This document shows positions 1 to 64,000 of a stretch of 64,000 bases of DNA, one piece after another. The position numbers were made by a program, and so were the translations under genes. The stretch's first letter is position 1. The number at the start of each line of letters is the position of its first letter. The stretch covers positions 485,105-549,104 of the forward strand of contig VLTH01000002.1 of assembly GCA_008125075.1 (NCBI GenBank), written 5' to 3'. A model generated the notes under the pieces. It was given only the letters and a program-made list of their open reading frames with translations. It did not search any database and was not told where the DNA came from. The stretch comes from Acetivibrio alkalicellulosi (lineage in GTDB: Bacteria; Bacillota; Clostridia; Acetivibrionales; Acetivibrionaceae).

Positions 1-90
1 GTCTTCAACTGCAAAAATCAATGTGTTGAGTAATAAGGATTGCAGAAGAAAAACCAGTACAAATAAAACTAGTGTCTTATTAAATTTCAT
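1..90 (-). CDS. N-terminus of an exported protein (cut by window edge)
   Basis: Only the first 30 codons lie in the window. They read as a signal peptide: MKFNK, then a run of Leu, Val and Phe ending near IFAVED. The ATG sits 7 bases after an AGGGGG ribosome site. The mature protein lies outside the window, so the function cannot be named. It is transcribed away from the blaI-like gene. Confidence 0.6.
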   Translation of the reverse strand, partial: MKFNKTLVLFVLVFLLQSLLLNTLIFAVED

Positions 91-613
91 TATAAAATCC
101 CCCTTGTAATATATAGTTATAATAGTTCAGTAGATAGTAAACCTACTGTTATTACCTAAATTAACATCTAACACAATATTATCTCTAATGTATAAATTGT
201 AACAATGCAAATAATTACCTTGTAGCGAAAAAATCTTTTTGCAATAAGAATCCTAAATTAAATTCCAAATAAGAAAAAAGAGATAGTAAATACAACAAAA
301 AACACCTATAAATTGTTACTTTTGAAGTTTTAATGCTTACTAAATCTAAATACTTGCTATCTTTGATATGGAATTTCAGATAAAAGAATTCTTTAGTATT
401 TTCAAAAATGTATACAAATATTAGCTATAACACATATAAGGTAATTAATAAATTTCTTCCTTAAGTATACTAAGAATATATTCACATGTCAATAGTTGAC
501 AATCGTTATCAAAGGTCATTACACAGAATGGTTTTATAAAAATAGCAAAATACAAAAATATTACTTTTGGATTTTCGCACTATGCAATTAGAACAAAATG
601 TAGATATATCCTA
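91..613. other. AT-rich intergenic region, nothing recognised
   Basis: About 520 bases between two divergent genes. I see no coding frame with a ribosome site, no clear hairpin with a T-run and no known RNA motif. It presumably holds the promoter of the minus-strand exported protein, but no convincing -35/-10 pair stands out. Confidence 0.5.
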
Positions 614-642
614 TTGACAAATTGGGGTTACAGGTGTAAACT
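614..642 (+). promoter_or_regulatory. Sigma-A promoter of the blaI-like operon
   Basis: TTGACA at 614-619, a 17-base spacer and TAAACT at 637-642. The -35 is a perfect consensus match. The promoter lies 42 bases before the repressor start codon and overlaps the first operator dyad. Confidence 0.75.
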
Positions 643-664
643 AGAACTATGGTCTACAAATGTA
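628..664 (+). promoter_or_regulatory. Two BlaI/MecI-type operator dyads
   Basis: Two copies of the dyad TACA-NN-TGTA, the core recognised by BlaI/MecI repressors. The first is TTACAGGTGTAA at 628-639, overlapping the -10 box. The second is TACAAATGTA at 655-664, just downstream of the expected transcription start. Their centres are about 26 bases apart. The arrangement suggests that the product of the next gene represses its own operon. Confidence 0.75.
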
Positions 665-683
665 ACCTTGGAGGTGGATACAT

Positions 684-1067
684 ATGAAGTCGGTGGTTTC
701 TAAAATTACAAATTCAGAACTTGAGGTAATGAGATTGCTTTGGTCTTCTAAAAAGGAACTTACTATTTCAGATATAAGAAAATCTCTTGAAAAGTCAAGT
801 GAATGGGATAGCTCCACTATCAAAACGCTGCTTAGGAGACTTTGTGAAAAAGGTGTGGTGGAGGCAATAAAAAAAGAAATGTATTATTACAAACCTTTAG
901 TAAGTGAGTCTGAATATAAAGAGTATAGTACTCAATCATTAATTGACAAACTATATTCAGGGAGTGCCAAAAAACTTGTTGCCTCTTTGCTAGGTAGTAA
1001 AAAACTAGACGAAAGTGACATTAAAGAGCTTCGGGATTTATTTAAGGTGGGTGATGGACATGAATGA
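684..1067 (+). CDS. BlaI/MecI family transcriptional repressor
   Basis: 127 aa, the usual length for BlaI/MecI. The N-terminal winged helix is recognisable in ITNSELEVMRLLWSSKKELT, followed by the recognition-helix region SSTIKTLLRRLCEKGVV. The C-terminal half is the dimerisation part, which in the family is cut by the partner protease. The ATG follows GGAGGTGG. The gene overlaps the M56 protease gene by 8 bases, the classical blaI-blaR1 layout. Two TACA-NN-TGTA dyads precede it. The regulated genes beyond its own operon are unknown, and no beta-lactamase lies in the window. Confidence 0.88.
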   Translation: MKSVVSKITNSELEVMRLLWSSKKELTISDIRKSLEKSSEWDSSTIKTLLRRLCEKGVVEAIKKEMYYYKPLVSESEYKEYSTQSLIDKLYSGSAKKLVASLLGSKKLDESDIKELRDLFKVGDGHE

Positions 1068-3075
1068 AGCATTACAATTAATACTTTCTCTTTCACTGGC
1101 AGGTAGTATTCTTGCAGGAATGTTACTTATAATAAAACTATTCTTTAAAAACAAGATCTCAAAGACAGTACAGTACTACCTTTGGCTTGTTGTAGTTTTA
1201 AGACTTATTTTTCCCTTTTCTTTTGAAAATAGTATAATAAATAAAGTGTTTTATACTGAACAAGCAACTGTAGAACTAGCTAATCCTATAGATAGGCTCT
1301 CTGAAGAAATGACACAGGAACAAAGTATTACTTCTAGTTTAGGTTTTAGTGTTGAAAAAAATGTACAAGATGGAGTATACAACAATGATGTTGATCACAC
1401 AAGATATTTTAGAGAGTTATTTTCTCAGTATATCTTATACATTTGGTTACTTGGAGCAATAATTGTATTTGGAATAAATTTAATAGGATACATTAGATTT
1501 ATCAAGAACTTAAAGAAGGCAAATAAGCCTGCTTATGACAGTGAAAATAAAATACTCAGGTCATTACTTAAAAGAAATAAGGTGAAACTTATACGCAATC
1601 CTTATGCACTTACCCCTATGCTTATTGGAATCTTAAAACCATATATTGTTATTCCAGATATTGATTATACTGAAAAGCAACTTAAAAACATTTTACTTCA
1701 CGAGTTAATACATTTAAGGCGCTTTGATATAGGTGTAAAGTGGCTTACAATGATGGCTTCTGCTATTCACTGGTTTAATCCTCTTATGTATGTTATTAAA
1801 AAAGAAGTTAATTATGCCTGTGAATTATCATGTGATGAATGGGCTATAAAAAATCTCAACTCTGAAGAAAAACAATCCTATGGCGAGACATTAATATCTA
1901 TTTCAGCTCAGGAAAAATACCCTATAGGTGTACTGCAAGCAACCATGTGTGAAGAAAAAAAGAACCTGAAAGACAGATTGGAAGCAATTATGAAAAATAG
2001 TAAAAAATCAAAATTTGTAATAGTCATATCAATAATTTTATTTTCAGCACTTATATATAGTGCAGGAGCTATAGGACCAAGCATAGGTATAACAAGAGGA
2101 AGAGAAATAAAAATAGTTGAAAGTGTAATAATAAGTGGTTATAACTTGAGTGATATATCAAAATACAAGACGCCTTATATTGGTAATGCTTCGAATGTTA
2201 TGGCTATTGTTGACCGATTACCACTACCGGACAAATACTTTATTCAAAGATATATATCCCTTCAAACTGACCAAATGCCATATGGTCTTACAGTATATTA
2301 TGAAGCAAAAGATGATTCTCAGTATCAAGGTGTTTGGCCAATGAATGAAGCAGACAATTTATTTATTGAGCAAAACTTAAGAAAAAATGCTTTAGTGCTT
2401 TTTTGCATGATTGATAACCTTGATGAAATAACATTTGCATTTAGAACTTCTCAATCTAATGATAAATTAGAACAAGAAAAATATGATACACCTTTTAAAT
2501 ATCAAAGAGCTTTTTTTAAAAAAGAATATTATGAAGACCTCACGGCATTATCAAGGGATCTTGATTTATTAAAGAGCTTACTGGTTAAAATGTCAAAGTT
2601 TGAAGAAAGGGGTATCCCAAGCATTAATGCTGATATGGAAGAGTTGCCTGATGATGTTGCAACAATGTCACTAATTAATTATAATGGCTTTGAGATAATG
2701 GCTTGGGGAAATACAGATCCAACACTAGATGAAATTACTGTGTACAGGTTTCAAGATACAGCTTTAAGATTTCTGTTTGCCATAATAGAAGATGACTTAA
2801 ATGCACTAAAAGACATTTGTACACAGGAACTATATAACTACCTGACTTCAAGTAATGATAATGAAGTTAAAAGCTATTATCAGGATTTAGCAGGAAGTCA
2901 AATTACTGGATTTCAAAGCATTACACCACCTATTATCTCATATAGTTTTGAAAATGATAAATTGATAAGTGTTGTTATTTTATTTAATACGGACACTTCT
3001 TCTAGGCTGGTACACTTTTATTTAGGTTTTACCAACGACTTGGAAAAACCAATAATAGATTCCTTTGCGCTGTAA
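1060..3075 (+). CDS. BlaR1-like M56 membrane metalloprotease with DUF4825-like sensor
   Basis: 671 aa from the ATG at 1060, preferred because AAGGTGG lies 9 bases upstream; the ATG at 1054 is also possible. The N-terminal part has several membrane helices and the zinc motif HELIHLRR (HExxH) near residue 233, followed by YACELSCDEWA, typical of M56 peptidases. A further membrane helix lies near residues 320-340. The extracellular part starts KTPYIGNASNVMAIVDRLPL, which resembles the DUF4825 domain. No STxK, SxN or KTG motifs are present, so it is not a penicillin sensor. The family transmits a signal by proteolysis that ends in loss of BlaI. The ligand is unknown. Confidence 0.8.
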   Translation: MNEALQLILSLSLAGSILAGMLLIIKLFFKNKISKTVQYYLWLVVVLRLIFPFSFENSIINKVFYTEQATVELANPIDRLSEEMTQEQSITSSLGFSVEKNVQDGVYNNDVDHTRYFRELFSQYILYIWLLGAIIVFGINLIGYIRFIKNLKKANKPAYDSENKILRSLLKRNKVKLIRNPYALTPMLIGILKPYIVIPDIDYTEKQLKNILLHELIHLRRFDIGVKWLTMMASAIHWFNPLMYVIKKEVNYACELSCDEWAIKNLNSEEKQSYGETLISISAQEKYPIGVLQATMCEEKKNLKDRLEAIMKNSKKSKFVIVISIILFSALIYSAGAIGPSIGITRGREIKIVESVIISGYNLSDISKYKTPYIGNASNVMAIVDRLPLPDKYFIQRYISLQTDQMPYGLTVYYEAKDDSQYQGVWPMNEADNLFIEQNLRKNALVLFCMIDNLDEITFAFRTSQSNDKLEQEKYDTPFKYQRAFFKKEYYEDLTALSRDLDLLKSLLVKMSKFEERGIPSINADMEELPDDVATMSLINYNGFEIMAWGNTDPTLDEITVYRFQDTALRFLFAIIEDDLNALKDICTQELYNYLTSSNDNEVKSYYQDLAGSQITGFQSITPPIISYSFENDKLISVVILFNTDTSSRLVHFYLGFTNDLEKPIIDSFAL

Positions 3076-3186
3076 TGCTTTATTATTAATTTATGCACCC
3101 ATCTATACAAGTGCAGTTGATATTATAAATATTAACCATTATAATTAGTCTTGTTAATAGATACTGATTAGAGGATGGAGAAAGAG

Positions 3187-4524
3187 ATGGATATTATAAA
3201 GGAATTAGTTATGTACATTCTTGGCTTTAAACCATATGTTATGTTACCGGTTATTATTTTACTTTTAGCAATGGTTTTTAGAATTAAGCCTTCTACTGGA
3301 ATAAAATCAGCTTTTACTATTGGAATTGGATTTATAGGAATTTTTGTAATATTTGATTATTTTGTCGCAATAATTAATCCTGTTATTCAAAATCTTATTA
3401 GTAGAGCAGGACTTCAACTTGATGTTTTAGATGTTGGATGGCCTCCTTTAGCGGCTATAACATGGTCATTTGCTTTGGCACCTTTGCTTTTGGTCATATT
3501 AATGCTTTTAAATGTTGTTTTACTCATAACCAAGCTAACTAAAACAGTTAATATAGATATCTGGAATTATTGGCATTTTATCTTTACAGGTGCCCTGGTT
3601 TATAATATTTCTAATAATATATACTTATCAGTTTTTTCTAGTATAACAACGTTTATAATTACTATTAAGCTAGCAGACTGGAGTGCGCCTTTAGTTCACA
3701 AATTTTCTGATTTAAAGGGTGTTTCGTTGCCTACTCTTTCGGCAGTAGCCTACTTTCCCTTTGGTGTTTTGGGTAATAAATTAATAGACCATATTCCTTT
3801 CGTTAATAAAATTAACGCTAATCCTGAAAAAATCAAGGAAAAGATGGGCCTTATAGGGGAGCCTATGATTATTGGTTTTGTGCTTGGGATTTTACTTGGA
3901 ATTGGTGCAGGCTACGACATAAGGAAGATTACAGAGTTTGCTTTTGGCATTTCAGCAGTAATATATATATTACCTAAAATGACCAATATTGTGGGCACTT
4001 CTCTTATTCCTATTTCCGAGGGAATGAAAGATTTTATAAAGAAGCATTTTTCCAAGACAGGTCAAACTTATATTGGACTTGATGTAGCTGTAATAGTAGG
4101 ACTTCCTTCTGTTGTTGTAACTGCCATACTTTTAATACCGATTTCACTGGTTTTAGCTTTTATTCTTCCCGGAGTTAGATTTATTCCACTAGGAGATCTG
4201 GTAAATTTAATAGGAATAGCTTCACTAATTTGTGTTGCAACAAAGGGGAATGTAGTCCGAGCTTTTCTTATAGGAATTCCTATAATTATAATTCACCTTT
4301 ATGTAGCTTCAAACATGGCCTATCTATATACTAGACTTGCTGGTGCTGTAAATTATAGCATTGCAGATTATGGCGGAGTTTTTACAAGTTTTCTAGATGG
4401 TGGTAATTTGTTGCGTGTGTGGACTGTAAAAATATTCTCAGGAAACAGCTATGCTTTTTTCTTATTACCTATTGTCTTAGTTATGCTGTATCTAACAAGA
4501 AAGCTTACTCATAAGCAGAGTTAA
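3187..4524 (+). CDS. PTS galactitol-type permease, EIIC component
   Basis: 445 aa of almost continuous membrane helices, matching the EIIC-GatC family, for instance GVSLPTLSAVAYFPFGVLGN, LIGEPMIIGFVLGILLGIGA and the C-terminal TSFLDGGNLLR. The start at 3187 is chosen because GGAG lies 6 bases upstream; an ATG at 3175 lies too close to its GAGG. In the family this subunit moves the sugar alcohol across the membrane while EIIB phosphorylates it. No EIIA, EIIB or polyol dehydrogenase gene is nearby, so partners must be encoded elsewhere or the protein is used differently. The substrate is inferred only from the family name. Confidence 0.82.
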   Translation: MDIIKELVMYILGFKPYVMLPVIILLLAMVFRIKPSTGIKSAFTIGIGFIGIFVIFDYFVAIINPVIQNLISRAGLQLDVLDVGWPPLAAITWSFALAPLLLVILMLLNVVLLITKLTKTVNIDIWNYWHFIFTGALVYNISNNIYLSVFSSITTFIITIKLADWSAPLVHKFSDLKGVSLPTLSAVAYFPFGVLGNKLIDHIPFVNKINANPEKIKEKMGLIGEPMIIGFVLGILLGIGAGYDIRKITEFAFGISAVIYILPKMTNIVGTSLIPISEGMKDFIKKHFSKTGQTYIGLDVAVIVGLPSVVVTAILLIPISLVLAFILPGVRFIPLGDLVNLIGIASLICVATKGNVVRAFLIGIPIIIIHLYVASNMAYLYTRLAGAVNYSIADYGGVFTSFLDGGNLLRVWTVKIFSGNSYAFFLLPIVLVMLYLTRKLTHKQS

Positions 4525-4572
4525 AACAATACACAACATTATATTAGAAAATGTCAACAAATCTAGTACGTG

Positions 4573-4983
4573 CTATGCATATTCAAGGTCAATTCTAAGA
4601 AGAAGGTATTCATAGTCTAAATCATATACTACTTTCAAAATTTTATAGTGTATATCTCTTAATACTATTTCGTTGCCGGCTTTTAAAATATTTACGTAAT
4701 CCCTATCATAGAAATATACTTCACCCTTTTCAACATTAAAGGTAACACCGATACATTCCTCAAATTCAAAAAGAACTAAAAGGTTATCAATTTCATTCTG
4801 GTTATAAACTGGTGTAATAGATTTTACTTTTGCTTTTCTGCCTAGATCGTCACGACCATCATATAATATGGTTTCAAGTCTTTTGTTAATAATGTTATTT
4901 ATCTTAGTTAAACTTTTTGTGTTTTTTAGGTTATAAAGATCCACATCTATGTTTTCAATTTCATATTTTAATTCATGTTTCAT
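4573..4983 (-). CDS. Unknown protein, 136 aa
   Basis: Not recognised. The ATG at 4983 follows AGGGAG by 7 bases and gives MKHELKYEIENIDVDLYNLK. The sequence is soluble, acidic and rich in Asp, Glu, Tyr and Ile, with alternating hydrophobic residues in the second half (VLFEFEECIGVTFNVEKGEV), as in a small beta-rich domain. No signal peptide or membrane helix is seen. It stands alone, convergent with the PTS gene. Confidence 0.6.
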   Translation of the reverse strand: MKHELKYEIENIDVDLYNLKNTKSLTKINNIINKRLETILYDGRDDLGRKAKVKSITPVYNQNEIDNLLVLFEFEECIGVTFNVEKGEVYFYDRDYVNILKAGNEIVLRDIHYKILKVVYDLDYEYLLLRIDLEYA

Positions 4984-5182
4984 ATTATTACTCCCTAACA
5001 AATTGTTTTTTAAAATTTATATTGACATTTTAATTATACCACTGATTTACAATATAAGTTTATCAAAAATTTTAGAAATAATTTGATTTTACGTTTTTGA
5101 ACCATGGGAAAGAATTTTTAGGGAAAGTATACCATGCTTGTTCTGGACATACTATAGTTATGAGTCAAAGGAGGAACAATTA

Positions 5183-5716
5183 TTGGAACAGATTGCTATT
5201 GACATGGAGAATTTAAAACTTATTGAACTGCTTGAAAAAAGTCTGACTAATGATGAAGTAGTTAGTTATCCTTATGGTGTGTTTTACGGAAATGTTGGTA
5301 ATGCTGATTGGCCAATCTACCTTTATGAGGCAGAAGAGGCATTGGTAATGGATGAAGATTTTGACATACATGATACTGTTAGTTTTCTGAAAGAATCAAA
5401 GGATAACTTCGTTTTTGCAGTTTTTAGCACAACAAACGTCGGAGAACCTATTGTGTGTGTTGATGGTAATTATTATGGTTATGCAGTAGCTGAAGATGAT
5501 GAAGAATATGAAGAAGAGATTTTTATAGATGAAGGTGATTATTATGGATATTTTATTCAACTAAATGAAAATAAGTATGTAATTGACACAGCTATACATT
5601 CATTAGTAGGGTTATTATGCTCAGGGGAAATAGTAGAAGATAGTATAAGGATTGAAGAGTACTGCGGATTATTTGAAAAGCCTATGAAGTCATATATTAA
5701 GAGGTTTATAATTTGA
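5183..5716 (+). CDS. Unknown acidic protein, 177 aa
   Basis: Not recognised. A perfect AAAGGAGG lies 8 bases before TTG 5183, which gives MEQIAIDMENLKLIELLEKS and is the best start; the open frame extends further upstream without a ribosome site. The protein is soluble and very acidic, with a cluster AEDDEEYEEEIFIDEGDYYG and two NYYGYA/DYYGYF repeats near residues 112 and 134. The start mimics a small immunity- or SMI1-like protein only in general composition. No function is claimed. Confidence 0.6.
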   Translation: MEQIAIDMENLKLIELLEKSLTNDEVVSYPYGVFYGNVGNADWPIYLYEAEEALVMDEDFDIHDTVSFLKESKDNFVFAVFSTTNVGEPIVCVDGNYYGYAVAEDDEEYEEEIFIDEGDYYGYFIQLNENKYVIDTAIHSLVGLLCSGEIVEDSIRIEEYCGLFEKPMKSYIKRFII

Positions 5717-5804
5717 ATTGTATGTAAGATATAAGCACATCGATGAAATACTTAAATTTAAGTTCTAATCAGATTCTCTTTTTAGTAGCTGCTATGCCTT
5801 AACT

Positions 5805-5906
5805 AAGGAATATCTGAAATATTACTTCCACTTTTCACACGAGCTTATTTGGCATCAAAAAGGCTTGTAGTGAAATAGTAGTGGAAGTCATATTTTCAGC
5901 GTTCCT
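5805..5906. repeat. Rep-B copy 1: inverted-repeat element
   Basis: The left end GGAATATCTGAAATATTACT followed by TCCACTTTTCAC is an inverted copy of the right end GTGAAATAGTAGTGGAAGTC followed by ATATTTTCAGCGTTCC. The arms are about 33 bases and the middle about 35. A second copy lies at 39599-39763. The element is small, non-coding and MITE-like. The open frame that begins in its right arm is not the real start of the next gene. Confidence 0.75.
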
Positions 5907-6033
5907 AAACAAGTTCAATGAGTTTAGAAAAGTTTATAAATTGTTTAGATTTAATTTAGCCCATTTTTATAAGTATCCTTTACAATTATATTATGGGAAT
6001 ATTCCTAAAATAAATATAAAAGGAGAAAGTAAT

Positions 6034-7257
6034 ATGAAAATGAATAGAAAATTATTTCTTTTGATTAGCTTTTGTCTGGGTGCTACAATATTTGCAGTTT
6101 CAGTATTTGCAGAAATCACTTCTAAAACAGGCTATGATCAGTTGAAAGATGCGTTTAAAAACACAGGAGAAATATTAAGTAATGAGGTAGAAAGCTTTAC
6201 TATGAATTTGGAATATATGCTTAAGAGCAATGATAAAACAATTTATACAACTAGTGAAATCTCTAAATATGATTTAATTAATCAAAGGTCAATAGAGGAA
6301 AGAACTACGGAATACGTAAATGTAGATAAGTATAAAAGCTATTATTACAGTGACGCAAAGAAACATATTTCTCAACGTAATGGAGATGTCTATATTGTTA
6401 ATGAATACATGGTTGAAAGGGAGTATCATAGACTCTTTCATAATCCTTTTGAAGGAATAGAAGATGTAGAGAGGATATTTGATGCTTTTATTGGAGGTTT
6501 AGGGAATCATGTTATGGTTGAAGAAAATGCTGATGGAAGTAAATATTTTTCAGGGGCTGTTAGCGACTCTCAAATTCCTACTCTTATAAATGCTGTTATG
6601 TCTTACGGGTTTAAGAGAATTATTATTGAGGAAGTAACATACAATGATCTTCCCATTCCTATAATTGAAGATGACATTTATGTGAAGAAGGTAAGTGGAA
6701 GAGCATTTACAAACAGTGATGGTATAATGGAAAGCCTATTTTCTTCCTTTGTATTCAGTGGCAAAGATAAAGCTGGGAACACATATGATTTTACAATTGA
6801 GATTGTTATGAAAATATTTGATATTAATTCAACTGAGGTTATAGAGCCAGATCTTACAGATAAAAATATAGAGGTCCGCATTGAAGGCGCATCCCAAATA
6901 AATGATAAGCATTTAGGAAAATGGAAAAGTGAAGTGGTAATAGAAAAAGATGGACAGCTACAAAAAATAGGTGAAAAAATTGTTGAAATAACATCTATAA
7001 ATTCAGAAAATATATATGGAAAGTACTATTCTATTTACAATGAGGAATATTTAGAGCATAGTAAAGAGTTTGAATTTATAGCTGAAATTGAGCAATACAG
7101 AGGAGGAGGAATTTTTAAAGATATTGACTCTTTAGAAAATAAAGGGACAATATATATAGATAGAGCCCGTATGTACTTTAATATAGATAGAGATTATAGA
7201 ATCGGTGAACCAGAGTCGCTAAATTATAACAACTATCAGAAAGTTTTTGAAGATTAG
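6034..7257 (+). CDS. Exported protein of unknown function linked to ABC/two-component genes
   Basis: 407 aa from the ATG that follows AAAGGAG. An earlier in-frame start would lie inside a repeat element and has no ribosome site. The signal peptide is MKMNRKLFLLISFCLGATIF followed by AVSVFAE, with a likely signal peptidase I site and no lipobox Cys. The mature part is rich in Asp, Glu, Lys and Tyr with alternating strands and no recognised domain. It is followed by an ABC ATPase, permease, kinase and regulator, all in one direction, so it may be the substrate-sensing or accessory protein of that system. This role is inference. Confidence 0.65.
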   Translation: MKMNRKLFLLISFCLGATIFAVSVFAEITSKTGYDQLKDAFKNTGEILSNEVESFTMNLEYMLKSNDKTIYTTSEISKYDLINQRSIEERTTEYVNVDKYKSYYYSDAKKHISQRNGDVYIVNEYMVEREYHRLFHNPFEGIEDVERIFDAFIGGLGNHVMVEENADGSKYFSGAVSDSQIPTLINAVMSYGFKRIIIEEVTYNDLPIPIIEDDIYVKKVSGRAFTNSDGIMESLFSSFVFSGKDKAGNTYDFTIEIVMKIFDINSTEVIEPDLTDKNIEVRIEGASQINDKHLGKWKSEVVIEKDGQLQKIGEKIVEITSINSENIYGKYYSIYNEEYLEHSKEFEFIAEIEQYRGGGIFKDIDSLENKGTIYIDRARMYFNIDRDYRIGEPESLNYNNYQKVFED

Positions 7258-7287
7258 TAATTATATAAAGCAATAAAAAAGTTTTAT

Positions 7288-7322
7288 GTAGCTTCCATGT
7301 AAAAGTTTTGCATGGAAGCTAC
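7288..7322. other. Perfect 12-bp hairpin between genes
   Basis: GTAGCTTCCATG at 7288-7299 and CATGGAAGCTAC at 7311-7322 form a perfect stem around an 11-base loop. No T-run follows on the plus strand; on the minus strand it is followed by a mixed T-rich stretch. It sits 14 bases before the ABC ATPase ribosome site, so it may stabilise or attenuate the mRNA rather than end it. Confidence 0.55.
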
Positions 7323-7347
7323 AATCAGATATTTATGGAGGGTAAAA

Positions 7348-8073
7348 ATGGAAAAAGTTCTGGAGATTAAAGGTATAACAAAAAAATATAAGAATGGAAG
7401 AGGTATTTGGGATATAAATCTTGACATAAACAAAGGTGATATTTTTGGATTTTTAGGTCCAAATGGCGCAGGAAAAACTACTGCAATGAAGATAATGACA
7501 GGAATGATGAAACCTGATACAGGAGATGTTAAAATTTTTGAACACAGTGTAATAGAACAGTTTGAAAAAGCAATGAAAAAAGTAGGCTGTATAATTGAAA
7601 CAGCTGAATCTTATGGTTATCTTAGTGCATATGAAAATTTAAAACTTCATTCAAGGTTTTATAAAGACATAGGAGAAGAGAGAATTGATGAAGTTTTAGA
7701 GTTTACAGGAATACTTAAGTATAAGAAAGAAAAGGTTAAGAATTTTTCACTGGGTATGAAACAGAGAATAGGTATAGCAGCTGCAATTTTGTCAAAACCA
7801 GAGCTGGTTATATTAGATGAGCCTTTAAATGGTCTTGATGTAGAAGGTATGATTGAAATGAGAAAGCTTATTAAGCATTTGTCAGATACAGAGAAGACTA
7901 CATTTTTTATATCTAGTCATCTTATTCATGATGTTGAACTTACTTGTAACAGGATAGGCATTGTCTATAATGGTAAACTGGTAAGTGTAGATTATACTAA
8001 AAATATACTGATGAATTATCCTTCACTGGAAAATTATTTTGTGAGCGAGGTAGACAAAAATGGAAATGTTTAA
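7348..8073 (+). CDS. ABC transporter ATP-binding protein
   Basis: 241 aa. Walker A GPNGAGKT, signature FSLGMKQR and Walker B LVILDEPLNG are all intact, followed by the switch His in ISSHL. The ATG follows GGAGGG by 5 bases. Upstream codons would begin inside a hairpin and lack a ribosome site. The length and the QRIGIAAAILSKP region fit the bacitracin/lantibiotic-type or multidrug ABC-2 exporters. It overlaps the permease gene by 14 bases, so the two are translated together. Confidence 0.9.
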   Translation: MEKVLEIKGITKKYKNGRGIWDINLDINKGDIFGFLGPNGAGKTTAMKIMTGMMKPDTGDVKIFEHSVIEQFEKAMKKVGCIIETAESYGYLSAYENLKLHSRFYKDIGEERIDEVLEFTGILKYKKEKVKNFSLGMKQRIGIAAAILSKPELVILDEPLNGLDVEGMIEMRKLIKHLSDTEKTTFFISSHLIHDVELTCNRIGIVYNGKLVSVDYTKNILMNYPSLENYFVSEVDKNGNV

Positions 8074-8812
8074 AGGAGCTTTTATAAATGAAATTGATAA
8101 GATGTATAGAAGAAAGAAGGTAGTTGTAGTTGTAATTATTTCATTTCTTGCAATTATAATAGGCCAGCTTTTTGTGTTTGGTTTAAGGAGTGGGTGGGGG
8201 CTTAGAACTGTAAGTGGCTTTGAATTTCCAGGAATGGTTCTTTCAGCTTTTATAGAAACGTTGCTTCCATTGTTTGCCACGCTAATAGCAATAGACATAT
8301 TCTCAGTGGAGTTTAATCAGAACACATTAAAGATACTTTTAGTAAGGCCGGTTTCAAGGTTAAAACTATTTACTGCAAAAATATCAGCAATTGGTGTTTT
8401 TATAATGGGAATTTTATTATTGGTTATGATGCTGTCAATACTTTCTGGGCTTTTGTTTAATCCAGAGTCTTTTACATTTTTAGGGCTCTACAGGACTGTC
8501 ATATCATATCTGGTAACTTTTATTCCTGTTATGGTATTTGCCCTTATTGTTGTGTTTTTGTGCAACTTTGTAAAAAGCGGTACAACAGTATTTTTTATTA
8601 CAATCATAATGTATATTGCCTTTAGAGGCATAGGGATTGTTTTTCCAAAATACTCAAGTCTTTTTGTAACATCAATGTTTAATTGGTATAATTTGTGGAT
8701 TGCAGATAAAATACACTTTTTAAAGCTTGCAAGAGAGTTTTTAATAATGATAGGATGTGCTATAATGTTTTTTACAGCAGGATTTTACCTATTTGATAAA
8801 AAAGATTTATAG
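8060..8812 (+). CDS. ABC-2 type permease
   Basis: 250 aa with about six hydrophobic helices. The conserved FSVEFNQNTLKILLVRPVSR element of ABC-2 permeases lies after the second helix. Its start lies inside the end of the ATPase gene. With the ATPase it should form an exporter, plausibly for an antimicrobial compound, given the kinase and regulator that follow. The substrate is not readable from the sequence. Confidence 0.85.
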   Translation: MEMFKGAFINEIDKMYRRKKVVVVVIISFLAIIIGQLFVFGLRSGWGLRTVSGFEFPGMVLSAFIETLLPLFATLIAIDIFSVEFNQNTLKILLVRPVSRLKLFTAKISAIGVFIMGILLLVMMLSILSGLLFNPESFTFLGLYRTVISYLVTFIPVMVFALIVVFLCNFVKSGTTVFFITIIMYIAFRGIGIVFPKYSSLFVTSMFNWYNLWIADKIHFLKLAREFLIMIGCAIMFFTAGFYLFDKKDL

Positions 8813-8828
8813 TAAAAAGGTGGAAGAG

Positions 8829-10265
8829 ATGAATTTAAAAAAAAGGTTTGCTGTTTCAAATGCTGCAATTATTGTTATTCCTCTAGTAGTAACATTTGTA
8901 GCATCTTTTCTTTTTATATTTATTTTAAATAAAGTTCTTAATGTGGATACTAATTATGAGAGCTTTAAAAAGCTAGCAGAGATTCAGTATCAGTTTTTTA
9001 GAGCTGATGAGGATATTTTATCTAATAATCCACAGATGCTTTTAGAAAAAGACTATCAGCAATACCTTGTATCATATTTAGAAGGAATTGAAGCAGATAT
9101 AATAGTGATTAAGGGTCAAAAAAAGGTATTTGCATCAAGGAGCATTGGTTTAGTAGATATTGAAAGAATTCTTGATAGTTCAAATAGAAGCAGGCTAAGC
9201 AATAAAATTGATATAGATGGCAACAGACACATAATGAAAGTCATAGAGGTCAACTTTAAAGATGGTGAAAAAGGACAGGTTATTTTGCTTGCATACACAG
9301 GCAATGAGTGGTTTAGCCCTGAAAAACTATTATTGATAATAGGGACAATATTTGTTATATCTTTTCTATTAACAAATATATTTTTAATTATAGGTTTTTC
9401 TAAAAGAATTTTAAAGCCCCTTTCAAAGCTTCAGGATGCAGCAGGAAAGATAAGTGGAGGAGAGCTTAATTTTGAGGTTATTGAAGATGGAGATGAGGAA
9501 ATCAGGGATCTATGTAAGGCATTTGAAGTTATGAGATTAAAGCTTCTAGAATCAAAACATACTCAAAAAAAATATGATGATACCAGAAAAATGCTTTTAT
9601 CCAGTATATCTCACGATATTAAAACACCAATAACATCAATAAAAGGATATGTTGAAGGAATTTTAGACGGAGTGGCAAACACTCCTGAAAAATCTGAGAA
9701 GTATTTAAAGACAGTGTATTCAAAGGCTAATCATATTGATAGAATGATAGATGACCTTTTGCTATATTCAAAGCTTGATCTAAATCAGGTGCCTTTTGAT
9801 ATAGAAATAACTGATGTAAAAAAGTATTTTGAGGATTGCATGTATGAAATTGAAACAGAACTTGAAAGAGATAATATTAAAACTAAACTTCACAATGAAT
9901 TAAAAAATAGTAAATATTTTATGATTGACAGAGTTCGAGTAAGGCGGGTTATAATTAACATAATTGAAAACTCAAGAAAGTATATCCCTAAAAATCAAGG
10001 CAAAATAGATATATTTTTGAGGGAAACAAACACAAGTATTGTAATAGAGATAAGGGATAATGGTTCTGGTATTGATGAAAAAGATTTACCTAATATATTT
10101 GATAGATTCTATAGGGCAGACTCTTCTAGAAATGTAACAAAGGGCAGTGGATTAGGACTTGCAATTGCAAAACAAATAATTGAAGGCCACGGGGGAGACA
10201 TATGGGCTAGAAGTGAAAAAGGTGAAGGTACAAGTATACTGATATCCATAAAAAAGTATTCTTAA
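8829..10265 (+). CDS. Membrane sensor histidine kinase
   Basis: 478 aa. Membrane helices at about 11-37 and 166-190 flank an extracellular sensor of about 130 residues. A HAMP domain follows, then the phospho-acceptor motif SSISHDIKTP with His262, the N box IIENSRKYIP, DNGSGID and the G2 box GSGLGLAIAKQIIEGHGG. The ATG follows AAGGTGG; the gene starts 17 bases after the permease stop. It should phosphorylate the regulator encoded next. Confidence 0.9.
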   Translation: MNLKKRFAVSNAAIIVIPLVVTFVASFLFIFILNKVLNVDTNYESFKKLAEIQYQFFRADEDILSNNPQMLLEKDYQQYLVSYLEGIEADIIVIKGQKKVFASRSIGLVDIERILDSSNRSRLSNKIDIDGNRHIMKVIEVNFKDGEKGQVILLAYTGNEWFSPEKLLLIIGTIFVISFLLTNIFLIIGFSKRILKPLSKLQDAAGKISGGELNFEVIEDGDEEIRDLCKAFEVMRLKLLESKHTQKKYDDTRKMLLSSISHDIKTPITSIKGYVEGILDGVANTPEKSEKYLKTVYSKANHIDRMIDDLLLYSKLDLNQVPFDIEITDVKKYFEDCMYEIETELERDNIKTKLHNELKNSKYFMIDRVRVRRVIINIIENSRKYIPKNQGKIDIFLRETNTSIVIEIRDNGSGIDEKDLPNIFDRFYRADSSRNVTKGSGLGLAIAKQIIEGHGGDIWARSEKGEGTSILISIKKYS

Positions 10266-10287
10266 GCTTAAAAGGGGGAAAAAGTAA

Positions 10288-10986
10288 GTGGATGCTAAGA
10301 GAATTTTAGTTGTTGAGGATGATGAGAGTATAGCTGAGCTTGTAAGAGACTATTTAGAGATAAATGGATTTAATGTTAAAGTGTGTAGAGATGGTGTGGA
10401 AGGACTAAAAAGCGTTAATGAAGAAAAATATGATCTTATCATTTTAGATGTTATGCTACCTGGAATGGATGGATTTGAAATATTGAGAAGAATCCGAGAT
10501 GAGAGAGAAATTCCCATGCTTATTGTTTCTGCAAAAAAGGAGGAATTTGATAAAATAAGAGGTTTAAGGTTAGGCGCGGATGACTATATAACAAAGCCTT
10601 TTAGCCCTGGTGAATTGGTAGCTAGAGTAAATGCCCATATATTAAAATACCAGAGATTAAAGAGCAAGTTTTCTAATAAAGAGATTGAGGTTTTGACAAT
10701 TCGAGGGCTTGAAATACAAAAAGATGCCAGAAGGGTTATGGTAAATGGAAAAGAAATTAATATGGCTCAAAAAGAGTTTGAACTTCTTGTGTTTTTAGCA
10801 CAAAACCCAAATAGGGTGTTTAGTAAAGATGAACTATTTGATAAAATTTGGGGTCTTGATTCTTTAGGAGATGCTGCAACAGTTACTGTTCACATAGGAA
10901 GAATAAGAGATAAGATAGAAGCAGAACCATCAAATCCACAGTATATTGAAACGGTATGGGGAGCAGGTTATAGACTCCGGAACTAA
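10288..10986 (+). CDS. OmpR/PhoB-type response regulator
   Basis: 232 aa. The receiver has the acidic pair in VVEDDES, the phosphorylation site Asp54 in LIILDVMLPG, Ser/Thr in LIVSAKK and Lys in ITKPFSP. The winged-helix DNA-binding domain has the RVFSKDELFDKIWG and VTVHIGRIRDKIE segments. The start is GTG, 10 bases after AAAGGGGG. It is the last gene of the run and probably controls the upstream exporter, as in BceRS-like modules. Confidence 0.9.
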   Translation: MDAKRILVVEDDESIAELVRDYLEINGFNVKVCRDGVEGLKSVNEEKYDLIILDVMLPGMDGFEILRRIRDEREIPMLIVSAKKEEFDKIRGLRLGADDYITKPFSPGELVARVNAHILKYQRLKSKFSNKEIEVLTIRGLEIQKDARRVMVNGKEINMAQKEFELLVFLAQNPNRVFSKDELFDKIWGLDSLGDAATVTVHIGRIRDKIEAEPSNPQYIETVWGAGYRLRN

Positions 10987-11116
10987 ATTTAAACTATTAT
11001 ATAAATATAAGGTTTGACTTCCTTAATAGATAAGGGCATTGTACTGGGATTTTTTAATCGCTATTGCAGCAGCCCCTTAGCTTTTTACTGTGTTTATGTA
11101 AGTTTTAGTTTGTCGT

Positions 11117-11602
11117 CTAACTGAGCTTCCCATTCTTGTTAAGAGAAAATCTGGATACAACTAGCATAACAACTATAGCTATATAAACTATTGCAGAAAA
11201 TATGACTGTAAATAAACCTGTAAATGTTGTAAATTCATTCAAATTACTAAAAAGAGAAGGGAGCTTAGAGTTGTTAATAGCTGCGTGACTTATATAGTAG
11301 GTTGCAATAGATGTAATTACAGGATTAATAATTGTTAGGATTATTGCAGCTATATACATTTTTTTAATAGTAGTACTTAACTGAAGTTTAAATCCTATTA
11401 CTGTTATAATAACTATAAGCACTAGAAATATTTCTCTAAACAAAGTGGTTGTGATGGTTGGCAAATTATACAAAAAATAGTGGGCTTGCATGGAGTAGTT
11501 GTCATTAATATTCATTCTAATGCTAAGGCTAATTATTTGATTCAAAAACATAACACCAATAACGAAAAATGTTATATTGTAGAATTGTTTTAATTGTTTC
11601 AT
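11117..11602 (-). CDS. Unknown four-helix membrane protein
   Basis: 161 aa with four hydrophobic segments at about residues 7-30, 55-78, 84-104 and 129-152. The ATG follows GGAGG by 7 bases. There are no recognised motifs. It is a monocistronic gene convergent with the response regulator. Confidence 0.6.
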   Translation of the reverse strand: MKQLKQFYNITFFVIGVMFLNQIISLSIRMNINDNYSMQAHYFLYNLPTITTTLFREIFLVLIVIITVIGFKLQLSTTIKKMYIAAIILTIINPVITSIATYYISHAAINNSKLPSLFSNLNEFTTFTGLFTVIFSAIVYIAIVVMLVVSRFSLNKNGKLS

Positions 11603-11715
11603 TTTAATTCCTCCGTTTTCATTTTAGATAACCCTTCAGTTAATTATATCATTAAAAATTAAGTCAAGTAAATAAAATAGGTATTTGATGAAAAACCTCA
11701 TAAGGCCGTATATTA

Positions 11716-13464
11716 TTAAGTAGAGTGAGATATAATTTTTAGTTCTTTCCCCTTAAAGCCAATTCCAATACACATTATGTTTTTGTGATGATGAAGCTTT
11801 TGCACACCTTCAGGGTATTTTTTATCTTTAATTTGATTTAATGCTTCATTTGCTAAAATATCTAAAGTCTTAGAGCCTTTTGTACTTTCCCATTTAAACT
11901 CAAAAACGTATGCAGTTTTATTATTATCTTTTGGTATCATAACAATATCAGGACGTCCTAACCCATATTCTTTATTACTTTCAATTAGAAATTCTCTACT
12001 CGTTTGAACAAACAAGCCTAGCATAAATCCATGATGGAAGCTCTCAAATTTTTCTTTTTGTTCACGTTCTTTTACTGTATCCATGCTTGTATCATAGTAA
12101 CTTACCTGACTTAAATACAAATCTTTTAAAAGTCTTTCAAAAGAATCTATGTCATTATTAGTTAAACTTTCTATAATATATTCTACATCACTTAAAATAT
12201 CTTCATCATCTTTTAAATAGTTTATTATCATATCTTCATATATTGTATGTATTTCAAGATTTGGTATCTCGAGTTTGTATGAAAATTTAAGTCTTTTTTG
12301 TTGCCTGTCGTAGGCCTTTAAGTAGCCTGCATGGGTAAGAAAGCTCCAAGCAACGTCAGGGCTAGTTTTTATATTTTGATACACTACATTTTCATCAAGT
12401 TCTTTTTCAACAGATTCACCTGTTATTAGTTTTTCTACAGTTTTTTTACCCTCGAGTTTATCAAGCTGCATTACTTCTTTTATTATTCTATTGTCGCTAG
12501 TATTTGACCAATAGGGTCTAAGTCCGTCTTGAGGAGTACTTAAGAATTTTATAATACTCCATGGATTATAAATAACAGTGTCAATTCCAAAGATATATCC
12601 ATTATACCAAGTTTTTATGTCATGCAAATGCTCTGGCAATTCAAAATAATTTACCATTTCCTCTACTTCAGGTTCAGTAAAGCCAAATTTATCTTTATAG
12701 TTACTTGATAGTATTGTGCTTACCGAAGGATTATTAAAGTCACTGAAAATACTTTCCTGAGCTACTTTCATAATTCCTGTTAGAATTCCTTGCTTTAATG
12801 ATATATTATCCTTAAAACCTTTTACTAAAACACTTTTCATAAATCCAGTAACTTCTTCAAAATACCCTTCAAGATATCCTGCCTGAATAGGTGTATCATA
12901 TTCATCAATAATTACATAACAGTCATTTTTAAAGTATCTTTTAAGATATTTTGTTAAATTTAATAATACATTAGTATACTGTACTTCAGTTCCTTCTAGA
13001 TCCATTATTTTGTTGAATACTTTTTTTTCGGAATGGCTTAAAATATCAGAATCTAAAATATATTTATGTCTTTTGTATTCATTAGCAATTGTTTCTTTTA
13101 AATTTTCATATGTATCAGTCCAATTACTTTGCTTTGCATTTTTGAAAGTTAAATAAACCACTGGATATTTAGACAACTCATTTTTATAGTGTTGACCTGC
13201 TTTAAATATATTAAGATCTGAGAATAGATAACTTACATCATGATCTTCAAAATCATATTTTCTACACTGAGGAAGCTCAAAAAAGTACTTTAACATGCTC
13301 ATGTTTAAAGTCTTTCCAAACCTTCTTGGCCTTGTGATAAGCACTATTTGATTAGGTATATCTATAAGTTCTTTGATTAACAGTGTCTTATCTACATAGT
13401 ACCCATTATTATCTATCAGTTTTTTAAAATTATCTATTCCCTGAAGCACTATTTTTTTAGTCAT
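11716..13464 (-). CDS. AAA-ATPase-like / PD-(D/E)XK nuclease family protein
   Basis: 582 aa. The N-terminus has the family signature GIDNFKKLIDNNGYYVDKT and a Walker A-like ITRPRRFGKT (Lys51, Thr52), then VIIDEYDTPIQAGY as Walker B. The C-terminus has GRPDIVMIP and YVFEFKWE, the PD-(D/E)XK nuclease core. This matches the AAA_ATPase-like plus PDDEXK_9 architecture. Such genes occur in many copies in Clostridia and Bacteroidetes, and their job is not established. The ATG follows AGAGGTG. There are no partner genes. Confidence 0.85.
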   Translation of the reverse strand: MTKKIVLQGIDNFKKLIDNNGYYVDKTLLIKELIDIPNQIVLITRPRRFGKTLNMSMLKYFFELPQCRKYDFEDHDVSYLFSDLNIFKAGQHYKNELSKYPVVYLTFKNAKQSNWTDTYENLKETIANEYKRHKYILDSDILSHSEKKVFNKIMDLEGTEVQYTNVLLNLTKYLKRYFKNDCYVIIDEYDTPIQAGYLEGYFEEVTGFMKSVLVKGFKDNISLKQGILTGIMKVAQESIFSDFNNPSVSTILSSNYKDKFGFTEPEVEEMVNYFELPEHLHDIKTWYNGYIFGIDTVIYNPWSIIKFLSTPQDGLRPYWSNTSDNRIIKEVMQLDKLEGKKTVEKLITGESVEKELDENVVYQNIKTSPDVAWSFLTHAGYLKAYDRQQKRLKFSYKLEIPNLEIHTIYEDMIINYLKDDEDILSDVEYIIESLTNNDIDSFERLLKDLYLSQVSYYDTSMDTVKEREQKEKFESFHHGFMLGLFVQTSREFLIESNKEYGLGRPDIVMIPKDNNKTAYVFEFKWESTKGSKTLDILANEALNQIKDKKYPEGVQKLHHHKNIMCIGIGFKGKELKIISHST

Positions 13465-13708
13465 ACTAAAACACCTCTGTATTGGTAAATGAATTCATGA
13501 CTTATATTATATCATATAGGAGTAAATTATAAACAGTGTTTTGAAGGCATTTAATTTTGATAATGAATTTCAAACAAATGACATTGGGAGATACATTTGG
13601 TGAAAACATCTCTAAGGGTTATAGCAAATGTAATATTGACAACTTCACATTATTCTCCCGATGCAACAGCTGCAGTTTTACCTTAACAATGTGGGATGTA
13701 AATCTATA

Positions 13709-13742
13709 AAAAGCTGAAGGGTATTAATCGCCTTCAGCTTTT
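13709..13742. terminator. Terminator (both strands)
   Basis: AAAAGCTGAAGG and CCTTCAGCTTTT form a perfect 12-bp stem around a 10-base loop. It lies 33 bases after the stop of the flavodoxin-like gene. The A-run before and T-run after give a U-tract in both directions. The remaining 240 bases up to the AAA gene show nothing else. Confidence 0.75.
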
Positions 13743-13775
13743 AAGTGCTAAACTTTGTTCTAAAATTCCAATGTA

Positions 13776-14525
13776 TTAACATTTAGATACTCGTTTTTCC
13801 CAAGTGTTATCGATAAAGCTATTCCATCCACTTATATATGCGTCATCTGGAATAAGGGGTTTATTTAATTCAGATTTTGTTTCTTTAGAAAGCTCCATTG
13901 AAGTAACAAGTTCTTTTCCAGCTTTCCGTAAAAGTTTTCTATAATCCTCAACAACTGTCTCTAAACCTGGAACTATGTCATGTAAAAGTGCGCCAGCGCC
14001 TCTATAGATTTCAGCAATTAGTTGTGTGTGAAAGTTTCTAGCCATCCGTCTAAACAAAAGGGATAATACTTGAAATTGACTTTGCTCAGGAAAGGCTGCG
14101 TTACTTACAACAACCCACTTAGGAACTTTAACGTAAGCATTTGAAAAACCAGACTTATCTATATGTCTACATTCACCATTTTCATCTTTAGCAACATATG
14201 GAGCTCCAAGTGATAAGCACCTGTCAAAGAATATTTTCATCATACCTGAAACATTGTCAATGTACAATGGTGTAGCGAATATAACTATATCTGATTCCTT
14301 GTAACTATGTAACATTTCTGTCATATCATCTTCAATTATGCATTTGTTTAGTTCAACATCAAAGCAATGGTTGCATGCTCTACAATAATTTATTTTTTTC
14401 TCAGATAAAAAATAGTTTTGAGCTATAACATCTTTTTCAACAGCTCCTTTAAGAATTTCTTGAATCATTTTGTGGGTTCGACTATTTTTCCCTCCAGGAC
14501 TTCCGTTATAAACTGTGATCTTCAT
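13776..14525 (-). CDS. Flavodoxin-like fold NAD(P)H / iron-sulfur flavoprotein
   Basis: 249 aa. The N-terminus MKITVYNGSPGGKNSRTHKM is the FMN phosphate loop of flavodoxin-like reductases. The motif CRACNHCFDVELNKC resembles the cysteine cluster of iron-sulfur flavoproteins, and FATPLYIDNVSGMMKIFFDR is the conserved second flavin contact. The ATG follows GGAGG. It probably reduces quinones, metals or other electron acceptors. A perfect 48-bp palindrome lies 30 bases upstream and is likely its control site. Confidence 0.78.
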   Translation of the reverse strand: MKITVYNGSPGGKNSRTHKMIQEILKGAVEKDVIAQNYFLSEKKINYCRACNHCFDVELNKCIIEDDMTEMLHSYKESDIVIFATPLYIDNVSGMMKIFFDRCLSLGAPYVAKDENGECRHIDKSGFSNAYVKVPKWVVVSNAAFPEQSQFQVLSLLFRRMARNFHTQLIAEIYRGAGALLHDIVPGLETVVEDYRKLLRKAGKELVTSMELSKETKSELNKPLIPDDAYISGWNSFIDNTWEKRVSKC

Positions 14526-14555
14526 TGAATCCTCCTTGTGAAGAACAAATTATAG

Positions 14556-14603
14556 ACAATATGTAGTATAATCTATTATATAATAGATTATACTACATAT
14601 TGT
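14556..14603. promoter_or_regulatory. Perfect 48-bp palindrome upstream of the flavoprotein gene
   Basis: The 24 bases from ACAATATGTAGT to 14579 are exactly complementary to the next 24, ending ACTACATATTGT. Each arm contains TAGTATAAT, so a -10-like box occurs on both strands. It lies 30 bases before the flavoprotein start. Options are a dimeric repressor operator, a cruciform or a divergent promoter. No regulator gene is adjacent. Confidence 0.7.
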
Positions 14604-14791
14604 TTGAAAAAGTCAAGAGATTATTGAGTAGCTAGAAATAAGCCTATATTGTGTGAATAATACAAGAGATTAATTTAGATGGCTTGTTGGACTTGGATTT
14701 AATAATAACTAATATCTAATCACATATTTATAATGAGTTTTTTGCAATTATACTTTATAATTAAGATATAGGGTTTAAAGCTACGTAAGTT

Positions 14792-14977
14792 TCACAAAAA
14801 GATGAACAAACAGACATTCATGAGCATAAAGCTTACAAACATAATATGAAAAGTGTAGTGGGAATGAATGTCTTTGCGCATGCTTACGACAGCAAAAAAA
14901 TTGCACATGCATAAAATCAAAGCTGCTATTCTAAAAAGTATTTTCAGAATAGTATATTCAGTTATGGAGGGGTTCAT
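14792..14977 (-). CDS. Possible small membrane protein, 61 aa
   Basis: Two hydrophobic segments (KILFRIAALILCMCNFFAVV and HIMFVSFMLMNVCLFIFL) are joined by a short charged loop SMRKDIHSHY. The amino-acid pattern is that of a membrane hairpin, but only a weak AAAGG precedes the ATG and nothing is conserved that I recognise. It may be a chance frame. Confidence 0.35.
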   Translation of the reverse strand: MNPSITEYTILKILFRIAALILCMCNFFAVVSMRKDIHSHYTFHIMFVSFMLMNVCLFIFL

Positions 14978-15069
14978 GTAGCCTTTACTTTTGACTCGTC
15001 TTAATTTATATTAATTTACTTAATTTTTTTGTGGGCTCAATATTATTTTATTTTTGAGGAGGAAAGAAA

Positions 15070-18000
15070 ATGAAAAAAACTAGTTTGTTGCGGAGTTCTT
15101 ATTTGTGTGTCTTTATAATGTTGTCATTCATGTTACCAAATCAAATTGTTTTTGCATCCGACGAATATTTGGCTCGGGATCCATACTATTCAATGAATGA
15201 TCCAAATGTAAACCGTGCAACATCAGAGCACTTTCAAATCATCTGGGGTAATAATGATGAGACAGGTCTTGTAAATAATGCCTTTATACAAGGTAATTTG
15301 AGAAATTTAGAAAACATGTGGAAATTGTTTATAGATGACATGGGTATGGTTGAACCTTCACAATCTATTCATGCAAGAAACAGAGATGGTAGAAAATATA
15401 AAACCAACGTATATGTAACACGAACAGGATTGTCACAGCATCTTGAAGGTTGGGCTTTTATGTCTGGAGACAGGCAAGGATTTGGATATATGATTATGGA
15501 TCCAAGAGCTATGAGAGTTGATCCACCTTCTTGGGTAGTACCTCATGAATTTGGACATGTGCTTACAATGCATCTGGAATCATGGGTTAACAATGATGTA
15601 ACAGGCCCTTGGTGGGAATCAGTTGCCAACTGGTTTAAAGAACAATACCTGTATAGTGATTACTATGAATTCAATGGCAGGAGACATGGTCCTGATACTG
15701 ACTTTTTTGAACCTCTTTATAAAAGTTTAAATCTTTTTATGGCTCACGGAAGAAACTATTATCAATCATGGCCTATTTTGCAGTATGTAACAGAAAATCC
15801 TGAGAATTATCCTCATTATGGTAAGGGTTTTGTTAAAAGGATTCAGCAGGAAGCCTTGCGTGAAGAGCATCCAATAGTTACAATTGATAGGCTGTCTCCT
15901 GGAGTATGCATTAAGGATACTTTGGGGCATTATGCAAAACGCATGGCTACTCAGGATTTTGTTCATAAAAATTTATACCAGAGAAGATTTAACCAGATGA
16001 TTGGGGTGGATCATAACAGGCAAATTGTTCTAACTCAACTGGTAAAGGTAAGTGATAAAGATGGTTGGTGGAAAGTTCCGATTGAAAGAGCTCCTCAGCA
16101 GACGGGAATGAATATAATTCCTTTGGTTCCAAATGGCTCAGGTAATGGTAGGGTATTATCAGTAAACTTTAATGGTCTTGTTGATGAGTCAAGAGGTTCT
16201 GACTGGAGATCCTGTATAGTTATTGTCAACGATTCTACTGGTAACACAAGATACTCTAGTCTTTGGAATAGCGGTGTTAACTCAGTTACTTTGTCCTCAA
16301 ATGAAAACACTGCGTACCTGGTTGTTATTGCTACTCCTGATACAATACTACCTGTGACTGCTTTTCAAGATGAAAGAGCAGCTCCATATCAAACATCTCC
16401 ATCAAAAGCTAAGTTTCCATATGAGGTTCAGATAACAGGAGGAGTTCCTTACGAAGAAAGACCAAATACTTCAGGGCTTTCAGGTAGACGTCATTCAAAT
16501 GGCGGCGGCTTTGTACAAAGCACTGCAACAGTTGCGTCAACTGCATATGTTGGACCAGATGCAGTAGTCCTTGGAAGAGCAAGAGTCAGTGATAATGCTC
16601 GTATTGAAGATTTTGCTGTTGTAAAAGATAATGCTGTAGTATCAGGAAATGCAGTAATTAGTGGTCATGCATTAGTTAAAGACAGAGCGGTTGTACGAGA
16701 AAATGCAAAGGTGAGAGATTTTGCTGTAATGCTTGAAAATTCACAAGCTAGTGGCAATTCAAGAGTCCTTGAAAGTGCTGTACTGTCAGGAGATTATACT
16801 ATTACAGATAATGGAGTTGCTAAAGGTACAGTTGATGCAAGAGGAAGAGGAAGTGTAAGTGGTCAGGGCATGATTGACGGAGACTATTCTGATACTACAA
16901 ATGTAAATGCTGGAACTGCTTTTGGCTGGAATAGAGGTCAGGAATATGCAAGCAACATACCATATACAAATGGTTTGTATGCAGGTTATGAGTTTATTTC
17001 CCGCAGTTCTCTTTATGCTCTAGATAAGCATGGAGTTACACATGGTATACTAAGGGGAAGTCCTACATGGAGATCATCTCTTGAAAATAGACAGGGAGTA
17101 ATTCAGTTAAACGGTGTTAATCAGTATATTGTATTAGAAAAGTCGGTTTCTGATTTAAAGGAGATGGAAATACATACCTCTGTTAGATGGGATGGAGGAG
17201 AACCAAATCAAAAACTATTTACTTTTGGTGCATCTGAAGAAAAGAGCATGTATTTAACACCTTCTGATGAAAATGGAAAGGCTAAGTTTGTTATTAGAGA
17301 TGGCAATACTATAAGGACTCTTACAGGAAATTCAGCTTTTCCTGTAAATAGGTGGACTGATATAAGAGTTGTTTTGGCAAATGGTGCTGCAATTTTATAT
17401 GTTGATAATAATATTTGGGCTGCTAACTACAACGTGCCAATAAAGCCCGAAGACCTTAACCCTCCTAATGTTAACTATGAGAGCGCTTGTAATTATATAG
17501 GAAGAGGTGCAAATTCATCTGATCCCCTTTTTAAAGGTTCAATTGATTATTTTAATATATACTTTAGAGCAGGAGAGATTCCAACAGAGCCTGTACTTCC
17601 AGAACAAATTGCACATTATAAGTTTGATGAATCTACTGGCACAACTGCAAAGGATTGGACAGATAAAAACAAAAATGCAGTTTTGAGAAACGGAGCTAAT
17701 TTTACAAGAGGTATCAGTGGAAACTCTGTTCAGTTAAATGGCGTAAATCAATATATTGAACTTCCTGATGGAATCTTAGAGGGGGTTTCTGATTTTACTA
17801 TTGCTACTTGGGTAAAGCTAGATACAATAAATACATGGCAAAGAATATTTGACTTTGGAAACAATACTGATGTCAATATGTTTTTAACTCCAAGTTCTGG
17901 GGGAAACGACATAAGATTTGCAATAAAAAATGGTGGTACCGAACAAAGGATAAACGCACCATTGAACTTACAGACAGGAACATGGATCCATATAGCAGTG

Positions 18001-18432
18001 ACTCTTTCAAATAGAACTGGAATAATATACGTTGATGGAAAAGAAGTTTCTAGAAACAGCAATATAACCATAACACCAAAAGATTTAGGAGCTACATCTA
18101 ACAATTATATTGGCAGGTCTCAATATCAGGATCCTTATTTAAATGGTCAGATAGATGATTTTAGGATTTATAATTATGCATTAGGGTCAGAAGAAATAGA
18201 TGCTCTTTCAAGAATTAATGTTCCAACTTTTATACTTGGGGATGTTAATGGAGATAACTCTGTTAATTCTACCGATGTTAATTTGATGAGAAGATTTATT
18301 CTGGGTATTATAGATGATTTCCCTTATGCCGAGGGTAAACTTGCTGCTGACGTTAATGGAGATGGATTGATAAATTCGACAGACTATACTTTGTTAAGAA
18401 GATATGTACTGGGTATTATTTCAACTTTTTGA
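15070..18432 (+). CDS. Dockerin-bearing cellulosomal protein: metallopeptidase-like, beta-helix and two LamG domains
   Basis: 1120 aa. A signal peptide of about 29 residues leads into a DUF6055-like domain with the zinc-protease motif HEFGH at residues 159-163 and a possible third ligand in WWESVANWFKEQY. Residues about 485-610 are hexapeptide-like repeats (AVVLGRARVSDNARIEDFAV), as in left-handed beta-helices. Two concanavalin/LamG-type domains follow at about 637-830 and 855-1045, with a shared QLNGVNQYI element. Residues 1057-1120 are a type I dockerin with two calcium loops (GDVNGDNSVNSTDVNLMRR and ADVNGDGLINSTDYTLLRR). The protein should attach to a cohesin of a cellulosome. The ATG follows GAGGAGG. 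Confidence 0.9.
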   Translation: MKKTSLLRSSYLCVFIMLSFMLPNQIVFASDEYLARDPYYSMNDPNVNRATSEHFQIIWGNNDETGLVNNAFIQGNLRNLENMWKLFIDDMGMVEPSQSIHARNRDGRKYKTNVYVTRTGLSQHLEGWAFMSGDRQGFGYMIMDPRAMRVDPPSWVVPHEFGHVLTMHLESWVNNDVTGPWWESVANWFKEQYLYSDYYEFNGRRHGPDTDFFEPLYKSLNLFMAHGRNYYQSWPILQYVTENPENYPHYGKGFVKRIQQEALREEHPIVTIDRLSPGVCIKDTLGHYAKRMATQDFVHKNLYQRRFNQMIGVDHNRQIVLTQLVKVSDKDGWWKVPIERAPQQTGMNIIPLVPNGSGNGRVLSVNFNGLVDESRGSDWRSCIVIVNDSTGNTRYSSLWNSGVNSVTLSSNENTAYLVVIATPDTILPVTAFQDERAAPYQTSPSKAKFPYEVQITGGVPYEERPNTSGLSGRRHSNGGGFVQSTATVASTAYVGPDAVVLGRARVSDNARIEDFAVVKDNAVVSGNAVISGHALVKDRAVVRENAKVRDFAVMLENSQASGNSRVLESAVLSGDYTITDNGVAKGTVDARGRGSVSGQGMIDGDYSDTTNVNAGTAFGWNRGQEYASNIPYTNGLYAGYEFISRSSLYALDKHGVTHGILRGSPTWRSSLENRQGVIQLNGVNQYIVLEKSVSDLKEMEIHTSVRWDGGEPNQKLFTFGASEEKSMYLTPSDENGKAKFVIRDGNTIRTLTGNSAFPVNRWTDIRVVLANGAAILYVDNNIWAANYNVPIKPEDLNPPNVNYESACNYIGRGANSSDPLFKGSIDYFNIYFRAGEIPTEPVLPEQIAHYKFDESTGTTAKDWTDKNKNAVLRNGANFTRGISGNSVQLNGVNQYIELPDGILEGVSDFTIATWVKLDTINTWQRIFDFGNNTDVNMFLTPSSGGNDIRFAIKNGGTEQRINAPLNLQTGTWIHIAVTLSNRTGIIYVDGKEVSRNSNITITPKDLGATSNNYIGRSQYQDPYLNGQIDDFRIYNYALGSEEIDALSRINVPTFILGDVNGDNSVNSTDVNLMRRFILGIIDDFPYAEGKLAADVNGDGLINSTDYTLLRRYVLGIISTF

Positions 18433-18548
18433 TTTATATTTTCATCATTGATAAGGAATGCCTTAGAAATAACTTCATATTCTCAAGTACAAAATCCCGA
18501 TGTTTTTACGGGTTTTGGACGATGAGAATTGGGTGTTCTCCCATAGAC

Positions 18549-18592
18549 TTGACATATACAATTAAATTGTATACAATTTAATTGTATACAAT
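18549..18592 (+). promoter_or_regulatory. Promoter with tandem OhrR operators
   Basis: TTGACA at 18549-18554, a 17-base spacer and TACAAT at 18572-18577. Two adjoining perfect dyads, TACAATTAAATTGTA at 18557-18571 and TACAATTTAATTGTA at 18572-18586, fill the spacer and cover the -10. They match the known OhrR operator pattern TACAATT-N-AATTGTA. A half site TACAAT follows. A bound repressor would block RNA polymerase. Confidence 0.88.
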
Positions 18593-18612
18593 AAATAAAA
18601 GGAAGTGTTAGT

Positions 18613-19086
18613 ATGGATTTATATGACATCTCAATTAAGAAACCTGATAGTAGCACAGAGTCTATGGAAAATTATAAGGGAAAAGTCCTTCTAATTGTAA
18701 ATACTGCAACAGGTTGTGGTTTTACTCCTCAATATAAAGGATTGCAGAATTTGTATGAAAAGTATTCCCACAAAGGGTTTGAAATACTTGATTTTCCCTG
18801 TAATCAATTTGCCAACCAGGCTCCGGGAAGTGATGAAGAAATTCAGACTTTTTGCACACTAAACTACGGAACAACATTTCCACAGTTTGCAAAAATTCGT
18901 GTTAATGGAAAAGATGAAGAACCATTATATACTTACTTGAAAAACGCTAAGGGTGGTTTTTTAGGATCAAAAATTAAGTGGAATTTCACAAAGTTTCTTG
19001 TAGACAGACAAGGCAATGTGATTAAAAGGTATAGCCCTACTGATACACCTGAAAAAATTGAAAAGGACATTGTTGAATTACTATAG
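18613..19086 (+). CDS. gpx: Glutathione peroxidase family thiol peroxidase
   Basis: 157 aa. The catalytic Cys35 lies in NTATGCGFTPQY, with the partner residues in FPCNQFANQ and KWNFTKFLVD. The active residue is cysteine (TGT), not selenocysteine. In bacteria such enzymes usually take electrons from thioredoxin and reduce organic hydroperoxides. The ATG follows AAGGAAG. The gene is driven by a promoter filled with OhrR operators, and the ohrR-like gene lies 87 bases downstream. Confidence 0.9.
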   Translation: MDLYDISIKKPDSSTESMENYKGKVLLIVNTATGCGFTPQYKGLQNLYEKYSHKGFEILDFPCNQFANQAPGSDEEIQTFCTLNYGTTFPQFAKIRVNGKDEEPLYTYLKNAKGGFLGSKIKWNFTKFLVDRQGNVIKRYSPTDTPEKIEKDIVELL

Positions 19087-19173
19087 TGAACTCCTTTAGT
19101 CGAAGATAAAAATAGGGCATCTCAGTATTTTTTAAACGAGTTCATTAAATATGAGAAAGGGAGTATATTTAAA

Positions 19174-19599
19174 ATGAATTATGATCAGCTTAAACTTGAA
19201 AATCAATTATGTTTCCCTTTATATGCCTGTGCAAAAGAGGTTGTTAAAAAATATAAGCCTTTATTAGATGAAATTGGACTTACGTATACACAGTATATTA
19301 CAATGATGGTACTCTGGGGAAAGAAAAAAGTAAATGTAAAGTCATTAGGTGAGAACTTATATTTAGATTCGGGTACACTTACTCCAGTACTTAAAAAGTT
19401 GGAATCAAAGGGACTTATATTGAGGGAAAGAGGGTTAAATGATGAACGAAATCTTATAGTCACTATTACAAAAAAGGGTGAGGATTTGAAAGATATGGCG
19501 TCATTAATACCCTTTAAAATCAAACAGTGTATTGATATAGAAAATGATGAAGCAATACAGCTATATAGACTTTTGAACAAAATTCTAAAAAAAATTTAG
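19174..19599 (+). CDS. ohrR: OhrR, organic-hydroperoxide-sensing MarR repressor
   Basis: 141 aa. The N-terminus LKLENQLCFPLYACAKEV matches OhrR, with the peroxidatic Cys13. The winged-helix region LYLDSGTLTPVLKKLESKGL and the wing RERGLNDERNL are typical. Oxidation of this Cys by organic peroxides releases the repressor from DNA in the family. The operators upstream of gpx fit this protein exactly. The start follows AAAGGGAG by about 11 bases. A terminator for the opposite strand lies across its stop codon. Confidence 0.92.
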   Translation: MNYDQLKLENQLCFPLYACAKEVVKKYKPLLDEIGLTYTQYITMMVLWGKKKVNVKSLGENLYLDSGTLTPVLKKLESKGLILRERGLNDERNLIVTITKKGEDLKDMASLIPFKIKQCIDIENDEAIQLYRLLNKILKKI

Positions 19600-19622
19600 G
19601 TGGAGTAGAAACTCCACCTAAA
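19595..19622 (-). terminator. Terminator of the chemoreceptor gene, inside the ohrR 3' end
   Basis: TTTAGGTGGAGT and ACTCCACCTAAA form a perfect 12-bp stem with a 4-base loop. Read on the minus strand the stem is followed by eight T residues, which lie within the last codons of ohrR. On the plus strand it lacks a T-run. Confidence 0.75.
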
Positions 19623-19654
19623 CCCTTGTATATTTAGATTTAGTTAAATTAAGA

Positions 19655-21757
19655 TTACTTTATTTTAAAAACTGATATAGAGTCACTTAATAATTTGGCC
19701 ATATCGTTAAGTTCGTGTGAAAGATTTGATAATTCCTCTGAAGTAGATGCCTGTTCTTGTGTGGTTGCAGACACTTCTTCTGAAATTGATGCTGTTTCCT
19801 GAGAAACTGCTGATATGTTTTGAATAGATTCGGAAGCATTTTCTTTTGATTTATGAACTTCTTTAATTAAATTTGAAACAGTATTAACACAATCTATTAA
19901 GTTTACCATTGAATTGTTGATTGCTTTAAAGGAATCATCGGTTTTAGTTACTATTTCCATTTGCTCGGATATAATATTATTTGTATTATATGCAACTTCT
20001 TTTGTACTATCAGTTTTTTCTAAAATATTATTAATAATATTACGAATTTCTTTAGATGAGTTTTTAGATTGCTCTGCAAGTTTTTTCACTTCATTTGCAA
20101 CTACTGAAAAACCTCTTCCGGCCTCTCCTGCTTTTGCGGCTTCAATAGATGCATTTAATGAGAGAAGGTTTGTCTGATCTGCAATTTGAGACATAGTCTT
20201 TACAATTTTAACAATATGCCCCATGCTTTTGCTTAGTTCATTAATATCTGTAATCATATGTTGTGATGCAGAGCTTGTTTTTAGTGCTTTGTCATTTAAT
20301 GTCTTCATTACTAATAGGGCTTCCTGGCTGAGAAACTTGGTATCTTTTGCTACTTTTTCCACTAAACTGATATTATCTTCTACTTGATTTATATCTTCAG
20401 AAAGTAAATTAATGCTTTGGGCACAATTTGATATATTTTCAGCTTGATCAACTGCCCCTATTGCAACCTGTTGGATTACTTCACTAATTTGCTTTGAAGC
20501 AATTCTAGATTGTTCTGCAGATGTGTTAACAAGTTGAGAATTTTTAATTACTTTTTGAGATGAATTTCTTACCTGTTCAATTAACTTCCTTATATTCCCT
20601 ATCATATGATTAAAGCCTCTAATTACGTCAGCAATTTCATCCTTGTTATCATCTTCAATATTAATTGTTAAATTGCCTATTTTAGCTTCATTAATTAGTT
20701 TTTCCATATTGCTTAAAGGTTTTGCTATACTCATAGATATACCTAGTGATAAAAGTATAGAAAAAATGATACATATAAGTATAAAAAATATCATAGAATT
20801 TCGTATTTTATTTGGTCCTGAATTTATATATGCAAAAGGCACTTTCCCAACTAGTATCCAATCAGTGTGTTCTATTTTTTTATAGGTATACAAATGATCG
20901 TCGTAATTAATGGTAAATTTGTCAACTTCAAGGTTTAGCTTACTAAATAATTCTTCGTCATAGCTATTTCCAAGACCTCGAAGATTTTTATTTGACACAA
21001 TTTTTCCCTCTGAGTTTAAGATAAATAAATCTGCCTCATCACCTAAATATATATCTTTGTATAGGTTCGAAATATTTTGGCTTTCAATACCTAGGAAAAA
21101 ATACCCAAGTTTTTGATTTGTTCGATAATCCCTTATAACTCTTGCACTGACTAAATAAAATAAGTTATCTCTGTCTATTGTACCTATTATAGTAGAACCG
21201 TTGCCTTTTTCAGCTAATTTTTTTAAGTCGTTTATTATTTCTTCGCTATTTAAACCTGATTGACGTCTATAATCAATTGGAGAGTATCCTTCAACTAGAA
21301 GACTTCCAAATTCAACTCCATTCATTGTAGATAATCTACTAATAAGAAAATCGGTTATTTCTCTTTCAGCTCTGATATTATCAGTATTAGTTGGGTCACT
21401 TAAAACCCTTAAGTTTTCCTGTATTACATGTGAAATTGTTATTTCAAGCATGGAAGCTCGAAACTTATCAATTTCATTAGTTATATTTCCTTCAGATTGA
21501 TCTATTATTTCATTAGAATACATAATTATTTGAGTATCGATGGTATCTTTTGATAAGAAGTAAGAAAAAGCTCCTAAAAGAACTAAAGGTACTATTGAAA
21601 GAACAAAAAAAGCTAATAATAACCTGAACTTAACTTTATTTTTTCTCAAGATATTTAGTATTGTTTCTATTTTTTTAGAGTTATTAGAATTTTTAGAATT
21701 GTCTAGTTTTTTATTGCGTATCTTTTTTGATAGTTTTATAAAAATATCACCTATCAT
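19655..21757 (-). CDS. Methyl-accepting chemotaxis protein
   Basis: 700 aa. Membrane helices at about 45-67 and 320-343 flank an extracellular dCache-like sensor. A HAMP domain ([20 protein letters not shown]) and a long coiled coil follow, with the signalling hairpin [20 protein letters not shown] and [18 protein letters not shown]. The ATG at 21757 follows GAGGTG by 7 bases; an in-frame GTG three codons earlier overlaps that site. The ligand is unknown. No other chemotaxis genes are in the window. Confidence 0.9.
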
Positions 21758-21864
21758 TTTTTTCACCTCAAAAATTATTTTTGATTAAAGTTACAATAAC
21801 TAATTTGCGAAAATGTTAATATTTGCAATAATGATATTTTCATCACTATAATTAGGTATTTACA

Positions 21865-22016
21865 TACTATTCTTCTCAAAAAGTTAGTTTTTTAAATAAA
21901 CTTTTATATTGAAAGTCTTATAGCATAAGCGTTATACGGTAGTTTTTGAGAAGATATAGCTCCTCTGTTTATCTTAGCTGAACTTATTACTTTGTTTACA
22001 GCTTCGTTGCGGTATG
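21865..22016 (+). repeat. Rep-A copy 1 (degenerate)
   Basis: It starts TACTATTCTTCTCAAAAAG and ends near AGCTTCGTTGCGG. The order of blocks matches the other Rep-A copies (TTCTTCTC, a hairpin region, AGAAGATATAG, CCTCTGTTTATC, GCTTC), with about 40 extra bases in the middle and a decayed second stem. It lies upstream of the chemoreceptor gene. Confidence 0.6.
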
Positions 22017-22368
22017 AAATATGTTTAACAGAAGTAATTTTAAGCTTAATCCTATATAATTTATATCGGGAGTTTGTGTATAAAACATTACTAGGTAAGT
22101 TATTCCTAGACAAAAGTCTTTTGTATGCAAATAGCAAATGAATTTATAAATGACAAAAGAATATATATAAGCGGAAGATGACAAATAGGCAAGGTGAAAA
22201 GAGGAAGTAATATTTCAGTTAATCGGAAGAATAAATCAAAAAGTAAAATATCTACACATTTATGAGTTAAAAGTTGTATAAAAAGGAGCTCAAACTAATG
22301 TGAAAAGTCTGGCTCCTAATTTAGTAAAAAATATATAAGCGGGATTAAAAAGTTTACTTATAATTATA
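22017..22368. other. Non-coding spacer
   Basis: About 350 bases with no supported gene. It contains GGAAGTAATATTTCAG at about 22204, which matches one end of Rep-B, and the possible hairpin AGGAGC...GCTCCT at 22284-22319 downstream of the desulfoferrodoxin gene. The latter may be a weak terminator. Confidence 0.4.
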
Positions 22369-22749
22369 CTATTTTATTTCTGATTTCCATAGACCATGAA
22401 GATTGCAATAGGCATAAACATCTACATTTTGCCTGTCACAGAAAACTGCTTTTGGTTGATCTGATGGTGAAAGAGAAATTCTTTCTGTTCCTTCATCAGT
22501 AACAACAGCTATCCATTCAATATAGTGTTGCTCTGTCATTGGATGAGCTACAGAACCTACTTCAACATATATCTTGCCTTCTTTTCTAACAGCCACAGGA
22601 ACATGTTTTTCAGTTGCTGCATCAGTAGTATTGGGCTCAAGTTTTAACATTGGTTGATCACAACAGACAAGTTGTCCTCCACCATTTTTAATAAGACCTA
22701 CAAGATTTCCACAAACTTCACATTTAAAAAAAGCTACTTCTGTTTTCAT
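22369..22749 (-). CDS. dfx: Desulfoferrodoxin (superoxide reductase)
   Basis: 126 aa from the ATG that follows GAAGGGAG. The N-terminal desulforedoxin domain has Cys10, Cys13 and the pair Cys29-Cys30, which hold centre I iron. The catalytic centre II residues are seen in EKHVPVAVR, HPMTEQHYIEWIA and YAYCNLHGLW (His and Cys ligands). This is the two-iron form. It reduces superoxide to hydrogen peroxide without making oxygen and fits an anaerobe. It is monocistronic. Confidence 0.92.
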   Translation of the reverse strand: MKTEVAFFKCEVCGNLVGLIKNGGGQLVCCDQPMLKLEPNTTDAATEKHVPVAVRKEGKIYVEVGSVAHPMTEQHYIEWIAVVTDEGTERISLSPSDQPKAVFCDRQNVDVYAYCNLHGLWKSEIK

Positions 22750-22894
22750 TTTAGCAAGACTCCCTTCAAGTAATAGACTTATCATTAAATTGAATAATAA
22801 TTTATACCCATCTATTATATATTGAAAACAAATAATTTTTCAAATACTCTTTTTTACAATAAATGTATGAAGGTGGCGCTTTTAACAACTTAAA

Positions 22895-23482
22895 TTAAGA
22901 TGATATTTTAAAGGTAGTCATATTGCTATTATAGGGTTTTAAAATGTTTTTTAAAATAGAAGAGTCATTTGTTGTGTTGTCAAGCCAGGTTTTTTGATAA
23001 CCAGGCTCAATTATAACAGGCATTCTGGTGTGGATATGAGATAAATTATCGTTTGCCTGTGTTGTTATAATTACAAATCCAATATACCTATTATTTTTTT
23101 TATCGGAGAACACACTGTATAATCCTGCCATAAAAAACAAAGACTTTTTAGTAAGACCTATTTCATATTTTATTTTTGTATCATGTTCTTTTTTCCATTC
23201 AAAGTATGAGTTTGCAGGGATGAGGCACCTTCTTTTAACAAATGCTGTTTTAAACATTGGTTTACTGTCTACAGTTTCACTTCTAGCATTTATAATAAGC
23301 ATACTATCGTATGTATAAAAGCCCCAGTTTAAAGAGGTAAGTCTGTTGTTAATTATCACCGGTGCCTTATCTGTTGGATAAATTTCTCCAGATTTACAGC
23401 TTAAGTTTTTTTCTGTATCTGAAACTATATTTTGTAGTTCTTCATATTCACTGTCTGAGTATATTACATATCGACCACACAA
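22895..23482 (-). CDS. SRAP (YedK/HMCES) abasic-site DNA-protein crosslink protein
   Basis: 195 aa. The TTG at 23482 is taken as the start, because it lies 9 bases after AAGGAG and places Cys at residue 2 (M-C-G-R-Y). The family needs this Cys, exposed after Met removal, to bind abasic sites. The other active-site parts are present: INARSET, PANSYFEWKK and HIHTRMPVII. It shields abasic sites in single-stranded DNA. It is a single gene with no LexA-like box seen. Confidence 0.88.
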   Translation of the reverse strand: MCGRYVIYSDSEYEELQNIVSDTEKNLSCKSGEIYPTDKAPVIINNRLTSLNWGFYTYDSMLIINARSETVDSKPMFKTAFVKRRCLIPANSYFEWKKEHDTKIKYEIGLTKKSLFFMAGLYSVFSDKKNNRYIGFVIITTQANDNLSHIHTRMPVIIEPGYQKTWLDNTTNDSSILKNILKPYNSNMTTFKISS

Positions 23483-23550
23483 TAGTATCATCTCCTTATA
23501 ATACAATTATACAATAATATTATAAAAGAAGGAAGTATACACAGACTATC

Positions 23551-23756
23551 GGGGGTCCATATTATTTAAGAGAAGGAAAACATGGAAGAAACATTGTGAA
23601 GCAAGTTGTAGAGCCTGTTAATATGAGGAGGTAAGGGAGAGCATCCTTCTTAGGCATAAGGAGTTTTGCAAAGGATCCGAGGAGTATTTACAGGCTCTAG
23701 ACTTAGAAGCTTAAGTGTAAGGAATATTTTTGAACACGATTGTTAAATGCATCTTA
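23551..23756. repeat. Rep-C copy 1
   Basis: About 205 bases sharing GAAAACATGGAAGAAACATT, GTGAAGCAAGTTGTAGAGCC and TACAGGCTCTAGACT with the copy at 30133-30339. The inner blocks TAGAGCCTGTTAATA and GTATTTACAGGCTCTAG are inverted copies. The outer ends are more worn than in copy 2. It abuts the end of the thiamine-binding-like gene. Confidence 0.75.
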
Positions 23757-23762
23757 GACTAT

Positions 23763-23999
23763 CTAGTTTGAATTTGATAATGTAACAACCATGTTTATTT
23801 CTCCACCTCGGCTTTCAGCTTCATCAAACATACTTTGAAGGCTTTGAAAAACTTCTTCCTTAGAACCTGTAAGTTTTGTATTTGTAGAGTTGACGCTATA
23901 ATTTACATTGGTGTCTTTGAGCATATTTATAGAACTATTGATTACACCTGAAGCATTTTGTGTTTTTAGAGGATAAATAGCAACTTCTGCACTAATCAT
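23763..23999 (-). CDS. MTH1187/YqgV-like (DUF77) thiamine-binding-type protein
   Basis: 78 aa. The start ATG follows AAGGAG by 8 bases; a GTG three codons earlier is too close to it. It begins MISAEVAIYPLKTQNASGVI and has the NSTNTKLTGSKEEVFQSLQ segment, both typical of the small ferredoxin-like DUF77 proteins. Family members bind thiamine-like ligands. No thiamine genes are adjacent. Confidence 0.75.
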   Translation of the reverse strand: MISAEVAIYPLKTQNASGVINSSINMLKDTNVNYSVNSTNTKLTGSKEEVFQSLQSMFDEAESRGGEINMVVTLSNSN

Positions 24000-24208
24000 A
24001 TTTTTCACTCCTTAAATATAAAGTATATAGTGGAGAAAAAAAACACTCCTACCAACTATAATTAATAGTATGATTTTATTAATAAATTAATATGCACCAT
24101 ATTGACTGGAAATTTTACTTTCTGTATGTTTATTTACTGTTTTATGTCGCCTTCTAACACTAATTTTCATATTATGCAATATGTAATTAGTGTTGGGGGA
24201 GATGTAGT

Positions 24209-25027
24209 ATGACTATTTTTAATATAGGAGATATGGTAGTTAGAAAATCCCATGGTCAGGATATTTGCTTTACAATAACAGACATTAAAAGCGATTCTAG
24301 AAGCAAGCCGGTTTATGTTTTGAGGGGAATATTTTACAGAATAGAAGCTGATGCTTATGAAGAAGATTTATTAAAAGAGGACTATAGAAATGTACAGATA
24401 AACTTAAGGCGAGAAATTTCAAAAGTAAGGCAAAATTTTTTTAGATCAAATTATTTAAACAGACTGTTCTTTATACACAGGCTAAGAAGAAGACCTGGAA
24501 CAATTCTTCATATTGACTCAAGTCAAAGATTTTTAAATATGTGTACAAAGTTATATAATGAAGCAGGAATAAAGAGTACAGGTCACATTGCATCAGAAAA
24601 AAATCAACCTGGTATTATAAGGAGAGCCCTTTTTGCAACAAAACCTGATATACTTGTAGTGACAGGCCATGACGGTATTAGAAAAGGAAATGGAGATTTA
24701 AACCATGTGGAAAGTTATAGAAGTTCAAAGTATTATATACAAAGTGTCAGGGAAGCGAGGAGATACGAGCCTGACCCCGATAAATTGTGTATATTTGCAG
24801 GAGCATGTCAATCTTTCTATGAAGCAATAATGGATGCAGGAGCAAATTTTGCAAGTTCACCTGCAAGAATTAACATAAATGCACTAGATCCAGCCATACT
24901 ATCCGAAAGGGTTGCCTTAACAGATAGAAGATATTATGTAACTCCAGAAGAGATATCTCAAATTACCATTTCGGGGAGTGGAGGAATCGGAGGAGTAAAT
25001 ACAAGAGGGCGTATGGTTTTATCATAG
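24209..25027 (+). CDS. yabG: YabG sporulation-specific protease
   Basis: 272 aa. It matches YabG (peptidase family U57) along its length: N-terminal FNIGDMVVRKSHGQDICFTI, then PGTILHIDSSQRFL, ILVVTGHDGIRKGNGD and CIFAGACQSFYEAIMDAGAN. In Bacillus the protein is made in the mother cell and trims spore coat proteins. This gene shows that the organism is an endospore former. The ATG follows GGGGGAG. Three tandem hairpins follow it. Confidence 0.9.
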   Translation: MTIFNIGDMVVRKSHGQDICFTITDIKSDSRSKPVYVLRGIFYRIEADAYEEDLLKEDYRNVQINLRREISKVRQNFFRSNYLNRLFFIHRLRRRPGTILHIDSSQRFLNMCTKLYNEAGIKSTGHIASEKNQPGIIRRALFATKPDILVVTGHDGIRKGNGDLNHVESYRSSKYYIQSVREARRYEPDPDKLCIFAGACQSFYEAIMDAGANFASSPARININALDPAILSERVALTDRRYYVTPEEISQITISGSGGIGGVNTRGRMVLS

Positions 25028-25047
25028 CATAAATGAGGATATAAAAA

Positions 25048-25199
25048 CGAAAGGACTCAATAGCTCGAGATTTATTTTTAGAAATCTTGGAAGGTCGTGA
25101 AAGACTTAATAATGAAAGGGCTCGAGGCCGCGAGATTTTTTTATTAGAAGTTTTAGAATAAAATCGAAGGGGCTCGATGCCACGAGATTTTTTTATTTA
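25048..25199 (+). terminator. Three tandem terminator-like hairpins
   Basis: Three related units begin at 25048, 25113 and 25165. Each has GAAAGG or GAAGGG, then a short CTCG...CGAG type stem, then GATTTTTTTA or a similar T-run (for example GGCTCGATGCCACGAG). They lie after the yabG stop and before topB. Together they should stop transcription leaving yabG. Confidence 0.65.
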
Positions 25200-25303
25200 T
25201 TGAAGTACAAGACAGTATATTGTAAAATGAAATATGTAAATTTAGATTTCAGGTTTTAATATAGGAAAACCTTATTTCAATAACATAAAAACAGGAGGCT
25301 ATT

Positions 25304-27235
25304 TTGGGTAAAAATCTGTATATAACAGAAAAACCATCAGTGGCAACAAGTTTTGCAGATGTACTAGGTATAAAAATTACAAGGAATGATAGAGCAAAAG
25401 GTTTTGCAGAGTCGGATAATTCTGTAGTGACATGGTGTTTTGGGCACCTTATTACTATGGCTTTTCCTGATGAATATGATCCTTCATACAAGCAGTGGAG
25501 AATTGAACATCTTCCTATTATACCTGACAAATACAAGTATATTGTAATTGATAACGAAGGAACCAAAAAACAGTTTGAAACAATAAAAACACTAATGTGT
25601 AGAGATGATATAGACCTGATATATGCCTGTACTGATAGTGGTCGTGAAGGTGAATATATTTACAGGCTTGTTTATGAGCAGAGTGGTTCGGTGAAACCTG
25701 CAAAAAGAGTATGGATTTCTTCACAGACAGAAGAAGCTATTAATGAAGGCATTAAAAGTGCAAAGGATATAAGCGAATACAATGATCTCTCAGTAGCTGC
25801 ATATTGCAGAGCTAAGGAAGATTGGCTTTTTGGAATGAATTTTAGCCGAATTTATACCTGCATGTATGGAAGGCAGATTTCTAACATATTAAAGCAGGAA
25901 AAATCCTCAGTTATTGCTGTAGGACGAGTAATGACATGTGTATTAGGTCTTGTGGTAGAAAGAGAACAGGAAATTAGAAACTTTGTACCCAAAAAACACT
26001 ACGGAATTGAAGCTATATTTTTTTCTTGCGAAAGTCAGCTAGAGTATAAGGGAAAATGGCAACCGGCAAAGAAAAATGATAATGAAGAAGAAAAGTATAT
26101 AGAAATGGAAGAGGCAAAAGAAGTTATTGAAAAGCTTAAAGATCAACCTGCCATAATAAAAAAGGTGGAAATCAAAAAAAAGAGTGAGCAGCCTCCTCTT
26201 CTTTTCAATCTTGCAGAACTTCAATCAGAAGCCAATAAAAAGTTTAAACTACCTGTTGATAAGACACTTGAGATTGCACAGAGCCTATATGAAAAGAAAT
26301 TGATTACATATCCAAGAACAGATTGCAGAGTTATATCCACAGATGTTTTAGGAGAAGTTCCAAAGGTATTAAATGGCCTTTTTAAAAATCCTGTCTATAG
26401 GGATAATGTAAAAAGAATCAAGGATTTTGGGGAGCTTAGTGTTAAAAAGACAACAAAGAGATTTGTAGATGATAAAAAAGTAACTGACCACTATGCAATT
26501 ATACCAACGTATATTACTGCTGATATTAGTAAAATGGATGAGAATTCAAAAAAAATATATAATCTTATTGTAAAGAGATTTTTAGCAATATTTTATCCCC
26601 CAGCTCAATATAATACTGTTAAAGTAGAGACAAAGGTTGGGAGCGAAATTTTTGTATCAAATGCAAAGACCCTAAAAGAAGCAGGATGGAAGGAGATATA
26701 TGATGTAAGTGTTTCTAAAACTGATGAATTAACAAGTGTTCCTATACATCTTCTGAAGAAAAATGAACCCTGTGATGTACTGGAATTTAATTTAGAAGAA
26801 AAGGAAACAAAACCACCCTCAAGATACACAGATGGTTCGCTAGTAATCACAATGGAAAAAGCAGGTAAGTTTATTGATGATGAGGAACTGAGGGAACAGA
26901 TTAAGACTAGTGGAATAGGTACTTCTGCAACTCGTGCTGGAATAATAAAAAAACTTAAAGATATTGGTTATGTAAAAATAAACTCGAAGACTCAGGTTGT
27001 CACTCCTACAAAAAAAGGAGAGGCAATAGTTGAAGTGGTCAGAAGAACAGCAAAGGAACTTTTAAATCCTTCTCTTACTGCAAGTTGGGAAAAGGGACTT
27101 GCCATGATAGAAAACAGGGAAACGTCCCAAAAGGTATTTGAAGAAAAGCTTTATGCATATATTAATAAAACAATAGATAAGGTTAAGAAAAGTAGAGGAA
27201 GACTTGATTTATCAAGTTTTGTTGAAGTTAAGTAA
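25304..27235 (+). CDS. topB: DNA topoisomerase III
   Basis: 643 aa. The Toprim domain is seen in ITEKPSVATSFADVLG and YACTDSGREGEYIYRL. The active-site Tyr lies in KLITYPRTDCRVIS, and GIGTSATRAGIIKKL is the conserved late type IA motif. It starts with TTG 8 bases after AGGAGG. The C-terminal zinc domain of longer type IA enzymes is absent, as in most TopB. It resolves recombination and replication intermediates. It may be a chromosomal or an old element-derived copy; no conjugation genes are seen. Confidence 0.9.
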   Translation: MGKNLYITEKPSVATSFADVLGIKITRNDRAKGFAESDNSVVTWCFGHLITMAFPDEYDPSYKQWRIEHLPIIPDKYKYIVIDNEGTKKQFETIKTLMCRDDIDLIYACTDSGREGEYIYRLVYEQSGSVKPAKRVWISSQTEEAINEGIKSAKDISEYNDLSVAAYCRAKEDWLFGMNFSRIYTCMYGRQISNILKQEKSSVIAVGRVMTCVLGLVVEREQEIRNFVPKKHYGIEAIFFSCESQLEYKGKWQPAKKNDNEEEKYIEMEEAKEVIEKLKDQPAIIKKVEIKKKSEQPPLLFNLAELQSEANKKFKLPVDKTLEIAQSLYEKKLITYPRTDCRVISTDVLGEVPKVLNGLFKNPVYRDNVKRIKDFGELSVKKTTKRFVDDKKVTDHYAIIPTYITADISKMDENSKKIYNLIVKRFLAIFYPPAQYNTVKVETKVGSEIFVSNAKTLKEAGWKEIYDVSVSKTDELTSVPIHLLKKNEPCDVLEFNLEEKETKPPSRYTDGSLVITMEKAGKFIDDEELREQIKTSGIGTSATRAGIIKKLKDIGYVKINSKTQVVTPTKKGEAIVEVVRRTAKELLNPSLTASWEKGLAMIENRETSQKVFEEKLYAYINKTIDKVKKSRGRLDLSSFVEVK

Positions 27236-27317
27236 AGTCTTACATTTTGTTCTAAGACTTCTGGTGAACTGGTTTAGCTAATGCTAAACATAGAAACACC
27301 TGAGGATAATAATAGAA

Positions 27318-27341
27318 ACTCCACCTTCTTAAAGGTGGAGT
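27318..27341. terminator. Hairpin between convergent genes
   Basis: ACTCCACCTT and AAGGTGGAGT form a perfect 10-bp stem with a CTTA loop between topB and the minus-strand repeat protein. No strong T-run follows on either side. The stem sequence GGTGGAGT recurs in the terminator at 19595-19622. A weaker GTTTAGC/GCTAAAC stem precedes it. Confidence 0.55.
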
Positions 27342-27380
27342 CTTAGAATAAGATTAATTATATACTATAAGGGATGTTGC

Positions 27381-27854
27381 TTATGCAAATTTTTTAAATA
27401 TTAGTCCTCCTGCTAAAAGTACCATTATGCCGCCTATGATGTAATATGCTGTATTTGAACTTGAATTACCAGTGTTAGTGTCGGCTTCTAAAGAAACAAT
27501 TTTGAACTCACCTTCACCAATTTCGATGTCGTCGCCTACAACAGGCAATGATCCATCAGCTTCAGCTTCTGTAGAAACAATTTTAAACTCCCCTTCACCA
27601 ATTTCGATGTCATCGCCAACAACGGATAAAGGTTCATCAGAGTCGGCTTCAAAAGAAACAATTTTGAATTCCCCTTCACCAATTTCAATGTCATCGCCTA
27701 CAACGGATAAAGGGTCTTCGTCAAAAGAGATAATTTTGAACTCCCCTTCACCAATTTCAATGTTATCGCCTACTATAGATTCAGAGTATACAAATGCTGT
27801 AGCTTGAATAATAACTAAAGATGCAATGATAATTAAAAATAATAGTTTTTTCAT
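27381..27854 (-). CDS. Exported, tail-anchored protein with four internal repeats
   Basis: 157 aa. A signal peptide (MKKLLFLIIIASLVIIQATA) leads into four units of about 25-27 residues, each built on VVGDDIEIGEGEFKIVS and a variable acidic linker. A C-terminal helix YYIIGGIMVLLAGGLIFKKF anchors the protein. There is no LPxTG motif. The codons of the repeats are nearly identical, so the repeats are recent or kept alike. The ATG follows GAGGTG. The family is not recognised; a surface role is inferred. Confidence 0.75.
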   Translation of the reverse strand: MKKLLFLIIIASLVIIQATAFVYSESIVGDNIEIGEGEFKIISFDEDPLSVVGDDIEIGEGEFKIVSFEADSDEPLSVVGDDIEIGEGEFKIVSTEAEADGSLPVVGDDIEIGEGEFKIVSLEADTNTGNSSSNTAYYIIGGIMVLLAGGLIFKKFA

Positions 27855-27957
27855 TATTGATCACCTCAAAATATTTTTTGTGCGCCGGCTTATATTTTTA
27901 TAGACGAAAAAAATATTTTAAAGTTCCACAAAAATATTTGCTAAATATATGAAAGTT

Positions 27958-29229
27958 TTATAGTAGTGGTGCTAGGAGCATAATTTCTTCATTATTATTA
28001 TATATTGTATCAAATTGTTCTATTGGAAGAGGATTTCTTCCTAAGCCCACCTCAATTGTAAATCCAGGTCTGCGATACTCTTGTATAAACCAGTCCTTAT
28101 ATCCAGCAAAGGCTGCTTGTGGAGGAACGTCTGCAACAGCATAACCACTTGCTTTTGAGAAAAGATTTGCTATACTTAAAGACTCCGGTGGAGTCAGATT
28201 CAGATAAGTCCAGTAAATCTCTCTTCCCTGAGAGTGATATGCAATTACCATTCTAAAATTTCGTTGTCGTGTAAAGTTTGCTACAGCAATGGTTTCTGGT
28301 TCAGACAAAGGAAAGGGACCTCCAAACCTTGTGGGCCCAGGGCCAAATATACCCAGCATTGGTTCTTGAGCTTTTCCAAGTTCCCATCTTGCCGGATAGT
28401 TTCTGTTTAAATCTACTCCTCTAATATTTGAGTTCCAAACTTGAGAAAAAGGCCGTCCTGTTGTATTCCACCTAAGAAGTTGTTCGTAAAAGGGATTTAA
28501 TGGGTCAAGACCTTTAAGTACAAGATCTACCCCATCAGGATTAACCATTGGAACAATGTAGATACTGCTTTGTTCCCATATATTAGAGAGGTTATATCCC
28601 CGTATACTTCTACCCTGTGAATATGCTCTTAAAAAGTTTTCACAAAATTTCATTACTAGTGGAGTTGTGATCCACTCAAGAGAATGGTGAGAACTGTTAT
28701 AAAAAACCTCTCTAGGTCCTCGTCCAAGCCTTATATAATAGAGATTTTTACCAAGGACGCTTCTTCCGATAGAACCTGTTTCAATAAACGGATATCTGAC
28801 TCTTAGGCCTTCTATATCTCTTTCCATTATATCATATGTATAATCTATATCTGTAAAAACTACATCTAAGCCATATGGTACAGTTATTCTTTGTCCCACA
28901 TTTATTATGTCTGGGTTTATACCTGGGTTTGCAGTGACAATGGCATTTGTAGTAGTATAGTATTTTTGGGCAATTTTATTTAGTGTATCTCGGGGTCTAA
29001 CAGAATAAATATCAAATCCCTTTAAGAACCTTAGAAATATATTCCATGTTACTGGGCCTACTATACCATCTGGAGTAAGATTATTGTCTCGTTGAAATGT
29101 AGCAACTGCTTGTTGTGTTCTTGGACCATACACACCATCTATAGGTCCAGGATCATAACCAATTTTTTTAAGTAGGCTTTGCACAAGCTTTACATTTGGT
29201 CCAGTTGAACCTAGTCTTAAGGTTTCCAT
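27958..29229 (-). CDS. M14 zinc peptidase with peptidoglycan-binding and LysM domains
   Basis: 423 aa from the ATG that follows GAGGTGG by 6 bases. Residues 1-70 are a peptidoglycan-binding domain (LRLGSTGPNVKLVQSLLKK), about 75-120 a LysM domain (YSVRPRDTLNKIAQKY), and the rest an M14 carboxypeptidase fold. Zinc ligands are in SSHHSLEW (HxxE) and AYHSQGREIYW, and the catalytic Glu is in FTIEVGLG. This matches gamma-D-glutamyl-diamino-acid endopeptidase I of Bacillus sphaericus. There is no signal peptide, so it may act on spore cortex or coat from the mother cell, as known for that enzyme. Confidence 0.88.
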   Translation of the reverse strand: METLRLGSTGPNVKLVQSLLKKIGYDPGPIDGVYGPRTQQAVATFQRDNNLTPDGIVGPVTWNIFLRFLKGFDIYSVRPRDTLNKIAQKYYTTTNAIVTANPGINPDIINVGQRITVPYGLDVVFTDIDYTYDIMERDIEGLRVRYPFIETGSIGRSVLGKNLYYIRLGRGPREVFYNSSHHSLEWITTPLVMKFCENFLRAYSQGRSIRGYNLSNIWEQSSIYIVPMVNPDGVDLVLKGLDPLNPFYEQLLRWNTTGRPFSQVWNSNIRGVDLNRNYPARWELGKAQEPMLGIFGPGPTRFGGPFPLSEPETIAVANFTRQRNFRMVIAYHSQGREIYWTYLNLTPPESLSIANLFSKASGYAVADVPPQAAFAGYKDWFIQEYRRPGFTIEVGLGRNPLPIEQFDTIYNNNEEIMLLAPLL

Positions 29230-29418
29230 CTTATACCACCTCAATATTTGATTATTATTATATAGTTTATTAATATATAAGGTATTTAGTTAATTTTTTA
29301 TAACAGTTGTTTTCTTTATTAAAGTTTTGGAATGAAAGTTAAAGAGTAAAAAGGTTCAATGTAGAGCTTACGTCTCCACATGAAACTCATATGTTTAGCT
29401 TTAGCTAAAAGAGTTCAC

Positions 29419-29483
29419 AAAAAAATTTCAACCTGTAAAGTAGATTACTTTAGTAAATCTATTTTGTAGGTTGAAATTTTTTT
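29419..29483. terminator. Strong bidirectional terminator
   Basis: AAAAAAATTTCAACCT and AGGTTGAAATTTTTTT form a 16-bp outer stem, and an inner stem around GTAGATT/AAATCTA continues it. Seven A and seven T residues border it. It lies 54 bases after the stop of the small-multidrug-export gene on the minus strand. Confidence 0.85.
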
Positions 29484-29536
29484 AAAGATAGTTTAAAATA
29501 TTAAAAATTTAATGTTCTTAAGTTTTTTATCTAAAA

Positions 29537-30055
29537 TTAGAATTTAAGCCAGGGCACTTTGTCTCCTAAATGATTTATGTTCACACCAAAACTTCCAAGT
29601 ATCCCAGGTGCAAAATAAGATAACATTGTTAGAATAGTTGCTGAAACTAGAGCACCTATAAATACACAAAAAAGTGATTTTTTAATGTCCAGTCCTAATA
29701 CTGCTGCAACTCCTGAACCAGTCCAAACCCCTGTTGTAGGAAGAGGAATACTAACAAAGATAATAAGCCCCAACTCCTTATATTTTTCAATTTTAGGAGT
29801 GTTTTTTTGAAGTTTTCTCTCTACAAAGTTTGTAAACCAGTTTAAAAAGCGAAACTTTTTAAGCCAACCAAAAATAGGTTTAAACAAAAAGAGTATTATG
29901 GGAGATGGTAATAAACTCCCTAAAAGGCCTGCTATAAAAACAAAGGCTGGGTTAAGGTTATATAACAATATACCAATGGGAATGGAGCCTCTTTGTTCAA
30001 TAACAGGTATTGCAGAAATAATAAAAACAACTATGTAATTCAATAAATTATCCAT
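29537..30055 (-). CDS. Small multidrug export family membrane protein (COG2426-like)
   Basis: 172 aa with about four membrane segments. The conserved motifs of the family are present: ISAIPVIEQRGSIPIGI near the start and IPLPTTGVWTGSGVAAVLGL in the middle. The family name is historical; transport is not proven for most members. The ATG follows GGAGAG. It is monocistronic with a strong terminator. Confidence 0.8.
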   Translation of the reverse strand: MDNLLNYIVVFIISAIPVIEQRGSIPIGILLYNLNPAFVFIAGLLGSLLPSPIILFLFKPIFGWLKKFRFLNWFTNFVERKLQKNTPKIEKYKELGLIIFVSIPLPTTGVWTGSGVAAVLGLDIKKSLFCVFIGALVSATILTMLSYFAPGILGSFGVNINHLGDKVPWLKF

Positions 30056-30132
30056 TTATACTCTCCTATCATTAAATCAATTGACATCTAATAATATAAC
30101 ATATTCAAGCTAATGCTGCAATGTCAGATAAT

Positions 30133-30339
30133 TTATGGGTGCATATTTTTTAAGTGAAGAAAACATGGAAGAAACATTGTGAAGCAAGTTGTAGAGCCTG
30201 TTAATGCGACGAGGAAAGGGAGAGCATTGTTTGAGCGATAGCGAGTTTTGCTCGACCCTGAGGAGCATTTACAGGCTCTAGACTGCGTAACTTAAGTTTC
30301 TGGAATGTTTTTCTTCACATTCACTAAATGCACCCATAA
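30133..30339. repeat. Rep-C copy 2 (best preserved)
   Basis: Perfect 12-bp terminal inverted repeats TTATGGGTGCAT and ATGCACCCATAA bound a 207-bp element. The inverted pairing extends imperfectly to about 35 bases (AAGTGAAGAAAACAT against ATGTTTTTCTTCACATT). A second inner pair is TAGAGCCTGTTAATGC against GCATTTACAGGCTCTA. The element has no coding frame. It looks like a MITE or a structured RNA element. Confidence 0.8.
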
Positions 30340-30363
30340 TTTATTGGGCGGTGTTATTTTACA

Positions 30364-30431
30364 CAAAAAAAAACCCGCTTATCACGGGATTGACACTAGG
30401 GAGGGAAAGAAACTCTTTCCCTTGCTTGTTC
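30364..30431 (-). ncRNA. Candidate small intergenic RNA
   Basis: On the minus strand, a good promoter would start an RNA near 30431. The transcript has a hairpin GGGAAAG-AGTTT-CTTTCCC and ends with CCCG...CGGG followed by nine U residues, an intrinsic terminator. The length is about 68 nt. No open frame of note lies in it and it matches no RNA family I recognise. It ends next to Rep-C copy 2. Confidence 0.55.
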
Positions 30432-30437
30432 GATTTC

Positions 30438-30466
30438 ATTATATCTAGATATGACAGCTAAAACAA
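30438..30466 (-). promoter_or_regulatory. Promoter of the candidate small RNA
   Basis: On the minus strand: TTGTTT (plus positions 30461-30466), a 17-base spacer and a perfect TATAAT (30438-30443). The spacing and the -10 are consensus. It points away from the DUF951 gene at 30581. Confidence 0.6.
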
Positions 30467-30580
30467 GTGGATAGGACTTGTATTTTATAATATAGTAAAA
30501 AAAGTGTTTAACATGTTGATACAGATAGAATAATTATATATACTTAATTCTTGAGAAGAATATTAAGGAGGACTAAAAAA

Positions 30581-30793
30581 GTGGTACCTAAGTTTTGTAT
30601 AGGCGATATTGTTGAGTTAAAAAAACAGCATCCCTGTGGAAATAAACAATGGGAAATAACTCGGGTAGGTGTAGATTTTAAAATTAAATGTTTAGGATGT
30701 GACCATCAGGTTATGTTACCAAGAACTAAATTCGAAAAAAGTGTAAAAAAAATTATAAAGTCAAATACATATAATATAAACTCTAATATATAG
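30581..30793 (+). CDS. DUF951 family small protein
   Basis: 70 aa. The GTG start lies 9 bases after AAGGAGG. FCIGDIVELKKQHPCGNKQW, then KCLGCDHQVMLPRTKFEKSV, match DUF951, a small SH3-like or zinc-ribbon-like family of Firmicutes. Two Cys in CLGC and one in PCG are typical. The function is unknown in the family. Confidence 0.82.
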   Translation: MVPKFCIGDIVELKKQHPCGNKQWEITRVGVDFKIKCLGCDHQVMLPRTKFEKSVKKIIKSNTYNINSNI

Positions 30794-30974
30794 AAATGTG
30801 TGAAAAAGTTATGGAAGTAATATTTTGAGCATATTATAACATCCTTTAAGAATTGAAAATCTAGTAGATTGAGAACCTAAGAGTTCTCCAGCAAACAAGA
30901 AAAGTTATATGCCAAGGGAATTTTCTTAGATTTTTGTTGAAATACTATAAGTAAAAATCTAAAAGGATGGTAAT

Positions 30975-32144
30975 ATGTTTAATAACGAAAAAAGAGGAAG
31001 TAGTAATTTTATTAAAATACTGGTTGCAGTTGTTTTAACTTCTTTAGGTCTAACAATGCTTTTCATTTTTGGTGTAACAAGCTATATAGCGAGGAATTCT
31101 AATCCTTCCCCTGACAACGTTCAAATAGGAAGAGATCCAAACAATCCTCCACAGCAAATAGCTGTGGAGAATTTTACTCATGCAAATTATATTCAAAATG
31201 TTGCAAAAAGTGCATCTCCTGGAGTAGTGGGTATATCTGTACTTAAAGTTGACAGTAATGCATTATTTGATACTAATGCTTCAGAGAGATGGGGGATTGG
31301 GTCAGGAGTTATAGTTAGTACTGAAGGATATATTCTTACAAATCATCATGTAGTTGGTGGGCGAAATAAGAGAATAATCGTATCATTAGCCGACGGGAGA
31401 AATATTGATGGAGTATCTATATGGTGCGAGCCAGTGCTGGATTTAGCAGTGGTGAAGATAGATGCATCAGGACTTGTGGCAGTACCATTAGGAGATGCAA
31501 ATAGACTAGAGGTAGGTGAACCGGCTATTGCTATAGGAAATCCATTAGGTCTTCAGTTCCAAAGAACAGTCACATCTGGAATTATCAGCGCATTAAACAG
31601 AACGATTCAAATAAGTACTGATGAGGGAACAAATTATATGGAGGACTTAATTCAAACTGACGCCAGTATAAACCCTGGAAATAGTGGAGGACCTCTTTTA
31701 AATTCTAGAGGTGAAGTTATTGGAATAAATACAGTAAAAGTTGCCAGCGCGGAGGGAATGGGATTTGCTATACCAATAAATGTGGCAACTCCCATTATAA
31801 AAAGATATGTCAAAGTAGGAGAATTTGTAGAGCCTTATATAGGTGTGTTTGCTTATGACAGAGAAGTAATTCAATATCTTGATAGCAATATTCAATTAGA
31901 GCATGGAATATATGTTGCAAATATAGATGAAGATGGACCTGCATATAGAGGAGGTATAAGAATTGGTTGTATAATAACTAAAATAGATGGAAAAGACGTA
32001 GACACAATGCTGGACTTAAGAAGTTACATTTATTCAAAAAATCCAGGAGATATAGTGGAAGTAACTCATATTAACAATGGTGAAACCAAAACAGCTGAGA
32101 TTAGCCTTGCTGCAAAGGAAAGAGATTGGCTTGTGACAAGATAA
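30975..32144 (+). CDS. htrA: HtrA/DegP-type serine protease with PDZ domain
   Basis: 389 aa. One N-terminal membrane helix (about 11-35) anchors an extracellular trypsin-like domain. The triad is His125 in TNHHVV, Asp in VLDLAVVKID and Ser237 in NPGNSGGPLL. A PDZ domain follows from about residue 290 (YVANIDEDGPAYRGGIRIGC). It degrades or refolds damaged exported proteins. The ATG follows AAAGGATGG. It is a single gene. The leader region carries a fragment resembling one end of Rep-B at about 30813. Confidence 0.92.
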   Translation: MFNNEKRGSSNFIKILVAVVLTSLGLTMLFIFGVTSYIARNSNPSPDNVQIGRDPNNPPQQIAVENFTHANYIQNVAKSASPGVVGISVLKVDSNALFDTNASERWGIGSGVIVSTEGYILTNHHVVGGRNKRIIVSLADGRNIDGVSIWCEPVLDLAVVKIDASGLVAVPLGDANRLEVGEPAIAIGNPLGLQFQRTVTSGIISALNRTIQISTDEGTNYMEDLIQTDASINPGNSGGPLLNSRGEVIGINTVKVASAEGMGFAIPINVATPIIKRYVKVGEFVEPYIGVFAYDREVIQYLDSNIQLEHGIYVANIDEDGPAYRGGIRIGCIITKIDGKDVDTMLDLRSYIYSKNPGDIVEVTHINNGETKTAEISLAAKERDWLVTR

Positions 32145-32214
32145 TGAGGAAATATTGGCAATGTTGTATCGTCTGTTGATAAATTGGAAAGAATTACAGT
32201 AGGAGGCTGAAAAT

Positions 32215-32262
32215 ATTTCACTACAGGCTCTAAACAGTGTAACTTTTCAGACATTCTAGTAT
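32215..32262. repeat. Rep-C fragment
   Basis: The blocks TACAGGCTCTA, GTGTAACTT and GACATTC follow the order seen at the right side of Rep-C copy 2 (TACAGGCTCTAGACTGCG, TAACTTAAG, GGAATG). The left half is missing or decayed. It lies just before the small 102-aa gene. Confidence 0.45.
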
Positions 32263-32294
32263 AAAAATAGGCTGAGTATATGGAGGATATAACA

Positions 32295-32603
32295 TTGAAT
32301 ACAAATAACAAAAAACAATACAAAAGATGTGATTTTGAAAAAATAATAAAAGAGTATTTAAAACAGGCTCGTTTTAAGTTAGAACATGAACTAACTGGAA
32401 CAAGGGAAGCTATGAATACTATTGCAAAAGAAAAGACAAAAGAATTTATAATGACAATGGATAGAGGGCTTAATGAGCAGGAAAGGAATTATCTAAGCAG
32501 CATGATTGTTTCTACTATGTATCAATCATTTTGTTATGGTTATGGAATAGGAAAGGTAGAAGGAAAAAATGAAAACCGTGTTTTGCCGGGTGCCACTTAT
32601 TGA
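32295..32603 (+). CDS. Unknown small helical protein, 102 aa
   Basis: Not recognised. GGAGG at 32282-32286 lies 8 bases before TTG 32295, which is the likely start; an ATG at 32280 overlaps the ribosome site itself. The protein is mostly helical and charged, with FEKIIKEYLKQARFKLEHEL and an aromatic C-terminal stretch MYQSFCYGYGIGKVEG. No membrane segment. It lies 62 bases before guaD. Confidence 0.6.
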   Translation: MNTNNKKQYKRCDFEKIIKEYLKQARFKLEHELTGTREAMNTIAKEKTKEFIMTMDRGLNEQERNYLSSMIVSTMYQSFCYGYGIGKVEGKNENRVLPGATY

Positions 32604-32665
32604 CACATGTAAAATTCTCATGATAATATGGTGATTAATATTATATATGAGAAAGGTAAAAGCTA

Positions 32666-33130
32666 ATGAATAGTTTCATGAAGACAGCTATAGATGAAGC
32701 TTTAAAAGGAGTTCGGGCAGAACACGGAGGTCCTTTTGGAGCAGTTATAGTTAAAGGCCATTCAGTTATTTCAAAAGCTCATAATGAAGTATTAAAAAAT
32801 AATGATCCAACAGATCATGCTGAGATGATTGCAATTAGAGAGGCAGCTAAAAAACTAGGTAGGTTTGATCTATCAGATTGTGAGTTATATTCTTCCTGTG
32901 AACCCTGTCCAATGTGTTTTGCTGCTATACACTGGGCAAAAATTAAGAAAGTTTATTATGGTTGTACAAGAGAAGATGCGGCAAGCATAGGATTTGATGA
33001 CAACTATATATACGATGTTATAAAAGGTAATACTGATGAAAAAAGAGTGGAGTTAATACAAATTGACAGACAGGATAGCTTGGAGTCATTTAAAGAGTGG
33101 GAAGCTAAAAATAACAAAGTTCAGTATTAA
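32666..33130 (+). CDS. guaD: Guanine deaminase (cytidine-deaminase fold)
   Basis: 154 aa. The zinc site is seen in DHAEMIAIREA (His, with the catalytic Glu) and SSCEPCPMCFAAIHWA (two Cys). The sequence follows Bacillus GuaD closely, including GGPFGAVIVKG, GFDDNYIYDVI and the C-terminal SFKEWEAKNNKVQY ending in Tyr. It converts guanine to xanthine. The start follows GAAAGG. tRNA adenosine deaminase TadA is the alternative, but the GFDD segment and C-terminus favour GuaD. Confidence 0.88.
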   Translation: MNSFMKTAIDEALKGVRAEHGGPFGAVIVKGHSVISKAHNEVLKNNDPTDHAEMIAIREAAKKLGRFDLSDCELYSSCEPCPMCFAAIHWAKIKKVYYGCTREDAASIGFDDNYIYDVIKGNTDEKRVELIQIDRQDSLESFKEWEAKNNKVQY

Positions 33131-33325
33131 GGAATATCTGAAATATCAGGGTTATATATTTCCCTAAAAAAGTTACAGCAAAGCTTGTAAGAAAATGCAG
33201 GAGTCACAACTTAGAATAGGTGTATTTAAATATTTTGAATTCTTGGTATTTGCTGTCATATAAAATAGTGAGATCTAAACATGAAGGCTTTATGTGAAGA
33301 CTCTACTCATGAAAATTATTATATG
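33131..33325. other. Non-coding spacer after guaD
   Basis: No gene is supported. It begins with AAGGAATATCTGAAATAT, identical to the left end of Rep-B copy 1, and then diverges, so it holds a fragment of that repeat. Nothing else is seen. Confidence 0.4.
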
Positions 33326-33373
33326 AAGGGGCTGGTGTGTAATGAATAGAAGTTTATTACACACCAGCCCCTT
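33326..33373. terminator. Strong bidirectional terminator
   Basis: AAGGGGCTGGTGTGTAAT and ATTACACACCAGCCCCTT form a perfect 18-bp stem with a 12-base loop, followed by TTTT. It separates guaD from the convergent 3D-domain gene. Confidence 0.88.
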
Positions 33374-33482
33374 TTGAATATTTATAACTTAATTAAACTT
33401 TATTTCAGGTCATTATTGAATTAATATAGCCCTCTTAGAATAGGATAAATATTTGAAATGCCTTTAGAAAGTTAACTTGTTT

Positions 33483-35183
33483 TTACGGTGCAGGATAATT
33501 AGGAGGTAATATGTATACTGTTACTTCTCGAACACCAAATTGAATTGCTTCATTATACACCATTCTTTCTCCTGGTTTATCTTCCCCAAAGAATATATCT
33601 ACTCTATTTCCCTTTATTTTAGAACCAGTGTCCTCAGCTACGTATATTCCATTCATGTGAGAATATCTTTCAGGGAAAACAATATATAGCTCAGTTCTAA
33701 GGGGAATAATTGAAGTATCTACTGCCACAGTTCTTCCCTTCTTAGCTTTTGCACCAGAAGCTGTTATTCCATATTGAGGGTGGGAAGGGTCTTTACCGCA
33801 ACTTTCAATTGACAAATCATAAGCTGTAGCTCTCATTTTATGCTGCCTATAGTTTGGAAGCATATCATGAAGGGTCACTTGGCTTTCTTCTGTTTTATCA
33901 TTCAAATTTTCCTGTTTATTTTTAGTTGTTTCTAAATCTTCTTTTGCATCAAAATTAACTTCATCTTTTTCTAAATAATCTTCAACTGATAGAAAACTAG
34001 AAATAAGCGAAGTTGGGAAACTATATGTAATTTGATAATCCTTTTCTTTAGTGAAGTTTTCAAAGAGAATTTTATCATCAGTAAGTTCTTTAACAAGAAT
34101 TTTATCTTTAGAAAGGTTTTCATCATTTGTATCACTTATATAACTTGCAATTATTGAATAGACATTTAAGTAATATGAAGTTGAAACTAAAAGAGTTGCA
34201 ATTACTAAAACACAGGCCATTCTTTTCTTTATACTAAAATTTTTAAAATCATTTAAAGTTGTATATCGTATGAAAGTAATTATCATGTTGTATGTAAAGT
34301 TCATGGATTTCCTCAGGCAAAAAAATGGATTACTCTTAAATATTAAGAAGTGAGGAAGTATATTGACGAAAAATACACATGAGATATTTAAGTATATATA
34401 CATAAACACTGATAAAAGCCTAATTTTAAAGGATTTTATGTTTATATACTCAGGAAATTTTGAAACATTTAAAGTGGTTAGAAGTTTATGCAATAGTATA
34501 TTGATTAGAGATAGAATTTTTAAATCAGGGATGGTTTTTCTACTTGAATCATCAGGTGAATTAATTTCTAATGCAGGGGCTTGTGACTCATAGGATGATT
34601 TATTAATGCTATCAACGCTACAATTATATTCTATTTCATGTGCTTGAGATAATTCAATTGAAGTATTAAAATCTGTTTCGCTTTCAATAACCATTTGTAT
34701 ATATTTTTCATATTCTGTATTAAAGCTATAATCAGTATCAGGAAGTTCTAAATTATCAAGGCCTATTTTAGCTGATTTTAGACTCCTAACATAGTTTACA
34801 AATTCACTTTTAGGAATGTCTTTATTTGTAGCATTAATTATCCATGTATAAAGCTCGTTTAGTATACAAACGCTTTGAACATTTGAGGATGTTTTAATTT
34901 GAATACATGCATTAAAAACATCATAACAAGATATCTCAAACACTGGTTTTCCAATGGAATTCTTGATGAGAGTATGCTTAATAATACGTTTATTACTTTC
35001 GGTAAAATTAGACAGTTTCCTATCTAAAAACTGATGTACCAGGTTTGAAAATAACTGAGCATACTTTTCGCAAGAATAATCAGGAAACTTTTTCTTAATA
35101 CCTGTTATCATATATGAGATATTCTTTGAACTCAATAGTTTTTTTAGTTTTAGTTCCTCAAATGTGCTATCCATACTATGCAA
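33483..35183 (-). CDS. Membrane protein with C-terminal 3D domain
   Basis: 566 aa from TTG 35183, which follows AGGAGG by 8 bases; ATG 35174 is 17 bases away. Residues 1-250 are soluble and not recognised. Hydrophobic segments lie at about 265-290 and 321-345. The last 110 residues are a 3D domain (MRATAYDLSIESC, TVAVDTSIIPL, VAEDTGSKIKGNRVDIFF) with its three Asp residues intact, a fold related to lytic transglycosylases and found in YabE/YocH-type proteins. The domain should face the cell wall. Rep-A copy 2 lies directly upstream, within the mRNA leader. Confidence 0.75.
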   Translation of the reverse strand: MHSMDSTFEELKLKKLLSSKNISYMITGIKKKFPDYSCEKYAQLFSNLVHQFLDRKLSNFTESNKRIIKHTLIKNSIGKPVFEISCYDVFNACIQIKTSSNVQSVCILNELYTWIINATNKDIPKSEFVNYVRSLKSAKIGLDNLELPDTDYSFNTEYEKYIQMVIESETDFNTSIELSQAHEIEYNCSVDSINKSSYESQAPALEINSPDDSSRKTIPDLKILSLINILLHKLLTTLNVSKFPEYINIKSFKIRLLSVFMYIYLNISCVFFVNILPHFLIFKSNPFFCLRKSMNFTYNMIITFIRYTTLNDFKNFSIKKRMACVLVIATLLVSTSYYLNVYSIIASYISDTNDENLSKDKILVKELTDDKILFENFTKEKDYQITYSFPTSLISSFLSVEDYLEKDEVNFDAKEDLETTKNKQENLNDKTEESQVTLHDMLPNYRQHKMRATAYDLSIESCGKDPSHPQYGITASGAKAKKGRTVAVDTSIIPLRTELYIVFPERYSHMNGIYVAEDTGSKIKGNRVDIFFGEDKPGERMVYNEAIQFGVREVTVYILPPNYPAP

Positions 35184-35203
35184 AACATGTTCCTCCTGTA
35201 ATA

Positions 35204-35314
35204 CATATCGCAGCGGAAGCTGCAATTATAGTAGTTAAGTTCCGCTGCGATAAACAGAGGAACTATATCTTCTTAAAAGTTTGCTAAAAAAGCAAACTTT
35301 TTGAGAAGAATAGT
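35204..35314 (-). repeat. Rep-A copy 2 (reverse orientation)
   Basis: Two hairpins. One is TATCGCAGCGGAA/TTCCGCTGCGATA, a perfect 13-bp stem. The other is AAAGTTTGC/GCAAACTTT flanked by TCTTCT and AGAAGA. The element ends 7 bases before the ribosome site of the 3D-domain gene. Confidence 0.8.
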
Positions 35315-35588
35315 GTACTGACATTTAAATGTTAAAATTCCGGGTTTTAATTCTATCGGTACATATTTATAAAAAAATTAGTATATTATTCTTATTACAA
35401 AAAATTAGTATTTTCTGTAATGGATAATTAAATGGTATTGATATATTATCACGAAAAAAGAATAATCACAAGTTTTTCCTTGCTTAAATATAAAAAAACT
35501 ACCAAATAAAGAAAAAAATAAAAGCCAAATAAAGGACCCAGAGCTTTAAAAAAAACCCTTATATAGGCGTTTAGCTATGTATTCTAAA
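35315..35588. other. AT-rich spacer, nothing recognised
   Basis: Very A/T-rich stretch with several A-runs and no gene, hairpin or motif that I can support. It may hold the promoter of the 3D-domain gene on the minus strand. Confidence 0.4.
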
Positions 35589-35768
35589 AGTGCATATTAT
35601 TTATGTGAAGACAAATATAGAAAAAACATAGGAAATAAACATTGTGGAGCAAGTAGTAGAACCTGTTAATATAAAAGATTAGGGTAGCGAACTCCTTGGA
35701 TGTTAAGTCTTTCACGAGCTTCTAAGACTTCTTATGGGATGAGGAAAGGGATAGCATTGTTTAAGTCA
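35589..35768. repeat. Rep-C copy 3 (truncated, with an insert)
   Basis: It shares GTGCATATTATTTATGTGAAG, AACATTGTGGAGCAAGTAGT, AACCTGTTAATA and GATGAGGAAAGGGATAGCAT with the other copies. A block with TTAAGTCTTT...AAGACTTCTTAT interrupts it; a similar block interrupts Rep-B copy 2. The right terminal repeat is not found. Confidence 0.65.
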
Positions 35769-35952
35769 TTCTTAAAAAAATTATTGACATTGAAGCTATG
35801 CACTGGTAAAATGTTTAATAACTGTACACAAGGGATTTATATCGTGTTAGTGTTAATATCTAATGATTTTAGCGCAAACACTTATTGGGGACTATATATT
35901 CTTGAAAGATCATTTTAAAATAACTTTCTTAAGAATAATAGTATAAAGGCTA

Positions 35953-36213
35953 TGAAGGGAAAAAGATACATTTGATTGACTAAGAGAGCTGATGGTTGGT
36001 GAAAATCAGTGTATCATATGTATGTATGACTCGTTCCTGAGCTTCATTGCTGAAAATATTAGTAGGCAATGACGTTGACATGCGTTAAAGTCGGCAATTT
36101 GAGATGCCATAGAGGGCACAATGTATTGTGCTAAAACAGGGTGGTACCACGTAGGATATGATCCCTTCGTCCCTGCAAAGTTTATTTTGCATGGATGAAG
36201 GGTTTACTTTTAC
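35953..36213 (+). promoter_or_regulatory. T-box riboswitch of the ilv operon, with terminator
   Basis: The conserved T-box AGGGTGGTACCACG lies at 36138-36151. Stem I features are present: AGAGAG, and CTGAT-GGTTGGTGAAA-ATCAG. A likely specifier is CTC (Leu) at 36030-36032. The terminator stem pairs CCCTTCGTCCCTGCAAA at 36163-36179 with TTTTGCATGGATGAAGGG, followed by TTTACTTTT. Uncharged tRNA would favour the antiterminator and allow reading into ilvB. The specifier assignment is by position and is tentative. Confidence 0.9.
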
Positions 36214-36263
36214 TTAAAAGGGAAATATATAAAAGCAATTATAATTTTAAGAAGGTGTTGAAT

Positions 36264-37892
36264 ATGAAGATTACAGGAGCTCAAGCAATTATTAAGGCTT
36301 TAGAATATGAGAATACTGATGTTATTTTTGGATATCCAGGAGCAGCTATATGTCCCTTTTATGATGCATTAGTGGATTCTGGTATAAAACACATATTAAC
36401 AAGAAATGAGCAAGGGGCTGCACATGCTGCCAGCGGTTATGCAAGAGTTACAGGAAAAACCGGTGTGTGTGTTTCAACTTCAGGTCCTGGAGCTACTAAT
36501 CTTATAACGGGTATAGCAACTGCTTATATGGACTCAATCCCTATGGTTGCTATTACAGGTCAGGTGTCATCAGAGTTAATAGGCAGAGATGTGTTTCAGG
36601 AGGCCGATATAACAGGAGCAACAGCACCTTTTTGTAAGCATAGTTATCTTGTAAAAAATGAAAAGGATTTGCCAAGAATTATAAAAGAAGCATTTTACAT
36701 TGCATCAACAGGAAGACCAGGACCTGTAGTAATAGATATACCTGTTGATATTCAAACAAGGGAATTTGAATTTAATTACCCAAAAAACATTGATATTAAA
36801 GGATACAAACCAACTTATAAAGGTCACTCTCTTCAAATAAAAAAGGTAGCTGAGGCGGTATCAAAGGCTAAAAGACCACTAATATGTGCAGGTGGAGGTA
36901 TAATAAGAGCTAATGCGTCAAAAGAACTTTTAGATTATGCAAATAAATGCAGTATACCAGTAACAACTACTCTAATGGGTTTAGGAGCAATACCTTATCA
37001 CCATAAATTAAACTTAGGAATGCTTGGTTCCCATGGTGTTTATGCTGCAAATTATGCAGTTCATAATGCAGATCTTTTAATTATAATGGGCGCAAGAGTT
37101 GGAGATAGGGCAATGGGCTCTCCAAGTCAAATAGAAAACAAGGCAAGTATTATTCACATTGATATTGACCCGGCAGAAATCGGTAAAAACATCAAAGTAT
37201 CTATTCCTGTTGTGGGTGATGTAAAGAGTATATTGTCTGAGCTTATTGAAGTTAGTCAAAAGGGAAATGTTGAAGAGTGGAATGTTTTAATAAATGAGGC
37301 TAAAGAGAAAAATTCAATAAAAACCAATTACGAGGACAAGGCTAAATTTGTTAGTCCTAAGTATGCCTTATCTGTTTTAACAAAACTTATTGATGAAAAG
37401 ACCGTTGTTACAACAGAAGTTGGGCAAAATCAAATTTGGACGGCAAACTATCTGGGAGTTAGAAAAGCAGGTACATTTATAACATCTGGAGGCATGGGAA
37501 CAATGGGCTATGGTTTACCTGCGGCAGTTGGAGCAAAAATTGGCGCTCTAGAGTCAAGGGTAATTGCAATAGCAGGTGACGGTAGTTTTCAAATGTCAAT
37601 GAATGAGCTTGGAACTATAAAACAAAACAAACTTGGAATAAAAATAATTGTATTTAACAATCATAGGCTGGGCATGGTAAGAGAAATGCAAAAAGTCAAG
37701 TATTGCAGCAGGTACTCAGGGGTATTTTTGGATGAAAATCCTGATTTCATAAAACTGTTTGAGGCTTATGGATTTACTGGAAAAACAATAGATAGTAATT
37801 CCCAGGTGGAAGAAGCATTAAAGGAAATGCTTTCAGATGACAAAACATGTCTTTTGGAAATTATTGTAGATCCAGAAGAGTCAACACTTTAG
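36264..37892 (+). CDS. ilvB: Acetolactate synthase, large subunit
   Basis: 542 aa from the ATG after GAAGGTG; an earlier in-frame ATG lies inside the leader terminator. The N-terminus KITGAQAIIKALEYENTDVI and FGYPGAAICPFYDAL hold the catalytic Glu-type TPP region. The TPP/Mg site is IAIAGDGSFQMSMNELGTI followed by VFNN. FAD-domain motifs such as LIIMGARVGDRAMG are present. It condenses pyruvate, or pyruvate plus 2-oxobutyrate, in valine, leucine and isoleucine synthesis. It is the first gene of the T-box operon. Confidence 0.95.
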   Translation: MKITGAQAIIKALEYENTDVIFGYPGAAICPFYDALVDSGIKHILTRNEQGAAHAASGYARVTGKTGVCVSTSGPGATNLITGIATAYMDSIPMVAITGQVSSELIGRDVFQEADITGATAPFCKHSYLVKNEKDLPRIIKEAFYIASTGRPGPVVIDIPVDIQTREFEFNYPKNIDIKGYKPTYKGHSLQIKKVAEAVSKAKRPLICAGGGIIRANASKELLDYANKCSIPVTTTLMGLGAIPYHHKLNLGMLGSHGVYAANYAVHNADLLIIMGARVGDRAMGSPSQIENKASIIHIDIDPAEIGKNIKVSIPVVGDVKSILSELIEVSQKGNVEEWNVLINEAKEKNSIKTNYEDKAKFVSPKYALSVLTKLIDEKTVVTTEVGQNQIWTANYLGVRKAGTFITSGGMGTMGYGLPAAVGAKIGALESRVIAIAGDGSFQMSMNELGTIKQNKLGIKIIVFNNHRLGMVREMQKVKYCSRYSGVFLDENPDFIKLFEAYGFTGKTIDSNSQVEEALKEMLSDDKTCLLEIIVDPEESTL

Positions 37893-37917
37893 AGGATTAG
37901 AAATTTTGGATAGAAGT

Positions 37918-37966
37918 ATTACAGCATAGTTTCTTTGGAAATTTGAGGAATGTTCTATGCTGTAAT
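37918..37966 (+). other. Hairpin between ilvB and ilvN
   Basis: ATTACAGCATAG and CTATGCTGTAAT form a perfect 12-bp stem around a 25-base loop in the 132-base gap between ilvB and ilvN. TTTAAAATT follows, a poor U-tract. It may be a processing or partial-termination site that sets the subunit ratio. Confidence 0.5.
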
Positions 37967-38024
37967 TTAAAATTAACTAAGAAGTTTTAAATATTAAATT
38001 TATGCATACATAGGAGGTTATGTT

Positions 38025-38537
38025 ATGGGAAAGCATATTTTATCAGTTTTGGTTGAAAACCATGCTGGAGTTTTATCAAGAGTAGCGGGCTTGTTTAGCA
38101 GGAGAGGCTTTAATATTGACAGTTTAGCAGTAGGAGTAACTGAAAATCCAGAAATCTCAAGAATCACCATTGTAGTTGATGGTGATGATTATATCGTTGA
38201 GCAGGTTGGAAAACAACTTAATAAGCTTGTAGATGTTATAAAGATAAAGCAATTAGAAAAAGAGGAATCAGTAAGTAGAGAACTTGTACTTATTAAAGTT
38301 GAAGCTAATGCTAACACTAGATCTGAAATTATCCAAATTGTTGAGATATTTAGAGCAAATATAGTTGATGTATCAAAAAACACCTTAACTATTGAAATAT
38401 CAGGAGGAGCAAACAAAGTTACGGCCTTAGAAGATATGTTAAAGCAATTTGGTATAAAAGAAATTGTAAGAACAGGTACAATTGCCATCGAAAGAGGCAA
38501 TAATTATACAAAAGTTAACAATAATGACGAGGAGTGA
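38025..38537 (+). CDS. ilvN: Acetolactate synthase, regulatory small subunit
   Basis: 170 aa. The ACT domain [20 protein letters not shown], then [20 protein letters not shown], is diagnostic and binds valine in the family. The C-terminal ACT-like half follows. The ATG follows AGGAGG. It ends 5 bases before the ilvC start. It activates and gives feedback control to the large subunit. Confidence 0.94.
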
Positions 38538-38542
38538 TATTA

Positions 38543-39541
38543 ATGGCAAAAATGTATTATGAAAGTGATTGCAATCTTGGATTATTAAAGGGTAAAACGG
38601 TGGCTGTTATAGGATATGGTAGCCAAGGGCATGCACATGCACAAAACCTTAAAGAGAGTGGTGTAGATGTTGTAGTAGGTCTTCCTGCTGCTTTTACAGA
38701 AGAGAGACAAAAAGTAACAAATGATGGGCTTAAAGTTGTGGATACTGAAGAAGCTGCTAAATTAGGAGACTTGATTATGATACTTGTTCCTGATCAGCTT
38801 CAAAAGGCAGTTTATGAAAATAGTATAAAAGGCAATTTGCAGGCAGGAAATGTTTTAATGTTTGCTCATGGATTTAACATTCATTACAGTCAAATAATAC
38901 CACCAAAAGACGTTGATGTTGTAATGGTTGCACCTAAAGGTCCTGGTCACACTGTAAGAAGTCAATATGTTGAAGGAAAAGGTGTTCCTTCAATAATTGC
39001 TATCTATCAAGATGCTTCAGGAAAAGCGAAAGAATATGCTTTAGCTTATGCATCCGGTCTTGGTGCTGGAAAAGCAGGTATAATAGAAACTACATTTAAA
39101 GAAGAAACAGAAACTGACCTTTTTGGTGAGCAGGCAGTTCTTTGTGGTGGTGTTACTGAATTAATGAAAGCTGGATTTGAAACGTTGGTGCAAGCTGGAT
39201 ACCAACCTGAAATTGCTTATTTTGAGTGCGTACATGAAATGAAACTTATTATAGATATGATAAATGAAGGCGGTTTTTCATATATGAGATACTCAATAAG
39301 TGATACTGCTGAGTATGGAGATTATGTAACAGGTAAGAGAATTATTACTGAAGAAACAAGAAAAGAAATGAAAAAAATACTTAGTGAAGTTCAAGATGGT
39401 AAATTTGCTTCAAACTGGGTTTCAGAAAATAATTCTGGTGGAAAGGCAAACTTTTTGGCAATGAGAAGAAATGAAACAGAGCATCAGGTTGAAGTAGTTG
39501 GTGCTGAACTTAGAAAAATGATGAGCTGGTTAAAAAAATAA
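38543..39541 (+). CDS. ilvC: Ketol-acid reductoisomerase
   Basis: 332 aa, a class I (short) enzyme. The dinucleotide loop is [20 protein letters not shown]. Metal and substrate residues lie in [16 protein letters not shown] and in [11 protein letters not shown] and [15 protein letters not shown]. The start ATG follows GAGGAG. It isomerises and reduces acetolactate and acetohydroxybutyrate. A Rep-B element separates it from cimA. Confidence 0.95.
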
Positions 39542-39598
39542 TTTATAATCTAAGTTTTAATATAATATATTATCTGGGAAGAAATTTCTTGATATATT

Positions 39599-39763
39599 AA
39601 GGAATGCCTGAAATATTACTTCCACTTTTCACTTGTCCTATTTGGCATCAATAAAAAGCTTGGGGCATCGATGCCCGAACCTTTTAAGTCTTTTACTTTG
39701 TTGGAAGACTTCTTATAAGGCCTGTAGTGAAATAGTGATGGAAGTTATATTTTCAGCATTCCT
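39599..39763. repeat. Rep-B copy 2 with an internal hairpin insert
   Basis: Left end GGAATGCCTGAAATATTACT plus TCCACTTTTCAC; right end GTGAAATAGTGATGGAAGTT plus ATATTTTCAGCATTCC, inverted to each other. Compared with copy 1 it has about 65 extra bases holding GGGGCATCGATGCCC and TTTTAAGTC...GACTTCTTATAAGG, themselves hairpin-forming. Confidence 0.75.
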
Positions 39764-39887
39764 AAATCCATATAAGGATTTATCGCTAGTTTTAAAGATT
39801 TATAGTAGTAACCTATTTTAAGAACTGGAAATTTTTCTTTACAGGTTTATATTATTAAAAGTAAGTTTTTTAAGGAGGGATTAAGAA

Positions 39888-41453
39888 ATGAAAAAGATTT
39901 CAATATATGACTCAACTCTTCGGGATGGAGCTCAAGCACAGGGAATATCCTTTAGTGTAGAAGATAAAATTAAGATTGTTGAAAAATTAGATAGCATTGG
40001 CATTGATTATATTGAAGCAGGTAATCCAGGCTCTAACCCTAAGGATTTGGAGTTTTTCGAAAGAGTTAAAAAAATTGATCTAAAGAATTCAAAGATTATT
40101 GCTTTTGGAAGTACCCGTAGAGTTAATATTCCTGTTGATGAAGATGCAAATGTTAAATCCCTTCTAAAAGCTGATACACCTGCAGTGGCTATATTTGGTA
40201 AAAGTTGGGGGTTTCATGTTACAGACATTTTAAAAACAACATTAGATGAAAACTTAAACATGATTCGAGATACAATAGCTTTCTTTAAAAGCAAAGATAA
40301 AGAAGTGGTTTTTGATGCTGAGCATTTTTTTGATGGGTACAAAGCTGACCCAGAATATGCTATGAAGTCCCTTAAAGCTGCATCAGAAGGTGGGGCAGAC
40401 AGTCTGTGTCTTTGTGACACAAATGGAGGAACATTTCCCGATGAAATTTATGAGATAACCTCAAAAGTTGTAAAGGAATTCAAAGAAGATATCGGTATTC
40501 ATTGCCACAACGATACTGGTTTGGCAGTGGCAAATTCAATTATGGCTGTTAAGGCTGGAGCTGTTCAAGTTCAAGGAACTATGAATGGATATGGAGAAAG
40601 AATAGGAAATGCGAATTTGTGTACCATAATACCAAATTTGCAAGTGAAATGTGGATATAATTGTATATTGGAAGAAAGTATTTCTGATTTTACATCAACA
40701 GCAAGATATATAAGCGAGATTGCAAATGTTATGCATGATGAAAGAGCACCTTATGTAGGAAAATATGCTTTTGCTCATAAGGCAGGTATGCATGCGGATG
40801 CTGTAAATAAAAACCCCACTGCATATGAACATATAACTCCTGAAACTGTAGGAAATGAAAGATTGTTTTTAATGTCCGAAGTTGCTGGAAGAAGTGCAGT
40901 TTTAAATTTTGTAAATACTATTGACAGTACCATTACTAAGGATTCACCACAAACTAAATTAATATTAGAAAAGTTAAAAGAGATGGAATTTAAAGGATAC
41001 CAATATGAGGGAGCTGAGAGTTCTTTTGAACTTATAATACGAAAAATTTTAGGTAAATATCAGCCTCATTTTGAGCTTAAGGAATTTAAGGTTGTTGTTA
41101 ATGAGCCGTCACTTAGTAATGTAAATTCATCTGCAATTATAAAGATTAAGGTAGATGGTCAAAATGAAATAACAGCAGATGAAGGAGATGGACCTGTAAA
41201 TGCTTTAGATAATGCACTAAGAAAGGCATTAGGGAAGTTTTATCCTCAAATTTCTCAAATAAAGCTTACAGACTATAAAGTGAGAGTTTTAGACTCTGGT
41301 TATGCTACAGCGGCTAAGGTAAGAGTTTTAATTGAGTCTACTGACGGAAAAGATGTCTGGACTACAATAGGAGTATCAACAGATATTATTGAGGCAAGCT
41401 GGCAGGCACTTGTAGATTCTATTGAGTATAAATTAACAAAAGACGCCAAATAG
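39888..41453 (+). CDS. cimA: Citramalate synthase
   Basis: 521 aa. The DRE-TIM metallolyase signature YDSTLRDGAQAQGISFSVED is present, with the metal-site HCHNDTGLAVANS and the second signature GTMNGYGERIGNANLCTI. Length and the C-terminal regulatory LeuA-dimer domain match CimA rather than LeuA or homocitrate synthase. It makes citramalate from pyruvate and acetyl-CoA, giving 2-oxobutyrate for isoleucine without threonine deaminase. The ATG follows AAGGAGGG. It probably belongs to the ilv operon. Confidence 0.92.
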   Translation: MKKISIYDSTLRDGAQAQGISFSVEDKIKIVEKLDSIGIDYIEAGNPGSNPKDLEFFERVKKIDLKNSKIIAFGSTRRVNIPVDEDANVKSLLKADTPAVAIFGKSWGFHVTDILKTTLDENLNMIRDTIAFFKSKDKEVVFDAEHFFDGYKADPEYAMKSLKAASEGGADSLCLCDTNGGTFPDEIYEITSKVVKEFKEDIGIHCHNDTGLAVANSIMAVKAGAVQVQGTMNGYGERIGNANLCTIIPNLQVKCGYNCILEESISDFTSTARYISEIANVMHDERAPYVGKYAFAHKAGMHADAVNKNPTAYEHITPETVGNERLFLMSEVAGRSAVLNFVNTIDSTITKDSPQTKLILEKLKEMEFKGYQYEGAESSFELIIRKILGKYQPHFELKEFKVVVNEPSLSNVNSSAIIKIKVDGQNEITADEGDGPVNALDNALRKALGKFYPQISQIKLTDYKVRVLDSGYATAAKVRVLIESTDGKDVWTTIGVSTDIIEASWQALVDSIEYKLTKDAK

Positions 41454-41539
41454 GAAAAGGGGATACCTTATCTCTATTGTTATGATTTGAGAGTGATTTC
41501 GTGTATAAATGCTGCTAAAAGTTAGTTTAATCTCATACT

Positions 41540-41573
41540 ATGCCCCTACCTTTTTAAGGTAGAGGCATTTTAT
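41540..41573 (+). terminator. Terminator after cimA
   Basis: ATGCCCCTACC and GGTAGAGGCAT pair with one mismatch around TTTTTAA, followed by TTTTAT. It ends the branched-chain amino acid run. Confidence 0.8.
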
Positions 41574-41642
41574 AGTTTTCGAAATATTTCAAAAAGGCAT
41601 ACAGTAAAAGGAAAGAAATGTGTTGATTAATGTACATTTTTA

Positions 41643-41671
41643 TTGACCAAGTTAATCTTTTATGATAACAT
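41643..41671 (+). promoter_or_regulatory. Possible promoter of the TPR operon
   Basis: TTGACC at 41643-41648, a 17-base spacer and TAACAT at 41666-41671. It lies about 92 bases before the first gene of the three-gene operon and just after the cimA terminator. Confidence 0.5.
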
Positions 41672-41762
41672 TTAGTTGGTATTAGCATAATGTTTTGTTT
41701 AGTAGCTAGTAGATCTTATAGAAGCCTAATATAAAGGCATACCAGTGAAAAGAGGAAGTAAT

Positions 41763-42860
41763 ATGGGAGATAACTATATTAAAATAAAAGATGTTTTAGA
41801 AATAATATTTATAACAACTAATAAAAAGGCAAATATACTTGCTGATACTTACTTAATTAAAAATCCTTCAATTATTTCAAAGTGGAAGAGTAATAAAGTT
41901 ATACCTACAGAGAATGATATCTTAATAATTGTAGATTTTGCAATGAGTGAATCTACTGATTCACAGCGCAAGATAATGAGAGAAAGACTGGAAAAATTAA
42001 TCATGGATAGTAATATTAATGATGATTTAAAGAGCGTAATTCTAAGTATGGAGGACTTTAAGTCATTTTTATCTGAGATATTGAGTATCTGTGCATCAAT
42101 TCGATTACACAATACTAATTGTGAATCTATTGAAACTGTAAAAAAAATAGATTACACTAGCCTTGAATCTAATGCCAATAAAATAACTGCCTTTTCAGAA
42201 AATACTCCTGATAGATACTCAGGTGTGTTAGAATTTGACATGCTTCTTACAAAGGATGGAGGTAATGGATTTGTAGGTAAAATATCTAAGTCAGATATAT
42301 TAATTAAAAAAGGTAATAATTCAAGTAAAGATCATAATATACTAGGAAAGTTATATAACAAAGCCAAATCAAAGAGTTTTATAAGTACTATAGTAATAGG
42401 CATTATTTCAACCTTTTTTGTTATACAGATAGCAAATAGCCAAATACCTTTAAGTACTCCTGTTATTTATGAAGAAAGGCAAAATGATAGTTTTCCATAT
42501 GAAGAATACTTGCGTACTAAATATTGGGACAAAGCAGAAGAAAAAGCAACTTTTCTCCAAAATCAATTGACAAGCAATGAACAAAAATTAACAGAAGAAG
42601 AGACAAACAAGGAGGTTATAGAGGAACAAGCTGAAAAACAGGATAACTCTCAAAAAGAAGAAATTGGTCAAAAAGTTATACATAACCAAACTAATAATGA
42701 CACAATAAAAAATGATACCGAAAATAGTGAATCAATAAAATTAGATAAAACTCAAAATAACATAGACGGCGTAGAGGGGAATACTACCATAATTACAAAT
42801 ATAAATGGAGATAGAAACATTAATGTTATTGGAGATAATATCTACATACATATGGAGTGA
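41763..42860 (+). CDS. Membrane-anchored protein with HTH-like N-terminus and shared NGxxNIxVxGDxI tail
   Basis: 366 aa from the ATG that follows AGAGGAAG. Residues about 1-80 contain NPSIISKWKSNKVIPTENDI, which looks like the recognition helix of a lambda-repressor-like fold, but no family is recognised. One membrane helix lies at about 206-226 (STIVIGIISTFFVIQIAN). The extracellular part has a Glu/Lys/Gln-rich coiled stretch and ends in ITNINGDRNINVIGDNIYIH. This tail motif recurs in both following proteins. The layout resembles ToxR-type membrane regulators. Function is inference. Confidence 0.6.
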   Translation: MGDNYIKIKDVLEIIFITTNKKANILADTYLIKNPSIISKWKSNKVIPTENDILIIVDFAMSESTDSQRKIMRERLEKLIMDSNINDDLKSVILSMEDFKSFLSEILSICASIRLHNTNCESIETVKKIDYTSLESNANKITAFSENTPDRYSGVLEFDMLLTKDGGNGFVGKISKSDILIKKGNNSSKDHNILGKLYNKAKSKSFISTIVIGIISTFFVIQIANSQIPLSTPVIYEERQNDSFPYEEYLRTKYWDKAEEKATFLQNQLTSNEQKLTEEETNKEVIEEQAEKQDNSQKEEIGQKVIHNQTNNDTIKNDTENSESIKLDKTQNNIDGVEGNTTIITNINGDRNINVIGDNIYIHME

Positions 42861-42865
42861 TCAGC

Positions 42866-44506
42866 ATGAATAAACTGAACAAATTCTTTGGAGAAGGCAG
42901 ATTTTCTGCATGTATATGCAAAATATACTTTAAATATCTAGTTATTATTATCATCATATGTATATTGTTTTTTCAAGCATCAATGAAAACAATTTATGCT
43001 CAAACTGTGAATGTTTCAGTTAGTGCTGTTGATATTACAGGAATCAATCAAATAGTACAAAATGGGATAGTTTACATTGAATTAAGAGAAGTATTTAAGA
43101 GTTTAGGATGGAGAGTCCAATGGAATGATACTGATAAATCAATCATTTGCATAAAAGATAATGATATATTGATTTTTGAGGTAAATAGCAAAGAGGTTAT
43201 TTTTAATGAAGAAACTATTGTTCTTGAATGTGAAGTAATAATGAATAATGGAGTAGCTTTTGTTCACAGCAAGTTTATTGCAGAGCATTTTGGACAAGAA
43301 GTCAGATGGGATAGAGAAAGAAATATCGCTATTATTTCAGAAAATCGTACAATTGACATGCTGATAAATGGAAAAAGAAATATTGTTATAATGGGAGACG
43401 GTATAATTGTTAACATTTTTGAGCCATATTACATGGATACATTACTTGATCAGATAAGCTATGCTAATAGCATCCTTAATAGAAACAATCCTGAAGGTGC
43501 ACTTAAAAAGTATAAAAATATTACAATAAACCTTTGTGATAAAGAAAGCCCTAATATATATGGTGAAGTACTAAATAGTATTGGCAATGCATATAGCATG
43601 ATGGCAAGTGAGAAGAATACAAGAAAAAACATACAGTTGGCAATTAAAAATTATGAAAAAGCTCTGAGTTATACTGAAAAGGATGCAAAAAGCCTTTTAT
43701 TAAATAACCTTGGAAATGCATATAAAACATTATGGGAAGTATCAGGAAACAAAGAGATGTTAAATAAAGCATTAGATTGTTATTTAGAGGCACTAAACTA
43801 TTTTAAGTATTCCATTCTTAATGAAGCACTTATTTATTATAATTTAGGAATGATCTATAATGATTTAGAAAATACACAGCAGGCAGTACATTATCTTAAC
43901 ATGTCCTATGAAATTTATCAAAAAGTATCTGAAGAATATTTCTTTTTGTGCAGTTTACCAGATTTCTATGCGGAAGCGCAATTTGGGCTTGGGAATGTGT
44001 GTAAAGGCCTCTTTCGTATTAATCCTTCAAATGATTATTTTCAAAAGGCCATAGTAGCATATGAAAGTGTATTGGATGTTTGGAGCATTGAGGAGCATCC
44101 TTATAACTATGGTAAAACTCAAGAGTGCATTGCTGAACTTTATAAAAATGAAGGTACTTATGAAAGCTTAATGGAGGCAGTTAGAAGATATAATAAAAGC
44201 TTAAAGGTTATCACAATAGAAAATCAACCTGTTAAGTATGCAAATATATTGGTGGCAATTGGAGATGTTTATATTATTATGTGGGGGAAAAGAACAGATA
44301 GACATTCAAAAGAACAGGCCATAATTTTATATGAAGAAGCAAAAAATATTTTGAATCCATTTGAAGATCCTGTAAAATATCGCTACATTGACAGTAAAAT
44401 TAGTTATATTCAGAAAAAAGACAATTATATAATAAAAATATTTGATTGCATGCCAGATGTTCTAAAAAATATATTAATATTAATTATTTTAGGGAGGTTT
44501 CAATGA
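42866..44506 (+). CDS. Exported copper-amine-oxidase-N / TPR protein
   Basis: 546 aa. A signal segment (YLVIIIIICILFFQASMKTI, cleavage near YAQ) leads to a copper amine oxidase N-terminal type (stalk) domain at about 40-165 (YIELREVFKSLGWRVQWNDT), not the oxidase itself. Then comes the motif INGKRNIVIMGDGIIVNIFE, and about six TPR-like units (YGEVLNSIGNAYSMMA, LNNLGNAYKTLWE, AQFGLGNVCKGLF). The C-terminus is hydrophobic (VLKNILILIILGRF). The ATG follows GGAG, 5 bases after the previous stop. It overlaps the next gene in ATGA. Confidence 0.75.
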   Translation: MNKLNKFFGEGRFSACICKIYFKYLVIIIIICILFFQASMKTIYAQTVNVSVSAVDITGINQIVQNGIVYIELREVFKSLGWRVQWNDTDKSIICIKDNDILIFEVNSKEVIFNEETIVLECEVIMNNGVAFVHSKFIAEHFGQEVRWDRERNIAIISENRTIDMLINGKRNIVIMGDGIIVNIFEPYYMDTLLDQISYANSILNRNNPEGALKKYKNITINLCDKESPNIYGEVLNSIGNAYSMMASEKNTRKNIQLAIKNYEKALSYTEKDAKSLLLNNLGNAYKTLWEVSGNKEMLNKALDCYLEALNYFKYSILNEALIYYNLGMIYNDLENTQQAVHYLNMSYEIYQKVSEEYFFLCSLPDFYAEAQFGLGNVCKGLFRINPSNDYFQKAIVAYESVLDVWSIEEHPYNYGKTQECIAELYKNEGTYESLMEAVRRYNKSLKVITIENQPVKYANILVAIGDVYIIMWGKRTDRHSKEQAIILYEEAKNILNPFEDPVKYRYIDSKISYIQKKDNYIIKIFDCMPDVLKNILILIILGRFQ

Positions 44507-47172
44507 AAACAAAAATTTTATTATTTATTGCAATGATTGCAGTTTCATTAATATTTCAAAGGATGCCCAGTGGAAATTTTGATAAGTCAGTGAAAGTTAT
44601 GTTGAATGGCGGAGAAATAACTCTTAGTATTAATCCACATATAGAAAAAGACAGTATCTTGTTACCTATGAGAGAATTGTTTGAATTATTTGGATTTGAA
44701 GTGTTATGGGATGAAGTTAACCGGACTGCTAAAGCATTAAAAGATGCTACTACTATACAGATTAAACCAAAAAGCAGTATTATAAAAATAATGGAGTTAG
44801 ATATAGAAATATCAGTTCCTGCAATTATAATAAATGATAGGATGATGGTTCCTATTGAGGTTATAGAATCCGGTATTAATATTAATGTACAGTGGATAGA
44901 AAGTGAAAAAACTTTATATATCTTTGGACATAACTATTATGATGTTTTAATTTTTGGAGATGACAATTTATTTGTATCTGGAAATAACATTTTAGCAAAT
45001 ATATCTCCTAGATATGACGTTGAAAAGGTAGATAGCATTATTGGCGATGCTGATAACTTATTGGTTGGTAAAAACTATAATGGTGCTATAAAAAGGTATG
45101 AAAAAATCTTACGGCACATTTCAGTTGAAGATAATCCTAAGGAATATATACATATAATGGTGAATATGGGTAATGCATACGTAGAAATGTCTAGGTTGAT
45201 TGACTTCGAAGAAAATGCTATGAGAGCAGTATCTATATATCAGTTGGCTTTAAAATCAAGTTCTATAGATAATTACCCTTTAAAAAAAGCTCAGGCACAT
45301 ATGGGAATGGGATATGCTCATTTAGTTTTAGCATCAAAAACAAGGGATGTTAAGAAAAATGTTGATATAGCGGTAGAATTGTTTGAAGAATCATTGAGCG
45401 TTTTTGATCAAGTAGAAAATGAGTATAATTATGCATATATTAAGATGTTAAATGGATATGCATATCAGTTGTTATTTATCAATATAAATAGAGAAAACTA
45501 TATTGATAAAATATTGAAATCTTTTGAAGAAGCATTGAATGTTTTTACAACAGATAAATATCCTAATGAGTATAAATGTTTAGTGAATTTAAAAGGTTTA
45601 ACATACATAATGTCTTTTCAGACAACTGGTAATTCTGAACATTTAAAAATGGCTTACGAAATATTTAATAGTTTATTAAAACTAGATAAAATAAAAGAAT
45701 ACTCTTTTGCTTATGCAGATATACAAATAGCATTGAGCAAAATATACTTGTATTTAACAAGTCAGGATTTTCAAGAGGAGTATTATAATAAAGCTATAAA
45801 TTTGCTCAAAGAAGCGCTAGAAGTATATTCAATTGAAAAGAATCCATGGGAATATGGAAGTTGTCAAGTTAGCTTAGGAACTGTTTATATGAAGAAGGCA
45901 TATTTTTTTAATCCCTTAAAAAATATAGACATGTCTCTAGAAGCATTTTCTAATGCATCCAAAGTGTTTAATATAAGAGAAAATCCGGTTACGTATGCTG
46001 TGTTGCAAAAATATACAGGGGATGCATATGCTGTAAAAGCAGGATATACAAATTACGATAACGATTACAATAGTTCTATACAAGCATTTGAAAATGCTCT
46101 TAAAATTTTGACATTAGACAAGTATCCTAGTTTATACGCTGAAGCTAATGCAGAATTAGGTAAAATATACAATATAATAGGTCTCTCATCAAATAAGGAT
46201 TATAATAACCAAAAGGCAATAATGTGTTTTAATGAAGCTTTAAAAGTATATAAAATTGATACTGATCCAGCATTTTATGGGTATATTCAGGGAATGCTCG
46301 CAATTTCCTTTGGGGAATTGTCAAAAGTTAGAGATACTAAAGAGAATATACTTAAATCCATAGATAGCTCCAACAAGGCACTGGAAATATTTGACACAGA
46401 TAACATTCCATATCTTTACGCTACAACTCAAATTAATCTTGGAATTGTATATTCTTATCTTGCAAAAATTGAAGATACGAGAGATAATATAGAGAAAAGT
46501 ATAGAAGCTTTAAATGAAGGACTTGGGTTTTTTAGTTTGGAGAATTCGACTTCAATGTATAGAACAATTATGCTTGCTATGTCAGAATCCTATCTTATAT
46601 TGTCAAGTGTTTACGAAAAGGAGCAAAATTTAAATAATGCCTTAAGTATATGTTTTGAAGTATTTGAAATGATGGGAAGTAGAGATTCATCTTTAGCATA
46701 TGCTAGATTACAGAGCATTATGTCACAAGTATATTTATCTATGGCTGATAATGGTAAGTCTCATGAGTACTATCAAAATTCAATTGATTCAATTAATGAA
46801 GCAATTAGAGTATTTGAAGAAAAAAACAGCAGCAGTAATCAATGGGAATCAAAAGTTAAATTAGCTAATATTTATCATAGTCTGTATAATGCAAATAATG
46901 AACATAACAATTTACTTAAGGCACTTAAAATATATGAAGAAGCGTTAGATTATTTTGACAAGGAAAGCAGTCCTAATATGTATGGCAAAATAATGGGTTA
47001 TTTAGGTGATGCTTATGTCAGTCTTTCAAAAATTAAAAATAATAAAGAAAACATAGATAAGGCAATGGATTACTATGCCAAGGCTCTAAGTATTTACACA
47101 GATGATAATAATCAATTAATTCATCAGGAAATAAAAGATAAGATTACTAGAGCAAAAAAGCTTAAAAAATAA
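44503..47172 (+). CDS. Exported copper-amine-oxidase-N / long TPR protein
   Basis: 889 aa. Signal peptide MKTKILLFIAMIAVSLIFQ, then a copper amine oxidase N-type domain (about 25-150, LLPMRELFELFGFEVLWDEV), the motif FGDDNLFVSGNNILANI, then about 14 TPR-like units of 40-55 residues. These have the pattern NP..YA..Q..LG..Y..L....N..KSI..F..AL.VY, the type often met with CHAT proteases, but no CHAT domain is present. The protein likely forms an extracellular superhelical scaffold. GGGAGG precedes the ATG, and translation is coupled to the gene before. Confidence 0.78.
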   Translation: MKTKILLFIAMIAVSLIFQRMPSGNFDKSVKVMLNGGEITLSINPHIEKDSILLPMRELFELFGFEVLWDEVNRTAKALKDATTIQIKPKSSIIKIMELDIEISVPAIIINDRMMVPIEVIESGININVQWIESEKTLYIFGHNYYDVLIFGDDNLFVSGNNILANISPRYDVEKVDSIIGDADNLLVGKNYNGAIKRYEKILRHISVEDNPKEYIHIMVNMGNAYVEMSRLIDFEENAMRAVSIYQLALKSSSIDNYPLKKAQAHMGMGYAHLVLASKTRDVKKNVDIAVELFEESLSVFDQVENEYNYAYIKMLNGYAYQLLFININRENYIDKILKSFEEALNVFTTDKYPNEYKCLVNLKGLTYIMSFQTTGNSEHLKMAYEIFNSLLKLDKIKEYSFAYADIQIALSKIYLYLTSQDFQEEYYNKAINLLKEALEVYSIEKNPWEYGSCQVSLGTVYMKKAYFFNPLKNIDMSLEAFSNASKVFNIRENPVTYAVLQKYTGDAYAVKAGYTNYDNDYNSSIQAFENALKILTLDKYPSLYAEANAELGKIYNIIGLSSNKDYNNQKAIMCFNEALKVYKIDTDPAFYGYIQGMLAISFGELSKVRDTKENILKSIDSSNKALEIFDTDNIPYLYATTQINLGIVYSYLAKIEDTRDNIEKSIEALNEGLGFFSLENSTSMYRTIMLAMSESYLILSSVYEKEQNLNNALSICFEVFEMMGSRDSSLAYARLQSIMSQVYLSMADNGKSHEYYQNSIDSINEAIRVFEEKNSSSNQWESKVKLANIYHSLYNANNEHNNLLKALKIYEEALDYFDKESSPNMYGKIMGYLGDAYVSLSKIKNNKENIDKAMDYYAKALSIYTDDNNQLIHQEIKDKITRAKKLKK

Positions 47173-47186
47173 AATATGACTAGTGA

Positions 47187-47222
47187 AATGCCTGGTGTTG
47201 ACAAAGATGAACATCAGGCATT
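47187..47222. terminator. Hairpin after the TPR operon
   Basis: AATGCCTGGTGTT and AACATCAGGCATT pair with one wobble around a 10-base loop, 14 bases after the stop. The T-run is poor. It lies between convergent operons. Confidence 0.55.
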
Positions 47223-47278
47223 AGGGTGAAAGGTACCTACTTAATAGAAGATGGAGAGTTATTATTAACAATGAGAAC

Positions 47279-48916
47279 TTACTTATTGTATAAATGAATT
47301 ATATAATTATACAAATCATTTATGCAATTTTTGTTATATAAATCAAAAGACTTAATATCTTTATTAATGGGAATATTATTGTTTTTCATTGTAAAAGGTG
47401 TTAGTAGTATAATATGGCAGTCTGTTTTTTTTAATAAGCAAATATACTCATCTACTATGCTGTTATGTTCAAAAGCAATAATAATATCAATGTCAGTATC
47501 AAAAAGTTTACTTTTATATTCAAGAATACTAGCACTTTTATTTACAGCGTCAATTCCATAAAGCAATATATCAGGTGTATATAGACCACATATTGCTTTT
47601 AGGCCAGCAGGATCGTATTCTGAAAGAATTGAATCATTAAATAGGGGAGCATAAATAAATTCATACAGAATGCCAAGGCAAGTTTCAGTGGCACATATTG
47701 GGTTATATTCATCTTTAAAAAAACATTTATTGAGCCCTTTCATTACACCTAAAAGATAGTTGCCTGTAAAATCATTAATTGTAACTAATGGAACATCAAC
47801 TTTTTTTAACATTGGATTATTTAAATAGTTAAAAACTGAAGGGTGCCAGATTTTTAGTTTCTCATTTGATAGTTTAACATCAATTTTATTAGATAAATCC
47901 TTGTCGTCTAAATAGACTATGTTTTTACTGCTATCAATAATTGCTTGAAGTATGTTATCGCTAGAACAATCAGAGTGATTTGAGGCAAGTTTGCTTCCAA
48001 TTATAATAACAGTGTCATATTGATCTATGTTTGATGACAAATGATCTTTAACACATTTTGCCGCATCACAAAAGCAATTGGCAGTAAAATTAATTACTTT
48101 AGCTATATTAAAAAAATACTCTGTATTAAGATAATTCATATTGGTAAAGTTGATGTTGAAAATAATAACATTTTCTACCCAATCAATAGTTTTATATAGA
48201 TACGGAAATTGTGTTTTTTCACTTTTATTCAAAGCATTCTCCATCATTTTATGCTTCACTTTTTCAACTGAAAGTTTAGGATTATTTTTTAAAATATTAT
48301 ATACTTTTGCAGTAATAAATGGAGTAGCATAACTATTACAAGCTTCAGTGTAAAAAGACTCTCCATTTATCTGCTTAAGTTCAAAAGTACTTGAAGTTGT
48401 AATTTCAATACCATCATTTGGGTGATAATTATATATATACTCACCTTCTCTTACTTTTCCGGCTTTAACACCTATCACACTTGAAAAATATGATGGGTAA
48501 GTAATAATACTTTGATTACTACAAGCAGAAACTAATATAATTCCCTTGTTCGAAGCTTTTTTAATTATTGTTCTTAATTTAAAACTATCTTTATAATAAA
48601 CAGTTCCTAAGCTTAAGTTAATAATTTTGATACCTGATTCAACACACCAATCTATTGCTTTCACTAACTGATCAGGTACACCTTTTCTTTCATGATTTAA
48701 TATTTTTATACTACTAATAGAAGCATCAGGGGCAAATTTTTTAATAATTCCTGCACATATGCTACCATGATTAGGAGTAGAAGAAATAAAATCATGGTGG
48801 TTAATAATGTTTAATTCAGACGTTATTTCGATTTTGTGTATTAATGTTCCAACGTCAAAAAAGTTTTCGTAAACCCCATCATCTATAACAGCCACATTTA
48901 AATTTGTATAATGCAT
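47279..48916 (-). CDS. Subtilisin-like (S8) protease of the RiPP cluster
   Basis: 545 aa from the ATG that follows AAAAGGAT by 7 bases. The triad is Asp12 in AVIDDGV, His50 in NHGSICAG and Ser195 in CNSYATPF, with the oxyanion Asn134 in SACSNQS. The remaining 300 residues are not recognised; they look alpha/beta (YDTVIIIGSKLASNHSD, VPLVTINDFTGNYLLG). No signal peptide or pro-domain is present, so it should act in the cytoplasm. As the exporter has no C39 peptidase, this enzyme is the likely leader peptidase. It is the last gene of the minus-strand cluster. Confidence 0.8.
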   Translation of the reverse strand: MHYTNLNVAVIDDGVYENFFDVGTLIHKIEITSELNIINHHDFISSTPNHGSICAGIIKKFAPDASISSIKILNHERKGVPDQLVKAIDWCVESGIKIINLSLGTVYYKDSFKLRTIIKKASNKGIILVSACSNQSIITYPSYFSSVIGVKAGKVREGEYIYNYHPNDGIEITTSSTFELKQINGESFYTEACNSYATPFITAKVYNILKNNPKLSVEKVKHKMMENALNKSEKTQFPYLYKTIDWVENVIIFNINFTNMNYLNTEYFFNIAKVINFTANCFCDAAKCVKDHLSSNIDQYDTVIIIGSKLASNHSDCSSDNILQAIIDSSKNIVYLDDKDLSNKIDVKLSNEKLKIWHPSVFNYLNNPMLKKVDVPLVTINDFTGNYLLGVMKGLNKCFFKDEYNPICATETCLGILYEFIYAPLFNDSILSEYDPAGLKAICGLYTPDILLYGIDAVNKSASILEYKSKLFDTDIDIIIAFEHNSIVDEYICLLKKTDCHIILLTPFTMKNNNIPINKDIKSFDLYNKNCINDLYNYIIHLYNK

Positions 48917-48935
48917 AAAGAATATCCTTTTTAAA

Positions 48936-49226
48936 CTAAATATTTGAACAAGCTTTTTGAAGATGAACTTCACGCGAAATAATGCTTATTATATTTTGCA
49001 AGTTATTAAATTCTCCATTGATAATATAGTCAGAAGGTATAGTTATACTAAAAACCTGTTCAATCTCAAAAAACAAATATACAAGATCCCTTGGTTGAAA
49101 GTTTATTTCGTATCCTAAAAGATTTTTGTTCTTTAGCTCTTCCCATTTACACAAATAATCTCTGTTGAATTTTTCCTTTAGTAAGAGCAATATTTTATCA
49201 ATAATGATTTCTTGTTTCATATACAT
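48936..49226 (-). CDS. Acyl-carrier-protein-related peptide maturation protein
   Basis: 96 aa from the ATG after GAGG. The C-terminal half LVYLFFEIEQVFSITIPSDY, then NNLQNIISII, follows the ACP fold. Where ACPs have the DSL motif with the phosphopantetheine Ser, this protein has FQPRDL, so no attachment Ser is visible. It fits what I recall as the TIGR04069 'peptide maturation system acyl carrier-related' family. It sits between the TIGR04066-like gene and the subtilase. Confidence 0.72.
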   Translation of the reverse strand: MYMKQEIIIDKILLLLKEKFNRDYLCKWEELKNKNLLGYEINFQPRDLVYLFFEIEQVFSITIPSDYIINGEFNNLQNIISIISREVHLQKACSNI

Positions 49227-49242
49227 TTTGTTCGCCTCACTT

Positions 49243-50370
49243 TCATATACACTCAGTTTGTCCATATTTAGATAGTAAATCAATAATATATTCTGACATA
49301 TCTTGATTATCTTTTTTATTTAGTATGTTAAATATTTTTTGATTATATTTTTTGTAAGGGGAGATCTTTTTATCAACATAGCTAGAAGGTAAAATTACAT
49401 AATCTGTTTTATTTAAATCCGGTGATTGACTATAATCAAGAACAGAATTTGCTATATTGAAACAATCTGTAGAGCAACCTAACCTATACTTAGCAAACTT
49501 CTCTAATTCAATAAAATACTTTTCAAGATACTCTTGATAATGACAAGAAATAATTGTGGAATCAGGTTTTACAGCCTGTGAAACTTCAAATGCCAAAACA
49601 CCAAACCTGTTTGTTAATGTGTTACTTACAGGCATTATTGCACCTGGTATACCAATAATAATCAAATCAGGTTGCTCAGTCATTTCGATGTTCTTAATGT
49701 AATGGTTAAAAAGGACTATTTTATTGGTTTCTGTTACTTTATTACTATACATAAAATGTGGAAAAGAGTGAAACCCAAGAAATTCACAACATGCTCTACT
49801 TCCAATTTGGCTAATACGATAGCCCATTTTACTAATGTTTTCTCTTAAAGAAAGTTGGATTTCAAATTTATTTGTTTTTTCTCCTATGCCAAGAATGAAT
49901 ACTACAGGGGTATTAATCTCATGAATACACTCATGTTCAAATGGTATATCATAGCATATTACATCCTCCTCAATCATACCATTATATTGAACTTCAACTC
50001 CATTCGTATTACATTTTTGAATTATTAAGTCTAAAACTTTCTTACAAAGTGAAAAATTAATAAGTATATTCTTTTTTAGATCAATAGCCATAAAAATATT
50101 TGGAAGTATTATACTTTCGAAGTCCAAAATATGTTCTGATTCACAAAACAAAACAGTATCGCATTTTTTTAGTGAGTCTTCAAAATTGTAATCTACTATT
50201 ATTCCTAATTCATCTCCGCCATCAGCAAATGCTCCATCTTTTCCTGATAGGCTCCAACCTCTTGGAGAAACAAGAGCAACTATTTCGTGATTATTTAACA
50301 AATCTTTATGTCTTAGTATTGAAGAAAAATTTATATCGTATGGATAAACTAAAGTTTTATACTTATTCAT
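49243..50370 (-). CDS. Peptide maturation system protein (TIGR04066-like)
   Basis: 375 aa from the ATG after GGAGG, overlapping the end of the radical SAM gene by 8 bases. The N-terminus KYKTLVYPYDINFSSILRHK, the GWSLSGKDGAFADGGDELGI segment and PDLIIIGIPGAIMPVSNTLT suggest two Rossmann-like lobes. I recall this architecture as the TIGR04066 family of clostridial peptide maturation clusters. The chemistry is not known to me. Placement shows it works with the radical SAM enzyme. Confidence 0.7.
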   Translation of the reverse strand: MNKYKTLVYPYDINFSSILRHKDLLNNHEIVALVSPRGWSLSGKDGAFADGGDELGIIVDYNFEDSLKKCDTVLFCESEHILDFESIILPNIFMAIDLKKNILINFSLCKKVLDLIIQKCNTNGVEVQYNGMIEEDVICYDIPFEHECIHEINTPVVFILGIGEKTNKFEIQLSLRENISKMGYRISQIGSRACCEFLGFHSFPHFMYSNKVTETNKIVLFNHYIKNIEMTEQPDLIIIGIPGAIMPVSNTLTNRFGVLAFEVSQAVKPDSTIISCHYQEYLEKYFIELEKFAKYRLGCSTDCFNIANSVLDYSQSPDLNKTDYVILPSSYVDKKISPYKKYNQKIFNILNKKDNQDMSEYIIDLLSKYGQTECI

Positions 50371-51814
50371 TTTGTGCCTCCACAATTTTAAAAATATTTG
50401 AATCTTCAAAGCTGTATCCAAATTCATTTAGCATACAGTAATCCTTTAAATGTTCTTCCAAAGAATATTTAACCACTTTGCAGTTAAATAGTTTTTTTTC
50501 AACCGATAATTTATCTATACCATCTGCTGATACTGCACATAATGTACAAAATTTAAAAGCCCAGCAATCTTTGCAATTTTCAGAAGTTATTTCACCTATA
50601 TTTAACAGAGAACGAATTTTATCATAATCAAATCCTTTATCAATATGACCAATTTGCATAATTTTTGATTTTTCGCTCACTCTTTCACAAGGATAAAAGT
50701 TTCCATTAACATCTATGAACAATCTCTGTGCGCCAGGAATACATGGGCCACTTGGATGTCCTTTATCTGGCATAGAAGATGAAAAGCCTCTTGAATCTAC
50801 TAAGATTTTTCTTAAGTGATCATAATATCTTTCTACTAATTTAGATACACTTTTTTTGTCTAATTTATTCAGTTTCGAGAGGTACAGTTTAAATAATTCA
50901 TATTTTAATTGAGTTTCATGATCTTCATTATTAGTATTTCTTGCTACAGAATGATCATCTGTTATATCTGATACATTTAGGTATAAATCTTTAACAATAT
51001 CATAACTTGTAAAAAAATCATTAATACAACTAAAATCATTATTAGGATCTAATACTGCATTAAACATAACTTTACTTAAAAAATCAGGATAATTATGTTT
51101 TATATTTTCTAAACCATTTTTAATTTTTTCAAAAGATCCGCATCCACTTGACGCAAACTTTCTGTTTTTGTCATGTACTTCCTTAGGTCCGTCTAAACTA
51201 ATTGTAGTTAATACATTATGAGAGTTGAAAAAATTTATAATCTTATCATTTAAAAGAGTACCGTTTGTAGTAACACCAAATGTTAGTCTTTTACCATTTG
51301 ATATTTTTTCTGAGTACAAAATTATATCTTTTATAAGTTCAAATTCTATTAGTGGTTCTCCTCCATAAAAACCAATATGGACACTATCCACATCTCTTGA
51401 GTTATCAAACAAAAACTCTACGCCTTTTTTTGCTAACTCAATGTTCATTCTTGCATCTTGGTGTGTTCTATTTATGTAACTTCCTGAATATGTACAATAC
51501 TCACATCTTAAATTACACTGTTGTGTAACTTGCAAAATAACCATTTTTATTTTACTGCTCATATAGAATTCCAACATATCACTAAGAGGATGAACTACTT
51601 CTTTAACTTTTTTGGAGGATAAAAAACCTCTATCTTTTAGTTCTTTTACTTGTTCACATTCATAGATTTTATAAGATGAATTTAAAGAAAAATTATTTCT
51701 TAGATTTTCAAATACATTTTTTTGAATTTTGATAATGGCATTTGTATTAACATCAAAAATATATTGACCTCTATTTGTCTCAAATAAATGTATTAACGGG
51801 CTGTCTTTATACAT
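50363..51814 (-). CDS. Radical SAM/SPASM maturase of Cys-rich peptide (CcpM-like)
   Basis: 483 aa from the ATG that follows GGAG. An N-terminal recognition-type domain of about 80 residues precedes the radical SAM motif CNLRCEYC (Cys100, Cys104, Cys107). GFYGGEPLIEFELI binds SAM. The SPASM domain follows from about residue 355: CIPGAQRLFIDVNGNFYPCE, CKDCWAFKFCTLC and a final Cys in FNCKVV, enough for two more iron-sulfur clusters. The type makes thioether or other crosslinks in Cys-containing precursors. It lies downstream of the two precursors. Confidence 0.88.
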   Translation of the reverse strand: MYKDSPLIHLFETNRGQYIFDVNTNAIIKIQKNVFENLRNNFSLNSSYKIYECEQVKELKDRGFLSSKKVKEVVHPLSDMLEFYMSSKIKMVILQVTQQCNLRCEYCTYSGSYINRTHQDARMNIELAKKGVEFLFDNSRDVDSVHIGFYGGEPLIEFELIKDIILYSEKISNGKRLTFGVTTNGTLLNDKIINFFNSHNVLTTISLDGPKEVHDKNRKFASSGCGSFEKIKNGLENIKHNYPDFLSKVMFNAVLDPNNDFSCINDFFTSYDIVKDLYLNVSDITDDHSVARNTNNEDHETQLKYELFKLYLSKLNKLDKKSVSKLVERYYDHLRKILVDSRGFSSSMPDKGHPSGPCIPGAQRLFIDVNGNFYPCERVSEKSKIMQIGHIDKGFDYDKIRSLLNIGEITSENCKDCWAFKFCTLCAVSADGIDKLSVEKKLFNCKVVKYSLEEHLKDYCMLNEFGYSFEDSNIFKIVEAQNE

Positions 51815-51859
51815 TTTGATCTCCAATCTTATATAATAATTTTTATGGATAATTTATTT

Positions 51860-51895
51860 GAAGTTGGTATAATCCATATGGATTATACCAACTTC
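51860..51895. other. Perfect 36-bp palindrome between precursor and maturase genes
   Basis: GAAGTTGGTATAATCCAT is exactly complementary to the next 18 bases. On the minus strand (the operon direction) no U-tract follows; on the plus strand TTTATT follows. Half of it is repeated at about 52273-52287 after the precursor remnant. It may be a partial terminator or processing site giving more precursor mRNA than enzyme mRNA. Confidence 0.65.
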
Positions 51896-51910
51896 TTTAT
51901 TAAAATACTA

Positions 51911-52081
51911 CTATGCCTGCATTATAATAGGTTGCCATTGCCTAGTACCTTGAAATACTTGTACATTTGCAACTGAACTATTTCCACATGTGCAAGGGCA
52001 CCAAGTCCAACATCCACTACCCATATAATACGCTTCTACAGTATGTTTTGTTTCCTTTATATTTTTACCTAGTTTTTTCAT
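51911..52081 (-). CDS. RiPP precursor peptide 1 (CLI_3235-class)
   Basis: 56 aa. The leader is MKKLGKNIKETKHTVEAY; the core is YMGSGCWTWCPCTCGNSSVA, then NVQVFQGTR and the tail QWQPIIMQA. Cys are at 24, 28, 30 and 32. The ATG follows GGAGGTG by 6 bases. The leader with KLGKxI...TVEAY is what I know from the CLI_3235 family of clostridial peptide precursors. It is 38 residues shared in part with precursor 2. It lies directly before the maturase. Confidence 0.88.
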   Translation of the reverse strand: MKKLGKNIKETKHTVEAYYMGSGCWTWCPCTCGNSSVANVQVFQGTRQWQPIIMQA

Positions 52082-52210
52082 ATTTTCACCTCCTTTTTTA
52101 TAAAACTACTACAGCATAAGAAGTTTGCGCATACCTCAGGATATGTAGCATATTTTTTTATTTGAATTCTTTCAACCCCTCGAGGATAGTTGAAGGAATC
52201 AAATGCTAAA

Positions 52211-52270
52211 TTAACAATTACAAGCTTTATTTCAATATTATCACTAAAGCTATCAATCAATTATCTATAT
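52211..52270 (-). pseudogene. Stray 3' end of the ABC exporter gene
   Basis: The bases match the last 60 of the exporter gene (about 52701-52760), including IDSFSDNIE and the stop region GCTTGTAATTGTTAA, but with small deletions that shift the frame. The homology continues downstream through the precursor 1 leader. It marks a tandem duplication and is not a gene. Confidence 0.8.
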
Positions 52271-52286
52271 AATACCAACTTCTTTA

Positions 52287-52347
52287 TTAAATCAATATGA
52301 AAGGTTGCCATTGCCTAGCACTTTGAAATACTTGTACATTTGCAACT
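52287..52347 (-). pseudogene. Remnant C-terminus of a third precursor
   Basis: Reads VANVQVFQSARQWQPFILI and stop, like the end of precursor 1, but has no leader and no Cys core. A 25-base stretch is identical to precursor 2 at 52440-52464. Half of the 36-bp palindrome follows it. It is probably the original 3' end of precursor 2, cut off by the insertion at 52348-52439. Confidence 0.75.
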
Positions 52348-52439
52348 TGTAGTGTAACCCCCTAAAGTCTAGATGATAACATTTTTTAAGAAAATTACTA
52401 GATATTTTTTAAGACTATATTATTAGCGTTACGTGTACC
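52348..52439. mobile_element. 92-bp insertion with an IS-like end
   Basis: It begins TGTAGTGTAACCCCCTAAAG then TCTAGATGATAAC, which resembles the terminal repeat of IS3/IS150-type elements (TGTA.TG.ACCCC..AAGT.TAGA). The other side ends GCGTTACGTGTACC and shows no clear matching repeat. A 25-base direct repeat flanks it on both sides. No transposase is present, so it is at most a relic. Confidence 0.5.
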
Positions 52440-52574
52440 TTGAAATACTTGTACATTTGCAACTGAACTATTTCCACATGTACAAGAGGGGCACCAAGGT
52501 ATACACGAATAAAGAATAGAATAAGCTTCTACAGTATGTTTTGTTTTTTTTATATTTTTGCCTAATTTCTTCAT
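52398..52574 (-). CDS. RiPP precursor peptide 2 (CLI_3235-class)
   Basis: 58 aa. Leader MKKLGKNIKKTKHTVEAY, then SILYSCIPWCPS, CTCGNSSVANVQVFQGTR and a tail NANNIVLKNI that differs wholly from precursor 1. Cys are at 24, 28, 31 and 33. AAGGAGATG precedes the ATG. The tail is coded by the 92-bp insertion, not by the sequence that ends precursor 1. It is the first precursor after the exporter gene. Confidence 0.86.
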   Translation of the reverse strand: MKKLGKNIKKTKHTVEAYSILYSCIPWCPSCTCGNSSVANVQVFQGTRNANNIVLKNI

Positions 52575-52700
52575 ATTTTCATCTCCTTTTTTTAAACTAC
52601 TACATCATAAGAAGTTTGTGCATATCTCAGAATATGTAGTGTATTTTTTATTTAAACTCTTTCAACCCCTTAAGGATAATTGAAGGAATCAAATACCAAA

Positions 52701-54464
52701 TTAACAATTACAAGCTTTTTTTTCAATATTATCACTAAAACTATCAATTAACTTTCTATACGAACTATTATTTTGGTATAGCTCATTATGTTGCCCATAA
52801 GCACCAATACTTCCATTTTCAATAAAAATAATTTTGTCTACAGTTTTTAAAACCTGCATTTTATGAGTCACCATTATAACAGTTTTTTCTTTTAACTTGT
52901 TTATAATTAAATCAATCATCTGTAGCTCTGATTCTACATCATAATTAGATGTAGCCTCATCTAAAACAAGTATTTTTGAATCTTTTGATATTGCTCGTGC
53001 CATAGCAATTTTTTGTTTTTGACCACCTGATAAATTTGCACCATTAATACCAACTAACGTGTCGTATTTATCAGGAAGACTTTGAATAAATTCATCAATT
53101 TTGCTTGCTTTTGCAGCTTTCAATGCTTTAGGTTCTTTTTTAGAAGAAGGATAAATATTTTCTTTTATTGTTCCATTAAAAAGGTAAGCATTTTGGCTTA
53201 CTACAGATATTAATTTTCTATAATCTCTAATAGAGATTTTACTTATATCTATACCACCAAGAAATATCTTCCCCTGATCGGGCTTTAATAGTCTTAAAAC
53301 TAAATTTATCAGAGTTGTTTTCCCACATCCATTTGAGCCAATTATAGCTACTTTTTCTCCTTCAGCTATTTCGAAAGTAATATTCTTTAGTATATTTTTC
53401 TCCTTATCATAATTAAATGATATACTTTCGAAATTTAAATTAGCGTTTATATTAAAATCAACTTTTTGAAAAGTTGCTCCCCTTGTCTCTTCTTCTTCCA
53501 TTTCTAAGAACTTAAAAAATCTTTTAGCAGATGGAAGTATGTCGGAAAAATTATAACCGATGTTTAGTACAGATGATATAGGTGCAATTACATAGATGCA
53601 ATATGTTATAAAAGCCATTAAGCCTCCCACTGTAAATTGCGTATTAAATATAAGATAACCACCTAGAATATATAATAAGCCTGTAACAATTTCAAACATT
53701 ACTGTTTCAGATATTTCATTAACTTTATCTAGTATGTTTGTCTTAGCCTCAATCTTTATTAGACTTCTTTGCTTTTTAATAAATTCACCTAACTTAATTC
53801 TATCTATTCCCATTAGTTTAATTTCTTTCATTCCAGAAATCGCATCTCCAAACCAAGAAGAATAGTGCCCATATGCAGCCATGTAATTGGTAAATATAAG
53901 TTGTCTCTTTTTAGCTAGAAACTTAACAGTTTTATACTTAATAGGTGTTATAGCCAAAACAATTAATGTTAATTTCCAATCGATTATTAAAAGCCCAACA
54001 ATACCTCCAAGTATTTTAAAAATTTGATTTACTATAAAAAACAAACTACTATCTGATATTTTAGAAATATTTCGAACATCCATATTAAGATTATTCATTA
54101 TTTCACCATAATTTACATTATTGTAATAACTCATATTTAACTTCATAAGATGCTTAAAGGCTTCTTTCGATAACTCATATGGCATCATTAAACTTATAAA
54201 TATCCTGAATTTTGCTTCTAAAAGACCAATTCCTTGATTTAAAATTACAAGTGAAAAACTTGCTAAAACAAGTATTATAAGTAATTTGAAATTATTATTT
54301 ATCAATCCTTCATCCACTATTTGTTTGCTTAATAAAGGAATAAAAGTACTTATTGCTGCTGAAACTATTAAACACGAAATAATAATAACAATATTTTTTA
54401 TATAGGGTCTAAAAAGTCCAAGTAGTCTTTTTAATATTTTTTTATCATCGTGTTTTATTTTCAT
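52701..54464 (-). CDS. ABC exporter (fused membrane and ATPase) of the RiPP cluster
   Basis: 587 aa. Six membrane helices occupy about residues 20-300 and the ATPase the rest: Walker A GSNGCGKTT, signature LSGGQKQKIAM, Walker B ILVLDEATSNYD and the switch His in MVTHKM. There is no N-terminal C39 peptidase, so leader removal must be done elsewhere. The C-terminus ends IEKKACNC. The ATG follows AAAGGG. It is the first gene of the minus-strand cluster and likely exports the mature peptides. Confidence 0.9.
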   Translation of the reverse strand: MKIKHDDKKILKRLLGLFRPYIKNIVIIISCLIVSAAISTFIPLLSKQIVDEGLINNNFKLLIILVLASFSLVILNQGIGLLEAKFRIFISLMMPYELSKEAFKHLMKLNMSYYNNVNYGEIMNNLNMDVRNISKISDSSLFFIVNQIFKILGGIVGLLIIDWKLTLIVLAITPIKYKTVKFLAKKRQLIFTNYMAAYGHYSSWFGDAISGMKEIKLMGIDRIKLGEFIKKQRSLIKIEAKTNILDKVNEISETVMFEIVTGLLYILGGYLIFNTQFTVGGLMAFITYCIYVIAPISSVLNIGYNFSDILPSAKRFFKFLEMEEEETRGATFQKVDFNINANLNFESISFNYDKEKNILKNITFEIAEGEKVAIIGSNGCGKTTLINLVLRLLKPDQGKIFLGGIDISKISIRDYRKLISVVSQNAYLFNGTIKENIYPSSKKEPKALKAAKASKIDEFIQSLPDKYDTLVGINGANLSGGQKQKIAMARAISKDSKILVLDEATSNYDVESELQMIDLIINKLKEKTVIMVTHKMQVLKTVDKIIFIENGSIGAYGQHNELYQNNSSYRKLIDSFSDNIEKKACNC

Positions 54465-54679
54465 TACTTTGACCCTTTCTCTTAGAACAATTAAAAATTA
54501 TACTCTAATTATACAAGGATTTTTTGATAGTGGATTGAATAAAAGCTGAATTATTCTTGAAAGAAAATTGAATAGTAAAATTTAAGAATACTTGATTTAA
54601 GACAAAAATACCTCTATAATTTAGAATAGGTCAACAGTAAACGAACACAAATTAATTAAAATATAAAAAGGATATGAAA

Positions 54680-54940
54680 ATGTTTTTAACAGGTAAGTTG
54701 TATAAGGGAACAAGCTTAATAAAAGAATTAAAAATTAATAATGATAATAGCGATAAACCATTTAGAGATGTATTAGAAGATAGTTTAATAGGGTTATGCA
54801 GACAATTAGATATTCCTGTACCTATTTGGTTGGATAAAAATACTTCTGAATTGGCACGGCACAGAAAAACTGTTTTCTTGAGGGATCAATTTGTGGAAAA
54901 AGTAGAATATGACAAATTTGAAATTAAGATAGAATTTTAG
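54680..54940 (+). CDS. Unknown small protein, 86 aa
   Basis: Not recognised. AAAAGG lies about 8 bases before ATG 54680; an ATG two codons earlier is too close. MFLTGKLYKGTSLIKELKIN, then LCRQLDIPVPIWLDKNTSEL, looks like a compact soluble alpha/beta protein with a conserved-looking PVPIWL segment. It is a single gene followed by a strong terminator, divergent from the exporter. Confidence 0.65.
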   Translation: MFLTGKLYKGTSLIKELKINNDNSDKPFRDVLEDSLIGLCRQLDIPVPIWLDKNTSELARHRKTVFLRDQFVEKVEYDKFEIKIEF

Positions 54941-54978
54941 TCTATTAAAAGTCTTTAGCTTCGTTATTAGACTTAAAT

Positions 54979-55010
54979 AAAAATAGGATTGCCTTAGCAA
55001 TCCTATTTTT
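54979..55010. terminator. Bidirectional terminator
   Basis: AAAAATAGGATTGC and GCAATCCTATTTTT form a perfect 14-bp stem with a CTTA loop. It serves both the 86-aa gene and glgB on the opposite strand. Confidence 0.9.
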
Positions 55011-55024
55011 ATAGCATGTTTTTT

Positions 55025-57229
55025 TTATAGTTTAGGCTTTAGAATGACTGTTGATAAAGGTGGTATCCTTAAATTTATAGAGTAGGGTTTGTTGTGAAAT
55101 TCTGAATGCTGTGCCTTAATTGGCTCAAAGTTACCAACATTGCTTCCTCCATACTTTTCCCAGTCACTGTTTATAATCTCACTGTATTCTGTGTCAAAAG
55201 GTACTCCAATACGATAGTTTTCATGAGTTGAAGGAGTAAAGTTACATACAATAATTAGAGAATCACGCCAGTCATGGCCTTTTCTAATAAAGGTAATAAT
55301 GCTGTGCTCTGTATCACAACAATCAATCCATTCAAAACCCTCATAACTAAAGTCTATTTGGAATAAGGCCTTTTCATTCTTATATAAATTATTAAGATCT
55401 CGGACATAGTTTTGCATTTTTTTATGCATATCATAATCTAGTAAAAACCAATCCAGACTTTGTTTGTAGTTCCACTCAATAAATTGGGCAAATTCACCAC
55501 CCATAAAAAGAAGTTTCTTTCCAGGATGCCCATACATATAACCATAACTAGCCCTTAGACCAGCGAATTTTTGCCAGTAATCACCTGGCATTTTTTCTAC
55601 CATAGAGCACTTCCCATGAACAACTTCATCATGTGATAGTACAAGAACAAAGTTCTCAGAAAAAGCATACATTAGTGAAAATGTAATCAAATTTTGATGG
55701 TGTTTGCGATATACAGAATCCATACTCATATATCTTAAAAAGTCATTCATCCATCCCATATTCCATTTATATGAGAAGCCTAAACCGCCAACATAAGGTG
55801 GCTTTGAAACTAAAGCCCATGATGTTGATTCTTCTGCAATCATCATGACACCTGGAAAATAACTATATACTGTTGAATTTAATTGACGCATAAAGTCAAT
55901 AGCATCTACATTTTCTTTTCCACCCCAACGATTAGGAATCCACTCTCCATCCTTTTTGCCATAGTCTAAGTATAACATAGATGCAACAGCATCCACTCTA
56001 AGTCCATCTATATGATATTTCTCAAGCCAGAATAGTGCGTTTGATATGAGAAAGTTTTTAACTTCAAGCCTTCCAAAATTAAATATATGTGTACCCCAGT
56101 CGGGATGCTCTCCTTGCTTGACATCGTAATGTTCATAAAGTGCAGTTCCGTCAAATCTGGCTAAACCGTGTCCATCTTTTGGAAAATGAGCAGGCACCCA
56201 GTCTACAAGTACGCCTATTCCGTTCTGATGACATTTGTCTACGAAATACATGAAATCCTTTGGTTCACCATATCTGCTGGTTGCAGCATAATATCCTGTT
56301 ATTTGATAGCCCCATGAACCATCAAAAGGATGTTCTGAAACAGGAAGAAGTTGAATGTGAGTATATCCCATGTTTTTTACATACTCCACAAGGTCATCAG
56401 CTAGCTCCCTGTATGTATGGAACCCGTTCTCATCATTAGATGCTCTTTTCCATGAGCCTAAGTGAACTTCATATATGGAAACAGGTTGTTCGAAAGAACT
56501 GCTACCATCTCTTTGTTTAACCCAATCATCATCATTCCACTGGTATTCTTCAATATCATATACAATTGATGCAGTATTTGGTCTGAGTTCAGAATAAAAT
56601 GCATATGGATCAGATTTTACATATAATTCCTCATGAGGTGTTTTGATTTCGTACTTATACAAATCACCGTGCTTAAGACCTGGGATAAACAATTCCCATA
56701 TACCTGATGGTCCTCTTGAACGCATTATATGCCTTCTACCGTCCCATTGATTAAAAGCGCCTACTACACTTACACGTTTTGCACAGGGAGCCCAAACAGC
56801 AAAGAGGGTGCCTTCTATCCCATCTATAGTCATCATGTGGGCCCCTAATTTATCATATATCTTATGGTGGTTTCCCTCATTAAAGAGGTGAAAGTCCATA
56901 TCACTTAAAACAGGTAGAAAACTATAGGGATCATAAACAGAAAATTGATTGCCTGTATTATCAGTAACTTCAAAAAGGTACTTAAAAAAGTCTTTTCTGT
57001 CCTTAAGTAAAACTTCAAAAAAACCTCTGTCATCAATTAAGTCCATTTTATACTTTTCACCATTAGATATTTCAACTACAGTTATTTCATTGGCATTTGG
57101 AAAATATGTTCGTACTACCATGGAGTTTTCCTGTTCTAAGTAATGCATACCTAAGACACTGAAGGGATCTTGATGCTCTGCATTAATAATTCTCGTAACT
57201 TCATCAATATTTGCCGTTGTTTTTAACAT
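55025..57229 (-). CDS. glgB: 1,4-alpha-glucan branching enzyme
   Basis: 734 aa, full length. An N-terminal N1 and CBM48 domain (about 1-220) precede the GH13 barrel. Catalytic residues are Asp in [16 protein letters not shown], Glu in [11 protein letters not shown] and Asp in [15 protein letters not shown]. It adds alpha-1,6 branches to glycogen. The ATG follows GAGGT. No other glg genes are adjacent. Confidence 0.95.
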
Positions 57230-57423
57230 ATTTCATACCTCTTTTTTTGTATTTTTTTTTAGTATAAACATTATTATTTTTTATTATTAATATAAAATAC
57301 TCAAATAATGTTTAATAAATACTTGATTTCGATGAGATAAAATAACTGATTTTACATGAACAGAATATTTGTTCAACCTGACTAATGAAACAGAACCTAA
57401 ACTGTAACTATTAGCTATGATAA

Positions 57424-57700
57424 TACTATTCTTCTCATAAAGTTTGTTTTTTAGCAAACTTTTATCCTAATAAGAAAGGTTTATCAAGGCTTATAAGAGA
57501 ACTTCAGAATAGTAAGATTTTAATATTCAAAATGCTTTAGCTAAACGAGTTCACTCTGGGTTCTGATTTCTTGCGACTTTGCCACGGTATACTATTCTTC
57601 TCATAAAATTTGTTTTTTACCAAACTTTATAGAAGATATAGTTCCTCTGTTTATCGCAGCGGAACTTATATACCATGATTGCAGCTTCCGCTACGATATG
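57424..57700 (+). repeat. Rep-A copies 3 (partial) and 4
   Basis: Copy 3 at 57424-57463 holds only the first hairpin (CTTCTCATAAAGTTTG, TTAGCAAACTTTT). Copy 4 at 57588-57700 is complete, ending CAGCTTCCGCTACGATATG. Between them, TTTAGCTAAACGAGTTCAC matches a stretch near 29395. They lie between the glgB and nagA starts. The other parts of the 57230-57874 gap show no gene. Confidence 0.75.
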
Positions 57701-57874
57701 TTTTACAATATATATTAAAACATATTATAATAAATTATTACCAAGTATAATAATACCATACTTTAAGTGAAAATTACAAATATATTTTAGTTTAATTTAT
57801 TTTTATTTTTCATATGGCAAAAATAGTATATGAAATAATTATAAGTATAAATTATTAGTGAAAGGTGGATAAAA

Positions 57875-59023
57875 TTGAAACTGATAAAGAACGGTTTAAT
57901 ATTTGATAGTGAAAAAGGTTTAACAAAAAAAGACATTTTAATATATGATAAGAAAATTGCTAAAATAGAAGAAAATATTTACCATGAGAGTTCTCAGGTA
58001 ATAAATGCAGATCACTGCATGGTTGTTCCTGGATTCATAGATATTCATACTCATGGTGGTATGGGTTATGATGTTATGACTCCACAGGAGGAGGTTTTAA
58101 ATTCTCTGTCTATCTTCTTTGCATCTAAAGGAGTTACATCATTTTTACCCGTTATAATGACTGCTCCTATAGTAGAAATTATTGATGCGCTAAAAAATAT
58201 AAATAATTCTATAAAGAAAGGAACTAAAGGGGCTAAAATAATAGGTGTAAATTTGGAAGGGCCTTTTATAAATAGTGAATTTAGTGGAGCACATCCTTTA
58301 GAACATATCATAGAGCCTACCATTGAACTTATTGATAATTTTATTATTGAATCGGGCAATAATATAAAAATGCTTACAATTGCTCCTGAATTGGCAGGGG
58401 TAAAGGAAATAGTACAACACTTTGAACATACTGGAATAATATTTTGTGCAGGGCACTCAGCTTTAGATTACACTGGTGCACAAGATGCTTTTAATTCAGG
58501 ATTTAGTCATGTGACTCATTTGTTTAATGCAATGAATTGCATGCATCATAGAGATCCTGGACTTGCAGGTGCAGCATTGGAAAAGGAAAATATATCTGTA
58601 GAGATTATAGGAGATGGTATTCATGTTTCGCCTGCTTTTATTAAAATGACTGTAAAAAGTAAGTCCATCAGTAAAGTAGCTTTAATTACTGATTCAATGG
58701 TTGGAGCAGGCCTTAAAAGTGGTAAATATACTTTTGGAGGAAATGAAATATATATTGATAATGGAATATCAAAGCTAAAAAGTGGGGTTTTAGCAGGTAG
58801 TACCATAACAATGATAGATATTGTGAAAAATATGGTGAATAAGTTTGAGTTTAGTATAGAAGATACTATAAAAATGGTTTGTGAAACTCCAGCAAAAATT
58901 GTTGGAGTTTACGATAAAAAAGGAAGTTTATCCACAGGAAAAGATGGAGATATTGTAATTATGGATGACAAAATGAATGTTCTAACTACTATAGTTGAAG
59001 GAAACATAGTGTATCAAAGATAG
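57875..59023 (+). CDS. nagA: N-acetylglucosamine-6-phosphate deacetylase
   Basis: 382 aa, TTG start 6 bases after AAAGGTGG. Metal and active-site motifs are FIDIHTHGGMGYDVM, GVNLEGPFIN, CAGHSALDYTGAQDAF, VTHLFNAMN and the catalytic Asp in LITDSM. It feeds amino sugars from wall or chitin turnover into glycolysis. NagB and transporter genes are not nearby. Confidence 0.93.
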   Translation: MKLIKNGLIFDSEKGLTKKDILIYDKKIAKIEENIYHESSQVINADHCMVVPGFIDIHTHGGMGYDVMTPQEEVLNSLSIFFASKGVTSFLPVIMTAPIVEIIDALKNINNSIKKGTKGAKIIGVNLEGPFINSEFSGAHPLEHIIEPTIELIDNFIIESGNNIKMLTIAPELAGVKEIVQHFEHTGIIFCAGHSALDYTGAQDAFNSGFSHVTHLFNAMNCMHHRDPGLAGAALEKENISVEIIGDGIHVSPAFIKMTVKSKSISKVALITDSMVGAGLKSGKYTFGGNEIYIDNGISKLKSGVLAGSTITMIDIVKNMVNKFEFSIEDTIKMVCETPAKIVGVYDKKGSLSTGKDGDIVIMDDKMNVLTTIVEGNIVYQR

Positions 59024-60250
59024 TTACATATTCATCCCTTTTGAGTATAGTTTAACACAATTTCTGCCAGATTGCTTTGCTTTATACAGGGCAACGTCTG
59101 CAGTTTTCAATAGAGTATTTTTACTTTCTGCATATTCTGGAAAAGCAGTTACACCTAAACTGCATGTAATATTTGGAATTTGTACATTGTTTAATTTAGG
59201 CATTGGTTCTGTTGAAACAGAATCTCTTATTCTTTCGGCAATAGACAAAGCCGTATCAGTATCTGTAGAAGGAAGAATGGCAATAAACTCTTCACCGCCG
59301 AATCTTGCTACTAAATCAGTTCTTCTAAGACACCTTAATATAACTTGTGAAAAAACAACTAGAACGGCATCACCAGCAGCATGTCCATAATTATCATTAA
59401 CATGCTTAAAATGGTCAATATCTAACATAATGACACTTAACTTGCTTGTGGATTCAATTTGATTTTCCAAGTACTGCTCAAGAAAACTCCTGTTGTATAA
59501 TTTGGTAAGTTTATCAGTTGTAGCTTTTTTATTAAGTTGATGAAGAGTTCTCTTGCTACTTATTATAGGTTTAGCAACTTCAATATATGACTTTATTTTA
59601 GAAATATGGGTATCATCAAAAAAGTATCTTGACTTAGTGTAAAGTTGTAATATACCTAAAGTGAGATTTCCATTGGTTATTGGAAGGCATATATAGCTTC
59701 CAACTTTATGTTCCGGAAGTTGATATGCGCATGTTATATCGGTAGCTATATTTTTTACATTACAATCACGCCCGTATTTTATAAGAGGGCAATTCCTTGG
59801 TTCCATTCGACATAAGGGCATTCTTTCGTTTGTAATTCGTTGCCATGAAATTTCATGAGCAGATCTGTCATTCCTGTAAAATAGAGTAACATGATTAACT
59901 AAGTGCATGTTACGTACAAAGTTATATAATGTATCATATACTTCAATTTCTGATGAGGATCTATGCAATACATCAGTGAAGTTTTTGAAATTCTTTAATT
60001 CTTTAGCATGGGCATGCTGTTTTGATAATATGCTTAATAAACTACTAGACACCAAAATAAGAGTTACATATAGTACCCCTGCAAATATAGTGGAAAAAAG
60101 CACAATATCAATTTTTTCTATAGGACTATTATCATTGTACCAGTCAAATATAATAAAAGTAGGCACAGTCAATCCTGCACCAATAATTATTGAGAGTATT
60201 ATAAGACCGAATGAACCTAATCGCTTTCTCAAAGGAGATCTTCTTAGCAA
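59024..60250 (-). CDS. Diguanylate cyclase with membrane helices and GAF-like domain
   Basis: About 408 aa. TTG 60250 is preferred, 8 bases after AAAGGG; ATG 60268 has no ribosome site. Two helices at about 10-30 and 40-65 precede a coiled linker, a GAF-like domain (about 90-230, NCPLIKYGRDCNVKNIATDI) and a GGDEF domain with ARFGGEEFIAILPS intact and an RxxD-type I-site not seen at the usual place. It makes cyclic di-GMP. It ends one base after the nagA stop on the other strand. Confidence 0.85.
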   Translation of the reverse strand: MLRRSPLRKRLGSFGLIILSIIIGAGLTVPTFIIFDWYNDNSPIEKIDIVLFSTIFAGVLYVTLILVSSSLLSILSKQHAHAKELKNFKNFTDVLHRSSSEIEVYDTLYNFVRNMHLVNHVTLFYRNDRSAHEISWQRITNERMPLCRMEPRNCPLIKYGRDCNVKNIATDITCAYQLPEHKVGSYICLPITNGNLTLGILQLYTKSRYFFDDTHISKIKSYIEVAKPIISSKRTLHQLNKKATTDKLTKLYNRSFLEQYLENQIESTSKLSVIMLDIDHFKHVNDNYGHAAGDAVLVVFSQVILRCLRRTDLVARFGGEEFIAILPSTDTDTALSIAERIRDSVSTEPMPKLNNVQIPNITCSLGVTAFPEYAESKNTLLKTADVALYKAKQSGRNCVKLYSKGMNM

Positions 60251-60566
60251 GTTTATCACCCTTTCCATAAGGATGTACAACATTAATAATTAGTTAAGTG
60301 AATGCAATAACATGTAGTACATGCAAATTTAGTAAATAACAGTGAAGTTTTGTTATTGTTAGTGTCATGGCTTGGTAAAAAACAGTCAAGACAACCAAAC
60401 ACAAGATAACATTCCCATGTTTAGTAAGTTAATGTATATATCATAATCCCCCATTTAAGCTCTTACGAACTTTAATCTTTATATACATATATGATATCAT
60501 AAAACTGACTTTTTGTGAACAGTTTATATATGTAAAAAAAAAAGAATCTATTAGTGAAAAAAACAG
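60251..60566. other. Non-coding spacer before the rpsF promoter
   Basis: About 315 bases between the diguanylate cyclase and the rpsF promoter. No gene, strong hairpin or RNA motif seen. Confidence 0.4.
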
Positions 60567-60595
60567 TTGATAATTCTAAAAAAGTATGATAAAAT
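60567..60595 (+). promoter_or_regulatory. Sigma-A promoter of rpsF-ssb-rpsR
   Basis: TTGATA at 60567-60572, a 17-base spacer and TAAAAT at 60590-60595, about 70 bases before rpsF. Confidence 0.7.
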
Positions 60596-60610
60596 CATAG
60601 ATTGTGAAAT

Positions 60611-60650
60611 CCTTGCTCTGTTGTCGAGAAACAGAGCCGTTAGTCCGGGA
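60611..60650 (+). promoter_or_regulatory. S6:S18-binding rpsF leader
   Basis: GCTCTGTT and AACAGAGC form a stem at 60615-60637 around a 7-base loop, followed by CCGTTAGTCCGG. A conserved CCG next to a stem just upstream of rpsF is the known binding site of the S6:S18 complex, giving autoregulation. The match is by position and motif. Confidence 0.65.
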
Positions 60651-60664
60651 GGAGGTGAAGTCGA

Positions 60665-60952
60665 ATGTTAAAGAATTATGAAACAATTTTTATAATTAGT
60701 CCAGAGCTTGATGAAGAAAATATAAAAGCCCTAACTGAAAAAATAAAAAATTTGGTAGAAACATCTGCCCAATTAGAAAGTGTTGATGAATGGGGTAAGA
60801 GAAAATTGGCATATCCTATTAATGATTTTAATGAGGGATATTATGTGTTGATTAATTTTAGTTCAGAGCCAGATTTTCCACAAGAATTAGAAAGAATTTA
60901 TAAAATAACCGATGGAATAATTAAAGATATTATTATTAAAAAGGATAATTAG
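60665..60952 (+). CDS. rpsF: Ribosomal protein bS6
   Basis: 95 aa. MLKNYETIFIISPELDEENI and WGKRKLAYPINDFNEGYYVL are diagnostic. It binds the central domain of 16S rRNA with bS18. GGGAGGAGG precedes the ATG. It starts the conserved rpsF-ssb-rpsR order. Confidence 0.97.
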   Translation: MLKNYETIFIISPELDEENIKALTEKIKNLVETSAQLESVDEWGKRKLAYPINDFNEGYYVLINFSSEPDFPQELERIYKITDGIIKDIIIKKDN

Positions 60953-60960
60953 GTGATATT

Positions 60961-61383
60961 ATGAATAAGGTTATTTTGATGGGAAGACTTACAAAAGACC
61001 CTGAATTAAGATATACTAATGCTAACAACGTGCCTGTGTGTAGTTTTACTCTTGCAGTTGACAGACAATTCTCGAGGCAAGGAGAAGAAAAACAGGCGGA
61101 TTTTTTTCCAGCTGTTGCATGGAACAAGACAGCTGAGTTTTGTTCTAAATATTTTAATAAAGGTCAGAAAGTAGTTGTTGTAGGTAGATTACAGACTCGT
61201 ACATGGGATGATAATGAAGGAAAGAAGCATTATGTAACTGAAGTGATTGTAGAAGAGGCACATTTTGCAGAAAGTAAGAAGGCTGAAGGATATGGAAATC
61301 CTGTTAGTAGGCCTTCTGATGAGGCAACTCAACCTTCAGCTGGTTTTTATCCTATAGAAGAAGATGATGATTTGCCGTTTTAA
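60961..61383 (+). CDS. ssb: Single-stranded DNA-binding protein
   Basis: 140 aa. The OB fold begins MNKVILMGRLTKDPELRYT, and the acidic tail EEDDDLPF that binds partner proteins is intact. It starts 8 bases after rpsF and is in the usual order between the S6 and S18 genes. Confidence 0.97.
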   Translation: MNKVILMGRLTKDPELRYTNANNVPVCSFTLAVDRQFSRQGEEKQADFFPAVAWNKTAEFCSKYFNKGQKVVVVGRLQTRTWDDNEGKKHYVTEVIVEEAHFAESKKAEGYGNPVSRPSDEATQPSAGFYPIEEDDDLPF

Positions 61384-61454
61384 AGTAATGATTGAAAATA
61401 TTAACGTTAAGTTTATGATTTAATGATAAGTTAAAAGGAAGGAGGATTATTATT

Positions 61455-61739
61455 ATGGCTTTTCAAAAGAGAGATAGGAACAATAAAGATTTTGACAAAG
61501 GCGATTCAAAAGGACCAATGAGAGGAAGAAGAGCAAAAAGAAAAATTTGTGCTTTTTGTGTAGATAAAATTAATGATATAGACTATAAAGATATAGCAAG
61601 ATTAAGGAAGTTTCTTTCTGAAAGAGGTAAAATTTTACCAAGAAGAATCTCTGGCAATTGTGCTAAGCACCAACGTCAAATGACAAGTGCGATAAAAAGG
61701 GCAAGACACATTGCACTATTACCATATACATCAGATTAA
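61455..61739 (+). CDS. rpsR: Ribosomal protein bS18
   Basis: 94 aa. The core [20 protein letters not shown] and [20 protein letters not shown] are diagnostic; Cys in CAFC is the zinc-type variant. AAGGAAGGAGG precedes the ATG. A terminator follows. Confidence 0.97.
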
Positions 61740-61763
61740 TTTTATGAAAATAGATTGAATGTT

Positions 61764-61798
61764 AAAAAAAAAGTTTGTCTTATACAAGCTTTTTTTTT
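61764..61798 (+). terminator. Terminator of the rpsF operon
   Basis: AAAAGTTTGT and ACAAGCTTTT pair (one wobble) around CTTAT, followed by a long T-run. A-rich bases upstream also let it work from the other strand. Confidence 0.85.
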
Positions 61799-61841
61799 AT
61801 TAGAAAAAATTTAAAGACTTTAAAGAATAGTTGTTGCTCAT

Positions 61842-62672
61842 TTATGATTTCTTAATTAGTGAAATTGAAGCATTAAGTTCACCTCCTAAAAGTATGATTA
61901 TGCTTATCCAATAAAGCCATAGAAGTAGAACAATAACTCCGCCAATACTTCCATACATATTTGAATAATTATTAAAGTTTTTAACATAAAAAGAAAATAA
62001 AATAGAAATCAGTATCCATCCTGCTGTTGAAAAAACAGCACCTGGTATTATGTCTCTACAATGTTGTGAATTATTAGGGGTAAAACGGTATAAAAGGATA
62101 AATACCAGCAACATGAATAAAATAGGAATTATATACCTTGCAATGGTCCATACCGAAATAAAAAGGTACGAAAATCCCATAAATTGAAACAGGTTTTTTC
62201 CAATAAGCTCTCCAAGGACTAAAAGTATAAAAGAAAACAAAATTCCAATTGCAAGAGCAATTGTAGCAATTATAGAAATTCCTCTCACCACCCAAAAAGG
62301 CCTTGATTCGTCTATGTTATATGCCTTGTTTATTCCTCTTATGACAGCGTTCATTCCATTAGATGAGGTCCATATAGCTGCTATCATGCCTATAGATAGC
62401 AGAGTTCCACTTCTAGATGCAAGTATTTGATTTATAGTATCTAAAATTATTCCATAAGAAGTTGCAGGCAGTATTGTTGAAATATCTCTAATAACTCTTT
62501 CGCTTGTAATTGGAGTATAGCTCAAAAGAGTTATTAAAAAAATTAAAAAAGGGAAGAAAGAAAGTATAAGATAATATGTAAGTTGAGCTGCAAGAGCAGG
62601 AACATCATCATCCTTAAATTTTAAATAAATACGACGAATAATTTTGAAAAGTGGGGTATCCTTTTTAAGCAC
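61842..62672 (-). CDS. YihY/BrkB (virulence factor BrkB) family membrane protein
   Basis: 276 aa with six membrane helices. The family motif DDDVPALAAQLTYYLILSFF, then PFLIFLITLLSYTP, begins it, and WTSSNGMNAVIRGINKAYNI follows. The start is GTG, about 11 bases after AAAGGAG. The family includes presumed transporters of unknown substrate. Rep-A copies 5 and 6 lie directly upstream. Confidence 0.85.
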   Translation of the reverse strand: MLKKDTPLFKIIRRIYLKFKDDDVPALAAQLTYYLILSFFPFLIFLITLLSYTPITSERVIRDISTILPATSYGIILDTINQILASRSGTLLSIGMIAAIWTSSNGMNAVIRGINKAYNIDESRPFWVVRGISIIATIALAIGILFSFILLVLGELIGKNLFQFMGFSYLFISVWTIARYIIPILFMLLVFILLYRFTPNNSQHCRDIIPGAVFSTAGWILISILFSFYVKNFNNYSNMYGSIGGVIVLLLWLYWISIIILLGGELNASISLIKKS

Positions 62673-62690
62673 TTTTATTTAATCTCCTTT

Positions 62691-62913
62691 ATATACTATT
62701 CTTCTCTAAAAGTTTGCTTTTTTAGCAAACTTTTTAGAAGATATAGTTCATCTGTTTGTCGCAGCGGAACTTACTACTTTGATTGCAGCTTCCGCTGGGA
62801 TATACTATTCTTCTCAAAAAGTTTGCTTTTTTAGCAAACTTTTAGAAGATATAGTTCCTCTGTTTATCGCAGCGGAACTTACTACTTTGATTGCAGCTTC
62901 CGCTGGGATATGA
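62691..62913 (+). repeat. Rep-A copies 5 and 6 in tandem
   Basis: Two near-identical units of about 111 bases follow each other (62691-62801 and 62802-62913). Each has TACTATTCTTCTC, GTTTGCTTTTTTAGCAAAC, AGAAGATATAG, TCTGTTT, GCAGCGGAACTTACTACTTT and GCAGCTTCCGCTGGGATAT. They differ at only a few bases, so the duplication is recent. Confidence 0.88.
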
Positions 62914-63179
62914 TTTATATACTCATATATTATACCTTTAAATAAAGGATTTTAAAATAAATACTTGTTAAGTGATAAATGATGCATGTAAAGAAAGATA
63001 TACCATAAACCGAAGCCTGTGGAATAATAGGTATAATTAAATAATACACACCCCAATTTCACCTAGTCATTGAAAAGATCATTATATATGATAAAATATA
63101 AATATGCAGTGGAAAGTAAAAAAATATACATGTAAAAAAATACTACAAATTTTAATCCATGAAAAGAGGTGTATTAAGT

Positions 63180-64000
63180 TTGAAAGTCAGAAAAGCAATA
63201 ATACCTGCAGCAGGTTTAGGAACCAGATTTTTACCTGCTACAAAAGCACAGCCTAAGGAAATGCTGCCTATTGTTGATAAACCTACTATTCAGTATATTG
63301 TTGAAGAGGCAATTAAGTCGGGTATTGAGGACATTATAATTATTTCTGGGAGAAGTAAAAGAGCAATAGAAGATCATTTTGATAAATCTTATGAATTAGA
63401 ACAGGAGTTAGAAAAGAAAGGAAATTTAGAGCTTCTTAATGAGGTAAAAGATATTTCAAATCTTGCTGATATTCACTATATTAGACAAAAGGAAGCTAGA
63501 GGTTTGGGACATGCTATTTATTGTGCAAAGTCATTTATTGGTGATGAGCCTTTTGCTGTTTTGCTTGGTGATGATATTGTAGATTCTGAAGTCCCCTGCT
63601 TAAAGCAAATGATAGATATTTATAATGAGTACAAGACAACTGTTTTAGGGGTTCAATCAGTTCCTGAAGAAGATGTATCAAAGTATGGAATTGTTAGTTG
63701 CAGGCAGGTGGATAATAGAGTGTACAAAGTAAAAGATTTGGTTGAAAAACCTGAAAAGTCTGAGGCTCCATCTAATATAGCTATACTTGGTAGGTATATA
63801 ATTACTTCTCAAATATTTGAGCATTTAGAAAATGTAAAACCAGGCAAAGGTGGAGAGATTCAATTGACAGATGCCCTAAAGAGCTTAATAGGACAAGAAG
63901 CTATGTATGCCTATGACTTTGTTGGTAAAAGATATGATGTTGGAAATAGAATAGGATTCTTGCAAGCTACAGTTGAATTTGCACTTAAAAGAGACGATTT
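63180..64000 (+). CDS. galU: UTP-glucose-1-phosphate uridylyltransferase (cut by window edge)
   Basis: 273 codons are inside the window. The start is TTG, 8 bases after AGAGGTG. The nucleotide-binding motif [20 protein letters not shown] and [19 protein letters not shown] are diagnostic, as is [10 protein letters not shown]. It makes UDP-glucose for wall and exopolysaccharide synthesis. A promoter-like TTGAAA-N16-TAAAAT lies at about 63071-63098. Only the last few residues should be missing. Confidence 0.93.

Follow-up and report, generated by a model that had tools for sequence, protein, structure and literature searches.

What kind of product does the gene cluster on the minus strand of this 64,000-nucleotide stretch of Acetivibrio alkalicellulosi DNA (the window) make, and what do the two proteins encoded next to its radical SAM enzyme contribute? 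Read from position 54464 down to 47279, the gene set of a preliminary description is borne out in content and order, with every frame intact and at the place given: an ABC exporter, precursor P2, precursor P1, a radical SAM/SPASM enzyme, a TIGR04066 protein, an ACP-like protein and a subtilase. The features are as follows.

52701..54464, minus strand: ABC exporter, 587 aa, with transmembrane and ATPase domains (PF00664, PF00005)
52398..52574, minus strand: precursor P2, 58 aa, core SCIPWCPSCTCG (TIGR04065, 31.0 bits, cut-off 26)
52269..52347, minus strand: broken third precursor tail, reading VANVQVFQSARQWQPFILI, without a leader (self-blastn and translation)
52210..52269, minus strand: duplicate of the end of the ABC gene (about 60 bases), evidently brought in by tandem duplication
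51911..52081, minus strand: precursor P1, 56 aa, core GCWTWCPCTCG (TIGR04065, 33.1 bits, cut-off 26)
51860..51895, minus strand: 16-bp perfect hairpin between P1 and the radical SAM gene (z -5.5)
50363..51814, minus strand: radical SAM/SPASM peptide maturase CcpM, 483 aa (TIGR04068, 608.7 bits, cut-off 500)
49243..50370, minus strand: TIGR04066 protein, 375 aa, predicted DUF1611/DgcN fold (TIGR04066, 426.2 bits, cut-off 200)
48936..49226, minus strand: ACP-like protein, 96 aa, with Pro at the phosphopantetheine-serine position (TIGR04069, 68.3 bits, cut-off 70, E 5.9e-19)
47279..48916, minus strand: subtilase with a QhpE-like protease domain (PF00082, 73.6 bits)
47279..48196, minus strand: C-terminal region of the subtilase, in part distant kin of TIGR04066, with the P-loop lost (hhalign)

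The family names of the preliminary description proved correct when the precursors and enzymes were searched against TIGR04065, TIGR04066, TIGR04068 and TIGR04069: the first three models scored above their curated cut-offs, and TIGR04069 fell short by 1.7 bits. A second complete cluster of the CLI_3235 kind lies elsewhere in the same genome, and its TIGR04069 score (59.2) is also below 70. Comparison of homologous clusters yielded 37 more short frames that contain Cys and have a similar leader, so that the small peptides of the window have both a profile match and counterparts in related clusters. Judged by its sequence, the cluster is a complete CLI_3235/CcpM-type RiPP system, of a family already named and poorly understood, and its products are probably small cross-linked Cys-rich peptides. 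We consider a RiPP operon of this kind, with the maturation and export route proposed below, to be the best explanation of the whole, with a probability of about 0.75.

By their coordinates, 126 nt separate the ABC gene from P2, 316 nt P2 from P1, and 96 nt P1 from the radical SAM gene, which overlaps the TIGR04066 gene by 8 nt; 16 nt lie between the latter and the ACP-like gene. The ATG at 48916 (AAAAAGGATATTCTTTATG) is more likely to be the subtilase start than the GTG at 48973, and therefore a 19-nt gap follows the ACP-like gene, which the longer GTG frame would overlap. From gene order and spacing we infer that all the listed genes form a single operon; a promoter scan was uninformative on this point (66 found, 58.1 expected in shuffles). 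In plasmid searches, the window DNA had matches in 6 records, all of them short and covering 3% of the query at most, and TIGR04066 had none.

The neighbourhood is conserved to different degrees. The radical SAM gene adjoins TIGR04066 at 45 of 46 loci, the sole miss (L049) being cut by a contig end, while the ACP-like gene is present at 38 and the ABC gene at 30 of the 46. Matches to TIGR04066 at L039, L066 and L068 to L071 are weak and short. A same-strand subtilase occurs at 17 of the 43 TIGR04066 loci with enough sequence; since none of 100 aa or more was found nearby on that strand at the other 26, the subtilase is not a fixed part of the system.

Both precursors have recognisable ribosome-binding sites (AAGGAGGTGAAAATATG for P1, AAGGAGATGAAAATATG for P2), and the common leader claimed for them is confirmed; it reads MKKLGKNIK.TKHTVEAY. 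Self-blastn aligns 52760..52435 with 52269..51945 (85.7% over 329 columns) and the broken third tail with 51974..51882 (77% over 93 columns); P1 and P2 evidently arose by a 491-bp tandem duplication. The leaders differ by five synonymous and one nonsynonymous change, the cores by two and 13, and the tails by three and none, a contrast (Fisher p 0.0005) that comes from a single gene pair with segment borders chosen after the alignment was seen. Leader and tail appear conserved and the core diverged. Since 13 of 29.3 nonsynonymous and 2 of 6.7 synonymous sites in the core have changed, this divergence fits loss of constraint equally well as selection for change.

Could the cluster instead be decayed or silent, with the second precursor a by-product of duplication? 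The broken third tail and the leftover ABC end between the precursors would be natural in such a locus. However, all the listed frames are intact, and the leaders and tails of P1 and P2 have changed almost only synonymously, and we regard decay as highly improbable. P1 and P2, which differ mainly in the core, provide a natural ready-made test of CcpM tolerance in a compact, intact cluster.

To place these cores in their family, 40 precursors were compared: P1, P2, 37 from other loci and one from P. polymyxa (PMC7343975). The 37 came from a leader profile that we built, a pattern search and visual reading; TIGR04065 was applied to one of them, the L006 peptide, and gave 39.4 bits. For several precursors the start was moved by eye to the methionine of the leader, and L085 and L119 match the leader poorly. 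The count leaves out duplicates (L046, L093, L094), weaker candidates (L082, L088, L120) and, from L091 and L092, the peptides of lachnocin type. The preliminary description had held the cores to be compact and distinct from their class, and this claim fails: the Cys stretches of P1 and P2 (9 and 10 residues) lie inside a family range of 6 to 19. Because the median is 12 residues, with 21/40 precursors at 12 or fewer, the cores are not unusually compact, and compactness as a novelty is ruled out. Trp within the Cys stretch, seen in seven of the 40, two of which are P1 and P2, is less common, not unique.

Cysteine is present in all 40 cores, from two to eight per core and at widely varying spacing, and 34 of them contain CxC. 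This motif is common to many metal-binding peptides, and one may ask whether the mature peptide binds metal or has a redox function, with CxC serving as free thiols or a metal site and CcpM making one thioether or none. We find this unlikely, given the near-constant company of a radical SAM/SPASM gene (45/46 TIGR04066 loci), the retention of every Fe-S cysteine in CcpM (the 3 plus 7 of CxxxCxxC and SPASM are invariant in 42 of 42 aligned sequences, the window included), and a cysteine number and spacing too variable for a fixed metal site.

The cross-links that CcpM would form are better approached through its relatives. Pfam places its radical SAM domain above cut-off and SPASM below (18.3 bits against 21.5). 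Among proteins of solved structure, the closest in sequence is 5wgg, whose deposited name is 'Radical SAM domain protein' and which we take to be CteB, a thioether-forming enzyme; the match spans residues 7-231 and therefore takes in the N-terminal region of CcpM. Cyclophane-forming SPASM models also match, below cut-off (YhhB, for example, 100 bits against 445), and a Trp stands between cysteines in both P1 and P2, as would suit an enzyme that makes carbon-carbon or carbon-oxygen links to core Trp and no thioethers. Yet the best outside models include the thioether-type maturases RumMC (206.7 bits) and PapB (192.6), likewise below cut-off, and Trp lies in the Cys stretch of only 7/40 precursors whereas Cys is found in 40/40. 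Cyclophane chemistry is thus improbable, and Cys-based thioethers are the links that we favour.

Between the precursors and CcpM lies the 16-bp hairpin. Stems of 10 bp or more occur at the same place in 15 of 26 clusters, against 0.12 expected. A scan tool judged the window hairpin terminator-like on the plus strand only; in L006, the stretch 8620-8760 of the interval is no more stably folded than its shuffled versions (z 0.89), the interval's own 16-bp stem lying outside that stretch.

What, then, do the ACP-like and TIGR04066 proteins do? The literature on the CLI_3235/CcpM family, in its accessible parts, describes neither the structure of a product nor a tested function of TIGR04066 or TIGR04069. 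Over 40 family rows, the phosphopantetheine-serine position of the ACP-like protein holds P in 20, A in 13, G in 3, T in 2 and S in 2. Because the serine is missing in 38 of the 40, the window protein included, a role as a true acyl carrier is rejected for these 38. The alignment has 45 rows, of which this count omits five: two other ACP-like proteins with the serine (L090, L100), the near-identical L046, the fragment in L095 and an additional L109 copy.

The predicted model of the TIGR04066 protein has a two-domain fold that matches the DUF1611/DgcN protein 2g0t over nearly its whole length (Z 23.3, 306 residues, rmsd 3.9), with 2obn (Z 22.4) and 7xrj (Z 19.1) behind. Its P-loop, GIGEKTNKFE, is in register with theirs and departs from the G-x5-GK-x-T pattern: the window has G-x5-NKFE, with NK and E in place of GK and T. 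Of 47 aligned sequences, 41 retain the lysine. At the sequence level, Pfam PF07755 does not match the window protein up to E 0.1, and alignment to DUF1611 with a single sequence is not significant (probability 0.8%, E 0.074). With eight sequences the comparison reaches a probability of 29.8% and E 0.00056 (controls: radical SAM alignment E 0.21, ABC alignment E 0.41), which is suggestive only. Since sequence support is weak, kinship rests mainly on the fold match; as modelled, TIGR04066 has a DUF1611/DgcN fold with an altered P-loop. A DUF1611 scan of 249 genomes at E 1e-10 found none.

The subtilase, too, bears on TIGR04066. Its catalytic triad (D31, H69, S214, P0006 numbering) is kept in 21 of 21 aligned sequences; by eye, no signal peptide or prodomain precedes the catalytic domain, and the QhpE model NF049966 scores 90 bits, below its cut-off of 165. 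The C-terminal region aligns with TIGR04066 by hhalign (E 7e-7; 4.3e-15 with larger sets), while the window subtilase alone has no match to the TIGR04066 model at E 1. All 50 matches listed for the subtilase model in each fold search are subtilisin-type proteases, which in one search cover about the first 252 residues among the matches listed. Since, in addition, the subtilase alignment against DUF1611 is not significant (E 0.075), any kinship of the C-terminal region with DUF1611 is indirect, via TIGR04066.

For 23sacE, a TIGR04066 protein, an immunity role is proposed in the accessible part of PMC10731318. Such a role seems very unlikely to us, given the two-domain DUF1611/DgcN-type model and the fact that QhpE-like proteases in other radical SAM clusters carry a related domain as a fusion, an arrangement more in keeping with peptide maturation; immunity could, moreover, come from the exporter alone. 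A bolder and less probable reading makes TIGR04066 a DUF1611/DgcN-type protein put to a new use: together with an ACP-like partner that has lost the carrier function, it would form a helper module for radical SAM enzymes in peptide maturation, so far overlooked and common to several RiPP classes. It would be free-standing in CcpM clusters; in lachnocin-type and other clusters it would be joined to the leader protease and have a less degenerate P-loop. Its task would be to hold or present the peptide once modified and to permit removal of the leader, or even to acylate the peptide, by analogy with DgcN, annotated as an N-acetyltransferase, and its own substrate.

The route that we propose for the operon as a whole is as follows. 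P1 and P2, with one leader, would probably be made in excess over the enzymes, if the hairpin that follows the precursor limits expression of the downstream genes or uncouples it. The N-terminal region of CcpM may bind the leader, and the enzyme would cross-link the short Cys core through Cys-based thioethers, assisted by the TIGR04066 and ACP-like proteins as non-classical partners. The QhpE-like protease, presumably intracellular, would remove the leader near the TVEAY motif, and the ABC exporter, with no C39 peptidase domain among 21 Pfam matches, would secrete the product without a peptidase domain of its own. Change would be tolerated in the core, with leader and tail held constant. We infer that the product most likely acts on related Gram-positive bacteria, either as a bacteriocin or as a signal.

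The family has curated models; the main interest here lies in the hints on its two helper proteins: the TIGR04066 fold, the lost ACP-like serine and the protease fusion make the 'peptide maturation system protein' testable by co-expression. Subtilosin A of B. subtilis has a mass of about 3404 Da. The only activity that we found reported for the family, that of SacP23, may not belong to it, because the 3404 Da peak on which it rests in the accessible part of PMC10731318 lies near that mass and misfits the predicted core of 4455 Da.

As far as the accessible parts of the reports describe them, the SacP23 cluster (Paenibacillus polymyxa #23, PMC10731318) and sacti5 (P. polymyxa Kp10, PMC7343975) share with the window a precursor, ABC exporter, CcpM, TIGR04066, TIGR04069 and subtilase, as set out in the SacP23 gene table. 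They differ in a single precursor, first in the gene list, with 7 Cys in 13 residues (PMC7343975), and SacP23 has the additional genes 23sacB and 23sacG (PMC10731318). The qhp operon (QhpD, QhpE, QhpF) of quinohemoprotein amine dehydrogenase likewise combines a radical SAM cross-linker, a cytoplasmic subtilisin-like leader protease and an ABC exporter; QhpE cuts the leader from the cross-linked subunit in the cytoplasm, and ABC export then follows (PMC7876137, in its accessible part). There, in contrast, the substrate is an enzyme subunit, the accessible account describes no TIGR04066 or ACP-like protein, and the window subtilase stays well under the QhpE cut-off. The lachnocin-type cluster (NF038170) in L091, which L092 seems to resemble, differs in leader and core and in having no free-standing TIGR04066 within 13 kb; it has a related maturase, a short Cys precursor and a QhpE-like protease whose C-terminal domain resembles TIGR04066 (57.1 bits). 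With the CLI_3235 system, finally, the differences are the two precursors from a tandem duplication, a TIGR04069 score just below cut-off and the presence of two complete clusters in this one genome, whereas all four components are present here, three of the four models above cut-off.

The frames on the minus strand of the window agree with the preliminary description in gene list and order:

Features of the cluster, in order of transcription
54464 to 47279, minus strand: whole gene set, as open frames in the window
first, minus strand: ABC exporter, 587 aa, both ABC domains by Pfam
52574 to 52398, after the exporter, minus strand: precursor P2, 58 aa, TIGR04065
52081 to 51911, after P2, minus strand: precursor P1, 56 aa, TIGR04065
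after P1, minus strand: radical SAM/SPASM enzyme CcpM, 483 aa, TIGR04068
after CcpM, minus strand: TIGR04066 protein, 375 aa
after the TIGR04066 protein, minus strand: ACP-like protein, 96 aa, TIGR04069, just below cut-off
last, minus strand: subtilase, Peptidase_S8 (Pfam)

The family names given in that description are supported in an NCBIfam search for both precursors (TIGR04065), TIGR04068 and TIGR04066; TIGR04069 falls just short of its cut-off. Pfam recognizes the radical SAM, Peptidase_S8 and two ABC domains, with a SPASM match below its cut-off, and gives nothing over cut-off for the precursors, the TIGR04066 protein or the ACP-like protein. The cluster is complete and real and probably functional; what makes it of broader interest is the helper proteins. 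Nearby, on the plus strand at 42857-47172, are two adjacent long proteins that by eye have an apparent copper-amine-oxidase-type N-terminal domain and TPR-like repeats.

TIGR04066 loci were collected from profile searches, short weak hits being left out; 46 remained once three duplicates and a short fragment had been removed. Of these, 45 have an adjacent radical SAM gene, 38 have an ACP-like gene and 30 have an ABC gene. Where 3.5 kb or more of downstream sequence is available (43 loci), 17 have a subtilase of at least 100 aa on the same strand. Therefore, the constant unit consists of CcpM, the TIGR04066 protein and the ACP-like protein, usually accompanied by a precursor; an exporter and a protease are frequently, though not invariably, close by. 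Nine loci are from named sources: Clostridium senegalense, Ruminiclostridium cellobioparum (two) and six metagenome-assembled genomes, including Herbinix, Thermincola and Paenibacillus.

The same genome contains another complete set, L006, at about 663.5 to 670.3 kb of G000:C2. It keeps the gene order of the window but has only one precursor, beginning MKKLGKKIKSTKLTVEAYDGMCICFCNCNCGG. Its precursor and CcpM exceed the profile cut-offs, its TIGR04066 protein scores 449 bits, its TIGR04069 protein stays below cut-off (59.2 of 70), and the two maturases share 61% identity. Among five genomes of the genus, only the source genome has TIGR04068 over cut-off. With the source genome included in each count, the genomes with a TIGR04066 match number 1 of 14 in the family, 21 of 391 in the class, 15 of which exceed the cut-off, and 6 of 398 in the phylum, 3 of which exceed it. 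The system is thus scattered. In g270, a genus belonging to this order, a single genome can have as many as five matches. By eye, apparent response regulator and histidine kinase genes (L006 3936-5937, minus) adjoin the second cluster, pointing away from it, and are possibly a peptide-sensing pair. In L101, L102 and L103, two or three CcpM clusters with differing precursors are adjacent in one genome, and some exporter or protease frames are fragmentary.

Comparison of the window with itself matches 52760..52435 to 52269..51945 at 85.7%. This is a tandem duplication, offset 491 bp, of a segment that runs from the end of the ABC gene through the spacer into the precursor, and a copy of the ABC end with a broken precursor tail is left between P1 and P2. 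The two precursors differ by 5 synonymous and 1 nonsynonymous changes in the 18 codons of the leader, 2 and 13 in the 12 of the core, and 3 and 0 in the 17 of the tail TCGNSSVANVQVFQGTR (Fisher p 0.0005, with segment borders chosen after viewing the alignment). Of the bases, 15 of 36 differ in the core, 6 of 54 in the leader and 3 of 51 in the tail. It is clear that leader and tail were kept and the core was not. Per site, free drift of the core would fit as well as selection for change. A tail starting with a similar C-G-[ND] pattern occurs in 8 of 40 precursors, the window pair being two of these; it may be either part of the product or a recognition sequence removed later. The cores had been thought compact and distinct from the class, which does not hold: P1 and P2 have 4 Cys each, in stretches of 9 and 10 residues. 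Across the 40 precursors the number of Cys ranges from 2 to 8, with a median of 5, and the stretch that holds them from 6 to 19 residues, with a median of 12; it is no longer than 12 in 21 precursors. Trp lies within the Cys stretch in 7 of the 40.

The interval that separates P1 from the radical SAM gene contains a perfect 16-bp stem (MFE -27 kcal/mol, z -5.5). With P2 left out and intervals of 30 to 400 nt considered, 15 of 26 clusters have a perfect stem of at least 10 bp at this place, against 0.12 expected from dinucleotide shuffles, some of the 15 being closely related loci whose stems are almost identical and thus not independent. No T-run follows the window hairpin on the coding strand, so we can only infer a role in processing or attenuation, which would yield more precursor than enzyme.

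In CcpM, CxxxCxxC and seven further cysteines are kept throughout an alignment of 42 frames, which range from 441 to 559 aa and do not include L089 to L092. The nearest solved structure by sequence is 5wgg/5why, that of CteB. The best other models, those of the lachnocin, RumMC (sactipeptide) and PapB (ranthipeptide) maturases, match far below cut-off and therefore fix neither an alpha nor a non-alpha thioether.

The ACP-like protein has Pro at the phosphopantetheine-serine position, and thus lacks the usual means of carrying an acyl group. Across 40 family rows, the window included, this position is Pro in 20, Ala in 13, Gly in 3, Thr in 2 and Ser in 2; two other aligned ACP-like proteins, outside this count, have the serine. 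Most likely, the window protein would serve as a docking module.

An AlphaFold2 model of the TIGR04066 protein, built from ten sequences (mean pLDDT 82.7, pTM 0.83), resembles DUF1611 structures along almost all of its length: 2g0t (Z 23.3, 306 residues, rmsd 3.9), 2obn (Z 22.4) and 7xrj (DgcN, deposited as an N-acetyltransferase; Z 19.1). The next matches listed, at Z 15.3 and less, nearly all cover its C-terminal domain only. Sequence supports the DUF1611 kinship more weakly than fold does. The P-loops align in register: the DUF1611 protein of L121 reads G-x5-GKMT and the window protein G-x5-NKFE, the N being replaced in some relatives. Since 41 of the 47 aligned proteins have E164, and as many have K168, F169 or Q172, a P-loop-type site has been altered and then conserved, suggesting that it does something other than ordinary ATP hydrolysis. 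A search of the accessible literature found no paper that joins DUF1611, radical SAM and peptide.

The subtilase keeps its catalytic triad (21 of 21 aligned), and a portion of its last 300 residues shows kinship with TIGR04066 (E 7e-7; 4.3e-15 with larger sets). In the two other clusters tested, the fused domain matches the TIGR04066 model directly, below the cut-off of 200: L089 at 84.6 bits (positions 3 to 358) and L091 at 57.1. The frames behind L090 and L092 also came up in the search of class genomes, at 72.7 and 52.1 bits. No free TIGR04066 gene lies within the fetched stretches of these four loci; three of the four genomes have one elsewhere. A P-loop-like Lys is retained in the fused domain of these four (GKFT in L089 and L090, NK in L091 and L092) and is absent from 17 others aligned, the window included, suggesting that the free protein took over the job. 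L091 and L092 also have likely lachnocin-type precursors (3378-3819, a tandem pair, and 9042-9188; LKK[IV]N.AN.STV.TLGCHCGC), which adjoin a lachnocin maturase (tested in L091 only: 805 bits, cut-off 550) and the protease with the TIGR04066-like domain. In L099 (8213-13001), a CcpM cluster is followed downstream by an open frame of 1596 residues that matches subtilase and runs to the end of the fetched stretch; it greatly exceeds the usual length of 550 residues.

Subtilosin A can be produced by B. subtilis itself and has a mass of about 3.4 kDa, so the activity of SacP23, the Paenibacillus polymyxa #23 cluster of the same family, is to be treated with care. According to the accessible part of its description (PMC10731318), SacP23 has the same gene set as the window and, expressed in B. 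subtilis, was active against several Gram-positive bacteria; the mass of 3404 Da does not fit the predicted core (4455 Da), Edman sequencing failed, and its authors name subtilosin A as closest relative. The reported mass of this Edman-resistant product of a B. subtilis host is near that of subtilosin A. As for the window subtilase, it begins directly with the catalytic domain and is therefore probably cytoplasmic, like QhpE, the leader protease of the qhp operon, which, in the accessible part of its report, cleaves the leader off the cross-linked subunit ahead of its export by the ABC transporter (PMC7876137).
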